From NCBI GenBank assembly GCA_963920765.1, contig OY987247.1, forward strand, positions 22,044,471-22,108,470: 64,000 nucleotides of DNA. The letters run 5' to 3'. The DNA is from Ulota crispa. Taxonomy: Eukaryota > Streptophyta > Bryopsida > Orthotrichales > Orthotrichaceae. Below the pieces are notes generated by a model, which was not told the origin of the DNA, searched no databases, and was given only the letters and a program-made list of their open reading frames with translations. A program made the position numbers and the translations under genes. Position 1 is the stretch's first letter. Each line of letters begins with the position of its first letter. This document shows, in pieces, positions 1 through 64,000 of this stretch.

Positions 1-1472
1 ACCATAAATCATCTTGTTCAGCTTAGTAGAGTGTTCTGCTCTACATTTGAGCCGCATATTGCACATCTAGCATATCCTTGATGTGCAAAACCTCCCACAG
101 TTCCATATCCAGGGTAATCGTGTATTGTCCACAGTAAAACGGCCCAAAGATTGAATTCCTTCTTTCCCATGTCTTTGTTCACATTGTATGCATCAACAAC
201 TCTCCACAAGAGCATCAATTCCTCTAGCAAAGGTTCTAAATAATTATCAAATACTTCCAAAGCCACTGATTGCTTCCCAGGGATCATGAGTGCCAAAAAT
301 ACAAAGAACTTCTTGGTACACAACTAGGGAGGCAGGTTGTAGTTTAGTAGAGTAACTAGCCAAGTAGACCAATTGGATCTGTTTTGCTTGAAAGGATTGA
401 CATCGTCAACTGCAAGTGCAAAGTGGACATTTCTTGCATCTTCTTTAAATGTGGGGTCAACTACTTCATGGAAATGTTTCCACGCCCTAGAATCGCATGG
501 ATGCCTAACAAGGTTGTCTCCACCAACCTTGTTGCTATAATTTTCATTATGCCACCTAAACAGTTTTGATATAGTTGGACTATGAAACATTCTTTGCAAT
601 CTAGGAATCAGGGGGAAGTGTCATAGGACCTTAACTGGAAACTTTTGTTGTACCTCGTCTATAAACCGAGGACCATTGCATTTAGGACATTGTACAACAT
701 TGGCATAGTTGCCTCAAAATAGCACACAACCATTCTTGCAAGCGTGTATTGAATTATAAGACAATCCAAGCTTGCTCGTCAAGGACATTGCCCCATAATA
801 ATTACGAGGTCAATAGTTTTCAGACGAAAGGATGTGACTGTGGAGAAGAGCAAGTAACTCATTGGCTAAACTATTGCCAACCCCATGGACCGTACAAACA
901 TTCATAATTGGAATAGTTGCAGCAAGCTGTGTACTCCTTGAATTGTTGTACAAGGGTTTCAAGGCCTCTTCTAGTACTTGCGGTTCAAAGCTTGTAAATG
1001 GCATGTTGTTGCATTCACCTTCTCTAACCACGTTAACATCAAAGCTTGAACTACGCTGGGAATTATCATGGATGTCGTCCCTCACTGCAAAAGCTTCTTG
1101 GACTTTGGCTTGGATTCTTCTTTCATCTCCAAAAATGTTGTTCATCAACTTGGTAGTGTCCACATGTGCATCAATCTCCCTTTTCTTCTTAATGGTTGAC
1201 TTAGTGTGTAGGACCTCTTCCTAGTTGTCATCTAAAGAATTTGTCTCCCCAAGTCCTCTCCAAATCTTGAATTTAGGTGCTCTTTTGGAACTTGTCAAGT
1301 GGTCTTGAATGGTTGACAATAAAAATTTCCTCCTACCTTTGCAAACATTGCAAGGGCACTGCACCTGCCTAAGGTTCATAGAAGTGGCTCTCATAACCTC
1401 CCTTGACCATAACATTTTGGCTTGCCGGCATTGCCTACTATAGTCAGGAATTGGAAGCTTTAATGCTTCCAT
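1..1472 (-). pseudogene. CACTA (En/Spm) TNP2-like transposase, decayed, truncated by the window edge
   Basis: One minus-strand frame runs from an ATG at 1470-1472 to about 18 with no frameshift until its end. The N-terminal part (1221-1472) looks like the transposase-associated domain, with CPCNVCKGRRKF-type cysteines. The downstream part matches the TNP2 transposase family: IHACKNGCVLF, a CPKC pair, FPLIPRLQRMF, NLPP followed by LCTKKFF, LALMIPGKQS and AVLLWTIHDYPGYG. The enzyme family cuts and joins CACTA transposons in the nucleus. In-frame stops lie at 1221-1223 (TAG), 810-812, 714-716 and 621-623 (TGA) and 324-326 (TAG, where the family has Trp). At 18-40 the family pattern (KLNKMIY) continues in another frame, so there is also a small frameshift. 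The catalytic C-terminal half lies beyond base 1. It cannot make a full transposase. The family call is secure; the exon structure at the 5' end is not. Confidence 0.88.
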
Positions 1473-1499
1473 CTGTTGACACTACATGTTCCCAGGGAC

Positions 1500-1640
1500 A
1501 CCTAGATTAATCCATGTACAACAACTAATATATGACTAAAATATGACTTCTCATAGTACAACTTAAATATGACTTGTGACCATCACCAAAGTCATATTTT
1601 AGTCATGTCATAGTTGTACATGACAACTTTGTTGTTGTTA
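1500..1640. repeat. Short direct and inverted repeats upstream of the TNP2 remnant (subterminal-like)
   Basis: ATATGACTAAAATATGACTT, AAATATGACTTGTGA and the inverse AGTCATATTTTAGTCATG, plus TGTACAAC and GTTGTACA, are clustered here. The same TATATGACTAAAA word dominates the arrays near 24.5 and 27.1-27.6 kb. CACTA elements carry short repeated binding sites near their ends, so this is probably the subterminal region of the element holding the transposase. No terminal CACTA end was identified. Confidence 0.45.
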
Positions 1641-1941
1641 AATGGTGGCAGCTGTAGCGGTATGAAGGAAGTTATGAATTCCAAAGAAATTCAGAAAGAC
1701 ATGTCTTACCTCTTCCATGGAGAAGCAATTAGAGGATTCAATGGTAACTTTGTAGGAACTAATGAAAGAGGAGATCAATGCCACTCCCCACCCATTCTTG
1801 CTAGTTGCTTCCAAAAGTGTGTTGAAACTTGATTGCAATTCTCCTTCTAGTTGTCTAGCGAGTAGCTTTCAAGAATTTGCCTTAGCCAAAGTATGCAAAT
1901 CTAAAAATAATCCTACCAGCTTGCGGCTGTTATTTAAGTAA

Positions 1942-2163
1942 AAAGATTACGTTAGTCTTAGAAGAAAAGGTGATGATCTAGAAGATGCAAAGGAGCAAGT
2001 AGAATGCTCTAGAAAAGATATGGTGCAGATAGAAGATGCAAAGGTGCAAGTAGAAGGCTCTACAGAGAAAGGAAAATGTCTTTACAAACTTCAAAGGGAT
2101 GCACGCATAGCTTTTCTTGCCACTCAAATTGTTCTTCTACAAATTGCTAGTGAAGAGCTGTGA
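1942..2163 (+). pseudogene. Small open frame, coiled-coil-like, unrecognised
   Basis: A 73-codon open stretch between stops, with an ATG at 2020. It contains two similar charged segments (LEDAKEQVE and IEDAKVQVE) followed by a hydrophobic tail that ends in a TGA. The internal repetition and low stop density hint at a coding remnant, possibly part of the adjacent CACTA element. It matches nothing I recognise and may be chance. Confidence 0.2.
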
Positions 2164-4441
2164 ATGAAAGACCAATCTTCCTTTTTGTGTCAAATTCTCC
2201 ATGTATTCAATTTGTGTAAGTTTCAAAATTTGGGCGGCAACGTACAATATACAACAGTCGCCAAGCATTAATCACATTTGAGGCAGTTGCACATTAGTCA
2301 TACTTTAGTTATTTTTTGGTAAGACTCATGCCTATGAAGTTAGATTTTAGTAAGTAGATAGTGACAATATAGTCATTCAATGTATAGGCGAGTAGTTGGC
2401 AACAATTTGATAAGTTTTGGAAGATTCCAACAATTTCTACTCACGTGAGATACTTCCTATTCTTGTACTCCCATTCAATATTTCATTTTTTGCAGAAAAC
2501 AAAGTGATAATTTATCCAATGTTGTTGACATTATTTTGCGTAGGAGGTGTGCATCATGTTGTCCTTGTAAACCATCAAAGGTTGCCACTTCATCACTTCC
2601 ACCACGTCCTCCTAGGAGAAGTCCCCTGCTAGAAGGAGGTCCTCCAAATAACAATGTCAATTGTGGACAGGGAGGAATTCCAAGGTGTAGCAAGGATTTT
2701 GGAGGGGTGACTGCATTGGTCTTGGACATTGGTACTTAAAGTGAACCTAGTGAAAGTAGCCAAAACAATCTTCCAAGGAGAGTTATTTGGCCTCACTCCA
2801 AGGTTTTCCATGGACAATTACCTTAGCCAACTCCAAGCTCGCGCGGAGGGGCGGAAATAACTTTGCTTGGGCTGCTTCCAATAGCAAGACTTGCTTTTCT
2901 ACACACACAAGCCAACCAAGTTCCATTATGTACCCATACTAAGTTAAATGTTGCTAGAGGCATGCATATTAGGAAAATGGTGCAAGTATTGGTCTCCATC
3001 CTTGTTGCGGCCGGGTGACTCTCCAAATTAGGTAAATGTGCAAGGGACCTTGAAAGGGATCAATTCTTGTCCATCTATGTTTGTAGGCATTCTGCTTTAA
3101 TTACTATCCAGCTAAGTTACCGCATTCTAGAAGCACAGAAGATTTAATTTTCAAGTTTGTGCTTGTAGAATCACTAAAATAGTAGAAGACAATTAATTGC
3201 AGAAATTTGGCTTTGGATCCATGCAACAAACCTTGCAGCACTAATTGGGACTCGCAGCAACCTTGGACGCACTACCGCGCAAACCAAGAATAGCGTGCAC
3301 TTTTGGGTGCAAATTGGCAATTTAAAGCCATTACGCAAAGTGAATTGGGCACGCAAAGGAGCCCCTCAGCGGTGTGAACGAGGACTCACAAGCAATCCGC
3401 TGTGCATATTGGCACTTAGAAGCACACTAGGGCGCTAATCACCACTTGCAGGCACCTCCCATGCACCTTGCAACTAGTTAGCAACACGTATAGGCAGTTA
3501 TTGGCGTGATTAGGGTTTAGGCTGTGAACAAGGTTGAAACAACCATTTTGAGTATGAGTAATTGCAAGTGACATTTTATGCTTATTTCAATCATGCTTTG
3601 GATGTTCTTGTGGTCAATTTTGTTGCCGTTGTTCTTGGCTTCATCGAGAAGAGCATTGAGGTTGTCCTCCCATTATTAGCTAATTGATAGTTTGCGTGTC
3701 TCAAAATTTATTGAAGGGACTACTGAGGTTTGCAAGATTGTGGCTAGGGTTTAATGGCTTAGCGAGAGAAGATTTGGTTGCTTCCAATGCTTTTTTAGCA
3801 GAGAATGCAAACTTTGAATTACACTTTATAAGGTGCAAGGGTGAGGGGATATTGATTGCTGATTTCCATATGCTATACGCTTTAGCTGTGTAACTTGCTT
3901 TGTTGCACTTTTTGGAGTTGCTAGCTAGCAGTCTAAGTTCAAAGTTTATGGCATTTTTGAGTGCTTGAAAGATGTGTAGACAAGGTTTGTTTGAAAGGCT
4001 TTGAGTTTTTGCAAAGATTGCTACTTTGCTTGAAGCACATTAGGGTTTGAAATAATTGTGCAAGTTCCGTGTGTACTCAATGAGTTAAGTATGACTTGGA
4101 TTGGTTTGTGTTGTATGGTGTAGGTTGTGGGTCGTGAAATTATGTGATTTGTCTAGTCAACTATTGCTTTTGAAGCTCCTTTTTTCTATTCCCTCCCTCA
4201 CCTCCTTTTAAGCAAAGCTACGGGGTCTTTCCTTGCTCTCTTATCTTGTAATGGAACCAATTTGGCGGATATCTCTTGTACTAATATTGGTAGTTTTGAT
4301 GTTTAGAATTGGTTACTGTTGACTGGTAAGAATGTTACTAGGGTATTTGTTGGAGACTTGAATGTTGGTTATTGCAATTGCAACTATCTCATACCACCAC
4401 ATAACTTACATCCTTTGCTACTAAAATCTTCCATTTTCTAT
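2164..4441. other. Stretch with no recognised gene
   Basis: Only short frames occur here, none with a recognisable motif. Around 3200-3480 the sequence is locally richer in GC, with scattered GCAC/GCGC words, but no repeat unit or coding pattern could be defined. Confidence 0.5.
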
Positions 4442-4571
4442 CACTACAAGAAAACCATGGTCAAATCTACAAGAAGTTGACAAAAATTGTAACCTATTCT
4501 ACAGTCTATTGTAGAATAGGTCACAATTTTTGTCAACTTTTTGTAGATTTGACCATGATTTTCTTGTAGTG
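4442..4571. mobile_element. CACTA-ended MITE (130 bp)
   Basis: The element starts CACTACAAGAAAACCATGG and ends CCATGATTTTCTTGTAGTG, and the two halves pair over almost the whole length (hairpin). The termini are those of CACTA elements. Flanks are TAT on the left and TAC on the right, a near match to the expected 3-bp target duplication. A second copy of the family lies near 45.85-45.98 kb. It is non-coding. Confidence 0.8.
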
Positions 4572-5440
4572 TACATTGCAATTAGTCCTTATTCACATCA
4601 AAACTCATGGTTGGAACCTTAGCTATTTTGAAGTTTTAGAATTTTGGTGTGTGCTCAGATAAAGTGCTTCTTTGCTTTTAATATTTGTGAGCTAAAATGT
4701 GAGTGACAAGGAATAAAGTCTTGGATATGCACAAATGACGGACTTTATTGGATTGAATGGCTTCTAAGTGAGCTGCTACTTGTTTATGGTTAAAGGGACA
4801 ATTTCAGCATTGCTTTTGGAGTAGCTTAGTTTGTTTGCAATTGAAAGTCAAGTGTGACTCAACTTCAAGTGAGCTCACCTCTCAAAGTAAGGTTGCCTTT
4901 TTGCCATTTATCTCTTCAAAGTAAGTTTTCTTTTTATTGTCATATCGTCACAAGTCATGTAGGGTTTCTTTGTTTGTGAATACTCCTGCTCGAGGAGATT
5001 CTGGAGCTTGTGTCAAAAAATTGCTACATGACAAGTACTTATGTCGCAACCTAAAAAGTCAACTTTAGAATTTTAGACAATAGAAATATGTAAAATCTTC
5101 CTATTCAAATTATTTTTTTGTTTTTACATAGTAAAATGGAGAAGTTTATCAAAATTATCCATTAAGGAATTTTGCAGTTCCTTAAGTAGTTTAAACAATT
5201 AACAAGAGATTCATGATTTCCTGCCAAACCAGAAATAGTTTCTTGTTCAAATCGGAAATATTTGCCCAAAATTATAAACTAGATTATATGGCATGCCGAT
5301 GGGACAAATTCCGGTAACGATAAACGCGCCGCCTGGTGGCCAACGGTCACTAATGGAAGAATTACAAATAATGGCAACGGTTTATCCCGTAATTATTATT
5401 ACAGGAACGGTTGCAACAGTTCAATGGGGGGAATCTTGAT
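4572..5440. other. Upstream region of the 5616-7370 frame
   Basis: No gene is seen. From about 5290 the composition becomes richer in GC (CCGGTAACGATAAACGCGCC), unlike the flanks. This suggests that the promoter and leader of the following frame arrived with it. Confidence 0.35.
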
Positions 5441-5447
5441 CATGAGC

Positions 5448-5456
5448 TTATAAAGG
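5448..5456 (+). promoter_or_regulatory. TATA box candidate
   Basis: TTATAAAGG lies about 165 bases before the ATG at 5616. A leader of roughly 130 bases without a strong start codon would follow. It is placed as a plant TATA box should be for the frame downstream. No transcript data support it. Confidence 0.4.
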
Positions 5457-5615
5457 AGAAGGCGAGCTCATTTCCAAAGTCTCGTTCATCTTGTTTCTTG
5501 ATCCTTGCTCTTTGCGCATTAGTTTTGTGAGAAGAGTGTGGAAGTGCTGTGAGCGGTAGGCTATCCAGTGGAGTGAGTTGTTGGTTGCAGGTTTTCTTCA
5601 CCCACTTTTCGAGCC

Positions 5616-7370
5616 ATGGATAGGACAGATAAAGGAGAGGAAGCGCCGATTGCTCTTAGGTTGGTAGTTCCAAGAGTTCCCGTGGATCCTGACAAGAGAG
5701 AGATGTTAGAAGAGGATCTGTGCCAAATGGGTTGCGAGGGATTCCTTAAGGTTCCTTGGGGTTTGGAAGACAAGAAGATGGTCCGGGAATTGTTATGGGA
5801 TCCAACAAGACAATGGGACAACTCTAAACGAGCTCATCCAGATACTTGGTCGGAAGAGGTCAAGACTGGAGTATACTCCTTTGTGAGAGCAAGAGAGGGT
5901 CTTTGCCCTTAGGGAGAGGAATATAGCAAGGGGAAGTTCACATCAAGAGTAGACTCTAAAAACGGGTACTTGATCATTGATTGTAAGAAAAACCGGGAGA
6001 GGCAAGTCCTAGAATTGTTGGTTCCTATTTTGCTTTTGGATAGACCTACCACCCTCACCCTTACCTATGCTAACACCATCTTTGGTGCACTATTTTTGGA
6101 GAGAGCAAAAAATTGGGGGTTAGTTGTCAGAGATTTAGTGTTGAAATTAGTGAACTCAATGGGAAACACCAAACCATCAAGGCTCAATCCCTTCTTGTTC
6201 CATTTGTATAAACATCTGGAATTATTAAAGGACAAGGAGAATAGAACCTATGAAGCTGCCAAGGTGATGATGAGATTTGACATCACTCCAGAATTGGAAC
6301 TTGAACAGGAATCAGAGCAAGAAGAAGAACCAAAAACTATAGTAGAAGAGCCCCTCAAACCAAAGAGACAAGAGCATGCCAAGGACAAGGGCAATGAACC
6401 TGCCGAGGCTTCCGGATCTCTAGCAAAGCCAATCAAGAAGAACCCATAGAACTACAAGGATAAGGACCCTTTTTTTGACATTATTAGTCAGATTCAGAGG
6501 ATCCATGAGGCAGTCATGTCTGATAGAGATGTTTTCTACAACCTACTTGTATTGACGGACGCTGTCCATCAAAACAAGCTCTATGAGATGATGAAGGATA
6601 TATATTGGAGCAAGAAGAAGAGCCGAATGGAGGTGCAAAACCTATCCGGACAAGTGACAGCCTTCACCTCACAACTGCAACAGCAATCACAAGAGGACAA
6701 GTTAGTCCAACATGCTAACCAAGATATGGCTCAGCTCCGAAGTATGGTCGCCATTTCGGGAAACACGATGGCAAAGGCTTAGCAATTTGATGAGGAAGTA
6801 CTAAAGATAGGATTAGGAATGAGTGCCAAGCTTGTAGGGGTATTGGTGGAATATGCAAGCAAGATGGAGGAAACGTTGCAAGAGATGCGGACAATTCTGC
6901 ATGGTCAGAGCAAGCTGCCAGGTGAAGGAAAATGATCCTGGAGAAAGGAAGCCACACTTGCCCAAAAAGTTCCACCTTTGCCATTTTCTTGTCCTGTTGT
7001 GAAGGAAGGACTAGAGGAAGTGACAACATCTCGTTTCGTGCGGTTGCCTAGCAAGTTTGACTTTGGACCTAGAGAAAGGTCAACACTTGGATTGCATACC
7101 TAGAGTCAGACGCAGGTAATTCTTGACAGTGGAGGTGTCCTCCGAATGTTGAGTTTTGTCAAGAGGAAACGTACTCCTCAACGCTCCAAGGAGTTGACAT
7201 CCCCAGTCCCAACAATGGACTTGGATGACAAACCCTCTACCTCTAGCACAGGTAGTGAAGAGGAGACCAAGACTGCAATGGAATCTTCTGAGGATATGAA
7301 CCCAAAAGCTGTCAGGGTAACAAAGGGGAAGCGCGCAAAGAAGAAAGCAAAAGCAGCAAGAAGTTCTTGA
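5616..7370 (+). pseudogene. Long decayed reading frame of unknown function (about 585 codons)
   Basis: A single plus-strand frame runs from ATG 5616 to TGA at 7368-7370. It is broken by only a few stops (near 5910, 6447, 6780, 6933 and 7101) and has no frameshift, so it was recently one protein. The N-terminal 270 residues look globular (HPDTWSEEVKTGVYSFVRAR, NGYLIIDCKK, LTYANTIFGALFLERAKNWG, PFLFHLYKHLELL). An acidic and Lys-rich linker follows (about 6290-6430). Next comes a probable coiled coil (about 6500-6900; Gln- and Met-rich heptads), then a Ser/Thr-rich, very basic tail ending KKKAKAARSS. It is richer in GC than its surroundings, and a purine-rich tract (AAATAAAGGGGAGG) follows at about 7491. 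The frame resembles the gag-like or unknown ORF of a non-autonomous retroelement, or a multicopy plant gene family. I found no long terminal repeats and no polymerase. Function unknown. Confidence 0.6.
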
Positions 7371-10300
7371 GCTTCAGCTCAATGACCCCAGACACATAAT
7401 AGCGCCGCCAAACCAGCCGCACTTGCAGCAAAGAAGAAGAAGAAGAATAACTAGCTCTCACCTAATATAAAGTGTTAGTTTGTATTTTGAAATAAAGGGG
7501 AGGCTTTTACAAGAAGTTAGGGATGACATTTTGTTTTGCTATTCTCAGGATTGTAGATCCCAGATTTCAGGATTTAAGATCCACTTTTAGGGGCAGCTTG
7601 CTGTGAGAGTTTAGACCCACCTTTTGTGGATTGGAGAATGAAACATGTCATTTTCTAATCAATAACTTTACCTTCAAGAAGCTTTTCAATGATTCCTAGG
7701 GATTCGTTATGAGAGGCGACTATTCCATTGTTGCCTTGGGCATTATTATATTTTTGATTTTCTTTCTGCATAACAAGTTCTAGATTTCAACTTCAGAGTC
7801 TTGAGTTGATGATTTGGTGCAATGTTGGTATGCCGGCAATGCTAGAACCATTGTTTTGTGCGGGTAGCCGGACGTTGAGCATGAAGAAAACAGAGGTAGT
7901 CCTTGGATCCTGTCTGATCAGGTTTTTGTAGCATTATTGAGGTGGTTGGAAAATTGCGTGTTTTATGGGGCAATTGTTGTTTGGGTTTATGATCTGCATA
8001 CTCTTGTGAGGGAAAGTCAGTCTTAGATTAGATGCAATCCAGATAGCAATCCCAATGCATGCTAGTTGATGATTGAGAGGTTCTACTACTACCAAGAGTG
8101 ATTGTGAGCAAAGGAACAAGGATCCTTTAAGTATCCGGTTACCATTTTAGCACTAGAAATCATGTCAAGAAGGATCCATTGTTGTAGTAATTTGGGGTTG
8201 TAAGGGTTTCCTGAGTGACATGTCCGTCTAGAACCATTTCTGGATTGGCTATGAGGAAGTAATTGCATCCTGTTGTCCTTGTGTTCTTTGTTGTTATTTT
8301 ATTTAGTGATACTTCATTCACTATAAACTATCAAAGGGTAGGAACTCATGTTGCCTTCCTTAATCAAATAGCAAAATCCTTTGCTATAAAGGCTAAACTT
8401 ATCTTATCATTGTTAAATATCCTAACCGGAACCAGATAAAATAGCAAACATTTGGATAATCATTTGGATATTCTGGTTATTTTGTGTGTGTGTGTTTGTC
8501 TTTGTGTGTTGTTACAAATTCTAAACAAGGTTTTACTATCCTGTTCCAATCATCTTAAGGATCTACAAACTAAATCTCTAAAGGAATAATAAACAAGTCA
8601 CTTTATTGGCATTTTCACACTTTTGAATGCTAATAAGAGGATAAGTACTTTCTTGTGCTACGACAACTTCCATGACTTGTCCTTACCTTTGAATGTTAAG
8701 TTCCTTTCTTTTTTTTTCTTTAAAATTGTGCCAATAGGCTTTCAAGTCTCAAGTGTAATTTATGTCCATCCAGCGCCTACTCCTGTACAATGTGTATGGA
8801 TGGGAGAATACTATGTCACTCACAATGGTAACTTTGTCTTCTTAATTTTTGCTCAAGTAATTAAGGTGGATGCTATTGTCAAACCACCATTTGTGAGTAA
8901 TTGCAAGTCACAAATTTGCTGAAGCTTGACACAGCATTGCACTTGCAAATGAATACACCACCGCACAATTCCTTGCTCCTTATTTGCACTCTTCCTTGTT
9001 TCAAGATAGCACTCTAGTCCCACCATGGCTAGTTAGTTTGCCGTATTCCATTCAAACTGCAGTTATTTGATAATTTTGCAAGTATATTGTACAATAATAG
9101 TCTAGTCTACTTTGGAGCATCGTCCATGTTTGTTTCAAACCTCAATTTTATTATGCTCTATCTTGAGAGTGACGTTGAATATAAAAAAAATCCCTCATTT
9201 GCGAGGTCTTGCAAAATAGCGTCTAGAATGAGGAAAATGTTTATTTATTAAGTGTAAATAATTTGTACATATTTGCCCCTTCAACCAACTGCGATTTTAG
9301 TGTCTTGGTTTGTCAGCCCTAATTCTTTAGAAGTTTACTGCTCAAGACTTTGCAATATCACATACATGCACGTAGTGGTTAGATGGGGTGAGGAAGACGC
9401 TACTCTAAATGCAATTGTCTTACCTTGGAGTATATTATGCTTGTTCTATTTTGCATTTTTTTACTTCTATGAATGACAAGACATGAGGCTGCAAAATTTA
9501 TGCATATATAGCCAAACTCAAGGCAATTAGAGTAGGACTATCAAGAATTGGTAGTGCTGAATTTTTTCAATGCTGTCAATACTTTGATAGATGGAGCTAA
9601 ATGCAGTTGCCACCATAGAGATACATTTGGATTTGGGAAACTCATTTTTTGGCTAATTTGTGCTAATGTTGCTTAAAGCAAATTAAGGTTTGAAAAACTT
9701 ATGCAACTTCTATGTACTTAGCATAGTAGTTATTACTTGAAGCACATCCGGGTTTGATAGGGTCTTATATAGTCTAAGTCTGACTTGCTAGTGGTGCTTT
9801 TTTGTCATTACAGGGGGGCTGTAGGTGGGAGGTGTATCACCTGGACTCTTGGAGCACGCGCAAGGACAATTAGAGCAAGTGGAGCTAAGAATGCCTTGCC
9901 AAAGAAGGAAGATGAACACCAATGGCTCTTTGGCAAGGGATTCTAGGGAGTCAACAACTCCTGCAGGGGCGGCAAATCATGGAAAATCAGCTGTCTCTCG
10001 TGTTTTTGTTTTAGGGTTTCATGGAGTTGCTTGGGGCTTCATGGAGTTGCTGAAACTTCATTTCCAAGTACTTTGTTTCTACTTGACATTATGATTGCTT
10101 GTCATAATCTCTGGAGTGACTCCTATCCACCCTTGTTAGTTACTTTGTACATCTATATCTATAATGAAATGTTGTGGGTGTTATGTTTGTGGTGGTTGGT
10201 CATCTCAGATGAAGTATGAATGGATGAAAATTGATAACAAATCCCTGTTACTAAATTTGTAACCAAAATTTCTGTTCTGTAACTAACTGCCGCTGCGAGT

Positions 10301-10480
10301 GCACATCATCACCATGCATGCGCATCGTCACCTCTCCAGCGATGCAAGCTGTCCGTTACTATTTTGATCCTACAAGCGCTCCTTTTTGCTCAAATATTTT
10401 GAACTTCAAATAACTGATGCTTACAGAAATGCTTGGAGTGCATTGAAAACTGATATGGATGATTATAATTTATATTGCAA
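7371..10480. other. No recognised gene
   Basis: 7371-7680 could be the 3' untranslated region of the preceding frame (purine tract, then AATCAATAA at about 7655). Beyond that are only short frames without motifs, a GT-rich microsatellite near 8485-8510, and unassigned AT-rich sequence. Confidence 0.4.
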
Positions 10481-11990
10481 ATTGGGTTGCTCACGCTCAC
10501 TTTGAGAGAAGAAAAACAGCAAATGTATGCACATTCTCAGTCACAATCAATTCAAATTTCTGTACTCACGCTCACTTCGAGTGAAGGAAAACACCAAATG
10601 TTTGCACATTCTTAGTCAGAACCACTTGATATTTTTGCAAGCTGAGTCTCATTTTGAACTCCATAAACTCACTAATGCTAAAGTACTGAGCAAAAAGCAG
10701 CTCGCTCCTCAAATCAATTAAGGCTCTTGGAGGCTCTAGAGATATTCACTGATTATCTAATCATCTTCACAACACATGTATCCTCAGGATTGCTAGATGA
10801 CCCAACCCTCGAGATACTTGAGGAAGTCTTGATATCAAAGAATTGATATCAAGTCCATACTCATTCAATCAATTTTAGCCCAGTTTTTAGCCAAAGGTAT
10901 GCTTAGGCTTGATCAAGGGCTTGCTGGAGGACGTGGTTAGTGAAGAAATTGATTAAACATGTTTACTATACTATTCCAATAAGCTTCAGTCACCTTTTAA
11001 TACTAATGCAATCATGTTTAGCTGCAACTCCATAAGTCCTCTCAACCTCAGGCTTGTTGGATGTCTTGGAAAGTGAAGGAAATACTCACAAATGTTGGAT
11101 AGGTGCATTAGAAGCTGCGCTAGAGATTTGCACTGAAGAGCTGTGTTGGATAGCTGTGAGGACTTACGTACAAATGCTAAAGTGTGCTGCTAATACTTTT
11201 GGCCAAATTGTATCAAGATCAATTTTGTCAATACTAATCCAATCAGTTTTAGCAAAAGGTCTGCTCACACTTTAAGGGCTCATTTGCCTTTTGAGGCAAT
11301 AAAATTAATGTATAAGTTTTAGGAAAAGAGAAAAAGATGCCAAATGTAGCACAATTTTTTTCATATTTTTTCAAACACGGAAAATCTCAAGTGTACAATG
11401 CGTGCATACACATGATAATGCACTGCTAAGCAGTACAAGAAAATGAAATGTTCTCATTGATAGATTGAATTTGATTAAGCATGTCTACAATACTATTCCA
11501 ATAACCTTTGGTTACATTTTAGTCACAGTTCAATATTCATACAATTATTTTTAACCACAGGTCCGTTCAGGCTTCCAATATTGACAAACACTAGAGAGTT
11601 GCAAAGACTTATATACGCTGAAGAGCTGTGAGGGAATCAAAAAGCAATTTGCTTCTCAAGCTTGCATACTCACAAACTTTAGAGAGATGCAATGACTTAA
11701 AAACGCTGAAGAGCTGTGAAGCTCAAATCAATTAAGGCTCTCCAAAGTACTTATTTGATCATCCAATAATCTTCAGTAACAGTTCAATACTGATAGAGAG
11801 TGACAAGTATATTGCACACTTGCAAACATCGGAGACTTGCAAAAAATTTTGAGACATTTGAGCAAGCATTGATGTCAGGTCGATACTGATCCAATCAAGC
11901 AAAGGTCTGCTCAAGCTTGCTCAAGAAGTTGCTGGAGGTTTTGGAGAGTGAAGGGAATACTTACAAACATCGGGCACATAGATGTTTAGC
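10481..11990 (+). repeat. Degenerate tandem array with long, mixed units
   Basis: Phrases recur in the same orientation: CACGCTCACTT with GAA(G)AAAAACA at 10493 and 10567; TCAATTAAGGCTCT at about 10715 and 11725; GAAGAGCTGTG at about 11136, 11620 and 11710; TTGGAAAGTGAAGGAAATAC at about 11065, with a variant near 11950; and GATC...AATCAATTTT/ACTGATCCAATCA at several places. Units are diverged and unequal. No coding capacity is evident. Confidence 0.5.
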
Positions 11991-12356
11991 TTCGAGTACC
12001 AACATTCCAATGTCAATACTTTAGTTTGAAATCATTAAATTAACATTCAAGGTTAAAGTATTTAAAAGTAAAAACACTAGTTTATAGAAAGTTGAGCCTA
12101 ACAATGATGCTACTTAAGGCCTTACCTTCTTAACAGAGGCATAGAATCAACTTAAAAAGATTCTTTGACGATGGATTGACACTCACAAATCAAACAAAAA
12201 ATATGTGGTTGTTTTGTAGATATGCATTGCAAGCAATGACATGCAATATTTATGTGCAAAGCAATGTGCATATGAAATTAGTTTAATTGATTAACCATAT
12301 GAAGGTTTTGATCATAGGCTCATGCGTAAAAGTTAAAAAAATGTCGGAATCAAACG
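11991..12356. other. No feature seen
   Basis: AT-rich sequence immediately upstream of the Helitron coding remnant. It may hold the Helitron 5' end, but no TC terminus could be assigned. Confidence 0.3.
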
Positions 12357-14410
12357 TCATTGAAGAAATGCGCCATCAACAACAAAATAGTAGGCAACAA
12401 GAACGGTATGCTGCTCGCACAAACGATGAGCACAATTGACACCGTGCAGCTTGTGCTCTCCAACGATTTGCACACATGGATGACCTAAGGAATGACAACA
12501 TTGCACGTCAGCAGCATTGACATCGGAGGTGTGCCAATGAAGCCATTTGGCGAGCAAATATCCCTTAGGAACATCGCAAAAATGTTAGACAAGTGGATAG
12601 TGAAGCCCATGCAGCTAGGCGGGCAGAAATGAGGCAAGAGCAACCTCCTCCTTTGGTTCATCTTCCATTGGCGCGTTGGAACTTCAATGCTACTACAGGC
12701 TTTGTCCGTCACGTACTGCAAAGTATCAACGCATGATGCAAAATGTGTCAAGTTTTACATTGGCTAGAGGAGTAGATCATTGGTCAAGGCTCTACTAGAG
12801 CTCATCCTATGTTCACAATATGTTGTGATCATGGGAAGGTCAACCTTTCACCTTTGGCCGTGCCTCCAGAGCCGCTGCAAAGATTATTCCAAGACAACAC
12901 ACATGAGAAGAAAGCTTTTCAAGACAATATTTGTGCTTACAATAATGCACTATCCTTCACATCGTTTGGTGCTAAGATAGACGAGTGCTTCATGCAAGGC
13001 AAAAATTATACATTTAGACTTCAAGGCTCTTTGTATCATTGAATGGGTAATCAGGGAGAACCGTAAGTTTTTGCAACTGTATATTGCCAACAATAGCACA
13101 ATCCTAAATGGTCGAATGAATGTTTTTGAAAGTTTGGATTGCAATACAATGGAGCAATTGCAACTTATGATGCGGCAACACAACTTGTATGCACAACTTT
13201 ATGAAAACGTTTGTCAATGAATGGCTAATGAACCTGCAATTGAACTAGAACTCCGATTGTTGTTGGTGCAATGGCAAGATTCTTGCAAGTACAATATGCC
13301 TTCAGCAGATGAGGTTGATGGAATTTTGGTAGGAGATGATCACGACCAAAGCCTTTCTGAGCGTGATATTATCGTAAAGAGGTTGCATGGACCGCTTGAG
13401 AGCATCTCTAATTTGCATTCTACATATTCTCTATTGCACTATGTACTTTTATTTCTCGATGGACGTCCAGGATGGTCTTTGAATATCCCGTTGCAAGGTT
13501 TTCAATTTGACAAGGAGAATTTCACCAGTGATGACTCCAATGCAATCAAAGGGAAAGGTGGCTCAAAGCGCGTGACACAGATGCAATTCTACGCATACAT
13601 CCTTCATTTGCAAAATTGGCAAGAACACATATTTTTGGCCGAACGCCTTTTACAGCAGTACATGGTGGACACATGGGCCTGCGTGGAGCAGAACAAGCTT
13701 AAGTTCTTTGTTGATAATCACAGCAACCTTTGATGTTAGTTGTATTCAAGTATAATGGATTCGTTGAATGCTAGCAATCACAATGCAACACAAATTGGAC
13801 AAAGGATGATTTTACCATCTTCATTTTCTAGAGGCAATAGACAGATGAATCAGTTGTATCAAGATTCAATGGCCATTGTGCACTAGTATGGATACCCCAA
13901 TCTATTTATCACATTTACATGCAATCCAAAAGGGTCTGAAATCACAGCAAAACTAGAAGAAGGGCAAAGGCCACAAGATCGGCTAGAATTGGTTGCACAC
14001 ATGTTCAATATAAAGTTTCAAGAGCTGATGGATGACCTTAAAAATAGCAAAATCTTTGGCACCGTACTAGGCTACACATGGATTATCAAATTTCAAAAAC
14101 AAGGACTCCCTCATGCACATATATCGCTTATCATTGATGACTAATTCAAGTTGAGAACAATAGAAGATATCAACTCTGCAGTGTCAGCTGAAATTCTAGA
14201 TCTTGTAATTCATCTAGACGCTTACAAAACAATGACACAATGCTTGGTGCATGGTCCATGCGGTCCAGAATATCCAAATGCACCTTGCATGGAAGATAAA
14301 AAGTGTACAAAGCGGTTTCCTTGCGAGTTTGTTGACGAGACTTGTGCAGATTGAGATGGGTATCCTATATACATGAGACGCGACAACAATCGTTTTTTTA
14401 TTGATACAAA

Positions 14411-14650
14411 AGGTCAACGTGTGGACAATCAATGGATTGTGCTACACAACCTATACTTGGCCTCAAAATACAATGCACACATCAATGTTGACATGTGTTT
14501 TTTGTTTTTTTCAAAGTTGAGATAATAAATGTTTTTTTTTAATGCAACAAGTTTAAATGTGGGCAATAGATGGATAACAATGCATAACCTATAATTAGCA
14601 TTGAAATACAATGCACTCCTTAACATTAAATTTCATTTGCAATTTTTTTG
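14411..14650 (+). repeat. Tandem duplication inside the Helitron remnant
   Basis: The segment encoding VDNQWIVLHNLYLASKYNA (about 14418-14475) is followed by a diverged second copy at about 14556-14613 (VGNRWITMHNL, LALKYNALLN). Both copies end in T-rich runs. The family sequence resumes at 14702 (ICSSISAVKYLF). So an extra block of about 200 bp has been added within the Rep region. It is either a local duplication or an intron-like insertion that duplicated the exon end. Confidence 0.55.
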
Positions 14651-16690
14651 TATTATGTTGCCTAACTTGCACAACATTTTTGATAAATGGTTTTGATGCA
14701 GATTTGTTCTTCTATCTCTGCAGTCAAGTACCTATTTAAATATGTCTACAAGGGCCATGATTGTACAACTGTGGTTATCCAAGACATTAATGAGATTTAG
14801 CAATATATTGATGCACGTTATGTCTCAGCACTTGAGGCAGTGTGGCGGTTGTTTGGATTCAAGATGCATGATGGATATCCAACCATTCAACGTCTGCAAG
14901 TGCATTTGCCTAATCAACAACGTGTGACTTTTAATGCAAACGCCAACTTTGTGGCAATTGTAGATACAAAAGGTACACAAAGGACAACTTTGACGCAATG
15001 GTTTGAAGCTAATTGCACAATTTTGATAGCAAGAGAGACTACTTACGTGGACTTTCCTTTACGGTTCACGTCCTATAAGTTGACAAAGGCATGGACCATT
15101 TGAAAAAGTGGCTTTGCAATTGGACGTCATTACTTTGTGAGCTCTTCAGCAGGCAAAAGGTACTTTCTTTGAACGTTGTTGATCGTGGTGAAGGGGGCTA
15201 CATCATTTGAGGATATTTGCACATTTGAAGGCACTATGTACAACACCTTCAAGGCAGCTTGCGTTGCACGTAGATTGTATGAGAATGACAAGGAGTGGGC
15301 GCAATGTTTGCAAAAAGCGGCTTTGATGCAGTTTGGTACTCAATTGCGTTCACTTTCTGTGACAATTTTGACACATGGACCGCCGGCTGATCCACGCTAG
15401 CTATGGAAACAATTCAGCAAGAATTTATCTGACGACTATGCTCATCGACTTTGTCAAAACAGCACGGACGAGCCATCACAAGAGCAAATTTTAGCTCTTG
15501 TTTTGAATATGATTGCCCAATTTCTTCTACATTTGAGAAGACTTTGGGTGATTTTGGTCTACCAAAATTAGGTTTTCCTATGGAAGAGTTAGAAGGCAAC
15601 CAATTTGTTGTTGAACAGCTTGATTTCAATGTTGCAGAACTAAGAGATGAAGTTCAGCACAAGGTCTGCACACTTAATGAAGAACAATTGGATACTTACC
15701 AAAAAATAATGCAAGCTTGTGCACTTAACATTTTGGATAGAATCTACTTTGTGGATGGACCAGGTGGTACCGGAAAGACATACTTAGAGAATTTAATTTT
15801 GAAATCTATATGTAGCCAAGGCAAAATTGCTTTGGCAAAGGCATCTTTGAGAATTGCAGCACTTTTGCTATCTAAAGAAAGAAATGCGCATTCATGATTC
15901 AAAATTCCAATTGATTTAGATGCAACTTCCGTGTGCAATATTCTAAGGCAAGGCAACTTAATAATGATGGTACAACAAACAAAGCTAATATTGTGGGATG
16001 AGGCACCAATCATCAACAAGTTTGCATTTGAAGCTATTGACCGCACTCTTTGTAATATTACCAATCACAATATGTCATTTGGAAGGATTACATTTGTGAT
16101 GTGCAGAGACTTTAGGCAAGTTCTACCAATTGTACCTAAAGGCTTACAACCAAACATTGTAGCGGCATCAATCAAAGAATCTTATCTATGGAGGAATGTA
16201 TACGTCTGCAAGCTGCGTCAAAACATGTATACTGTTGCTGTCGTGCCACTTACAGATTTGGGAAATTGTACATTTGCAGATTGGCTATTGGCACTTAGTG
16301 AGTGCAAATTGGATTGTGTTGAGGATTACATTCAATGTCTTGAGTCCATGGTTGAAAGTGAGCACACATTGAACGGCCTGATTAATCAAATTTATTCTAG
16401 GATTACGGAAGTCGAACATGGAACACATGAATATTTCAGTAGCTGTGCAATTCTTGCTACACAAAAGAATGATGTTGCTCGGATTAGTACTACAATTTTG
16501 GATATGGTGCCTAGACAAAAGCAAGATTGTTTGAGTGCAGACAAAATTGATGATAAAGATGGTGCTAATGTAATATCAACCAAATATCTAAATACGCTGG
16601 ACATTAGTGTATGGCCTCCACACAAGCTTTCATTTAAAGTTGGTACGCATATTATGCTCTTGCAAAATTTGGACCCATCAAATGGACTAT

Positions 16691-16823
16691 CACTAGTAGA
16701 AAATTGTGTTGAAGTCAACGTAAACTACATGATGTTTCCAAGCTTCTAACGCAAGAAATCTGGGTTAGAAGCACGAAAACATCATGTAGTTTATATTGAC
16801 TTCAACACAATTTTCTACTAGTA
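16691..16823. mobile_element. CACTA-type MITE inserted in the Helitron helicase
   Basis: 133 bp with a near-perfect inverted repeat. The left arm starts CACTAGTAGAAAATTGTG and the right arm ends AATTTTCTACTAGTA. TAT flanks both sides (16688-16690 and 16824-16826). Removing the element plus one TAT gives GGACTATGCAATGGC, that is GLCNG in frame, which matches the Helitron helicase family. The inner arm (AACTACATGATGTTT) is shared with the MITE at 25298-25439, so the two belong to one family. Confidence 0.9.
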
Positions 16824-17212
16824 TATGCAATGGCACTCAACTCATTGTTAGGCAATGCTCAGCTCGAGTTATTGAAGTTGAAGTTATTACAAGCAATCAA
16901 GCAGGATATGTTGCATTCATTCCACGAATTGCGTTGACCACTAAAAATTCCGGGCTTCCTTTTTCAATTCATTGAAAGCAATATCCAATCTGCATTGCAT
17001 ATGCTATGAGCATCAACAAGTTGCAAAGACAAACACTTCCCAAAGTTGGTTTATGCTTGACTAAAGACATATTCTCTCATGGCCAATTATATGTTGCCTT
17101 CTCACGTGCGACGGCTTTTGAAAATGTTTCAATGCTCCTACATGCAAAATCTGCTCATCAACTAAATGCCCAACTCATGCGCAAAGTTGTGTACAAGGAA
17201 GCACTTTTGTAA

Positions 17213-18188
17213 TTGTGGCTGAATATTTATTATTAAAAAGCCAACAGTACACTTCCAATGAACAATAATGACTTAACAAAATGAGAATATTCCTTGTATA
17301 GGTTTATTTATAAAACTTTGTTTATGCATAAAAATGTATCTTGCATCATAGCATCCCGTCGGTACAATGAGTATAGAGGACTTGTTTGATATAACATATA
17401 CTTGCTTTTGCTTTTCTAACCTTAGAAAAAACCCAAGTTGATAGTAATATATAAGTAAAAAATGCTTACTAAATGAAAACCTAATTCAATATCTTTATTA
17501 TCTCTTTATTTGTGTTGGGTTCGTTTAGGGTTTAGGCAAGTTAAGAGATCTATTCTTTGTTGCAGCTGAATTGTGCCATTTTTGTGAGCCTAGATAATTT
17601 AAAATCCCTTTTTGGAGGAGGCTCAATTTCATTTGCGATGAGATGGTAACATTAACTTATTGTGAGAGTTGAGTGACATAATATTGCCATCTTTTAAAAT
17701 TTGCATTTCAAGTGAAATTTTGTAATATGTTTTTGTGATTCTTTTATTCATGATCCCGACTTGATATACTTTCAAATTTAGTTTCAAGGATTAAGAATGT
17801 GAAGAAAGATTATATCGGAGAAATTGCCTAGGTTTTTTGCATTTAAAACATGGAGTCTTTGTGAGATAAGGTGTTTTGGAATATATTTATGTGATGCAAT
17901 TAGAGGAGGCTTGGTTTTAGTTGCGGTGAGGTGGTAATATTTTTGTGAGACTCTTGAGTGACACAATGTTGCTGTTGTTTAAATTTGCATCTACTTGGAA
18001 TCCATTGTTGTGAATATCCTTTTCAAGATGCAATCGTTGGTAACTTTGAAAATTCATATTTGAATCCTAAGGTTGATTATTCTTTGGTCATTACTTTCAT
18101 GTGCCTTAACTTTCATCTTGTAGATAGTATTTGAGGTTGTAGCAAGTAGGAATCAAGTAAATTTCAAGTTTATTTTTTTTGCTTTGCC
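17213..18188. repeat. Non-genic; includes a diverged duplicated block
   Basis: A block at about 17615-17735 (AGGAGGCTCAATTTCATTTG, GATGAGATGGTAA, TTGAGTGACATAATATTGCC) recurs at about 17903-17995 (AGGAGGCTTGGTTTTAG, GGTGAGGTGGTAA, TTGAGTGACACAATGTTGCT). The period is about 285 bp in direct orientation. The Helitron 3' end should lie in this stretch but was not recognised. Confidence 0.5.
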
Positions 18189-18932
18189 AAGTAGTTGCAA
18201 GAAACACTTCACAGTTTTGTCTCAAACACCCTTAAAACCGGTAGTACTAGGTAGTACTATGAGCTTTTGAATTTTTTTTTATAAATAAAATAAAATATGG
18301 GCAATTTGTAGAGCACTTAAAATAGCATATTTGTGAAATTTTAGAAGTAAAAATTTTTATTCTAAAGGTTAAGCTCAAAAATAGACAGCCAGAAATTACC
18401 AACTAAAAGACGGTTTTTTTTTTTTTTTTTTTTTTACAAAATAGTGAAAAGATTCAAAAAAATAAACCAAAAAATGGCCATTGTTGATCTCTTTGAGTAG
18501 CTTCACTTGATGTAAGTGGTTTTTGTAGGAAGGTTTTTTTATTTCACCAATCATTCAAGAAAGGATGCCCACTTTGAGGGTGTGTGAATGGCATGGAATT
18601 TAGAATTTTATGAAACCCTTCTATACGTTCATGTAATGCTCTATGATGAACAAGTTCCCTAATTTGTGGCATGAGATTCACTTTTATGGAAGCAAAATAG
18701 TACTAAAAACCCCCAAAATGGCTAAGATAAACACCTATTTGGAGGCTGTTTAAAAATAGTAAAATAATTTTAAAAAAACTGCAAAAATTATGAAAGGTCT
18801 ATAACTATGACATGTACCTTCCATTGAAATTTCAGCTCAAAAGAACTTGCCGCGCAAAAGTCACAAGCCAAAAAGCACCTATAGGAGGTGAAGGGGACAA
18901 AAATTGGTACAAGTGTTTCTTGCAATCACCCT
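18189..18932 (+). mobile_element. F1 family non-autonomous element
   Basis: The left end is a diverged form of GGGTGATTGCAAGAAACACTT and the right end is GTGTTTCTTGCAATCACCC. Internal landmarks shared with the copies at 39988 and 43636 are GGTAGTACTAGGTAGTACTA, ACTAAAAACCCCCAAAATGG and GAGGTGAAGGGGACAA. It is about 744 bp with no coding potential. A 26-base T run at 18415-18436 lies inside. Confidence 0.75.
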
Positions 18933-19299
18933 ACCTTGCTTCGCTTGCAAATTGTTTTCTTGTTTAGTTTTGACTTCATATGCCTTTGCTTTTATCTTGT
19001 AGATATATAGTTGCTCATGTTGTATCTAATAGTAGTCATGTCAATATTAGTTTTATTCCTTTTGGCTTTACATTTCTTTGTTTGCCAAAAAAAATGTTTA
19101 ATTTTTACTTCATGTGCCTTTGCATTGATCACGTAGATAGTTTCTCAAGTCATAGGTGTTAGAGGTCATGACAGTTCCATCTGTGTTTTTTGGCTTTGCT
19201 TTTTTAGGCTTGCAACTATTAATTTGTTTAGTAATGACTTGATATGCCTTTGGATTTATCCCTTTATTGGTTTTTTTATTGGCACTTAATGGCCAATAT
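18933..19299. other. No gene; lead-in to the tandem array
   Basis: T-rich sequence with imperfect repeats of TTTGCTTTTATCTTGTAGATA and CATGTGCCTTTGCATTGATC. These may be more degenerate members of the same array or an older duplication. Confidence 0.3.
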
Positions 19300-20690
19300 T
19301 TTGTAGATTGATGAACGTCATTAATTCCTAAGTCCACTTGGTTACTCTAAATGCTTTCATTCTTCTTTTTTAGTTTTTCTAATGGTATATGATATTATGA
19401 TAGAGTGCAGAGTGAAGTACTTCATTAATTAGTGAGTCCACAAGGTTAATGTGAATGCTTTTGTTTGTTTTAAGTATATTTTTGATACTATTTGATGGTT
19501 GAGATTGTGTTGATTGTTGAACTTCATCAATTAGTGAGTCTGCAAGGATACTCAAGAGTCAAGATGCTTTCATACTTTATTCTTGGCTTTATTTTGTTGA
19601 ACTTTTGTGGCTGATGTTGTGTAGATTGATGAACTTGATTAATTAGTGAGTCCATGTGATTACTCTAGATCCATTCACTTTGGGTTTATTGATGGTATTT
19701 GTTGGCTGAAATAGTGTAGGTTGATGGACTTGACAAATTAATGAATCCACAAGGTTCATTTGCAGCTAAGCACTTTTTTGGTAGTTTAGGATTTAAGGTC
19801 ATTGATGGCTGATGTTGTGTGCATTGTTGAATTTCATTAATTAGTGAGCCCATGTGATTACTCTAAATATAGTCAATCTTTTTTTGTGGGTTTTATTGAT
19901 GGTATTTGGTAGTTTAAATAGTGTACATTGATGGACTTCATGAATTAATGAACCTGCAAGGTTCATTTGCAACTAAGCGTTATTTTTGTAGTTCTAATTG
20001 ATGGTCTTTGATGGCTGATGTTGCTTATATTGTTGTACTTGCTCATTTAGTGAGTACAAGAGGCTCATGTGGATGTTTTTTTTTATTTTATTTTATTTTT
20101 TTGATGGTATGTCATGGCTGAAATCATGGAGTTTCATGGATTTGACGAGTTAGTGAGTACACATGGTTACTTTGGTTCCTTTTAGTTTTAGTTTTTGGTT
20201 GTTATTAATGGTATTTGATGGCGAAAATAATGTAGAATAATGTACTTGATTAGTTAGTGAGTCCTCAAGGTCACTAAGATTCCTTCTTTTCCTTTGGTTT
20301 TGGTGGTTTTGGTGATATTTGATGGCTGAAATAGTGTATAATGATGTACTTGAGTAATTAGTGAGACTATTTGGTCACTAGGGATGTTTGTTTTATTCAT
20401 TAATTGGATTTGTGGATGGTATTTGGTGCCTTAAATAGTGTAGATTGTTGTTTTGGATCAATTAGTGAGTTCATGAGGTTCATTAATATGTTTTTTTATG
20501 GTATGTGATGGTTGATGTTGTCGAGATTGATATACTTCATCAATAAGTGAGTCCATGAGGTTCATCTAGATGCTTTCTTTCTTCTTATTTTGGATTTTCT
20601 ATATGTAATTGGATTGCTAAAACCGTGGAGATTGATGTACTTGATTAATAGTGAGTCCACAAGGATGTTATGGATGCTTGACTTCTTCTA
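19300..20690 (+). repeat. Minisatellite-like array, about 100-bp unit, about 14 diverged units
   Basis: Units begin near 19310, 19425, 19520, 19628, 19722, 19820, 19927, 20030, 20130, 20233, 20340, 20447, 20526 and 20630. Each has the phrase GATTGATGNACTTNATTAAT, then TAGTGAGTCCACAAGGTTCA, then a TTTATTGATGGTATTTGATGGCTGAAATA-like spacer. The period is 79-115 bp and units are strongly diverged. No frame stays open through it. Confidence 0.8.
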
Positions 20691-21317
20691 TTTTGGTATT
20701 TTGCTTAGTCCTTTTTTGAGTCCTTTTTTGTTTGAAATGTGTTTTGGTTGATGTGTTTGACTAAAAGGTTGTTGTCAAAAAAAATTCCTTATATTATTTG
20801 AACTAGGTCCTAGAGGTTGCTTTCATTATCGTTTTTTCTAAAGATAGGGAATGGAAGGGTTCTCCATGTTTTAATCTCTTTTGTTGCCTGTGTAATGAAA
20901 GTGGATGACTATTGATTGAAATTGGGGCTTCTCAAAGGTGTTGTTCATTGAGATAGGTGTCTATTTTGTGTTTTTTTCCTTATATCTTTTTTTTGGTAGG
21001 AGTATTGGCTAAGGGGCAAGCACCAACCTCTAGTTGTCAAATTGTTGCTTTTTGGGGTTTTTTCTCTTGTAGAACAAGATAAGGGGGTGGTAGCTTTAAT
21101 TGTGGTTTCTTCTTTAAATTTTTAATGATTACTAAGGACGGGCAATGCAAGGTTCTCTATGTACTAATCTCATTTGATTAAATTGTGATAATTGTGGGTT
21201 ACAATTTGTGGAATTTGGATGGAAGCCTTTTCTTAAATCCTTCATGAATTTGTGTGAAGTATTGAAAATTGCAACAAATGTTTGCCCGTTTATATGTAAC
21301 TGACTTGATTTTGTGGA
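20691..21317. other. No recognised gene
   Basis: T- and G-rich sequence that could be an upstream intron or promoter of the fragment that follows. No motif is assigned. Confidence 0.3.
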
Positions 21318-22231
21318 ATGATCTTGGTTGATGTAGGAACAGCAACAACATTGGTGGACTCTAGCAAGGGTAATGTGGGTGGAGGGCTTGTTGATAGGGG
21401 CAAGGTGTCACAAGATAGTGTGGACAAGATAGCAAGATTTTTTGCTGGGTACTTGCAGTATTTGACCAATCAAATGAAGAAACCCTCGGAAGCTTTGCCA
21501 CAGACACCCAATTCTTCTTCTAGAATGGATTCAACTGATGTCTCAAATTGTTCCAAGCACAAGAATAAACGCAAGGAATATGATGACAAAGCATCTGGGC
21601 AAACGGCAGCTGGGATCAAGAGGCATGAGATCCACTTTGCTGTAGGTGGTTTAATTGACAAGCAGTCCCTTGGCTAGAATGCATGGGACGCAACAATTAG
21701 GAATTCAATTTGCCAGTAATGAGACTTGAGCTGCCTCAAATATTATGGCCAGAGCACGGAGGCACTAAATCTAGTCAAGATGGAATTGGATAGGGATTTT
21801 AATTATGTTGGGAGCACATTGGGCTTGCCCGCTTTGGAAAAATCTATCAAGGATTTCTTGAAAATACAGCATCACAACTTGAAGATAAAGTAGCTTGATG
21901 GCAAGGATATGCGTCCCGTTTACAATCAATCAAAGCAGTGAGAGTCTCTCAAAGAGTATTGGAAATCCAAAGAGCAGTAGAAGATGACAAAGAAGATGAC
22001 CAATGCGCGGAGCCATATGAAGGAGACTTCCAAATCGGGTTGCAAGGGCAAGCGTGTAAGTTATTTGTATTACTAATGCTATGCAAGATATTTGCAAGTT
22101 CCATTGTTTTCAAATCTAATATTTTTGCTGACTGGCTAATAGGCAAGGTTGGAGACACCAGCAAGTTTGGATGAATCAGAGGGTGGAGGACAAGAATCAA
22201 AGCGTAGAAGACAGCAAGTGAAGGATCCTCA
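21318..22231 (+). pseudogene. Unrecognised multi-exon gene fragment
   Basis: An acceptor (GATGTAG) at about 21336 opens a frame of about 113 codons to a stop at 21675-21677. It contains QDSVDKIARFFAGYLQYL, a Lys-rich patch (KHKNKRKEYDD) and HEIHFAVGGLIDKQSLG. The frame continues past stops at 21675 and about 21717 with AWDATIRNSICQ and ALNLVKMELDRDFNYVGS. A last exon part ends ...GCKGKR at 22055. It is followed by a GTAAGT donor, an 87-base intron (22056-22142, acceptor CTAATAG) and an in-frame exon ARLETPASLDESEGGGQ...RRRQQVKDP with another GTAAGT donor at 22232. The highly charged composition suggests a nuclear DNA-binding type protein. It lies beside CACTA-type sequence and may be that element's accessory gene or a captured host fragment. 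Family unknown. Confidence 0.5.
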
Positions 22232-22346
22232 GTAAGTGTGCATGTGCTTGTGGATGTCGTTAACTTGGAAGTTTGTCTATTTTCTTTGAAAATCAAGCTT
22301 TCATTTGATTGATAATTTTTGTTATTTGCTTAGCTAATTGAAATTC

Positions 22347-22598
22347 CTAAACTCCCACTAGTTGTGTGTCTACTTGTGCTCCGCTCATAATGCCTCCCCT
22401 TTGCTCTGCCAAGCTGCCACCCAAAGCTTTGGTATCCGCAAAATAGGTGGCCAACATAGATTTTATAGCCAATACGGCAGCATTAGTAGCTTTTGAGCTC
22501 TCAACTATCTTTTAAACCTCCTTTTGAAGTTCCCTCTGTCCAGTCTCAAGGACCCTTTGTCTAGTCTCAAGGGCGGATATTTTGGCTTCATCTGCCAT
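22347..22598 (-). pseudogene. Small coiled-coil frame, one internal stop
   Basis: ATG at 22596-22598, 83 codons, stop at 22347-22349. The sequence starts MADEAKISALETRQRVLETG and continues through RELQKEV, a TAA, KIVESSKATNAAVLAIKSM and LGGSLAEQRGG. The heptad-like Leu/Ile/Val spacing suggests a coiled coil. It lies on the strand opposite its neighbours, inside the probable CACTA region. No family recognised. Confidence 0.35.
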
Positions 22599-22665
22599 AT
22601 TCTACATGTAGTAACATGAATGACATTAGTACTTCATATAAGATACTACTACCAAACTAATTCCA

Positions 22666-23115
22666 CTCAATCCACAAAGCTACCAAAATTCACCCAAGTA
22701 GCATGAAAAAAATAAAAATAAATTAGCACCAGAATTTGAGACTTAAACAAATTGACTAATTGACTTTGCATGACACAACTTGCATCCTCTACCCCTTTAT
22801 AGCAAATCCACAAAGCTACTTACCAAAATTCACCCCAAAAACAAAAACAAAAATAAAAGATAAAAACAAAAAAATTCATATTTAAAGGACTTCTCATCAC
22901 ACAAAACAACCCTAACTACCCTGCCCCTTCACAACTAATCCACAAACCACTGCAATTCAACCAAAGAGCATGAGAAAAACAAAAAAATTAAAAAAAAATA
23001 TTAAAAGTTGAGAATTTAAGGACTTCTCTTTGCACAAAAGAGTCCTCACTCCCTTGCTACTCACCTCAAATCCACATGGCTACCAAAAAGCATGAAAAAT
23101 AATGCAACTTCCATT
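22666..23115 (+). repeat. Tandem block, about 133-bp unit, four partial units
   Basis: The phrase AATCCACAAAGCTACC, then AAAATTCACC, then AGCATGAAAAAAAT, recurs near 22671, 22806, 22937 and 23070. A-rich runs and ACTTCTC(AT)(TC)(TG)CACAAAA follow in each unit. Units are diverged and non-coding. Confidence 0.6.
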
Positions 23116-23329
23116 GTTCATTCAACAAAATCAAAGCACCACCAATTCTAGTCAATTAAGGTAAACAAATTTGGATTATGGTTTAATCATACACTATGTA
23201 GAATGCTGTCATATGATAGCATCTAGAGCAACCTCACCATCTCAAGAAATACCAAATATAAGTAACATAGTATGAGGTGCTAAAGACTAATTAAAGACTA
23301 TTACAATCACACAGTGAAATCAAACAATG

Positions 23330-23620
23330 AAAGACAACTAGGGAACTACTGAACACTTACTAGTGACTTGTACAAACACCAATATCTAAGATATGACTAC
23401 ATAATCATTGAGAAATTACTAAATACTCACTAGCCACTAATATTACAACTACAAAACAAATGAGAAATGATTGAACACTCACTAGTGACTAATAATACAA
23501 CTACAAAGCAACCCATAAATGACTAAACATTCACTGGTGACCAATAATACAACTATTACCAATATACATAGATATGACTGCAAAGCAACTAAGACATGAC
23601 TCAACCTAGATTATGGTGGT
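23330..23620 (+). repeat. Short tandem array, about 62-bp unit
   Basis: Four units share GAAATTACTAAATACTCACTAG, then TGACTAATAATACAACTACA, at about 23345, 23410, 23465 and 23515. CACTAGTGACT and GACTAC words relate it loosely to the arrays at 24.5 and 27.1-27.6 kb. Confidence 0.5.
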
Positions 23621-24129
23621 CCAGGTCAATACTGATTAATAATTAATATATAATAGAATGAGGTTTGATTTTGTCTGAAGCCGTAGTCCTCCACATGATT
23701 GGAGGAAGGCTAATTGTCTCATTGGAGAGGAAAAGGCACCCAAAGAGGGGGTGAAATGTCACAAAGGGAGAGGAAAGAGCATATGGATGGTGAAAAGTCA
23801 TTGGAATTGTGAAAGGTCATTGGAATAAATTGCCAAAAGTTATTGTAATTTTTCAAATTTGGTATTCTAAAGTATTATAAATTTGAGACTCTATATTCCA
23901 CTACGTTTCTCAATTTTGAAATTAATGAAGGAGGAAGAAGAAAAGGTAGGGAAAAGACATAGGTTGTGTGCACATTCATTGTTTTAAATTGCATTTACGC
24001 ACTTCATTGGAACGACGGGTCTCATTACTAGTAATTAATAAACAATAAACAACTTTTACAAGAACCATGATCTCTATGGTACCTCTACAAGCGGCCTCAA
24101 AGATTAACTTAACTTTGATTAAGTTTTGT

Positions 24130-24400
24130 AGCCCAAAGTGGGGGGGGGAGTTCTAATGGGGTGAAAGAGGTGCTAAAAGATAAAGGCAAGGTTGATGAGG
24201 TTATATGTCCATATATCGTGGATGCGGAAGATGACGTAATTTGGGAGTAGCCCTTCTTGTTGGAGATGGCCCTTGATGTCCTACCTAAAAGTGAATCCAA
24301 GGCAATTGATATCATCACTCTTCCAGAAGAGGTACTCATTATCCAATGTAGCAAATTGTTTGGATGTGATGTTGACTTCATGTATTTTTATTGCAAATAG
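24130..24400 (+). pseudogene. Possible coding fragment upstream of the FCP1/TNP1 gene
   Basis: An open frame with one internal stop (TAG at about 24248): GVKEVLKDKGKVDEVICPYI, VDAEDDVIWE, PFLLEMALDVLPKSESKAID, and ending FGCDVDFMYFYCK. Acidic/basic composition and codon-like periodicity suggest that it was an exon. It precedes the FCP1-like exon by 400 bp on the same strand and could belong to the same gene. Not recognised. Confidence 0.35.
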
Positions 24401-24479
24401 TGTAAGTAATGGTAGAAATCTAGCTTTTAGATGAAATAGTAGTTATGAGTTATTAGTGTTATTGTACCATTTACAAGTT

Positions 24480-24705
24480 GTACTATTTATCTGTAGTGGG
24501 CATTTAGTCATTTACTAGTTGTTGTGCAGTCAAGTTGTACTATAAGGGAGTGGCATGTAGTCATATACTAGTTGTTTTGCAGTCATGTAGTCATATATTA
24601 GTTGCTTTATAGTCATGTAGTCATACACTAGTTGTTTGGAAGACATGTAGTCATATACTAGTTGTTTTGCAGTCATGTAGTCCTAGTCATCTAGTCATAC
24701 GGACC
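24480..24705 (+). repeat. Array of TAGTCATATACTAGTTG words (subterminal-like)
   Basis: GTAGTCATATACTAGTTG(T)TTTGCAGTCAT repeats about five times at 30-40 bp spacing (about 24510-24700). The core is the reverse complement of the ACTAGTATATGACTA core of the array at 27.06-27.6 kb. The two arrays therefore form an inverted pair around the FCP1/TNP1 coding region, as subterminal repeats of a CACTA element do. Confidence 0.65.
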
Positions 24706-24797
24706 TACCAACTAACCACTTGTCAAATAGTGTTGAAGTGTTTCACTTTGTACTTACTCAAAGATTGGTTATTACAAGTTGATGGTAGTTTGGACTA

Positions 24798-26328
24798 ATG
24801 GGTGATGTTAAATTGGAATACCAGATTTTGAAAGAGGCAAGGGCAAAGTCTCCAGGGAGGATTACGAAAATTGATCAAAGTGGAGTCCCTCCGGTATTGG
24901 TCCCTCTAGTAGTGGATCTTTCTACACCACTTCCGCCACCACTACTTCATGTTGTAATAGAAGTGACAAACCAGGTGAGACCTTATTCAGTGTCACCATG
25001 TTTGGATGGCAAACAAAAGAAGCTGGTTATATTTGGGTTGTTTGGGACCTTGCTAGACTGTGACAATGACCTACACCCTAATTATAAGATTCTAGAGCCT
25101 GCATTCCAAACGAGCTCATGTGGGATACTATGTCATCCTTGGTTATTGGAATTCTTTCCAATGTGTTTCCTAAATTTCACAATTGCATTCTAGTGTTCCC
25201 GCACTGCATTATTTGTGGCGGATGTAGTTGGTGCTTTGATGCAAAGGTTGGAGGGAATAGATAGTACCCGGCCTTTAGTTGGAGTAGATGACATTGACAC
25301 TAGAAAAAAATTGCGTTGGAATCTACATGATGTTTTTTTTCCAAACACAAAATTTTGCGCTAGAAACATGAAATTTTGCGTTGGGAACAAAAAAACATCA
25401 TGTAGTTTATGTTGACTCCAACGCATTTTTCTTCTAGTGAAAGATAGTGACATCTTTGGGGGACAAGCCAATAGAGGAGAAGGCATTGCACAAAGTTTTT
25501 AGTACATGGCCACAGTGGAATACAAGCAATATCATAATTATAGACGCGGATTGGACAAAACCTAAATCCAACTGTCCAGCTAACATCATAGTGGCCTCAT
25601 CCTTCTTTGCAAAGGATTTGACTCATCAAGCAGACGATATTGTGTATTTGAAAACCTCTTTGCGGCCCCAATTGCAAAGGTTTTTGCATTGCAATGCCAT
25701 CATTGATTTCTTCACAAAATATCCCCAACATCAGATCACAACAAATGGCCACCCTAGTGACCATGTGCGTGCAAGAAACCACAAGGGCAAAAGTCTAGCA
25801 ATTAATCCACTAGTGAATCCAGGTTGAAATTTGAGTTTGTAGTTTTGGAGTTGACATTGAAGTTCCAATCTTTTTGACACATTATCTCTCTTGATTGAAG
25901 TAGAAGAAGCAAGACAAGAAGAAGCCTAAATCGACTACAAAGAAAGGACAAGAGCATGAAGGGCAGAAGGTGAGATTTTAACATTATAAATGGAGGCTAA
26001 GTATTGAAATTGAGATTTACATATATTAAATTATTGAGTCTATTTTGTTGTTTTGTTGATACAATTCACCATGGGATAGAAGGTGTGCCTCCTAAATTCA
26101 AAAGGTGGAAGGCAAAAGGTGGTGGCCATAGGATCTATCAGTGGTTTTGGAGATCTTGTCCACTTTGATAAGATCCCTCAAAGGTGGTGCAAAGTAGACG
26201 TCATTCAAGCCCTACATGCGGATACGTCTCTGATAAAGCCAAATCCTAAAGGTGATCAACTGACTATGGACGATGTTGTAGGTGGAAACACTATCTGGGA
26301 GGAAAAGCATGTAAAACCCTCCACCTAA
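24798..26328 (+). pseudogene. FCP1-like phosphatase domain joined to an En/Spm TNP1-type domain (Pack-CACTA candidate)
   Basis: Plus strand, several exons. Exon 1 starts at ATG 24798. A Pro-rich stretch precedes an FCP1/NIF-like HAD phosphatase domain: KKLVIFGLFGTLLD, HPWLLEFFPMCFLNFTIAF, then a TAG at 25191-25193 where the family has Trp, CSRT, DVVGALMQRLEG and RPL. A 142-bp MITE (25298-25439) interrupts it, and the same frame resumes with WNTSNIIIIDADWTKPKS, KDLTHQADDIVYLKTSLRPQ and LQRFLHC. A small Lys-rich exon (about 25903-25969) ends at a GTGAGA donor. The final exon (about 26081-26328) has KVVAIGSISGFGDLVHFD, WCKVDV, ADTSLIKPNP, MDDVVGGNTIWEEKHV, which fits the C-terminal TNP1/En/Spm-type transposase domain. 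The catalytic nucleophile Asp of the phosphatase motif reads Gly. So a host-like phosphatase domain appears captured by, or fused into, a CACTA gene. Whether the exons were ever spliced together is inferred. Confidence 0.7.
25298..25439. mobile_element. CACTA-type MITE inside the FCP1-like exon
   Basis: 142 bp. It starts CACTAGAAAAAAATTGCG and ends CGCATTTTTCTTCTAGTG. The inner arms contain CTACATGATGTTTTTTTTCC and AAAAAACATCATGTAG, shared with the MITE at 16691. Flanking trinucleotides are TGA and AAA, so any target copy has diverged. Removing the element plus 3 bases keeps the phosphatase frame open on both sides (145 bases moves the frame exactly as needed). Confidence 0.85.
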
Positions 26329-27059
26329 AATTGTCAGATCTTGTTTTATGTTTGTTGGAGAGTGGTACAATCCCACTATACAATCCATGGTTGCAATTAC
26401 AAATAGATTTTGGAACTTTATAGCTTGGAGGTAGACTCTCATCACTCTAGCTACTACATTGTAACTACTTTTGATATTTTGCTTTCATTGTCTATATGAA
26501 ACTGCAAGCCTATGCACATGACGTTGAGTGGATGGGTGTAGAGAATGGTGTGTGATAGTTTGTGATTGCTAATTAAGTAGTGGATACATTATGAGATTTT
26601 GATTGACCATATATCGTTAATTTGTAGTTTACATGGAGTATGCATTGAATTGTGATTGAATAGCTACTGCAATTTGTGATAGTATCTTCATTGTAATGTG
26701 TCTTTGCAGTGACTATAGAACAAACTAATTGTGATTTTGGAGTGAGCTCAGTTTATTGCATGGTGAGACTATATTTTGATTCTAAGTCTAATTAGGGTTT
26801 GCAAAATGGTGATTGATTTTGTGACTGGTGTCTAACATATTTGTGACTTCTCTATGATTATATAATAAATTATTTGTTCGTATTTTGTGACTACAATTGG
26901 TATGATTTTGTGATTGGTTTGTGACTATATTCTACAAGAATAGTTACTACATGTTGAAGTAGTGATTGTGTTGTCACTACAATTTAGCTTCATTTCTTCT
27001 CTCTTGTGACTAAAATATTATTGAAGTAGACATCTTGCTCACAACAACTGCAGCTTGAT
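26329..27059. other. 3' flank of the TNP1-type exon
   Basis: No gene seen. TTTTGTGATTG/TTTGTGACT words recur every 40-70 bases between 26545 and 26960. This is a different short-word enrichment from the array that follows. Confidence 0.35.
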
Positions 27060-27610
27060 TTAGAACTAGAAGACAACTAGTATATGACTACAAGACTAGT
27101 AATGTATGACTAAAAGAGTACTAGTATTTGACTAAAAGACGACTAGTATATCACTAAAAGACTACTAATATATGACTAAAATACTACTGCTATATGACTA
27201 AAAGAGTACAAGAATATTACTAAATGACTACTAATATATGACTAAAAGACAACTAATATAACCTTAAAAGATGACTAGTATATGACTAACAAATGACTAG
27301 TATATGAATAAAAGACAACTAGTGTATGACTAGTATATGACTAAAAGACTACTAATATATGACTAAAAGACAACTAGTATATTATTGAAAGACTACTAAT
27401 ATGTGACTAAAATACTACTACTATATGACTAAAAGAGTACTAATATATGACTAAAAGACAACTAATATGTGACTAAAAGACAACTAGTATATTACTAAAA
27501 GACTACTAATCTATGACTAAAAGACTATTAGTATATGACTAAAAGAGTACTAATGTATGCCTACAAAACAACTAGTATATGACAAAATGAGAACTTATAG
27601 GTCACTAATC
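27060..27610 (+). repeat. Array of about 21-bp units, TATATGACTAAAAGACAACTA
   Basis: About 20 adjacent copies by eye of TATATGACTAAAAGAC followed by AACTAG or TACTAATA, with small changes. The core is the reverse complement of the word repeated at 24.48-24.70 kb. The density and spacing are those expected of subterminal binding sites near the end of a CACTA transposon. The end itself was not identified; related words continue to about 27.99 kb. Confidence 0.8.
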
Positions 27611-28489
27611 TATTACTAAATGTAGACTAATGTCAAGATAACAAATGTGAATCATTTAAAGCAATTACAGAGATCAGGACACGTTGCACTAGGTAGTTGG
27701 TTTGATTTTGTCAGTAGAAATGTAATGGCGCCCTTGGGAATTGAGAAAACTTAAATGGTGGTAGAAAAGAAGGGGCAGCTAGATTCAAGAAAGAGAGAAC
27801 GTTTCTTTCTCCTTGATAAAGACAAAGCCCGCAAGACTTAAAAGATGAGATACTATAATGTCCTAAATGACTAAATGACAAAGACTACTAAACAACTGAA
27901 GAATGACTAAATCGTGACTAAATGAGACCAGTTGTGATATAGTCATTTAGCAAGAAATGACTCATTTCTTAGTCATTTGTAGCAGTCATATAGGACGCTA
28001 TTTTTTACTTGTGTGTGCCCTCTCTTCTCTCAAAGGTATAATTTCACACATCGCATGTAAAAATCCTTTGTCCTTGCTTAGATAAACCATTCAAGATTCA
28101 ATATCTTTTAAAAAGACATGATTATTTCACTAGTAGCATTGCCCTTAAGGCGTAATTTTTTCCAAGAGCTAAAATGGGCATTTCCATTCAATTGGACACT
28201 GTTTGTATATTTAAGTCAATGATGCTTTCACTTGAGCTTTCACTTGGTAAAATGAGACATAAGGCTATCTATACCTATAATTAAATGTGATGACGGTTAT
28301 GTCTTTGGTGGTTAGTCAATTGAATTAACTAAATTTGTTAAAGTATGGATTAGAATCTTGCTGGAGATCCGGTACTTGGGCTGGGGATCCAAAACTCGGC
28401 CTGGGATCTGGGACTTGGCTGCCATGATTAAGAATATAGTTACGGGATTGGGCCTCAATACCTAGGTAGAGAAATTAGGGCAGCTGGCA
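27611..28489. other. Flank of the array, no recognised gene
   Basis: 27840-27990 contains further GACTAAATGAC/TAGTCATTTAG inverted words that form a weak hairpin. From 28330 the sequence turns GC-rich. No coding signal. Confidence 0.35.
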
Positions 28490-28670
28490 TGGGGCCATGG
28501 GGAATGGAGCCATTGGGGATAGGGCCATAGGGCATGGGGAGGGGAGGCTGGCATAGGGAAATGGTGTCATAGGGGGCATGGAGCCATGATAGATGGTGTC
28601 ATAGGGGGCATGATGCCGTGGAGTCATGGAAGGCATGAGGGCATGTGGCCATGAGAGCCAATGAGGACGG
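28490..28670 (+). repeat. G-rich degenerate short repeat
   Basis: GGCATGGGGCCATGGGGAAT-like units (GGGGCATGGAGCCAT, GGTGTCATAGGGGGCATG) recur about a dozen times in an otherwise AT-rich region. CATAGGGGGCATG appears twice. No frame is evident. Confidence 0.55.
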
Positions 28671-28784
28671 TTCTAAATTTTCATATCTCAATTTTTTTTG
28701 TGATAATCTATTTTTCAAAATTGCATTCTTGCATAAGAATGTCTCTTGCACAACTTTGTTAGTACAATGGGTGTAGAAGACTTG

Positions 28785-28965
28785 TACACAAATCATGTGG
28801 AATAACATGTGGGTATTGTTGACACATTTGACGTAAAAAGAGAGAGCTGATGGCTACCCTAATGGCTTAGGATATCTAGGCAGTCTTTTAATTGAATAGA
28901 AAGGAAATTATATAAAACATAAGGAATTATTTCCAAAAAAGCTATGGTCATTATGAACAACAATT
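28785..28965 (+). repeat. Dispersed direct repeat, copy 1
   Basis: Shares ATAACATGTGG, ATATTGTTGACACATTTGAC, AAAGAGAGAG, ATATCTAGGCAGTCTT and GCTATGG(TC)CATTATGAAC with 33592-33762, in the same order and orientation. Upstream, 28195-28270 (TCAATGATGCTTTCACTTG) also matches 33545-33590. So a larger segment is duplicated but has been disrupted. Confidence 0.7.
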
Positions 28966-30700
28966 CATCCCTAAACAATAATACAACCCTTTGTGGTCAA
29001 TACATCTACTTTTCCACATATTTGAATGCGTTGATGTGCACGGATTGGATTAGGAGGTGGGGAAGGTGGTATTTGCCCAATCCCTCACATTTAGAGATGA
29101 TTTGTGGATTCATAAGGTTTGTTTGCAAGGTTTGAGGAGTGTTTGTACACAATTTTGCAAACAAGAATGAGATTTTGTAAGGGACTTGTAACACAAAGGA
29201 GAGGTGGGGTGAAGCGTTGTCTTGTTAGACAAATTTTGGGGTCTGGTCATCATGTTGTCTATCTGGCATCTGATACTGCACATGACAAATGTCAAGTATA
29301 AGTGATATTCTTATTTTATAAGGCCCTATTTAATAGTTGAGATAATTTGAAAACCTACTTTAAATATGACCCAATATGTTGAATCTAATAAGTTTATATT
29401 GAATTGAGATACTTTAATAAAAAAAAACATTATTATGTCAAGATCAGAAACAAAAAGTGCTTTATTTAAAAGTCAACCTTAAAATTGACTTTACTAGACA
29501 AATGGAGGGTCTTTTGTCTATCCATGACATCAAGTTTGTTGAGTTTGTTGTCATATTGGGGAAGATAAGTGTGGCGGGGTCAAGAGCGGGTGACAATTTG
29601 CTAAGGGCTCTATGTTGGCATTGGGTCCATACTTGTTGGCATGGTTTTGGTTTTCCTATGGATGCGCGCCTCTTTCTCTTTGCAACGACCATTGAGAATT
29701 GTGCTTTCCAATTGTTGTACAATGTGCTCAACAGAGTAGTAGAGCTTGCATTCAGGCGGCGTTGCATGTGATGGTTATAATGCAAGGTAGTGGATTTAGG
29801 GTTGTTGGTTCACCACAAGTGTGCAAACGGGAATGTGCCAATGGAAGAGTGAGATGAAGAAATTGGTTACAAGTTTGGCTGTCAAGTATTTGATCTCCAC
29901 CCTCTTAGACGGTACTTTCTCTTGCCAACAGCCTTCTTGTATGAAGTCATCTATCTGTGAAGGAACAAACCATTTAAATTTTAGGAAGAAAGGTGATGTA
30001 ATAACAACAAAGATGCCATAGTTGCAATACCATTGCTACCATTGAGTGGAGACTAAGACCTCGGTATTAATTGCCAGGTTTGAAAATCCCATTTTTTCCC
30101 CTCCACTAGTAGACTTCTGCAAATGTATCAAATGCAAGAAATATCAAGACTCAATAGCGTACACCATTCAAACGCTCTTTATGAATGATTGGACAAACTA
30201 GCATGCTTGAAGAAGCTATGTCCCTACTATGGCAATGACCGCAAGAACGCAGCAAGAAGGGTTCCATTGATGCATTGCAAATGGGGCCTGTGAATGTGCA
30301 GAGGCAAATTGGGCTTTATTGAAAATTGAAAGAGCAATGAAGTGTGTCTGTAAAGGGCCGTTTTCTCACTTACCTAGAGACAGTGAGTAGGACGTCATCT
30401 CTTCCATCTTCTAGCTCACGCTCAACTTATCCGTGTTTTGCAAAATTGAACAAACCTCGCTACTTTGGCCATTTGCAACCAATACCATCTAATCAGTCCA
30501 AGGACAATGCCATTTTCTCACTTCTTGTTGGTAAATGGTTATCAATTGATGCAACATTTGAGACAAAATTGTAGTAGTTTAGGTGGTACCCATACAATCA
30601 ATTGTTGAAGCCAAAGCATGCCTTTCTTTGTATTTATTGCGATTCCAACGGCTATGACCGCACCTCTTGAAATAGATCCGTGAGTTCAACGTTGCAAACA
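28966..30700. other. No recognised gene
   Basis: Frames of up to about 100 codons occur on both strands around 29460-29785, but they carry no motif and overlap each other antisense. Sequence near 29560-30700 is less AT-rich and may be an old coding relic. I could not identify a family. Confidence 0.35.
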
Positions 30701-31680
30701 TGAAGAAGGGAGTTGTCGGGTCTTGTCAAGCACCATATTCAATTAACCAAGGGTGTTTTTTGAAAAAAAATCTCAAAAATTGCCAACTTTTAGTGCATTG
30801 CTCAAAATCAGAAATAATTTTTTCTTTCCTCAATTACAATTGTACAAAAGTTTGTAAAACCAATATATCAACATGTGCAAAAAATTCAACCCATTTGACC
30901 GCGTGGATTGTAAGATTATAACATTTGAAGTTAGAGAAACAACTTTTTTTCATTCTTGCAAAACAAGGTCAACAAATTTTGAGCCTTCCTAGAGTAACAA
31001 TTTTACCCTATACAAAATTGAGCTTTATGACCATTTATATGTATATGATGTTAGGTTCACTCATGAAAATTTTGAGATGCAAGTATAGAGTTTAGCTTAT
31101 TCTAAATCACCCTCCAATGCAAGGAGGTTTAGTGAGTTGGCAATATATTAGTCATTATTTCATGATTTCTAGTGCAATAAGGAAGTCTTTTATTTGATAT
31201 TGGAACAGTGAAAAGTTGGAAGCAAACATTTGGAATGTGTGAAAAAAGTTTTAGGAGCTTTGGATTTATAGATTGAAAGATAATAGGGCTTGAAGTTAGA
31301 GGAATTCTTTTTTCTTGAAACTGCCCAAACGTAGTTAATAAGGTTTGACTCCCTTCAAAATGTGATGTGAGAGCAAAATTTTTGTTTTTTGACAATTTTA
31401 CACCATGTTTTTTAGTTAAATACTTGCCAAATTTCAAAAGTTGATGAGAGTTTTAGCGTAATATTCTCCAAAGATGCTCAAACTGCTCAAACTACCCAAT
31501 TTCTTTTGGGCAACATAACTTTTGAACCAGGCATCTAATTGGGGAAAAAGTTATAGTTCCACTTGGGAGATACATATTTGCACATTATGTAACAATTTTG
31601 AGAACATCCAATAAAAATTGACTCTATATGACCTACCCAAGTTTTTAAGTGGTTGTAGAGCAACCACTTGGTGTTTTAAG
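30701..31680 (+). mobile_element. Possible ancient F3-related element
   Basis: CTCAAAAATTGCCAACTTTT, ACAAAAGTTTG and ACCGCGTGGATTGTAAGAT appear in the order seen in F3 copies (compare 48720-48870). The ends are not preserved, so the limits are approximate and the call is tentative. Confidence 0.3.
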
Positions 31681-32480
31681 GATTAAGATAGGAGCCAACA
31701 AGCAAGTTGTTGATCAAGCAAACCATGTCATCTATGTTTCATCCTAGCTTGTGATGCAGCAAAGGAGTAAGGCAAGAACACCCATAAGCATTAGTTTGAG
31801 GGTTTTGAACATGATGACTATCAATAAACATCTAGCAAATTATAGGATCTTGTAGCAATAGAAAATAATGAGTTTGCACTTTTGAATGTATTATTTAGAT
31901 ACTATGAGAATAAGTTGTGAATTTTTAAAGAGCAAATTGCCGTTGCACCCATTACCAACACTACGGTTTCATGTTTCCAAGATGTACATCCTTGTAATTA
32001 CATCTATTTACTTCCACAGATTTTCCAAGATTTTAGAGGTGATGGTTATGGGCATGGTTGTTACATTAGACTAATTCTAAACCACCCGTCTGTCCGATGC
32101 AAATATAAATGGTCAAGGCACAAACACATATACCTTTCTTTCTTGTATTTTATTTTAGTATGGGTTTAGATACAACCTTGCACTTACGCCAGAACATCCA
32201 CTTCTTGATTTTAGAGTGGACAACCACCTCATTTGGACTCGTCCGTCCGTTTGCTTGTCATGTTTGACAGCAAAATCTTGCCCAATGTAACAACCCTGGA
32301 TATGGAGACACTAACACTTATAGGTGTTCCCACCTTAGGGTATGCCTAGCTGAAGAGTGTACCGACAAAGCAACCATGTGACATCACAAAGTTCCGGAAG
32401 GCCGTAGCAAAGATTTGCAAGCCCGTTGGAAGACTTTCAATTACAAAGGAATGCAAGAATCTTACATCCTAAAGAAATAA
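31681..32480. other. No feature recognised
   Basis: Mixed AT-rich sequence, with a slightly GC-richer part at 32270-32440. No open frame with a motif. Confidence 0.3.
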
Positions 32481-32967
32481 GGGCATCATCAATCTAGCAT
32501 GAAGAACGGAGCAGCAAAAACACTGCTATTTTTTGATTGGTGTATAATTAGAATGTGAGATTACTATCATTGGAAGCGTATACAAAAACTTGTCAAACAA
32601 ATGAAATGACATATGGTATTGGAATTTGGACAATCCAAATAACGTCAATTGAAAAATAGCTAAAGGAAAAACAACATGGCAAACCATGCTTAATAAAGAA
32701 AATCCGAGGTAATGGCACCTCAAAATTTCAAAATTTGATGTGCCACTACCTTGGATTTTTTTTATTAGGCATGGTTTGCCATGTTGTTTGTCCTTTAGCT
32801 TTTTTTCAATAGACATTATTTACATTATCTAATTTTTGTCATTTCATTTGCTTGATGAGTTTTTGTATACACATCCAATGATAGTAACCTCTTGTTCTAA
32901 TTATATACCAATTAAAAAATAGTAGTATTTTTGCCGCCCCATTCCCAGAGCTAGATTGATGATGCCC
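32481..32967. mobile_element. Tourist-like MITE, full-length hairpin (487 bp)
   Basis: The left end GGGCATCATCAATCTAGC pairs with the right end CTAGATTGATGATGCCC, and the arms pair almost to the centre (for example ACAACATGGCAAACCATGC with GCATGGTTTGCCATGTTGT). TAA flanks both sides (32478-32480 and 32968-32970), the 3-bp target typical of the PIF/Harbinger group. No protein is encoded. Confidence 0.85.
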
Positions 32968-34923
32968 TAAGCGTACCTCAAAATTCCCACCTTCTTGCAA
33001 TGCAATCTGTCACTCATATTAAAGGAGCACCCTGTTGCAAAATTCCAGACCAGAACTCAAAAACTAGTAGCTTCATGAACATCAAGCCAACGAGTTTTAC
33101 AGACCACATGCCTATTGCTTCTAAACTACGTCCTAAGCAACCATTGCACCCACCCACCATCTTCTAGGATTTTGAAACTTACTTGTTTCTAATGCGTACC
33201 TTGCCACAACTAGAAACTATTGTGGCTAGTTGACCTACCTTTGCTCTAGCGTTCTTCAAGTCACCTGATGCATCATAGAAACCCATGTGCATTTGTAGCT
33301 TTGACACCCTTGCAGTAGATTGACACTAAAAACTTCCAAAGAGGTTGCCAAACCGGCAAGGCTGCAACGGCATGCATGGTTTGATTTCTGGTTAAACCAC
33401 TTGCACACCAACCGTAATTGTAGGAATACTCTACAGCCTTGCCTCTACAAAGTCCTTGGGATATTTAGGGGTTAAGGGCCAATGTTGGAAAAGATATTTA
33501 GGGCTTTTAATAAAGTAGTAAAGAACCAACTGAACATTGTTTACATACTTAAGCCAATGATGCTTTCACTAGGTAAAATTAAACATAACATTATACACAA
33601 TAACATGTGAAATAACATGTGGATATTGTTGACACATTTGACATAGAAAGAGAGAGATGGCTTCTTTAATGATATCTAGGCAGTCTTCTAATTGAATAAA
33701 AAGGAAATCATAAATACATAAGGAATTATCTCCAAGAAAGCTATGGCCATTATGAACAATGGTTAAGGGGAAAAGAGATTTAGGGCTATTCATAAATTAG
33801 TAAAGAACCAACAAAGGATGCTCTCTATTCTAGGAGCTTTTTGGGACTCAAAAACCCACTTCTATAAAACAATATGCTTGAAATCTATACTTAATTAACC
33901 TCTCAAATAATTATAGACAATTTTTGTTATGCTTTTAAAATTTTTAATTCCTAGAGTTTATGATAAAGTAATGGAGTTTTTTCTAAATTTGGTATAATTT
34001 GTTGTTCCTTTAAACTACTACAAAGAACTATAAAAGTTCACCCATTTGCCATGTTTCTATTTTTTAACCAAAAAATGGTAATAGGTTGTTAAAAAGGTGA
34101 GAGTACACTAAAGGTATACCACTTTGGGGTCACAACCCAAAAATAGAGGTAAACATGATTTTGTACTTGAAATTGCTTAAAGTTTAAAGGGTTTTTTTAT
34201 GTTTTTTTTTTTTGGTTTTACTATTGGCTATAAATGTTAACTACATAGAATCATAACTAAACTTGTTAAAAAAAATGAAGTTGTTAAATTTGTACTTTTT
34301 GTGGACTATTACTAATAGGTCACAAAACTAGAAAATTATGGAAAAGTACAAAACTTTTGGCCTTGGAGAAATCATGTTCTTCCACCTTTACTTAACAAAA
34401 GACATCTATGGCTCTTTTATCCAAATTTGCATTCAATTTCTAAATACATTACAACTTTTTCAAACATATACAAAAATAGTGTTGATTTTTTGCTTGTTTT
34501 TTTACTATGGATAGTTTTGTAAAAATTTATGTTTTCCTTAATTGCATTTAAGATTCTAAATGATTGCACCTAGTTTTAGAATGGCTGAGAATCAAATTTC
34601 CAAAATATTGTTTTTCAAAAAATTTATTTAATATTTTAGTGTTTTTTATGTGTCTTTATACACTAAATATAGTAAAAGTTGTGCCAAAAATGGTACACCT
34701 CTAGTGTGCTCTCACCCAAAATAACCATGATATTTAACAAAATGAATTGTTTAGCACTTGTTTGAACTAGCTATTAAACCTTAACAAATAACTCGTTGAT
34801 AAATAAAACTAATATTGTCTAAGTAATCATGCCAATGATTTATGAAAAAACCTAGTAAACAAAGTATTTGTTAGACAAACTTTGTCTTTATTTGCTCTTT
34901 TGTTAGAAAAGAGATTATCTAAA
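32968..34923. other. No gene; contains copy 2 of a direct repeat
   Basis: 33535-33762 repeats sequence found at 28195-28965. 33880-34740 is very AT-rich. AAAGAGATTTAGGGC with TAGTAAAGAACCAAC recurs at about 33492 and 33776, so the repeat itself has duplicated ends. Confidence 0.4.
33592..33762 (+). repeat. Dispersed direct repeat, copy 2
   Basis: Partner of 28785-28965 with the same landmarks in order. It is slightly shorter, with a deletion inside the stretch that reads GCTACCCTAATGGCTTAGG in copy 1. Confidence 0.7.
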
Positions 34924-35138
34924 CACTAGAAGAAAAATAAGGATAAACGATTGCCACAAATCACTATGACTAGGTCACCAGAATTGTCTTGCAACTGCAC
35001 AAACAATTGCACAACAACTGCACGACTAGATTGTAGTTGTGCAAATGTTGTATAGTTGTTTGTGCAGTTGCAAGACAATTCTGGTTACCTAGTCGTTGTA
35101 ATTTGTGGCAATGGTTTATCCTTTTTTTTCTTCTAGTG
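34924..35138. mobile_element. CACTA-type MITE (215 bp)
   Basis: Starts CACTAGAAGAAAAATAAGG and ends CCTTTTTTTTCTTCTAGTG. The arms pair over nearly 100 bases (GATTGCCACAAAT with ATTTGTGGCAAT; CCAGAATTGTCTTGCAACTG with its inverse). AAA flanks on both sides (34921-34923 and 35139-35141) form a perfect 3-bp target duplication. Confidence 0.88.
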
Positions 35139-35484
35139 AAAATGAACATTTCATCTTTTGTAGGTGTTTCTACAAAACTATTTCCATATAATGATAACAG
35201 TTATTAAACAAAATCCACAATTTATTTCCAATGGAAAAGATTGCTAAAATAAATCAGTGTTTTTCCATTTTATATATAATTTCATCTAAAACTAAATAAC
35301 ACTAAAGTGACCGTTCCAATAGATCATGAGATGGTGTAATCATCCTTATTATCAATATTTATTTGATAAAAATAATTCAACAAAAAAACAATAAAAAGGA
35401 GTGACATCTGATTACAAGTTATTTTAATGCTACTAAGATTGATGTAAGTAGGCTTTTGCAAATTAGTATGCTACTTTGTTGTGT
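35139..35484. other. No feature seen
   Basis: AT-rich spacer between two small elements. Confidence 0.3.
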
Positions 35485-35725
35485 TTAACCCCTAAAGGAC
35501 GAGGCAGCCCTTTGCGACCAATACAATACGGGGTATTTTTTTGTATTTGGAGTGCATCCACACCTTTATTACATTTGAGATCAACAAAGAAGTTTGAATA
35601 TAGATCAATGCTATTTTATTGAAGTAGCCAAGATCCCAATTTAAAACTTTTTGTTGGTAGCAAATGCCAATTATACAGCAACATATATAGTATGTATTAT
35701 AGTAGCTTCGTCCTTTAAAGGTTAA
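35485..35725. mobile_element. Short F3-ended element (241 bp)
   Basis: The left end TTAACCCCTAAAGGACGAGG and right end TCGTCCTTTAAAGGTTAA are F3-type inverted termini. The interior is unrelated to the long F3 copies. This looks like an internal-deletion or shortened derivative. Confidence 0.65.
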
Positions 35726-35970
35726 CAACTTCAACATATGTAACTGGTTTTGCTAGAATAGCACAAAACCTTTGCATCAATTCATTTGGTTCTCTTTCTT
35801 TGTTTTACTATAGCAAAGATGTTGGACAGAAAACAGCTTGTGCATATATCATAAAAGAGCCAATTACAAAGCTAGAAGCTATAATAAACAATATTGTCAA
35901 TATATTTTCAAGATGAAGCAAACATGTGCAACTACAACAAAGGACCACGTAACTAGACATTTCTGCTCTA

Positions 35971-36372
35971 AGGTAGGAGCACCCCTCATTGTTGGTGTTC
36001 CTATTCCTGATACCTATTTGTGTCAATGATGTTAGTGAGTGACAACTTTAAAAAAAAAGTGGTTATGGGTGACAAAATGATGGTTTTGGGTGATTAGCAA
36101 GATGGTTTTGAGTGCCCCATCTCACTATTTAAGAGCTCCTTTAGTTAGTATTATGAGCGTATGAGCACACTAAAGACATCTCCTACACACAACTATATAT
36201 TTTTAGTGATTTAAAACTTTGAAAAACCTATGTGAACAAATGCTTGCAACCAAAACTTTCAAATTGATGCCAATATTTTTGATTTCCTCTTCCTAACATT
36301 AATTTTTTCAAAGTTCATTAATTGATTTCCTACCTTAAAATCCTAAGTTCACGCTTATGGATGCTCCTACCT
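35971..36372. mobile_element. F2 family MITE with TA target copies
   Basis: Ends are AGGTAGGAGC and GCTCCTACCT, flanked by TA on both sides. The interior shares GTTATGGGTGACAAAATGATGG, CCATCTCACTATT, TTTCAGTGATTT-like and GTGAACAAATGCTTG sequence with copies at 51383 and 57147. The TA target suggests a Tc1/mariner-like (Stowaway-type) source. Non-coding. Confidence 0.8.
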
Positions 36373-37344
36373 TACAAGGCAAAATAAAAAACTTATTTTT
36401 TTTATACCAAGCTTCTTAATACTTTACCATATTACTAAGCCTATCTGAAAAAAAAATTAGATCCCTGCTTTACCGGATAAAAACCACTGGCTTGTTTTTT
36501 AGGTAAATATCATATATAAATTATAAGGTGTTTATATATGATAAATTGAGTCATATGCATTCAAAGTTTCTATACACATAATTTGTATTCCTTGGAGATG
36601 TCAACCCACAAGATTATTTCTTCAATAAAGCATAGGAGAGTCATACTAGTATGGGCATGTTCAACACCACCAAAAATCCATCAAATCTTGCAATTTTAAG
36701 GCTTGTAGGCTTCAAGAATATGATCCACAAGTACATTAGCAATTTCACAAGTTGCCTAATTCCATAGATCATGATTTGATGCACAAACTCCTTAGAAATT
36801 TCCTTTCATGATCAAATACTTGTTCATTGAGGCTAGATCTTTGACAAAAGCTTCCTTTTTTATTTTTTATTTTTACATGCAAGTCAAATTTATAACAAAA
36901 GCAGCTACAACATTAAGATTTTTAATATAGTCAAAACAATTTCAAGGTGTCCTAAAAAAACGCAAAAGTTTTACTAAAACAATATATTGAGTAATTGCAT
37001 TAATATGTCATATTCACTTAGATATGGACTTTGCAAAGTCCATAATCAACACACCTTCATGAAACAAAGAGAAATTTAAAATGGTACTTATTTACAGCTC
37101 TAAGCTATTTGCACAAGAAGATCCTCCAATAGGACAATAATCTATGCTTGTGTCTTGATTTTTTTTGTATGGGTGTCATTCTTCATGAATTCAGACCTCT
37201 AAAGTCTATACTTACATGATTAGCCCATGTTTAGTTAAATTTGGCATGTTATATTAGGAAGAATTTGAGCCCTTCAAGGGGCTGCAAGTTTGGTTGTTCC
37301 CAATGCTAAGAACTAGCCCCTGCTAGTTGTTAGAAAAGAGTAAA

Positions 37345-37346
<2 letters not shown>
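36373..37346. other. No gene
   Basis: AT-rich. A perfect 20-base palindrome, ATGGACTTTGCAAAGTCCAT, sits at 37024-37043. Confidence 0.35.
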
Positions 37347-37347
<1 letters not shown>

Positions 37348-37418
<71 letters not shown>

Positions 37419-37419
37419 T
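37348..37419. repeat. (AT)n microsatellite
   Basis: About 72 bases of alternating A and T, with one interruption (AAAT at about 37391). Confidence 0.97.
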
Positions 37420-37871
37420 AATCGTACCATCTGACGTGGTCAAACTTCGACTAGGTCAGCTTGCCCATGTGGAAGTGTTCCTGTGTTTTGGAGGAATGGG
37501 TCCAAGTCCCTTGGAATGTTGACCTCTAAAAATAAGCATAGAACACAATGTTTATTAATTTGGGAAAAATGGTACATTTTGGGACTTTCAAAAGTTTGAG
37601 GTGCTCAACTCAAATCGAGCTCAATGTTTTTTTTTGTACACATGCCCTCACATGAGAGGAGGGATTTGCAAGGGAAAAAATTTTAGTGGTTCAAATTAAA
37701 TTAGATACCTTTGAATTTGGTTTAAAGTAACTTTTTGGGTTTGAAGGGAAAACAATTTGGGACCCTTGTTTTTCCTAAATTAATGAATTTCGTGTTATAG
37801 CTAGGTTTTAGCTTAACTTCTAAAGGATCATTGTCCCTTTGGGAGACAAGTTGGACTCTGGGCATGTACTT

Positions 37872-38700
37872 GGGTGATTGCAAGAAAGACTTCATATTTT
37901 TGTCTCAAAATGCCTCTTTTTGGATGTAACACTAGCAATGCTACCAATAGTGCAAGTACTACACAACATCCTCGCAATGGAAATTTGAACCATCCGTCTC
38001 ATACTAGATCTATTGGGAATGAGGCACGTGGCATGTCATTTAGGAAGGCCAACTATCAATATTCAATGAATGGATGAAAAAAAATTCACATCCTCAAATG
38101 ATGTCAGTGGTCAATGGTATTATGTAGTGCCAGTAAATGGAGAGGAGTACTATGTAGGCATGTGGAGCAAAAATTACCAAAATTTCTAGGCTATCTTGTT
38201 TTTAGTTTTAGTAATTACAAAAAAACCCAAAAAATAAAACAAAAAACGGTCACTTTTGATCTTTTTGAGTAGCTTCACCTTATGCAAGTGGTTTTTGGAA
38301 GAACTTTTTTTATTTCACCAATGCAGAGAGAATGGATGCCCACTTTGAGACAATGTGCATGGCATGCAATTTAAAATTTTGTGAAACCCTTCTATACATC
38401 CATGTAATGATGCCAAATAAACCACTTCCTTGATTTGTGGCACAAAATTTGCTTTTCTGGACCCAAAATAGTACTAAAAACCCCCAAAACCACAAAGGTA
38501 GACATGCAATTGGGGTTCACTTAAAAATAGTAAAATAATTTTAAAAAACACGAAAAATAAGGAACATTTATAATTTTGATGTAAACATTAATTTGAAATT
38601 CCACATCAAAATGACTAGGTATACAAAAGACAAGAGCCAAAAACCACTTGCAAATGGTGAAGGGGACAAAAAATAGTACAAGTATTTCTTGCTATCACCC
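37872..38700 (+). mobile_element. F1 family element, subfamily with TCTCAAAATGCCTC
   Basis: Starts GGGTGATTGCAAGAAAGACTT and ends AAGTATTTCTTGCTATCACCC. It shares a specific left part with the copy at 51117 (TTTTTGTCTCAAAATGCCTC, GGAGAGGAGTACTATG, CATGTGGAGCAAAAATTACC). The right part is common to all F1 copies (ACTAAAAACCCCCAAAA, GGTGAAGGGGACAA). Around 38122 it preserves the site that is occupied by an F2 insertion in the 51117 copy. Confidence 0.8.
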
Positions 38701-39575
38701 ACCTATGGCTAAACTACTTTGTGTGATTTTCTAAAACTTTTATTGATGGTGAAGAATTCAAAAATCTATTTGTTTGTCTAATTTTTTTTTGTTCCGACAT
38801 TTGATGAAGAAGTTATGCATGTATTTACAAAAATTTGGAGAAGATTGCCCATTTGAGCAGCCCAAAAACTTTTTTAAAAATTACATTTTTTTAAAGTAAA
38901 AAATCGGAATTGGTTCTTTAGATTTTTTTATATTTGGGAAGCTTGGAATCATTCAAATCAATTTATGAGATGAAAATTATGAGGAGTTTTTGTTTACAGG
39001 CAGTTATGGAGTCTCTACTCTAAAATAAACTTTGAAGTCCTTCATTTTACTCAATTTTCCATATCTTGGAAAAAAAAATTAAACCAAAGGAAGTAGATTG
39101 TTTATCACAACTAAATAGTTGTTGGGATTTGCATTTTTCATTTCAATATTTAAATTTCTTAACAATTTAGTATTTTGACTCATTTACTACTTCTTTTTGC
39201 TTACTATTTTTTCCCATGTGTTGTATAGTTCCAATTGATTTGAAACTTCTCCCACACATACCTAACTTGATCTCTTGCATGAAAAAAATAGAGTGCAATT
39301 TTGAGTAGAGCAACTTTTTGTTATAAGAGTGGTCAAAGGCATCTGAAATTTTTGGGCAGCATAGAAAGTTTTTTTTTTCCACTTTAGATGTAAATGTCTC
39401 ACCTCTCTCCATCTGGAATGAGCTGAATATTTTCCCACAAGTACCTCTTCTAGTACGGGGCAAGATCCTATGGTTGGATTTTCCAAAAACAAAACACAAA
39501 ATCCTTTTTTACTAAACCTAGTGGCAGGTTTTAGCAATTTCCACATAAGAATGGACTTGGTCCTTTAGGGGTTAA
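38701..39575 (-). mobile_element. F3 family element, inverted orientation
   Basis: The right end reads GACTTGGTCCTTTAGGGGTTAA, the F3 terminus. Inside, CAAGATCCTATGGTTGGA (about 39461) is the reverse complement of the F3 box AACCATAGGATCTTG. CTATGGCTAAACTACTTTG (38705) is the reverse complement of sequence near 49540 in another copy. The left terminus is missing; it abuts the F1 copy. Confidence 0.6.
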
Positions 39576-39987
39576 TTTATGATTTTTAGCAAATTGAGTT
39601 TCTAAAATTGAAATCTTATATTAAACACAATCTTGCTATAGACTTCATTTGACATCTAAAATGTTTATAATGTTTTCAATGACTTGAATAAAAAAGATTG
39701 CTATAGAAAATATTGCATTTAGATTGTTCCACACTAATTTTTTGATTTTGTACTAATTCTTACCAATAATTATTGCTGTAATATATTTTTAAGGGGCCTA
39801 GCAACAACAACAAAGCTATGGAAAAACAAACTAGCAACTTCCAGTATGCCATTTGAAAATCTAGTTGCATGCACCTCCAAGTAGTCAAGAAGTGAGTCAT
39901 GACGTAAATTTTCAAGGTAAGTTGACTTGATTGTTAAGGCAACCTAAAATGTAGTATTTGGTGTAGATTCTCACAAATTTTTGTTCT

Positions 39988-40719
39988 GGGTGATTGCAAG
40001 AAACACTTCACACTTTTGTCTCAAACACCCTCAGTAGTGGTAGTACTAGGTAGTACTATGAGCTTTTGGAATAATTTTTTTTTAAATAAAATAAAATATG
40101 CACAATTTGTAAAGCACTTAAAATAGCATGCTTGTGAAAATTCAAACCTAGAAATTTTTTATTCTAAAAGTTATGCGCAAAAAAAAATCACCAACAAAAA
40201 TCCAATTTCTTTCTTGCTTTCTAGAAAATAGCAAAATCATTCAAAGAAATAAAATAAAAAATGACCTTTTGAGAATCCATTTAACATATTCATAGAGTGC
40301 AATTGCTTTGCTGAAGAATTTCTTCATATTTTGCCTATGAAGGGAAATAGGATGCCCACTTTGAGACAGTGTAGATGCCATGGAATTTATGATTATGCAA
40401 AACCCTTCTACAAATGCATGTAAGCATGCTCCATAAACAACATCCTTGATTTATAGCCCTAGAAAAGCTTTTTTGGACCCAAAATACTACTAAAAACCCC
40501 CAAAATGGCCAAGATAGACACCTATTTGGGGGCTATTTAAAAATAGTAAAATAATTTTAAAAAATCCTAGAAGAATTACAAAAGGTTTGTAACTATGACA
40601 TGTACCTTCCTTTAAAATTTCAGCTCAAAAGAACTTGCTACGCAAAAATTACAAGCCAAAAAGCACCTGCAAGAGGTGAAGGGGACAAGAAAAAGTACAA
40701 GTGTTTCTTGCAATCACCC
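39988..40719 (+). mobile_element. F1 family element (732 bp, best-preserved ends)
   Basis: GGGTGATTGCAAGAAACACTT at the left and AAGTGTTTCTTGCAATCACCC at the right are perfect inverted ends over about 20 bases. Internal landmarks match 18189-18932 (GTAGTACTAGGTAGTACTAT, ACTAAAAACCCCCAAAATGG, TATGACATGTACCTTCC). No clear target duplication. Non-coding. Confidence 0.85.
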
Positions 40720-40789
40720 TTTTTTACTTTGAATATGATAAAATGAAATGACTCCTAAACAACCAAACCTATTTTTATTAAAAATTTAA

Positions 40790-41640
40790 CAAAATTTGCC
40801 GTTTTTAGTCATTTGATTTGAAAAAGGTTTTTTTCCCTACAAATCTAACCATAGGATCTTGCATTTGTCTTATTCAAAATTCATGGTGAAAGTCTTGTGA
40901 GGTTTGACCATACCAAGTGAAAGATGCAAGCATTTGAAGCTAGTGTGTTTTTTGTTTTTTACTTTAGCTCAAAATTATGAAGTCTTTTTAATTGTATATT
41001 GCAAACATCTTTTGCACTATGAATGCAAGAGGGATTTCTCCAATCAAGTTAGGCAAATTTCTAAAAGGTTTCATGACCAAGAAAAACTTGGAACATTACC
41101 TTCATGGGCCCGCATTGCAAACATGTGCTTGAAAATCACACGAAACTAAAAAAAATTGCAAAGAACACTTCATTGGTATATATATATATAGCAACTATGG
41201 ATTGTAAGCTTTTGTTTTTTTTTGCCAACCTTAAAAAAAGAATTGTAAGAAATATCAAACCTCTAGTAAGTATTGCAATTCAAAGGCTAATGTGTGTTTA
41301 TCAAATACATTATTGTATTAGAGACACTCCAATATAGGGTCATGCCTTGGTTGCTCGTGAGAGAAGTGAATAGGAAATGGTTTATCGAAACTACCCATGA
41401 ATAAGAGAACACACAAACATCAATAACTTTTGAATTGTAAATCCAATTTCAATAAAAATTGCACTTCCACGTAGTCCTTGTAAAACTTTATTACAGAACA
41501 AAAAATTTCAAAAAAGTTGATCAAGAACCTCAATAGAACAGGCCTACCTTAAGTCCATTTTATCTGGAACAAGCTTGCCTAAAGTCCATTTTGTCCTCCA
41601 TAGAGACAATAGGCTTTGAGGGGTTTAGTATCAATTACAC
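40790..41640 (+). mobile_element. Possible diverged F3 element
   Basis: CTAACCATAGGATCTTGCAT near 40847 and the following order of phrases match the F3 left part. A TTTTGTCC...GAGGGGTTTAGT-like end near 41600-41632 could be the eroded right terminus. Limits are approximate. Confidence 0.35.
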
Positions 41641-43635
41641 GTTGACCTTGAAATTTTGAGGTATTTGATCGATTGGAGCTGAGTCAAATTTATACCAAGA
41701 TAAGCCCTTGAAGTAGGCAAAGATGTGATCCTCACTGAAGAACGAGATGAAGTAACAACAAATTTCCAAGCAGTACTTTCGGAAAAAAACGTCATATTTT
41801 CTGAACTTATGAATTAACCAGCTTTTTCGTTAGAATCTGCCAATCTAGTTTTATATCTTAATATTTGGACAGCTTTACCATTTTTTCTGAGAGTACCTTA
41901 GTTTATTGGAAAATTTGTAAAAGAAAACAAATCGTACTTCTATGACGTCTTACTATCTGGTGAGCAATTTATCCCAAATTAAAAATTGAGTGTTTAACAA
42001 GTACAAATTATGAGATGTGTTGTTTTGAATGAAGGTACATTGATGAATGTAAAGAAGATTCAAAACATAACAGACAAGTCATTTCAAAGACAGTATGTGT
42101 CATGTTATAAGTATTTTGAAATTACCGAAAGATTCAAATTCTCTATAAAAATCTATTCTTGGGCAAGAGTTCTATCTATTTGATTAATCAGTAAGGACAC
42201 GCTTGAGTGAAAATTCAATGCACAAAACACTTCTGAACCTAGGAGTAACTTTGACATCCACTCCAACCTTGATGGGCCAAAAAAGTTTCAAATCCTTTTA
42301 TGCACTTACAAATGCTTTGACCTTTACTTAAGAAGCAATTTTATTGTAGGTGAAAGAAAACTTAAGGCTTCCTTTTTATTGTTTTCTGCCCACTATGATC
42401 CTTGGGTTACAGATACAATTTTCAATACGAACACAAAGAAAGTTTTGAGAGCAGTGGATTTGTTCCAAGAATGTCATTTCTCTTGAAGCGCTACATATTT
42501 GGTGATGCATATTTAGATTATGAGAACCTTGGCTAAACCGCAATAACTCTTATAAAAAATTGTAGCTAGATTGATTGAAATCAATTTTTTTGCTTTGACC
42601 ATACTGATGTAGAAAATAACTAGGGTCAATAAATGCTTTAAGAAAACATTTATTTTTTGAGCCTAAGGCAAAAGAATAAGACGCGTTATTTAGATTGGTT
42701 TTTTGAAATCAAAGTACTCTGCCTTTGTGCAACAATTATCTAATCTGTTTTGAGTTTTTCATTGTATGACCATGTTTGTGCACTGCTGGCTATGGATCCC
42801 ATAGTTCTTGGTACAATGTGTTGTAAAATATCACAATAAAAATAAATACACATTGGTGGAGAATCCTGTACATTTATAAAGAATCTATGTAAAATCGAAA
42901 AAGACATACTGCCTTTGTATTTCTATGCTTGTTACAGTTTTGTAGCTGCCAAATGTTTTGGATTTAATAGAAGGCACGACTTTCACACCAGAGAATTTTG
43001 GTGGATTTCGATACAAAAACTGTCAAAGGTATGGGCTTTTTTTTAAAAAAAATTTTAAAGATCAATTCTTAGCTTCTATCCTGTAAGTTTTTGCGACTAT
43101 TGTTGATCCTTAGAACTTGGAATCTATTATGCTGGAAGGCATTATTTTACTCAAAGTTTTGTCATTATATTGTAAACAAGGAGTATAAGCTAGTTTCATA
43201 AGAAACTCCATTGCAATCATTGCGACGTCAAATAAAAGCTTATAAAAAGGGCGATATAATTGTAGGTCTTTGCAAATGAATTATGCAGAAAACAGCTATT
43301 TCCTTACATTAGCAAAAAAACATGAGAGCCTTAGTACAATAAGACTATGCACTCAAAGAAATTATGTTCAAAATGACTTATTTTAATCATTGTTTGCCAT
43401 GGTGGACAAGGTTTTCCTTGTAGTGAATTTGCCATTATTAGCCTCTAAATGGCTAAGTCTCCAAATTTGGGTGACCAAGAAACTTTGAGACTTTTTTAGC
43501 AGCAAATATATGAACTTATATTTTTATTTTTGTGGAGAATTTGCACTCTGAAGGTAGCTTCAATGTTCAGTTTGAGTATCCTCCACAATGTGTTTCAATT
43601 ATTTTTGGCGGATGCTAAGTTGCAAGCATGCATAT
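41641..43635. other. No recognised gene
   Basis: About 2 kb that does not obviously belong to the F1-F4 families. There is no frame longer than about 63 codons with any motif. It may be unique sequence or an element represented once in the window. Confidence 0.4.
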
Positions 43636-44373
43636 GGGTGATTGCAAGAATAACCTTTCCTGCTTTTTGTCCCCACCACCTCTTGCGGGTGGTTTCTGGG
43701 TCCTATCTTTTGTGGTTTTAGTCATTTTGACCTAAAATTTCAGAGTAAGGTGAACATGAAAATTATTGACATTTGTGATTTTTTTGTTTTTTTTAATTAT
43801 ATTACTATTTTTGAGTGGACCCCAATTGCATGTCTACCTTGGCAGCTTTGGTGGTTTTTAGTACTATTTTGGATCAAAAAAAGCAAATCTCATGCCTCAA
43901 ATTAGGGAAGTTGTTCATTAGGAAGCATTACATGGATTTGTAGATTGGTTTTACAAAACTCAAAAAACTCTGCCTTGCACATTGACTCAAAGTGGGCATC
44001 CTTTCTGCCTCCATTGGTGAAAGACAAAAACCTTCCTCCAAAAAGCACTTGCATTCGTCCAAACTAATGAGAGATCAAAAACAATTGTTTTTTACTTTAT
44101 TTTTTTGAACTTTTTACTATTTTCTAAAAAGCAAAAAAGAAATTGTCTTTTTATTGGTAATCTCTGTCCCTCTATTTTTGTGCATAACTTTTAGAATAAA
44201 AAATTCTAGTTTTGAATTTTCATGAATATGCTATTTTAAGTGCTTTACAAATTTTCCATATTTTATTTTATTTTATTTTTGAAAAAATTATTTCAAAAGC
44301 TCATAGCACTACCTAGTACTACCAGTATTAAGGGTGTTTGAGACAAAACTGGTAGGTCATTCTTGCAACTACC
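43636..44373 (-). mobile_element. F1 family element, inverted, with TAT target copies
   Basis: The left end GGGTGATTGCAAGAATAACC is followed by CCCCACCACCTCTTGCGGGTGG, the inverse of the right-end interior of other copies. The right part reads CATAGCACTACCTAGTACTACC, the inverse of the left landmark. It ends GGTCATTCTTGCAACTACC. TAT flanks both sides (43633-43635 and 44374-44376). Confidence 0.82.
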
Positions 44374-44991
44374 TATATGCGCATCAAAAAGTGTGATGAA
44401 TAGTGACAATAAAGAGCCTATGTCAAGATTTCACCTAGGTTAGAACAAGCAACAAGTTAAGAATGAAGCAAAGATATTCCTTGGACACTCTCTTAGGCAA
44501 TGAGAGCCCTTTTATTGAGATTTCATCATCTAACAAAATCTAAACGTGTTTTTGCACTGATCTCACTAGGAATATTTTTGTTATATAAAATTTATTCATG
44601 CATTGTTAAATTCTCTTACATTCATAATGGTTTTTAGTTAATAATTGGAGCTAAGTAGTTTCTTTATATTAGGTGGCAGCTCTTTATTAGTTGCATTGCA
44701 CACTTATATGTGAAATTGCGGTCATGGATTTGGAAGGAGAATCATTAGTTTTGAAATAATAACAATAAATACAAAAATATCATAAGTGATTGTTTCCCAA
44801 TTGTGTACACAAAAGTTTCCATTTTGCATTACAAGTTTTTGGCAACTCCAAAAAAAGCATAAAACTTGGTACTCATCCACATTCAGTCACAAGTATCTTA
44901 ACATTCATGAGGCTTTTTAGGATTTTTTATTGGCATCATCATGTAGAAGCCTTGCAATTCAAGATCCTAGAATTATAATTCTAGTCAATGG
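44374..44991. other. No feature seen
   Basis: AT-rich spacer between an F1 and an F3 element. Confidence 0.3.
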
Positions 44992-46646
44992 TTAACCCCT
45001 CAAGGACCAACCCTTGTTTTCACCAAAAACTCTCTAAAATTGTCATTTATGGACCAAAACTTTAAAAAAAGTATACATATATTTATGCATATATAATCTT
45101 AGGATCTTGTAGTAGAATAGTTTTGGAAAAAACAATAATATTTTCAGATTTTTCCCACTGCATGGATTGAAAGATAGGAAGATTTTAATGTTCAAAAACA
45201 ATTTTTTGGGTTTTGTAATAATCTAGGCAGCTACCCTTCAAACAGTGAAATTCTTAAGGAAAAAAGGCTAGGTGGATTGTGCTTCTTTAGATTCCCGCCT
45301 AAGTAAGGTACATGTCAAAAAAGTTTCAAACCATTTGGAATTGTACAACGCATGGGAAAACTACAAGTAAAAAGAAGTAGCAAATGATTCAAAATACAAA
45401 TTGAGAATTTAATTTTGGAGATAAAGAATGCCAATCTTAGCGTTGTAGTCTTCCAATAAAAATTTCATACCTTTTTAATTTATTTACTTTTCAAAATGTT
45501 GAAAATTGAGTAAAATAAAGAACTTCAAGTTTATTTCAAAGTAGAGATCCATAACTGCCCGCAAACAAAATCTCCCTATAAGGTGGGAGGCCTATAAACC
45601 AACCATCTAAGGGAAAGATGATGTTTGTACAAAAATCAAGCTAGTTTAGCAGCTTTGAAATACTTCTGGTAGAAAGCCCAAGAAGAGACAGTTTTATGGC
45701 CATTTAATTTGAATTTTCTTGAGTTAGTATGAATCAACTACAATTTGTTTTAAGCAAAAGGTGCATAGGTAGTTATTCTTAATCATAGGTGGTACCAATC
45801 ATGATGCAAAGGTGGCTTGTAAATGAAGCACATGAGTCCTAAAAGCAACTACAAGAAAACTATGGTCAAATCTACAAAAAATTGACAAAGATTGTGACCT
45901 AATTTACAATATATTGTAGATTTGGTCACAATCTTTGTCAACTTTTTGTACATTTGACCATGATTTCCTTGTAGTAGTGCAACCATTTTTAAAGCCAAGA
46001 ATGCTCCAATAAGGCTCTTAAAGCGTGCAAGCACCCATTCCATATTATAATACTCAAATCATGATTGTGAATAAATTTTCATTTATTTTAGTATGACATG
46101 TATCTATGTTTTATTGAAAGATAAAAGTCAACACAATTTTGGCCAATGAGCACACTTAGTGATAGCTCATGTCACTCTCTTGAGGTTCTAAAAGAGTGCA
46201 TGCACAAGTACATTTTTGAACATTAAAGACATGACCCATTTTAAGAAGGTGAATGCATGGTTTTTGCAACTCCTACAAGGCGGTTCAAAATGGCTACATG
46301 ATTTATGAGCCTCTTACCTTGATTTTCATCTCATTGATAAAAATGGAATGACTTAAAGCATTCAACATACATGTTAATCTAGAAAACCAGTTTCAAATTT
46401 TTAATTCTTAAAGAGTGAAAAAAATTTAGCATTTTGGATTACCTATCCTTGGGAAAAAGCAGCATATTAAGCCATAAATTTTTACTCACAATTCCAAATG
46501 TCATGAATTTTAGTGCATATACAAGATACTCCTTGTCCCTACATTTTCTTAGAATTTTAGCCTAAAAGATGAAAATTTCCAATCACAAGTACTTGCCCAA
46601 AATTGCTATGTTGTTAAAAAAATGCAGCTTGGTCCTTTAAGGGTTT
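44992..46646 (+). mobile_element. F3 family element, enlarged by a nested insertion
   Basis: Starts TTAACCCCTCAAGGACCAAC and ends CTTGGTCCTTTAAGGGTTT. It contains TCACCAAAAACTCTC, the TAGGATCTTGTAGTAGAATAG box, CATTTGGAATTGTACAAC and CACAAGTACTTGCCCAAAAT, all shared with the copy at 60172. At about 1.65 kb it is larger than that 922-bp copy, in part because of the CACTA-type MITE at 45846 and its flanks. Confidence 0.75.
45846..45979. mobile_element. CACTA-type MITE, second copy of the 4442 family
   Basis: ACTACAAGAAAACTATGGTC at the left and GACCATGATTTCCTTGTAGT at the right, with a central hairpin around GTGACC...GGTCAC. It is clearly the same family as 4442-4571 (GGTCAAATCTACAA, GTCAACTTTTTGTA). 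The terminal CACTA is slightly altered, so the outer limits are good to about 3 bases. Confidence 0.8.
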
Positions 46647-47739
46647 ATAATAATCATACAACTACAATTCAAAAATTTCCAAAATATCTTTCTAAACAAA
46701 GAAGAGTACCCTCAAGTTTTTAGGGGTTAATGAGTCAACTACTGTTGCATGTTAATTGAAATTACCTACATCCATTAAAGTATGGATGTTGCTACTTAAA
46801 TTTTTTTAGTAATATAGACATTTAAGAATTTTTGGACATGCATGTGTATGTAGCCTGTATATAGCCTTTAAAATCTTGGCAAATTTTTGCCAAAATCTTA
46901 AGGTAGGAGGCTCAAATTCCGTTTAGGCTCAAATTTTGTTTGGCTATAGGAATGGCTGATATTTGAGGTGAAATATCTAGAACACTCATTGATGAGGTAG
47001 GGAGGCTTAGATGGAGTGTTTATGAGCCTCCTACCTTGCCTCTTTTCTGTAGTGGCTCCTGTAACACTAGAGAATTCATGTCAAAAATGGATGAAATTGC
47101 CAAATCACTCCGCATGCATGCACAATATTTGCCAATAGTTGGATGAAAGCTACTAAAATTAACATATTATATGGATGAATGTGCACAAGTCATCAATTCT
47201 ATCTATCTTTGTCCAAATTTCACTTACCTGCTTGCATCATTGGATGCTTGTCGCAAGACCAACAAAAAAAACCGTCTTCAAAGGTTGTGTGTATGGATAG
47301 ATTATTTTTTTAAAGTTCTGTAGGACACAAGATTGAAGATCTCAAACAAGAAAAGAATTTTTTATAAGACGTTTAGATTCAATGACAAAATTCCTGAAAG
47401 TAACTCAAGTATTTTTTTTCTATTTGTTAAATCAATCTCAAGGAGTGCACTATATAGGATTTATGTGGATACCTTGCGTTCAAGCCCTATAAGATGGAGG
47501 CTACATAGGTAAATTTTCTAATTTCTATAGGGCAATATTTACCTAAATTTCTAAATTTTGATAGTTTCATGTACCCTAGGCTTCATTCAAAAGAAAATCT
47601 TGTGATGTTTTAGTTTAATTTATGCTCATTGTAAATACACAATAACAAAAAGAAAATTTCATGCACCTGATCAAATCACAATGAAATTCTTTTATCAAAA
47701 TTGCACATGCAAAAATTGATGTACGGTTGGGTATTGGTT
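46647..47739. other. No recognised gene
   Basis: AT-rich. TAGGTAGGAGGCTCAAATT-like phrases occur near 46900-47040. No frame with a motif. Confidence 0.35.
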
Positions 47740-48583
47740 ACTTACAAATAGCTAATTTGAGCCAATAAGCTATTTTGTTAAAACATGGAGTACAATTAAT
47801 CTGTTTTGGTAGGAAAAAATGTCATTGCATCCTTATGCAATACAAAGCAAGTATACCAAATTTCTGTTTCTAAAAACAAAAACTTCATTTTTGGTAAATT
47901 GTTTTGTAAGAAATTCATGGTTTTACATGATAATTTATTGAAAAATATTTGTTCACAATGAACTTTTGAGATTCGATTCCATGGATATGTAGGAAACATC
48001 CACATGCTCATTGTCCATGCTAAAAACATCTCCTTTAAGTAACAAAAAATTTACTAGCAAAAGATTCAATGAAACTTGAGACAAGCCTAAGTTTTGAAAA
48101 ATACATATTTTTGTTTATAACTAGCTTTTCATCAAGTAAACAAAATATGATGTTTGGAGATACAAACCTAGTTATAATGTTTGAGTCAAACAACAAAATT
48201 TAATTTTTATAGAAAAAATATATTTTACAAATTTTAGGCATATCACAAGTTTCATAGAATGTTTGATAGTAAAGTTTTTTTATTTATAGGGGGTTTTTTA
48301 GCATGGAAAATGAGCATGCGGATGTTTCCTATGTATCCATGGAATCCAATCTCAAAAATTTATCACCAAGATTTTTCAATAAATTATCATTGAAAACCAT
48401 GAATTTCTTACAAAAAAATTCACCAAAAATGAAGTTTTTGTTTTTAGAAATTGAAATTTGGTATACTTACTTTGTATTGCATAAGGATGCAATGACATTT
48501 TTCCTACCAAAATGGACCAATCATATTCCATGTTTTAACAAAAAAGCTGACTAGCTCAAATTAGCTATTTGTGAGTACTGTAC
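47740..48583. mobile_element. F4 foldback element (about 844 bp)
   Basis: The left arm (from GTTACTTACAAATAGC at about 47738) pairs with the right arm (ending GCTATTTGTGAGTAC at about 48583). For example, GGTAGGAAAAAATGTCATTG pairs with CAATGACATTTTTCCTACC, and GGATATGTAGGAAACATCCA with its inverse near 48320. Small frames on opposite strands at 47796-48029 and 48303-48554 are mirror images created by the arms and are not genes. Confidence 0.82.
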
Positions 48584-48680
48584 AAATCAAGAGTGACATT
48601 TGTATCATAGTTGTAAGCATAGAGTGTTTGCTAACACAAAGCACATTCAAGCAGTTTGTACTTCCAGACTAAAGCTATTC

Positions 48681-49606
48681 TTGACTCCTAAAGGACCATG
48701 GCCTTTATTTTGTCAAAAGACTCTCAAAACTGCCACTTCTATGGCAAAGAGTACAAAAGTTTGAAAATTGGTCTTTTTGCATATCTAACTGTAGGATCTT
48801 GTACTAGACTTGTATACAAATGTGTCATTCAAAACTTAAAAACTTTAACCGCATAGATTGCAAGATATTTGTGTTTAAAGTGTAAATAACAAGCTTTTTC
48901 GCACCTTGCACGACTAGATTATTTGACTTTGAACTTGTTTAACTTAAAATTTTTGCACCAAGGAGTTTTGAGGTTTATTTTTTTATGGTGGGGAATTGAG
49001 TTGAGAATCTTTGGAAAAAAATCAAATCAAAAAATACTTAGTTTTCATTCTTAAAAAAACATTAAATAGAAGAAGATTTTATATTGAACAAAATCTTTAT
49101 ATTGTTAATAACCTTGCAATGAAATTGAATCACAATAATTCCAATGGTGAGATTGTTCTAGCAAGCAATCATCACCCTTTCTGATAGTTTTTTTTGCAAA
49201 AATGTTAAATTTGCATTCAAAAATAAAGTTTCTAAGTTATTTTTTCAAAGCAAATCCACACCTACCTTGCAAACTAAAACTTCTCATAACTTTCATCTCA
49301 TCTATCAAAATTGAATGATTCAAAGCTCCGCACATCTATATAAGTCTAAAGAACCTAATTCAGATATTTATTTGAAAAAATGAAAATGTTAAAAAAGTTT
49401 TGGTTGCCAAAGGAGCAGCATTTTGCAGATTTTCATGCATGACTTCTTCAATAAATGTTGGAATGAAGAAAAACTTACATTCCCACGTAGATCTTTGAAT
49501 TCCTCACCTTCAATAAAAGTTTCAAAAAATCATGCAAAGTAGTTTAGCCATAGGTACTTGCCCAAAATCCCATTTGTCCCCCAAATGAACAATGGTCCTT
49601 TAGGGG
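48681..49606 (+). mobile_element. F3 family element (926 bp)
   Basis: Left end TTGACTCCTAAAGGACCATG and right end ATGGTCCTTTAGGGGC. Internal box TAGGATCTTGTACTAG, then ACTTTAACCGCATAGATTGC, then AGTAGTTTAGCCATAGGTAC near the right end. Confidence 0.75.
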
Positions 49607-51116
49607 CAAAAACTAGTCTCAAACATGAAGTTCAAACACTTCAAACACAAAGTTTGACCAATCACAAAGTAGTTGCAACTAGAAAAGAGGATAAAACAAA
49701 AAGCATGCAAAAATGACTACCATGTCTAAAAGAAAACTTTGAAAGTGATAGTAGTATGAAGCATGAACTAGTGAAACAAAAAACCCCTCAAGCACAAAGT
49801 GTTTCTAATTTTAACATATGTTCAACCAAAGTACCTTAAAATACAAAGCATGCAATGAAAAACCCACCCTTGACCGCATCAAAACATTGCCACATATTGT
49901 AGCGCAACCTTGAACTAAACCCAAGACCAAAGCTTCCACACAAAGGTATTGTCAATCAATATTCCAACCTTGCTAATTTCATCCATAATTTTTAGTTTGA
50001 TTTTTTAATTAATCCTCCACAATTCAACAATTCCTTTTGTGTAGTAATTAAGCATACACAGCTACAATACAATTGAAAGACAAAGGACATTGGATCCACC
50101 TTTGGATACTTTGCAAAAAATTGTAATACTTCTACTAACCCTAATAAAAGTATAGATTAAAAAAAATGTTTATAACTCTATTATAGAGTTAAAAAATACG
50201 CAATAATCATTATTATACCCTTTCCTTCATTATCTATATAGATCCCAAACCCATCATAATGATGCTTTATAATTTTCAAGTCACGTCAAAAATTTAGAAC
50301 CAATATAATTTTGATAATCCTTTATTTCATTGCACATGTGTCAAAAAAAAGAGAAGTGCACTTCCCAAGAAGTTCATATGATACAATTTATAGTTGTGCA
50401 TATATGAAGTTAACTTTTCATATTTCTCTATTTTATTTTATTTTATTTATTTAATTAATATACTTGACTGGTGGTATTCATGTATATAGAAAACCTTAAA
50501 AAAATTGTTTTGAACACAAGAATCACCAATATCATAGATAAGAAAATATAGACTAGTCGAGTGTCTATACAGCCTTGTACAAGTTGGACTATACAAATTG
50601 ATAGAATATCTCTAAATGTGTAAACAACTCAAGGCAAGATATCATGAAATTTTTGGATTTTAAGTTAAGTATTAAGAAATTTGACAATGTTTAGATACTC
50701 TATATTTCAAATGGGAGATTTTTAGTTGAAATATTTTCTTTGTTATTATTTATGGACTTTGTAAAGTCCATGTTTAGATAAACGTGGCAAGTCAAAGTAG
50801 TCCCTTTAAATAAATTCCATGAGTTCCATGAACTGACCGTGTAAACTCATTTTTTTTTATGTTTGAAGATTTGTCAAAACATTACAGCCATAAATAATTG
50901 GAATGTTGTTTAAATTAATTTTGTTATTAACGCATTTATGAGAGTTACTTTTGTCACCATAAATTATTGGATGGTTTTTAATTTTTGGCACATGAGGATT
51001 AAGCAGCTTCATACCAAAAATAAACTTCTAGTAGAAGAGTCTCAAGATTTGTTATAAAAAAATCTAGAAAATTGGGCTCCTACTTGAGCACCTAAAGATA
51101 ACGGTATATGAACAAG
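49607..51116. other. No recognised gene
   Basis: AT-rich. A near-palindrome, ATGGACTTTGTAAAGTCCAT, at 50752-50771 differs by one base from that at 37024. No other structure assigned. Confidence 0.35.
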
Positions 51117-52321
51117 ATTGGTTGCAAGAAAGACTTCATGTTTTTGTCTCAAAATGCCTCTTTCTGGGAGTAGTACTAGCAGTACTATTCCTACTGCAAC
51201 TTTGCAAGTACTATATAGCATCCTTACAGTGGAAATTTGAACCTCCCCTTCCATCCCAAAGCTATTGGGAATAAGGCATGTGGCATGTCATTTAAGAAGG
51301 CCAACCATCAATAATGGAAATTCAAAGAATGGATTAAAAACAAATTCATACCCTTAAATGATGTCACTAGTCAATGGTACTAAGGTAGCCACACCCATGG
51401 GCGTCACTGACAAAGTCAAGGTGGTTATGGGTACTGTAGTGATAGTTATGGATGACACAGTGATGGTTGTGGGTGACTCCATGACATTTTGAGTATCCAT
51501 CTCACTATTCAAAAACCAACAAGCCTTGCTTTTAGCATCTCTTACACATGGTTCCTACAATTTCAGTGATTTTGGACTTTGAAAAATCTTTGTAAACAAA
51601 TGCTTGTAGTTGAAACCTTAAAATTGATGTCAATATTTTTGGTTCCCATTTCCTAACTTACGGTATTTTTTTCAAAGTTAATCAATTGTTTTACCTACTC
51701 CAAAACCCTTATTTCCATGCTTATGGGTGCGCCTACCTTAAGTAGTGCGACTTAATGGAGGGGAGTACTATGCAAGCATGTGGAGCAAAAATTACCAAAA
51801 TTTCTAGGTGCCATGTTTTCAATTTTAGTAATTACAAAAAAAAACCAAAAAACAAAACAAAAAATGTCCATTTTTGCTCTATTCAAGACACTTGAACTAA
51901 TGAAATTGCTTTTTTGGGGAAGTTTTTTTTCTTTCTCCAATGCTTGACCAAAGGATGCCCACTTTGAGAGCATGTGGAAGGCAAAGAATTCACAATTTCC
52001 TAGAACCCTTCTACAAATCCATGTAATGCTCTATGATGAACAACCTCCCTAATTTGTGCCATGATATTTGCTTTTGTGGACGCAGAATAGTACTAAAAAC
52101 CCCCAAAATGGCTAAAGTAGACACCTATTTGGGGGTTATTTTAAAATGGTAAAATAACTTTAAAAAAATTTCAAAAATTATGGAAGATTTGTAACTATGA
52201 TATGTACCTTCTTCTCAAATTTTAGCTCAAAAGAACTTGCTAAGCTAAAGTTACAAGCCAAAAAATCCTCTAATAGTGCAAGGAGACACAAAATAGTATA
52301 AGTGTTTCTTGCAACCACCCA
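51117..52321 (+). mobile_element. F1 family element carrying a nested F2 element
   Basis: Starts GATTGGTTGCAAGAAAGACT and ends GTGTTTCTTGCAACCACCC. It aligns with 37872-38700 throughout. Length is 1205 bp; about 356 bp of this is the nested F2 element at 51383-51738. Confidence 0.8.
51383..51738. mobile_element. F2 family MITE nested in an F1 element
   Basis: Ends AGGTAGCCACACCCATGG and GGGTGCGCCTACCT, with TA on both sides (51381-51382 and 51739-51740). The paralogous F1 copy at about 38122 has GGTATTATGTAGTGC where this copy, with F2 and one TA removed, reads GGTACTAAGTAGTGC. That is an empty-site match. Confidence 0.9.
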
Positions 52322-52439
52322 CAACACCAATTTTTTTGGCAAAATCTGCAATCTTTTATTACTATTTTTGTTGAATGAATAGGTATTGTTATTTCAAGCT
52401 TTGCTGAAAAAATAGCTTTTAATGTTAACTTGGATTTTA

Positions 52440-52990
52440 GTGGCTAATCATACTACTAACATCATAGTGACCTTAGTGATATCACATTCCACCTTCTATA
52501 ATATCACATCTCCCATCTATGTGATATTGTAAATACAATCACATTGATCTTTGTAATATCACATATTGACCTTTTGCATCTAATCTCTATCATATTAAAG
52601 ATACAATTCAAAGATAGATTGAAATTTTTATTTTGCATTCTATTCAACACATGACAATCTTAATTAAGTTCTAATGGTGAATACGTAACATATATAATAA
52701 GAGCCAATTTTTAGTCATACTACTAAAATCACAATAACCTTTGTAATCTCACATCCGGCCACTACAATATCACATCTCCAATCTCTATGATATTGTACTA
52801 TTAAAGTCACATTGACCTTTGCAATATCACGTTCTAGTCTCTATAATATCACATTTCTAGTTTGATATTATCACTCAAATAATATTTAAAGTTCCCATAA
52901 ACTTTAACTTTGTATTCTATTTTACATATGACAATCCAAATTAATTTCTAATGATGAATGCGTAGTGTAGCAAGAGCCAACCACTAATAC
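52440..52990 (+). repeat. Tandem duplication rich in ATATCACAT
   Basis: The segment at about 52445-52700 (CATACTACTAACATCATAGTG, TATAATATCACATCTCC, TATGTGATATTGTA) is repeated at about 52715-52985 in direct orientation. A third, shorter copy is at about 54970-55170. Each is followed by a CATATGACAATC...AATTC(A/T)AATGGTGAAT...GTAGCAA(A/G)(A/C)GCCAACC phrase. Confidence 0.7.
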
Positions 52991-53889
52991 CTCATAAAAA
53001 AGGCAGCAGATTTTTATATTCTAGGTACAAAATAGCAAACAACCAATTTAGTAGCAATAATTTCTAGGGAAGCTAATGCCATTATGTAAATGAAAAATAT
53101 CTTGGCAATATCTTGAATAATTTTTTGACTTTAAGAAGAATTATTCAAGGTTTCCGACTTGGAAAACAAAGACAAAATATCTACAATTAGTCAACTTCAT
53201 CTTTCAAGAGTTTCTATAAGAAGCTTATAAATCTAAACAATACTTGATAAAATTTCATCAACTTATTCTTGAACTAGTATAGAGGCACACGCTTTGCGTG
53301 AGTAGGACATGTATGACTAATGCAACATTCAAATTGATGTCTCATAAATGAGTTAGTTTAAAATCTAATCTTGATGTACTATACAAAAAATCAATGTCTC
53401 GCTATTGATCTAGAATCTAATCCACATGCACCATCATTTTGGTCCTTTTTTGAGACCAACAATACCAACTGCTTTCATCACAATGTTACTCATTTATATT
53501 TGCTAAGAAGCGCTTGGCGTTTTATTGATTTCTAGCATATGGTTGGAGGGTGTTTGGTGTTCTATATTTGGGGCATCCTTTATTGTTTCAACTTCCACCA
53601 AAAAGTTCAACAAAATTTTGGAAATGAACATGATTAGAGGGCACTTGGTGTTCTATCTATAAGGCGTCCTTTGTTGCTTCAACTTATACCAAAAGTTCTA
53701 GAAGGTTCTGGAAAAGGACACACTTAGGGTAATCCTCCCACTTAGTAGTATGGATTAAAATTGATAGATATGACAAATATTGAGTTTATAAAATGTTTGT
53801 TTTGCAAGAAAGACATGATATATTGAAACATATCATGCATTGGTATGGATATCCCATCAATGAGTGCACTTGAGTACCAGCAAAAAAAT
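52991..53889. other. No recognised gene
   Basis: Includes two similar phrases (TGGTGTTCTAT...GGCATCCTTT, GGTGTTCTATCTATAAGGCG) at about 53550 and 53645, with CTTCAACTT and AAAAGTTC. This is a short direct duplication. Confidence 0.35.
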
Positions 53890-54780
53890 TCATTAGTAAA
53901 GTACCCTTGCAAACTTTTATACCCATCTTATACTACCACTCAAAGAACTTAGCGTTTTATAGAATACAACTAGAGTTTTTGTATTTTGTACCATTGATCT
54001 TTAATTCTTACACAATCTCATTCAAGCATATCAATTTCTGAGTTTCAAAATACCAAAACCCTATTTTGGTGAATTATTTTCAAAGAAATGAATGATTTTA
54101 TTTTATAATTGGTAAAAAACATTGGTGATGACCTTTTTGAGATTTTATTGCATGGATATGTAGGAAACATCCATACGCACATTGTTCTTTCTAACAAAAA
54201 CCTCCAAAAAGCTTCAAAATTCTTTCTATACAAATTGTAATGTTAAAGTGATTGTGAACAAATTTAATAAAATAGATGTTTCTTTATGGTAATTAGATTT
54301 GTTGTTTGATACATATACTAAGATTAAGTTTATACCTTTGAGCATGATGATATGTTTATTTTGCCAAAAGCTGATTAAAAAATATACATTTCTTTTATTA
54401 AATTTGGCCTCAGCCACTCTAATAGTACAATCTCTATAGTAATAATTATAAGGCTTTTTGGAAGTTTTGTTAGAAGGAAAGATGTGCATATGGATGTTTC
54501 CTATGTATCCATGCAATTTTTCATTTCAAAATTTTATCACTAGTTTTTTTTAATCAACTATCAAATAAAAGCATGAATTCTTTTTTGGAATATTTACTAC
54601 AAATAGGGTTTTAGTTTTTGGGAACTTGAAATTTGGTTAGCTTGATTGGGGTTGTGTATGAATTAAAAATTGGTGATACAAAATTAAGAAATGCCACTTT
54701 TATTCTATAAAATGCTAAGTTTTTTGAGTAGTAGAATAAGGTAGGTGTAAAAATTTGCAAGGGCACTATACAACTCAAAA
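53890..54780. mobile_element. F4 foldback element (about 890 bp)
   Basis: The left arm AGTACCCTTGCAAACTTTTA (about 53897) pairs with AAAAATTTGCAAGGGCACTA near 54770. AACTTAGCGTTTTATAGAAT pairs with ATTCTATAAAATGCTAAGTT. GGATATGTAGGAAACATCCA (about 54152) pairs with TGGATGTTTCCTATGTATCC (about 54493). The last pair is also present in the 47740 element, although the rest has diverged. Confidence 0.78.
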
Positions 54781-55615
54781 GATGCATGAATTTCATTAAA
54801 AAAAACCACATAAATCAAAATCCGTTCAGTAGGAGAAAATCCTCATAGCTTAACAACAAGAGAAAGACACCAAATATTGGTAAGAAGGTACAATTGCTAA
54901 TTTGTTAAATTCCAATCTTGTTTTCAAATTTTAATTCTCCAATATGAAGTGCCAACTACACATGATATTTTTAACATCATACTACTAAAATCATGGTGAT
55001 CTTTGTAAAATCACATCACGACCTTTGTATATCACATTTCCAATTTCTTTGATATTATCATATAGATACAATTAAAAAATTATTAAAAAATTTACACTAC
55101 ATTATATCTAACCTATGAAAATTATAATAAAATTCAAATGGTGAATGTGTAAAGTAGCAAACGCCAACCAATAGTTCATTGATAAAAAGGAGGGTGGTTT
55201 TAAAAACAATTTTAACTCCTAAAGGATGCAATTGAATCCTCTACTTCGCAAAACTGGCATGCCATGGACACAATGTATTAATATTATTTAGAGAATCCAT
55301 ACTGCTAATGGAACATTAAATTCAACTTAATGCAACCATAACATGGACAAAAAGTGTAATTGGTTGATGTTGATTCCTTCAAGTGAAGAATAAACATTAA
55401 GTTTGGGATTCGAGGGATCCTTCAATTTCAACAATACATGTAATAGAGCCCTAACCCATGCTTTTGGCGTTGATCTCTATGCCCATTTCCGAAAAGTGAA
55501 ATCAGTAAAGTTCTTGCTCCAATAGGTGTACTTGGTTTTGCCTTAGATTTGCTTATTGATGACTGAATGAAGAAATCATCTTAACTTTGATTAGTTGCTA
55601 GCGACACAATGTAGG
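54781..55615. other. No gene; third copy of the ATATCACAT repeat
   Basis: 54970-55170 matches the tandem repeat at 52440-52990. The remainder is unassigned. Confidence 0.4.
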
Positions 55616-56653
55616 TATAAGGCCTAGTAAGGGACCAAGCAGCCTTTTTACCAAAAGCTTTCCAAACTTGTCATTTTAGAGTATCAACCAAATTTGAGAA
55701 CAAAAATAATTTTATGAATACGTGATTGTAGGATCTTGTAGCAGGATAGTTATAAAACATTCAAAAAAAATCAAAACTTTCCACTACATGGATTGATAGG
55801 GTTTAGGAGGCCAGCCATGTCAAGAAAAAAAATTTAAAAAAAAAAAAAAAAATTGTGTTAGTATGAAGTTCATGGATGATACCTAAAGAGAAGGAAAGGC
55901 AGCCTCTCTTCAGGCTACTAAATGTTATGAATAGAATGCTTTGAATGTTCAAAAATATTTTATGAAAAATTGGGTAGATATCCTTCAAAAGGTGCAATTC
56001 TTAACAAAAAAAAAAGAGAGGCTCTATGGGTGGTGCTCCTCTAGATATTTTATTTCACTTTAAAAAGGTACATGTCAAAAAAGTTTCAAATCGTTTGGAA
56101 TTGTACAACAGATGGGAAAAAAATAGTAAGTAAAAAGAAGTAGAGAATGATTCAAAACACAAAATTGTTAAGAGTTTAATTACGGAAATGAAAAATATCA
56201 ATCCCAATTGTTGTAGTGTTGTCATAAAAAATCTAAATCTTTTGGGATTTTTTTTAGAAATATTGACAATTGAGTAATATAAAGGATTTCAATTTTAATT
56301 TAGAGTAGAGAATCCGCAAATGCTTGCAAACAAAAACTCCCCATAACTTTCATCTCATTGATCCAAATGGAATGATTCAAAGCTTTCCACATTCACATAA
56401 ATCTCCTAAACCAATCTCATTTTTTTTTAATCTGCCAAAACTACTCGCGGAGTGAAAAAAACAACATATTAGGCCATATTTTTTTATACATAATTCTAAA
56501 TGCCATAAAATCTAGTGCATATGAAAGATAAACCTTGTTTCCACATTCTGTTAAAATTTCAGTTTTAAACATGAAAAGCTCCAATCATAAGTACCTACCT
56601 GCCCAACATTGCTATGTTACTAAAAAAAGGGGTCTTGGTCCTTTACGGGTTTT
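55616..56653 (+). mobile_element. F3 family element
   Basis: The left end is degraded (AGTAAGGGACCAAGCAGCC) and the right end is TTGGTCCTTTACGGGTTTT. It shares GAGTATCAACCAAATTTGAG, the TAGGATCTTGTAGCAGGATAG box, TTGGAATTGTACAACAGATG and GCCATAAAATCTAGTGCATA with the 60172 copy. A long A run (55830-55851) lies inside. Confidence 0.72.
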
Positions 56654-57146
56654 AGCAAATATTTGGACATCCCTTGAATATATACTCTAGAAATTACAAA
56701 AAACTTATACATTTATAAGTATTAATTCTATCAATATTTTTCATACTGTTGTCAATTAAATTTAAAGAAATTTAGTTATTCAAGATGATGATGTTTTCAT
56801 GCTTAATTTCTTTTATTAGGAAGAAAATCAATCGAAGTTAAACAAACTGCCATTGCTTTTCTTAACAAGCTTAGGAAATGCCCACCTAAGCAAGTTCAGT
56901 TAGCAAATAGCATATACAATTGTGTTGTTTTTTTCTTGAAGATTAAGAATGGATTTTTTGCTCTAGATTGATAATAAGGTTTATTTTGATTTGAGAATTT
57001 TTTCAATTTCCTGATAATTACAATGAGTAAAGTTTCTTTTCTAATTAGTTTGTGAATAAGAAAAACTTTAAATATTGCAAAAAATCACGATGTTTCAGTA
57101 AGAAGGAATCTAAAAGTTTCTAATCAAACTCAACTTCCATGATATA

Positions 57147-57545
57147 AGGTAGGCGCACCCATAAGCGTGGAAATAATGGTTTTGGAGTAGGTAAAACAAT
57201 TGACTAACTTTGAAAAAAAATAATATTGTAGGTTAGGAAATGGAAACCAAAAATATTAGCATCAATTTCAAGGTTCCAATTGTAGGCATTTGTTCACAAC
57301 GATTTTTCAAAGTCCAAAATCAGTGAAATTGTAAGAACCGTGTGTAAGAGATGCTAATCACAAGGCTTTTTGGTTCTTAAATAGTGAGATGGGTACTCAA
57401 AACCTCATGCTAGTCACTCACAACCATCACTTCATCACCTATAACCATCACTCAGTCACCTACAACCATTTGTTTTTTTATTGATTAGCCTTGCAATTGT
57501 TAAGTGATGGGCATAGAGACGCAACGCTTATGGATGCTGCTACCT
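57147..57545. mobile_element. F2 family MITE, inverted, TA target copies
   Basis: Ends AGGTAGGCGCACCCATAAGC and GCTTATGGATGCTGCTACCT, with TA on both sides. The interior runs in the opposite orientation to the copy at 35971 (GTGAGATGGGTACTCAAAAC, CTCAGTCACCTACAACCAT). Confidence 0.8.
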
Positions 57546-59463
57546 TAAACACTAATCAAAATACAAAGTTCAAGAAATGCAATAAAAGTTTGTTACAAGA
57601 AGTAAGATTGCTTTAAGCTTACATGAAATGTTGGCTCTTAACTCCAAAGTGTCATTGGGGACAGAAATTGTCCTCGACCAATTTTTGAAGTTAAATAAAT
57701 CCAAACAAATTATTATTTTTAGTAATTCATATTTTTGAAAAGTTCTTTTTGAAGCTTAGTTTTAGATTCAACAATTTGATTTTGCAGATGATTGATTATG
57801 ATTTTTCTATTCAAGATTTAGTGCATGGGTGTTCATTGCAATCTTGACTTTATGTAGTATTGAGGGCTCTTGGGAATGAGCCTCAAATACATTAGATCTT
57901 TAAGAAAAAATCACATTAACTCTTTTTTAAAAATTGTAATGAGTAGATTTTGAGAAGTCAAAAATTGGTTGGGGTTATGCTTGTTAGGTCCTTGAACCTC
58001 ATATGTTTTTGGTGACCAACTTTTTAAATTTGACATGTGAAAAGAAGATTGAAAAACTTCAAATCACTTTTGCAGTTTTAACACCCTCATGATCAAACAT
58101 TATAGTCTTTCAATCCATAAAAGATATTGTTGAGTTTCCTTTTCCAATGAAATTTCTAACATCTCTAGTTTGATTTTCTACAATTACAATTTAGAAGGAC
58201 TTAATACGACTTATCAAAATGCTAGCTTTTTGTTCAAATTAGAGCAAATTCCTAGAAGCCCCAGAAATGCAATCTCACTTTGGGTTAAAGGTGACAAATC
58301 TTAACAGATAGGATTTTTCTATGTGTAGCGGTTAAGTTTATGAATTTAATCACAAACAACAACAAAATTATCATTATTTCATTTTTTTGTAATGTATTAA
58401 TTGAGCAATAAATTGATCATGTTTATTGTTTATATTTCATTAATATACGATGATAGCATGACCCTCAGATTTTGTAGCATTTGCAATAAAGACCTTCGAA
58501 CGCTTCTGTTTATGGTTAAGTATTGTTTTGTGATTAAGTAGAATTAATTTTAAAAATAAAGGAAAATGTGATTTGCGTACAAATTCCAAACATGTGTTCT
58601 ACCTTAATAAAATGATATCCTAAATAACTTTATTTAGAGAATTTTAAAAAGAGCATGTCTAAAATCACATAACTTTAAATACGTGATTCTAAAAAAAGTA
58701 GAAAGTATGGCTTTAATAGTTTTTAATATTTTTTCAAGTGTCTAACATCAAAAGATCTAGCATGTTGTTTCCAATTCTAGAGATGCATGCAATATTTATT
58801 TTATAAAAATTTACAAGATGTCCATAAATTTTTAACTTTTAAAAGGTTCTCAACAAAAAGGAAACAAAACTTGAGAACTAACTACATTCATGTTGTTTTC
58901 AATTAAATATAAACTATTCATGTATTTATGAGCTACGTGTACAATTATGGATTGTGTAAAACATTTGAATTTCTGTTGATATTTAGAAAAAATATTAAAT
59001 TTTTTCGATGTTTAGACAAGTCCAATTGACGATCTCATGATGGTATTTTTGTTATTTGTATTTATGGACTCACAAAATCCACATTGAGTTAGATATGCTA
59101 AATCCTCGTGTCCTTAATGTTGAGTATTCAGCAGTACTCTAAGCTGTAGAGCTGTAGATGTGATATGTTTTTATTACATTTTCCCATTTCCTGAAGGGAA
59201 AAAATGTTACTGCTTTTTGCAAATGCCTATAAACATTTCGCGTCAATGTAAGTCACTGGACTTCTGACCATTCTGAGTTCCGCGATATCCGTAGCATGAC
59301 AAGAACAAATTGTTGCGTAACTAGGTTAAGCGAACTGTAAGGTTAGCAAGAAAAGATCTTTGAGATAATATAACATCAATTTCGTTAAGTTGGCGGTAGT
59401 CATGCGCCAAAAAACATTGACATAATAGTATAATTTCTCCTCAGGTCCACTAAATAATCTAAC
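57546..59463. other. No recognised gene
   Basis: 57700-58140 and 61540-61960 share phrases (TTTTTGGTG(A/G)CCAACTTTTT, GATTTTTCTA(T/C)TCAAGATTT, GAGCCTCAAATA(C/T)ATTA). An older dispersed repeat is therefore present here and in the kinesin intron. From about 59100 the base composition becomes more balanced towards the gene. Confidence 0.4.
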
Positions 59464-59486
59464 GTTTAGGCCGTTTTGGCCTAAAC
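59464..59486. other. Perfect hairpin downstream of the last kinesin exon
   Basis: Arms GTTTAGGCC and GGCCTAAAC (9 bp) with loop GTTTT, about 60 bases downstream (minus strand) of the TAA at 59547-59549. It may be part of the 3' untranslated region. The role is unknown. Confidence 0.5.
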
Positions 59487-59546
59487 CGCGCCAGGTACCG
59501 CCATTTTATCGAAGTTGATGTTGTATGAGCTTATTGTCAGCGGGAG

Positions 59547-62500
59547 TTATGAATATGACCTGTTTTTCCAGCTCTGATCCTTGACTCGAAGTTGTTCCAT
59601 GAACTTCTTGTTGAATTTGTTCTGCTCTTCTCGTAAGAGCTCAACTTGTCTCGCTTTCTCCGCCAAATTCTGCGTGGCCTGAAACAGTTGCTCGTCCTTT
59701 GACATCACGGATGCCTGCAAAAACTTTTCTAAACTTTAGCTCACGTTGGTAACTTTACCCAGGAATATAACAAGCCACACCACATGAATACTAAGGTAGT
59801 CTGCTCGAAAAGCGACAGTTGAAGGGCTGATCTGCTTTTTCATGACCTTTTCAAGACATTAAGATTTTTTTGACTAATCTTCAGATAAAGAGAAATGGAT
59901 GTTAAATGTAACTCAATTTTTTCATATTTTTTGAAGCATTATTGAGTTGTTGATGAATTTTAAAAGTTTTTTAAAAAGGAGGCACTTATTTGTGACTCTA
60001 GGTCTCCCATAAATTGTCCTCCTTTAACTTATAAAGAGATAAGGTGAAATCAAGGAGTGTAATTGGCTTTAGTAATAAAAAACACAATTTCATTTAAGAC
60101 TAAGGATATTTTCACACTTGGTGTTAAGAGGGGTAGTAGCAAAGGAAAATTAGATGCATTTGAACACAACCTTAACCCCTAAAGGACCACGCAAAGTTTT
60201 CACCAAAAACTCTCCAAAACTGCCATTTTAGAGCATCAACCAAATTTGAAAACAAAAACATTTTTATGCATATGTGACCATAGGATCTTGTAGAAGAATA
60301 ATTTTAGAAGATGTATAAAAAATTTCATAGTTTTCCACGGTGTGGATTGGAAGGTAGAATGGTTTGAATATCCAAAAATGTCTTGTGGAAAACCGCGCAA
60401 TTATCATTCAAAAGGTGAAATTCCTAAGGAAGAAGGGCCGTGTTGGTGGTGCTTCTCTAGATTCCTTATTCCACTTAAGTAAAGTACATGTCTAAAAAGT
60501 TTCAAATCATTTGGAATTGTACAACATATGGAAAAAAATTAGGAAGTAAAAAGAAGTAGAGAACAATTCAAAACAATAAACTGATAAGAAATTTATTATA
60601 GAAATGAAAAATGCCAATCCCAAAAGTTATGATGTTGTAACAAACAATTCACGTCTTTTGGTTTTATTTTTTTTCCAAAATAATGAAAATTGAGTAAAAT
60701 AAAGGACTTCAAAGTTTATTTTAGGATTGAAAATTCGTAACTGCCCACAAACAAATACTTGTTGTAACTTTCATCTCATTTATCAAAATGGAATGATTCA
60801 AAGCTTCCCACATTCACATATATCTCCTAAACCAATTTTAATTTTTTGTTTTTGAAAAAAGTAATTTCTAAAAATCTACCCCAATTGCCCATCAAGTGAA
60901 AAAAACAACATATTAGGCCATAAATTTTTATTCATAATTTCAAATGCCATAAAATCTAGTGCATATGAAAAATTAATCTTGTGCCCACATTCTGTTAAAA
61001 TTGTAGCCTAAAATATGAAAAGCTCCAATCACAAGTACTTGCCCAAATCGCTTTGTTGCTACAAAAAAGAAGACTTGGTCCTTTAAGGGTTAAATTACAT
61101 TCACATTGCTAATATCCCTCCAAACACCAAATATGAACATCCTCTTAGTAAGATCCATTAAAGAACCACTTCATATCCATTCTTGAGCTACCTATAGGAC
61201 GGGTCGCTTTTTGAGGCTACCTTAGGCCAGACTTTTATTCTTCGAAAGGCATCTACCTCAAGGTGTTGTAACTTTTCATCCTGCAAATCAACAGTTTCTT
61301 GTAGGTTCCTGGTCAGCACTCTAAACTCCTCCTCTACGTTAACAATAGCTCGTGTTGTCACCTTCATAGCCTGCTTACATTATCAAATGAGAATTAAATT
61401 ATGTCATAAGCAATATAGGGTGATGACTATCGTCACTTGATGTTCATTGTGTGGAAACCTTGCTTGAACTTTGCTACTTCATTTTCCCCAAAATGCCCAA
61501 GGCACTCAATTTGGGTGTTCGAAACTTTGAAGATGAATAAAATCTTACCAAATCACTACTTTTTTATTATTTTTTTCAATTCAAGTTTGTTATGAAATCT
61601 ATTTTCAACATCACAAATCTGAGTTTCAAAATGAATATTGATGATTTTTCTACTCAAGATTTTGTATGAGGGTGTCCACTCCGATCTTGAGTTTTCTATT
61701 GTTGAAAAATCTTGAAAATGAGCCTCAAATATATTAAAGCTTTGAAGAAAAATCCACATTAAAAATAAATTTAAAAATAATAAAGAAATAGATTTTGTAT
61801 TGATAAAAGTTAAACATGTAATGACTTGAAACCTTATGTTTTTTTGGTGGCCAACTTTTTAGATTTGACATATGAAATGAGGATTGAAAGATTTCAGGTC
61901 ATTTTTGTAGTTTTAACACCCTCATGTCCAAACATTATAATTTTTCAAACTATAAGTGGTCTTGTTGTGTTCTCTTTTTCCATAAAATTTCTAACATGTT
62001 TAGTTTGAATTTATACAGTTAAAATTCAATAAAAACTTGATGAAATTTATGAGATGGTTGATTGATTGTTTGGTTTCATGAAAATCTGAAGAAGCTCAGA
62101 AAGGCCTGGGGCATTTAGGGGTTAATAAGTAAGTTATGACAAAAAAAATACGCTAAACTTAATTAACGGTGGGTTTTATTTCTTAATCCCTGAACTTTAC
62201 TTTTAGAAACAGTTGGCTGAGAACTGTGCTGTAAACATATATGCGACGACACAACCCTTTAACATATTTAAGCTTATACCAACGTTCTTTGAAATAGTGG
62301 TACAAACGTAAATATAAAACAAACAAGTACGAAATTTTACTCGTTTCACAAATTGCTTCATTACTGACGTACGCTCTCGAGGCATTTCTACTCGTGAAAT
62401 TTGCATTGTAATGTGGACTTACCCTTGAGCCAAAATGGAGTGACGAGAGTGATTCCTGCAGGTACTCGCTGCAAGGAGCGATGTTGATTACCAAAGAAGT

Positions 62501-64000
62501 CTTCGCATTTCCTACGAACGAAGAAATATCTTGAACTGAGTTGATTATTCTTGTGAAAACTTCCCTCTGGAAAGACATATTCTGATCGGTGCTGAGAGGG
62601 GTGTTAGCAAGGGTCTCAGATATGAATTTAAAACTGAAACCACATTACTATCACCAAGAGCGAACAAATCTGGAACAACATAATCGACGCCCACGCGAAG
62701 GTTTTGGAGTAACTGTGGAGTACCTCCCAGAGACTCTTGAAGAAGCCTTGTTAGCTTCGAGTCGCGGAAAGGCACGTGCGTTATGTTTGGATCTGCCCTT
62801 GCACTTATACACTTGCCTGTGAAACATGCTTAAGACTATGAGAGTATCCAACTCTCTTGTGGTTACTCCATTTTTAGAGAAAAGATGACAAATAAAATAG
62901 TGATAGAAAGCGAAACAGAAAAAAAATTCCAACTTGTTGTAATGGTCGCAAACCTAGACAAGTCAGGGACAGATTGACACTCATGGCTTCACTGGCCCGA
63001 ATACCTTCAGAACCTGATGTGAAATAACGTGTTACTTACAACCAGAACAAACAAATTACGGCTGCTTTGTGTGAAATACATCTCAACACGGACGTTAGAA
63101 ATTAAAAGGACAAATTCATTAAAGTGGATGTATAACATTCCTTTGGGCAGCCTACCCAAAATCTATACCAGTCCTAGTTTATGGAATGAAAATTAGGCCT
63201 TGATGAAAACTATGTCACCATTTGAGGTGCATGAATACAACCAATTTGATGAATTTGTGTTTTACAATCTTTTGTGCCCAAATCTGTATGTTGTAAGAAG
63301 ATATCTTAAACACGATTTGTAATTACAGTGATTCAGGACTAAAAGTGTCCGCTTCTTACCGCTCTTCTTCAAACGCTCCGAGCCAGCCAAGTCCACGAGA
63401 AACAATTTCCCCACTAACACCCTGAACAGTCACAAGTTCATTCCATGATTCACGGTACAGGTGCCCAATTATTAGGTCTAATCACTGCAAATTCCTTTGG
63501 TTGACTGGTTAAGTGGAGAACCGGAAATGTACCTTTCACTCTCTAAGAAGCAGGAACTCATGCGCCTCCGCTTGGCCAATTCAGCCTTCTGATCATTAGT
63601 TTGATACCTAGCCTTCTTCTCTACAGTCAGGATAACTATGGTGTGGCTTCGGGAAGAGTGTGCATTCTGTTAATTAACCATCAAAACGGTGAGAAGCCAA
63701 GATTGTGATACCATCCCAGCGTATAAGTTTAGAGATTCTGGTTCTAAAGCTTAAGAGCTCGGAGAAGTTGTAGTACGTGCTAAAAATGCAACTCATGCGC
63801 ATAGAAACATACATCCAATTTGAAAGGATGGAAATTTTCTACCAGTTTAGTAAATGCAAAGCATCGATTCCGGTCCCCAAGCATCAATAGTTTCATAGCA
63901 TCATCCACTGATTTCACTTGGATCTCTTCAACACCTGAAACATAAACCCCATTTTCCCCTTCCCGAATCTGCATGTTGCAACTCTCCGGACGCAAAAGAT
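59547..64000 (-). CDS. Kinesin motor protein, partial (5' end beyond the window), KIN-U/ARK-like
   Basis: Minus strand; eight exons joined in frame at GT-AG sites: 64000-63843, 63666-63533, 63421-63360, 63013-62954, 62816-62724, 62511-62423, 61370-61257 and 59714-59560 (or to the TAA at 59547). They encode the second half of a kinesin motor, an ATP-driven microtubule motor. Visible landmarks are GVYVSGVEEIQVKSVDDAMK, NAHSSRSHTIV (switch I), KLFLVDLAGSERLKKSG (switch II), EAMSVNLSLTCLGKCI, HVPFRDSKLTRLLQESLGG and KTSLVINIAPCS, then HFGSRAMKV at the motor end. Coiled coil follows (EEEFRVLTRNLQETVDLQDE, LFQATQNLAEKARQVELLRE). The AMKV-EEF-L-NLQ neck pattern resembles plant armadillo-repeat kinesins (KIN-U). 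The P-loop lies beyond base 64000. No armadillo repeats are seen to the left, so the gene either ends at 59547 or continues across a very large intron. No stop interrupts any exon, so it is probably functional. The last two exon limits are the least certain. Confidence 0.9.
60172..61093 (+). mobile_element. F3 family element in a kinesin intron (922 bp)
   Basis: Left end TTAACCCCTAAAGGACCACG and right end TTGGTCCTTTAAGGGTTAA, the cleanest F3 termini in the window. It contains TCACCAAAAACTCTCC, the TAGGATCTTGTAGAAGAATA box, CATTTGGAATTGTACAAC and CTCCAATCACAAGTACTTGC. It lies wholly inside the intron 61256-59715 of the kinesin gene. Confidence 0.85.

Follow-up and report, generated by a model that had tools for sequence, protein, structure and literature searches.

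A decayed CACTA element of Ulota crispa with a NIF-like pseudophosphatase domain in its second gene

DNA transposons carry host gene fragments, and the locus described here raises the question of whether a phosphatase-like region within a transposon is such a fragment or a part of one of the element's own genes. For the stretch of 64,000 nucleotides that was analyzed (hereafter the window), the original prediction had proposed that a CACTA transposon captured a host phosphatase domain of the FCP1/NIF type and possibly expressed it fused to an accessory protein of its own, with a TNP1-type domain. We examined this proposal through the structure of the element in the window, the distribution of its parts over the genome, and the conservation of the phosphatase-like domain among its copies.

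A CACTA element with two divergent genes

The peptides on which the original prediction was based are found on the plus strand where it had placed them: FGTLLD and HPWLLEFF are read in an open reading frame (ORF) at 24789-25193 (+), NIIIIDADW and DDIVYLKTSLRP in an ORF at 25441-25827 (+), and the sequence beginning with KVVAIGSISGFGDLVHFD in an 82-residue ORF at 26080-26328 (+), with a Lys-rich stretch (25904-25969) lying between the NIF-like region and the 3' exon as described. Altogether, the window encodes a broken NIF/FCP1-like domain (24789-25827, +), followed by the Lys-rich exon and the conserved 3' exon. The N-terminal part of the domain (24789-25193, +) ends in a TAG (25191-25193) at a position where a sister copy on C8 (hereafter the C8 sister) has a W, and the same frame resumes past this stop (25194-25295, +). 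The NIF exon is then interrupted by a CACTA-type fold-back MITE of 142 bp (25298-25439, without assigned strand), which has the ends CACTAGAA and TTCTAGTG and a relative at 16687-16823, and which was not found in the ten other loci searched (L020 to L028 and L040, the last being the place of L023). Beyond the MITE lies the C-terminal part of the domain with motifs III and IV (exon C; 25441-25827, +). The Lys-rich exon (25904-25969, +) differs in frame from the C8 sister across its 5' half, as judged by eye. The 3' exon (26080-26328, +) resembles TNP1 by eye and is called TNP1-like by this resemblance and its position only.

Further upstream, the 5' exons of the same gene, hereafter the second gene, occupy 21309-22240 (+; limits set by eye) and include an ORF at 21309-21677; they match no Pfam family, and by eye they resemble Transposase_24. 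Twelve genomic matches were found for the 5' exon at 21309-21677, 8 of which (the window's included) precede a same-strand NIF exon by 2.7-3.6 kb. Between these exons and the NIF region, the window copy carries an inversion of 1.77 kb (22350-24121, -), which is seen in this copy only: the segment is inverted relative to all 8 sister loci that have both segments (L021, L022, L023, L024, L025, L026, L027, and L028). It contains one half of an exon that appears coiled-coil-like by eye, the other half of which (24121-24400, +) is contiguous with the first half in these sister loci. A reverse-strand frame at 22607-22350 was considered as a separate gene and rejected, as it corresponds to the inverted half of this exon. 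Because of the stop codon, the MITE, the frame disagreement, and the inversion, the window copy makes no fused protein.

Within the window, the CACTA element extends from 1 to 28013 (no strand assigned), and as a whole it spans approximately C6:22040009-22072483, i.e., about 32.5 kb including later insertions, with sequence similarity reaching from C6:22040017 to window position 28013. Its left end lies off the window, in L042, with the terminal inverted repeat (TIR)-like sequence CATAGGTAAAAAAACATCGTCCTATATGAC. The right TIR, CACAAGTAAAAAATAGCGTCCTATATGA read inward, is located at 27986-28013 (-), and similarity to the C8 sister ends at 28013 (4700396 in C8). The terminal 154 bp match 40 places, this being the number scored out of 88 candidates, a count that does not prove the boundary, since the query itself ends at 28013. 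The C8 sister (C8:4681709-4700396; 18,688 bp) has both ends, with 28-bp TIRs that match at 25 of 28 positions, and is collinear with the window at 1-3004, 9623-10043, 19263-22350, and 24192-28013, while 22350-23631 is inverted. A gap in this similarity holds a Helitron (Pif1, 1e-34), which is probably among the later insertions that enlarged the window's element. The termini read CACAA and CACAG in the C8 sister and CATAG and CACAA in the window's element, so that CAC is present at 3 of the 4 ends and CACTA at none; the flanking triplets are tat/tgt for the window's element and acg/aca for the C8 sister, with 2 of 3 bases agreeing in each.

On the minus strand of the window, two ORFs at 21-620 contain Transposase_21 (tnp2) pieces (Pfam E 2e-19 each), and a Transpos_assoc-like domain at 1224-1481 (-) forms the 5' part of the same gene (Pfam E 2.1e-5; 25.0 bits, slightly below the cut-off of 27.7). 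Directly to the left of the window, and within the window's own element, DUF4218 (2.2e-30) and DUF4216 (1.3e-8) were identified. The transposase gene, which covers 21-1481 and extends beyond it, is therefore part of the window's element and is divergent from the second gene. The same arrangement is seen in the C8 sister, where the minus strand carries Transposase_21 (7e-38), DUF4218 (6.4e-30), and DUF4216 (3e-10) and the plus strand carries the NIF gene, and where the second gene's exons follow one another in order along a single strand. Because of the transposase and the architecture, we class the element as CACTA with slightly deviating ends, and in this respect the original prediction holds.

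The prediction had further pointed to arrays of one short word in opposite orientations on either side of the gene. TAGTCA occurs 8 times in 24501-25000, and TGACTA occurs 18 times in 27001-27500 and 5 times in 27501-28000, whereas none of 30 simulated Markov-1 sequences exceeded 3 TGACTA per 500 bases. The array of TAGTCAT-type words (24494-24700, +), however, lies between exons of the second gene, and its counterpart (C8:4697001-4697500) is inside the sister. The array near the right end (27065-27587, +) is made of 22-base units of the ACTAAAAGACTACTAGTATATG type (best Tandem Repeats Finder score 549) and is also present in the C8 sister, where TGACTA occurs 12 times at the right (4699501-4700000), 3 times in the left-end bin, and 9 times about 2 kb inside the left end. 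Thus, the arrays exist and exceed chance, but since the left one is internal, the two do not mark the element's two ends. A small element bounded by them was accordingly rejected, given the internal left array and the length of about 32.5 kb.

The NIF region and the 3' exon recur together in the genome

The 274.8-Mb assembly (157 contigs) was searched for further copies. As a side observation on this assembly, TTTAGGG arrays were matched 1,188 times in forward and 587 times in reverse orientation, while a backward control had 0 matches, which marks the genome as plant-type. The 3' exon has at least 68 genomic matches (67 loci), exon C at least 55 (in 49 loci), and the N-terminal NIF exon at least 45. 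A NIF region is located upstream of the 3' exon on the same strand at 39 of the 67 loci, with a spacing of 254-443 bases in 32 of these 39, and the number rises to 41 of 67 once nine further matches are added. Conversely, exon C is followed by the 3' exon at 38 of its 49 loci. In 500 runs of random placement, an average of 0.1 and never more than 2 such loci were obtained, with assumed lengths for contigs C3, C4, and C7 and a uniform distribution that ignores transposon clustering. The two regions are therefore joined in many copies, and the consistently separate contexts that would have refuted the original prediction are not observed.

The divergent order of the two genes likewise extends beyond the window. 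A scored Transposase_21 is found within 20 kb of the 3' exon at 19 loci. At 13 of these, the transposase lies upstream and on the opposite strand, while the other three possible arrangements account for 2 loci each; at random, the divergent order had a mean of 0.48 and a maximum of 3. These counts refer to the 150 of 596 transposase candidates that were scored, and 48 of the 67 3'-exon loci have no scored Transposase_21 within 20 kb. The bias of 13 versus 2, 2, and 2 is itself independent of the assumptions made for random placement.

A number of related loci carry the 3' exon without NIF. Of 26 3'-exon loci that gave no NIF match, 8 were read (3.4-3.6 kb each): the 3' exon is present in all of them at 63-105 bits, and a 20-copy profile detected the NIF region in none within the 3.4-3.6 kb, so that a NIF exon may lie farther upstream. 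In two of them, L061 and L065, Transposase_24-like, coiled-coil-like, and Lys-rich stretches were seen by eye. NIF is therefore not required by all such elements, as the domain is lacking in 8 of 8 loci read among those without NIF matches.

These results bear directly on the proposal that a transposon captured a host phosphatase domain. Since related loci without NIF exist, a host-gene origin of the domain is plausible. The domain is, however, not a one-off capture: dozens of copies share it and dS between subfamilies is high (see below), so that it was not taken up recently by one element.

NIF domains also occur elsewhere in the assembly, in which Pfam NIF has 86 matches. One of these, at C6:5834962 (196 bits) and with DLDETL intact, has the appearance of a regular host NIF gene. 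The remaining loci were considered as members of the CACTA lineage and rejected as such, given that the 3' exon follows at only 11 of 85 Pfam NIF loci. No exon-C match is found nearby for 71 of the 86 matches; 8 of these 71 are within 20 kb of a scored Transposase_21 (random mean 2.3, maximum 7), and a looser tie of some other NIF loci to CACTA elements is possible. Two such loci, when read, proved to be another repeat of about 9.6 kb, with no transposase recognized by eye in its ORFs.

The NIF domain: identity, loss of catalytic residues, and dN/dS below 1

Searched singly against Pfam (E up to 1), the window exons match neither NIF nor Transposase_23 and give weak unrelated matches only (AKAP28, Myosin_TH1); the joined region has no Pfam NIF or Transposase_23 match even at E 10, and a PDB sequence search with it returned none. 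With a home-made profile of three NIF sequences, the joined region scored 2.2 bits, which is at chance level (best of 500 shuffles, 3.1), and among 346 window ORFs the one of exon C (25447-25827) ranked first at only 4.2 bits. Single-sequence AlphaFold models of both exons were unusable (pLDDT 34.5 and 37.6). Viral and prokaryote collections yielded no confirmed relatives, as expected for a plant-type genome.

While the FCP1/NIF-like assignment thus receives no profile match from the window copy, it is borne out by the sister copies. Twenty NIF copies were read, 16 of which (the window's included) were aligned (alignment A2), and for 12 of these 16 the only Pfam family matched at E<=0.01 is NIF (best 1.2e-12). 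The profile (PF03031) is covered almost end to end, with residues 6-182 of one copy aligned to positions 5-158 of 160; the C8 sister reaches E 2.3e-4 and 21.3 bits, slightly below the cut-off of 21.8. As 12 of 16 copies match, the NIF identity holds for the transposon family. The 3' exon fared differently: Transposase_23 (PF03017; TNP1/En/Spm) is matched by 0 of 11 copies, and no other Pfam transposase model matches either; a search of the genome with the Transposase_23 profile was equally without a match, as were 14 controls in that search. Of the two domains for which the original prediction had suggested profile searches, NIF is therefore recovered through sister copies, but the TNP1/En/Spm assignment of the 3' domain is not, and that name rests on resemblance and position.

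Compared with SCP1, CTDNEP1, TIM50, and the host NIF, both catalytic Asp residues are missing in all 20 copies, which accordingly lack the DxDxT pattern. The nucleophile is replaced by N (10 copies), G (6), R (2), E (1), or I (1), and the second Asp by F (9), H (7), Q (2), Y (1), or T (1), where copies of the same subfamily are not independent of each other. At the Thr/Ser position of motif II, 8 copies have C, 8 have G, 2 have N, 1 has S, and 1 has a gap. In contrast, all 20 copies retain the motif III Lys, and 18 of 20 retain the motif IV Asp, which is N in the other 2. A working phosphatase is therefore unlikely, and because the Asp residues of DxDxT are found in 0 of 20 copies, we refer to the domain as a pseudophosphatase. 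It shares with SCP1, CTDNEP1, and TIM50 (NIF, PF03031) a NIF domain of almost full length but differs from the group by the replacement of both catalytic Asp in every copy. TIM50 in PDB, like the transposon copies, is without both Asp (T and E); TIM50 is an import receptor and constitutes a precedent for a NIF receptor. Furthermore, the Asn found at the nucleophile position in 10 of 20 copies is the same change as in the SCP1 chains 2ghq and 6du2, which are used as substrate traps.

Pairwise dN/dS of the NIF region was determined for 8 close copies drawn from 11 close loci, leaving out L025, the duplicate L027, and the locus of L007. Values range from 0.24 to 0.70 (median 0.43) and are below 1 in 28 of 28 pairs. 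Among the 6 deep pairs formed by 4 distant copies, dS exceeds 1 or is saturated in 5 (saturated in 2), the three with measurable dS above 1 have a dN/dS of 0.18-0.23, and the closest pair has 0.44. The 3' exon shows a weaker effect, with a median of 0.60 and 3 of 28 pairs above 1 (1.31, 1.41, and 1.24), all of which involve one copy. Because dead copies drift toward 1, the NIF values argue that the domain was under constraint while the elements were alive, and the sequence comparison shows signs of purifying selection on the domain between transpositions. In a FastTree phylogeny, the 16 transposon NIFs of alignment A2 were separated from 7 other NIFs with a support of 1.000, and a single origin is therefore sufficient within this sample.

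Known systems, proposed role, and competing explanations

The element has much in common with En/Spm and Tam1, which, as described in PMC2613891, likewise combine a tnp2-type transposase with an accessory gene (TNPD/TNP2 and TNPA/TNP1), short TIRs, and arrays of short words. It differs from them in its termini (CACAA, CACAG, or CATAG instead of CACTA), in the divergent orientation of its two genes, in the NIF pseudophosphatase domain of the second gene, and in accessory exons that have no Pfam match. Jozin of Chenopodium and other angiosperm CACTA elements share with it a gene that unites the transposase-associated domain, Transposase_21, DUF4218, and DUF4216, with extra domains in the other gene; the domains that PMC8978399 names as gained there, however, are Transposase_24 and Peptidase_C48, and the words phosphatase and FCP1 are absent from the main text of that article. 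Pack-CACTA and other gene-capturing CACTA elements, as described in PMC13317346, resemble it in having host-type sequence aboard a CACTA element. Here, in contrast, the domain lies within a gene of the element itself and has a dN/dS below 1, and whereas Pack-CACTA elements have no transposase gene of their own, transposase pieces are present in both the window's element and the C8 sister. No fusion of CACTA and NIF-phosphatase sequences was found in the open PMC literature.

The reading we favor, and hold to be somewhat probable, is that the window contains a decayed CACTA element in which the NIF pseudophosphatase domain would have served as a docking module in a TNPA-like second protein, under purifying selection between transpositions. 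The element has two divergent genes, one for the tnp2 transposase and a second, TNPA-like one, the exons of which, in the order Transposase_24-like and coiled-coil-like (both by eye), NIF-like, Lys-rich, and conserved 3' exon, would be expressed as one protein. As reported in PMC2613891, the TNPA protein of En/Spm binds to repeats near the element's ends, is required for transposition, and can either block transcription or regulate it. By analogy, the second protein would most likely bind the TGACTA/TAGTCAT arrays of the element, and its dead HAD domain of the FCP1/SCP1 (NIF) type would dock either a phosphorylated host protein, e.g., the tail of RNA polymerase II, or the transposase. A NIF fold that lacks the nucleophile and retains the Lys of motif III would fit a reader of phosphorylated partners, and the domain is probably used as a binding part and not as an enzyme.

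The history of the domain may differ from a gain by the NIF-bearing elements. It is possible, though we would not count on it, that NIF is ancestral to the second gene of this lineage and was lost in the NIF-less elements. In its favor, the 3'-exon tree does not unite the NIF-less copies in a single clade, and L062 is placed among NIF-bearing copies with weak support; the tree, however, is built on approximately 80 residues, has mostly low support, and does not discriminate between gain and loss, and only 8 of the 26 loci without NIF matches were read. An ancestral NIF would alter the history of the element and not its working.

A rather unlikely explanation, in our estimation, is that NIF is a passenger, i.e., a host fragment that was caught once in an ancestor and has since been copied without function, as in Pack-CACTA. 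Gene fragments are frequent in CACTA elements (PMC8978399, PMC13317346), and a passenger would account for the many broken copies, with stops in many, for the replacement of both catalytic Asp throughout, and for the existence of NIF-less loci. It would leave unaccounted for, however, that dN/dS is below 1 in every close pair and about 0.2 in three deep ones, that the motif III Lys and most motif IV Asp were retained while the catalytic Asp were replaced, and that order and spacing are conserved across dozens of loci.

The same retained residues, together with the low dN/dS, might instead be taken to mean that the domain is, or was until recently, an enzyme with an unusual catalytic site that would dephosphorylate a host or element protein. 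We regard this as improbable, since Asp is found at neither catalytic position in any of the 20 copies (N, G, R, E, or I at the nucleophile; F, H, Q, Y, or T at the second position), and, to our knowledge, HAD phosphatase activity is abolished when the nucleophile is lost. Finally, two unrelated genes that adjoin through nested insertions, as the richness of the window in repeats could suggest, are very unlikely, since order and strand are constant, and the spacing mostly so, in 39 loci, while random placement produced no more than 2; in addition, the 3' exon follows at 38 of the 49 exon-C loci.

Returning to the docking module, we tentatively extend this reading to a bolder proposal, which is doubtful in its full form: the lineage may have acquired a phosphatase domain, disarmed it, and made it a permanent part of the accessory protein that binds the element's ends, where it would read phosphoproteins. 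With Asn at the nucleophile position in half of the copies compared and the motif III Lys retained in all, the domain would be nature's equivalent of the laboratory Asp-to-Asn form of SCP1. Such a protein could tether the ends of the element to RNA polymerase II in its phosphorylated state, or to some other phosphoprotein, and thereby couple transposition to host transcription or the cell cycle.

The finding represents a disarmed signaling-enzyme domain that is kept inside a transposon's own second gene, in dozens of copies and several subfamilies. The presence of NIF-bearing and NIF-less relatives within one genome offers a natural comparison, and if the domain binds phosphoproteins, it would open a direct way to study how the transcription state of the host is sensed or used by CACTA elements.

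Rearrangement and probable insertion within the CACTA element

The window copy of the CACTA element carries a 1.77-kb inversion (22350-24121) that is specific to this copy; one of its breakpoints interrupts an exon in the second gene of the transposon. Upstream of this gene, an array of approximately 104-base repeats spans positions 19290-20700, and similar repeats are found in the sister element on contig C8 of the same genome (approximately 4692400-4693700). Furthermore, a decayed Helitron (13221-17210) lies in a gap in the similarity between the CACTA element and this sister, identified through matches to Helitron_like_N (7.4e-5) and PIF1 (1e-34). A CACTA-type MITE is located within the Helitron, at 16687-16823.

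Dispersed repeats and a kinesin-like fragment

Three additional fold-back MITEs were found in the window. Those at 4442-4571 and 34924-35138 have CACTA-type ends, and the one at 45848-45975 is 88-89% like the first. In addition, a dispersed repeat of approximately 300 bases is present at 18447-18746, 38218-38517, 40234-40533, and 51837-52136, as well as inverted at 43787-44062, with 65-81% identity. On the minus strand, a fragment corresponding to the end of a kinesin motor domain (62183-62644; 8.4e-6, 25.4 bits, below the cut-off of 29.3) may belong to a host gene or may have been captured.

Other NIF-bearing loci

Genome-wide, the 3' exon of the second gene (26080-26328, plus strand) does not follow 74 of the 85 Pfam NIF loci. 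A second dispersed NIF-bearing repeat of approximately 9.6 kb was also observed (loci L034, L035, L037, and L038; C5:17283049-17292640 and C1:5861667-5871203); two copies share approximately 86% identity, and the NIF domain retains the first catalytic Asp (DLNG). Moreover, the NIF gene occurs on C8 as a pair of copies 29,970 bases apart (C8:20840423-20841789 and C8:20870393-20871759), whose identical match scores suggest a recent segmental duplication.
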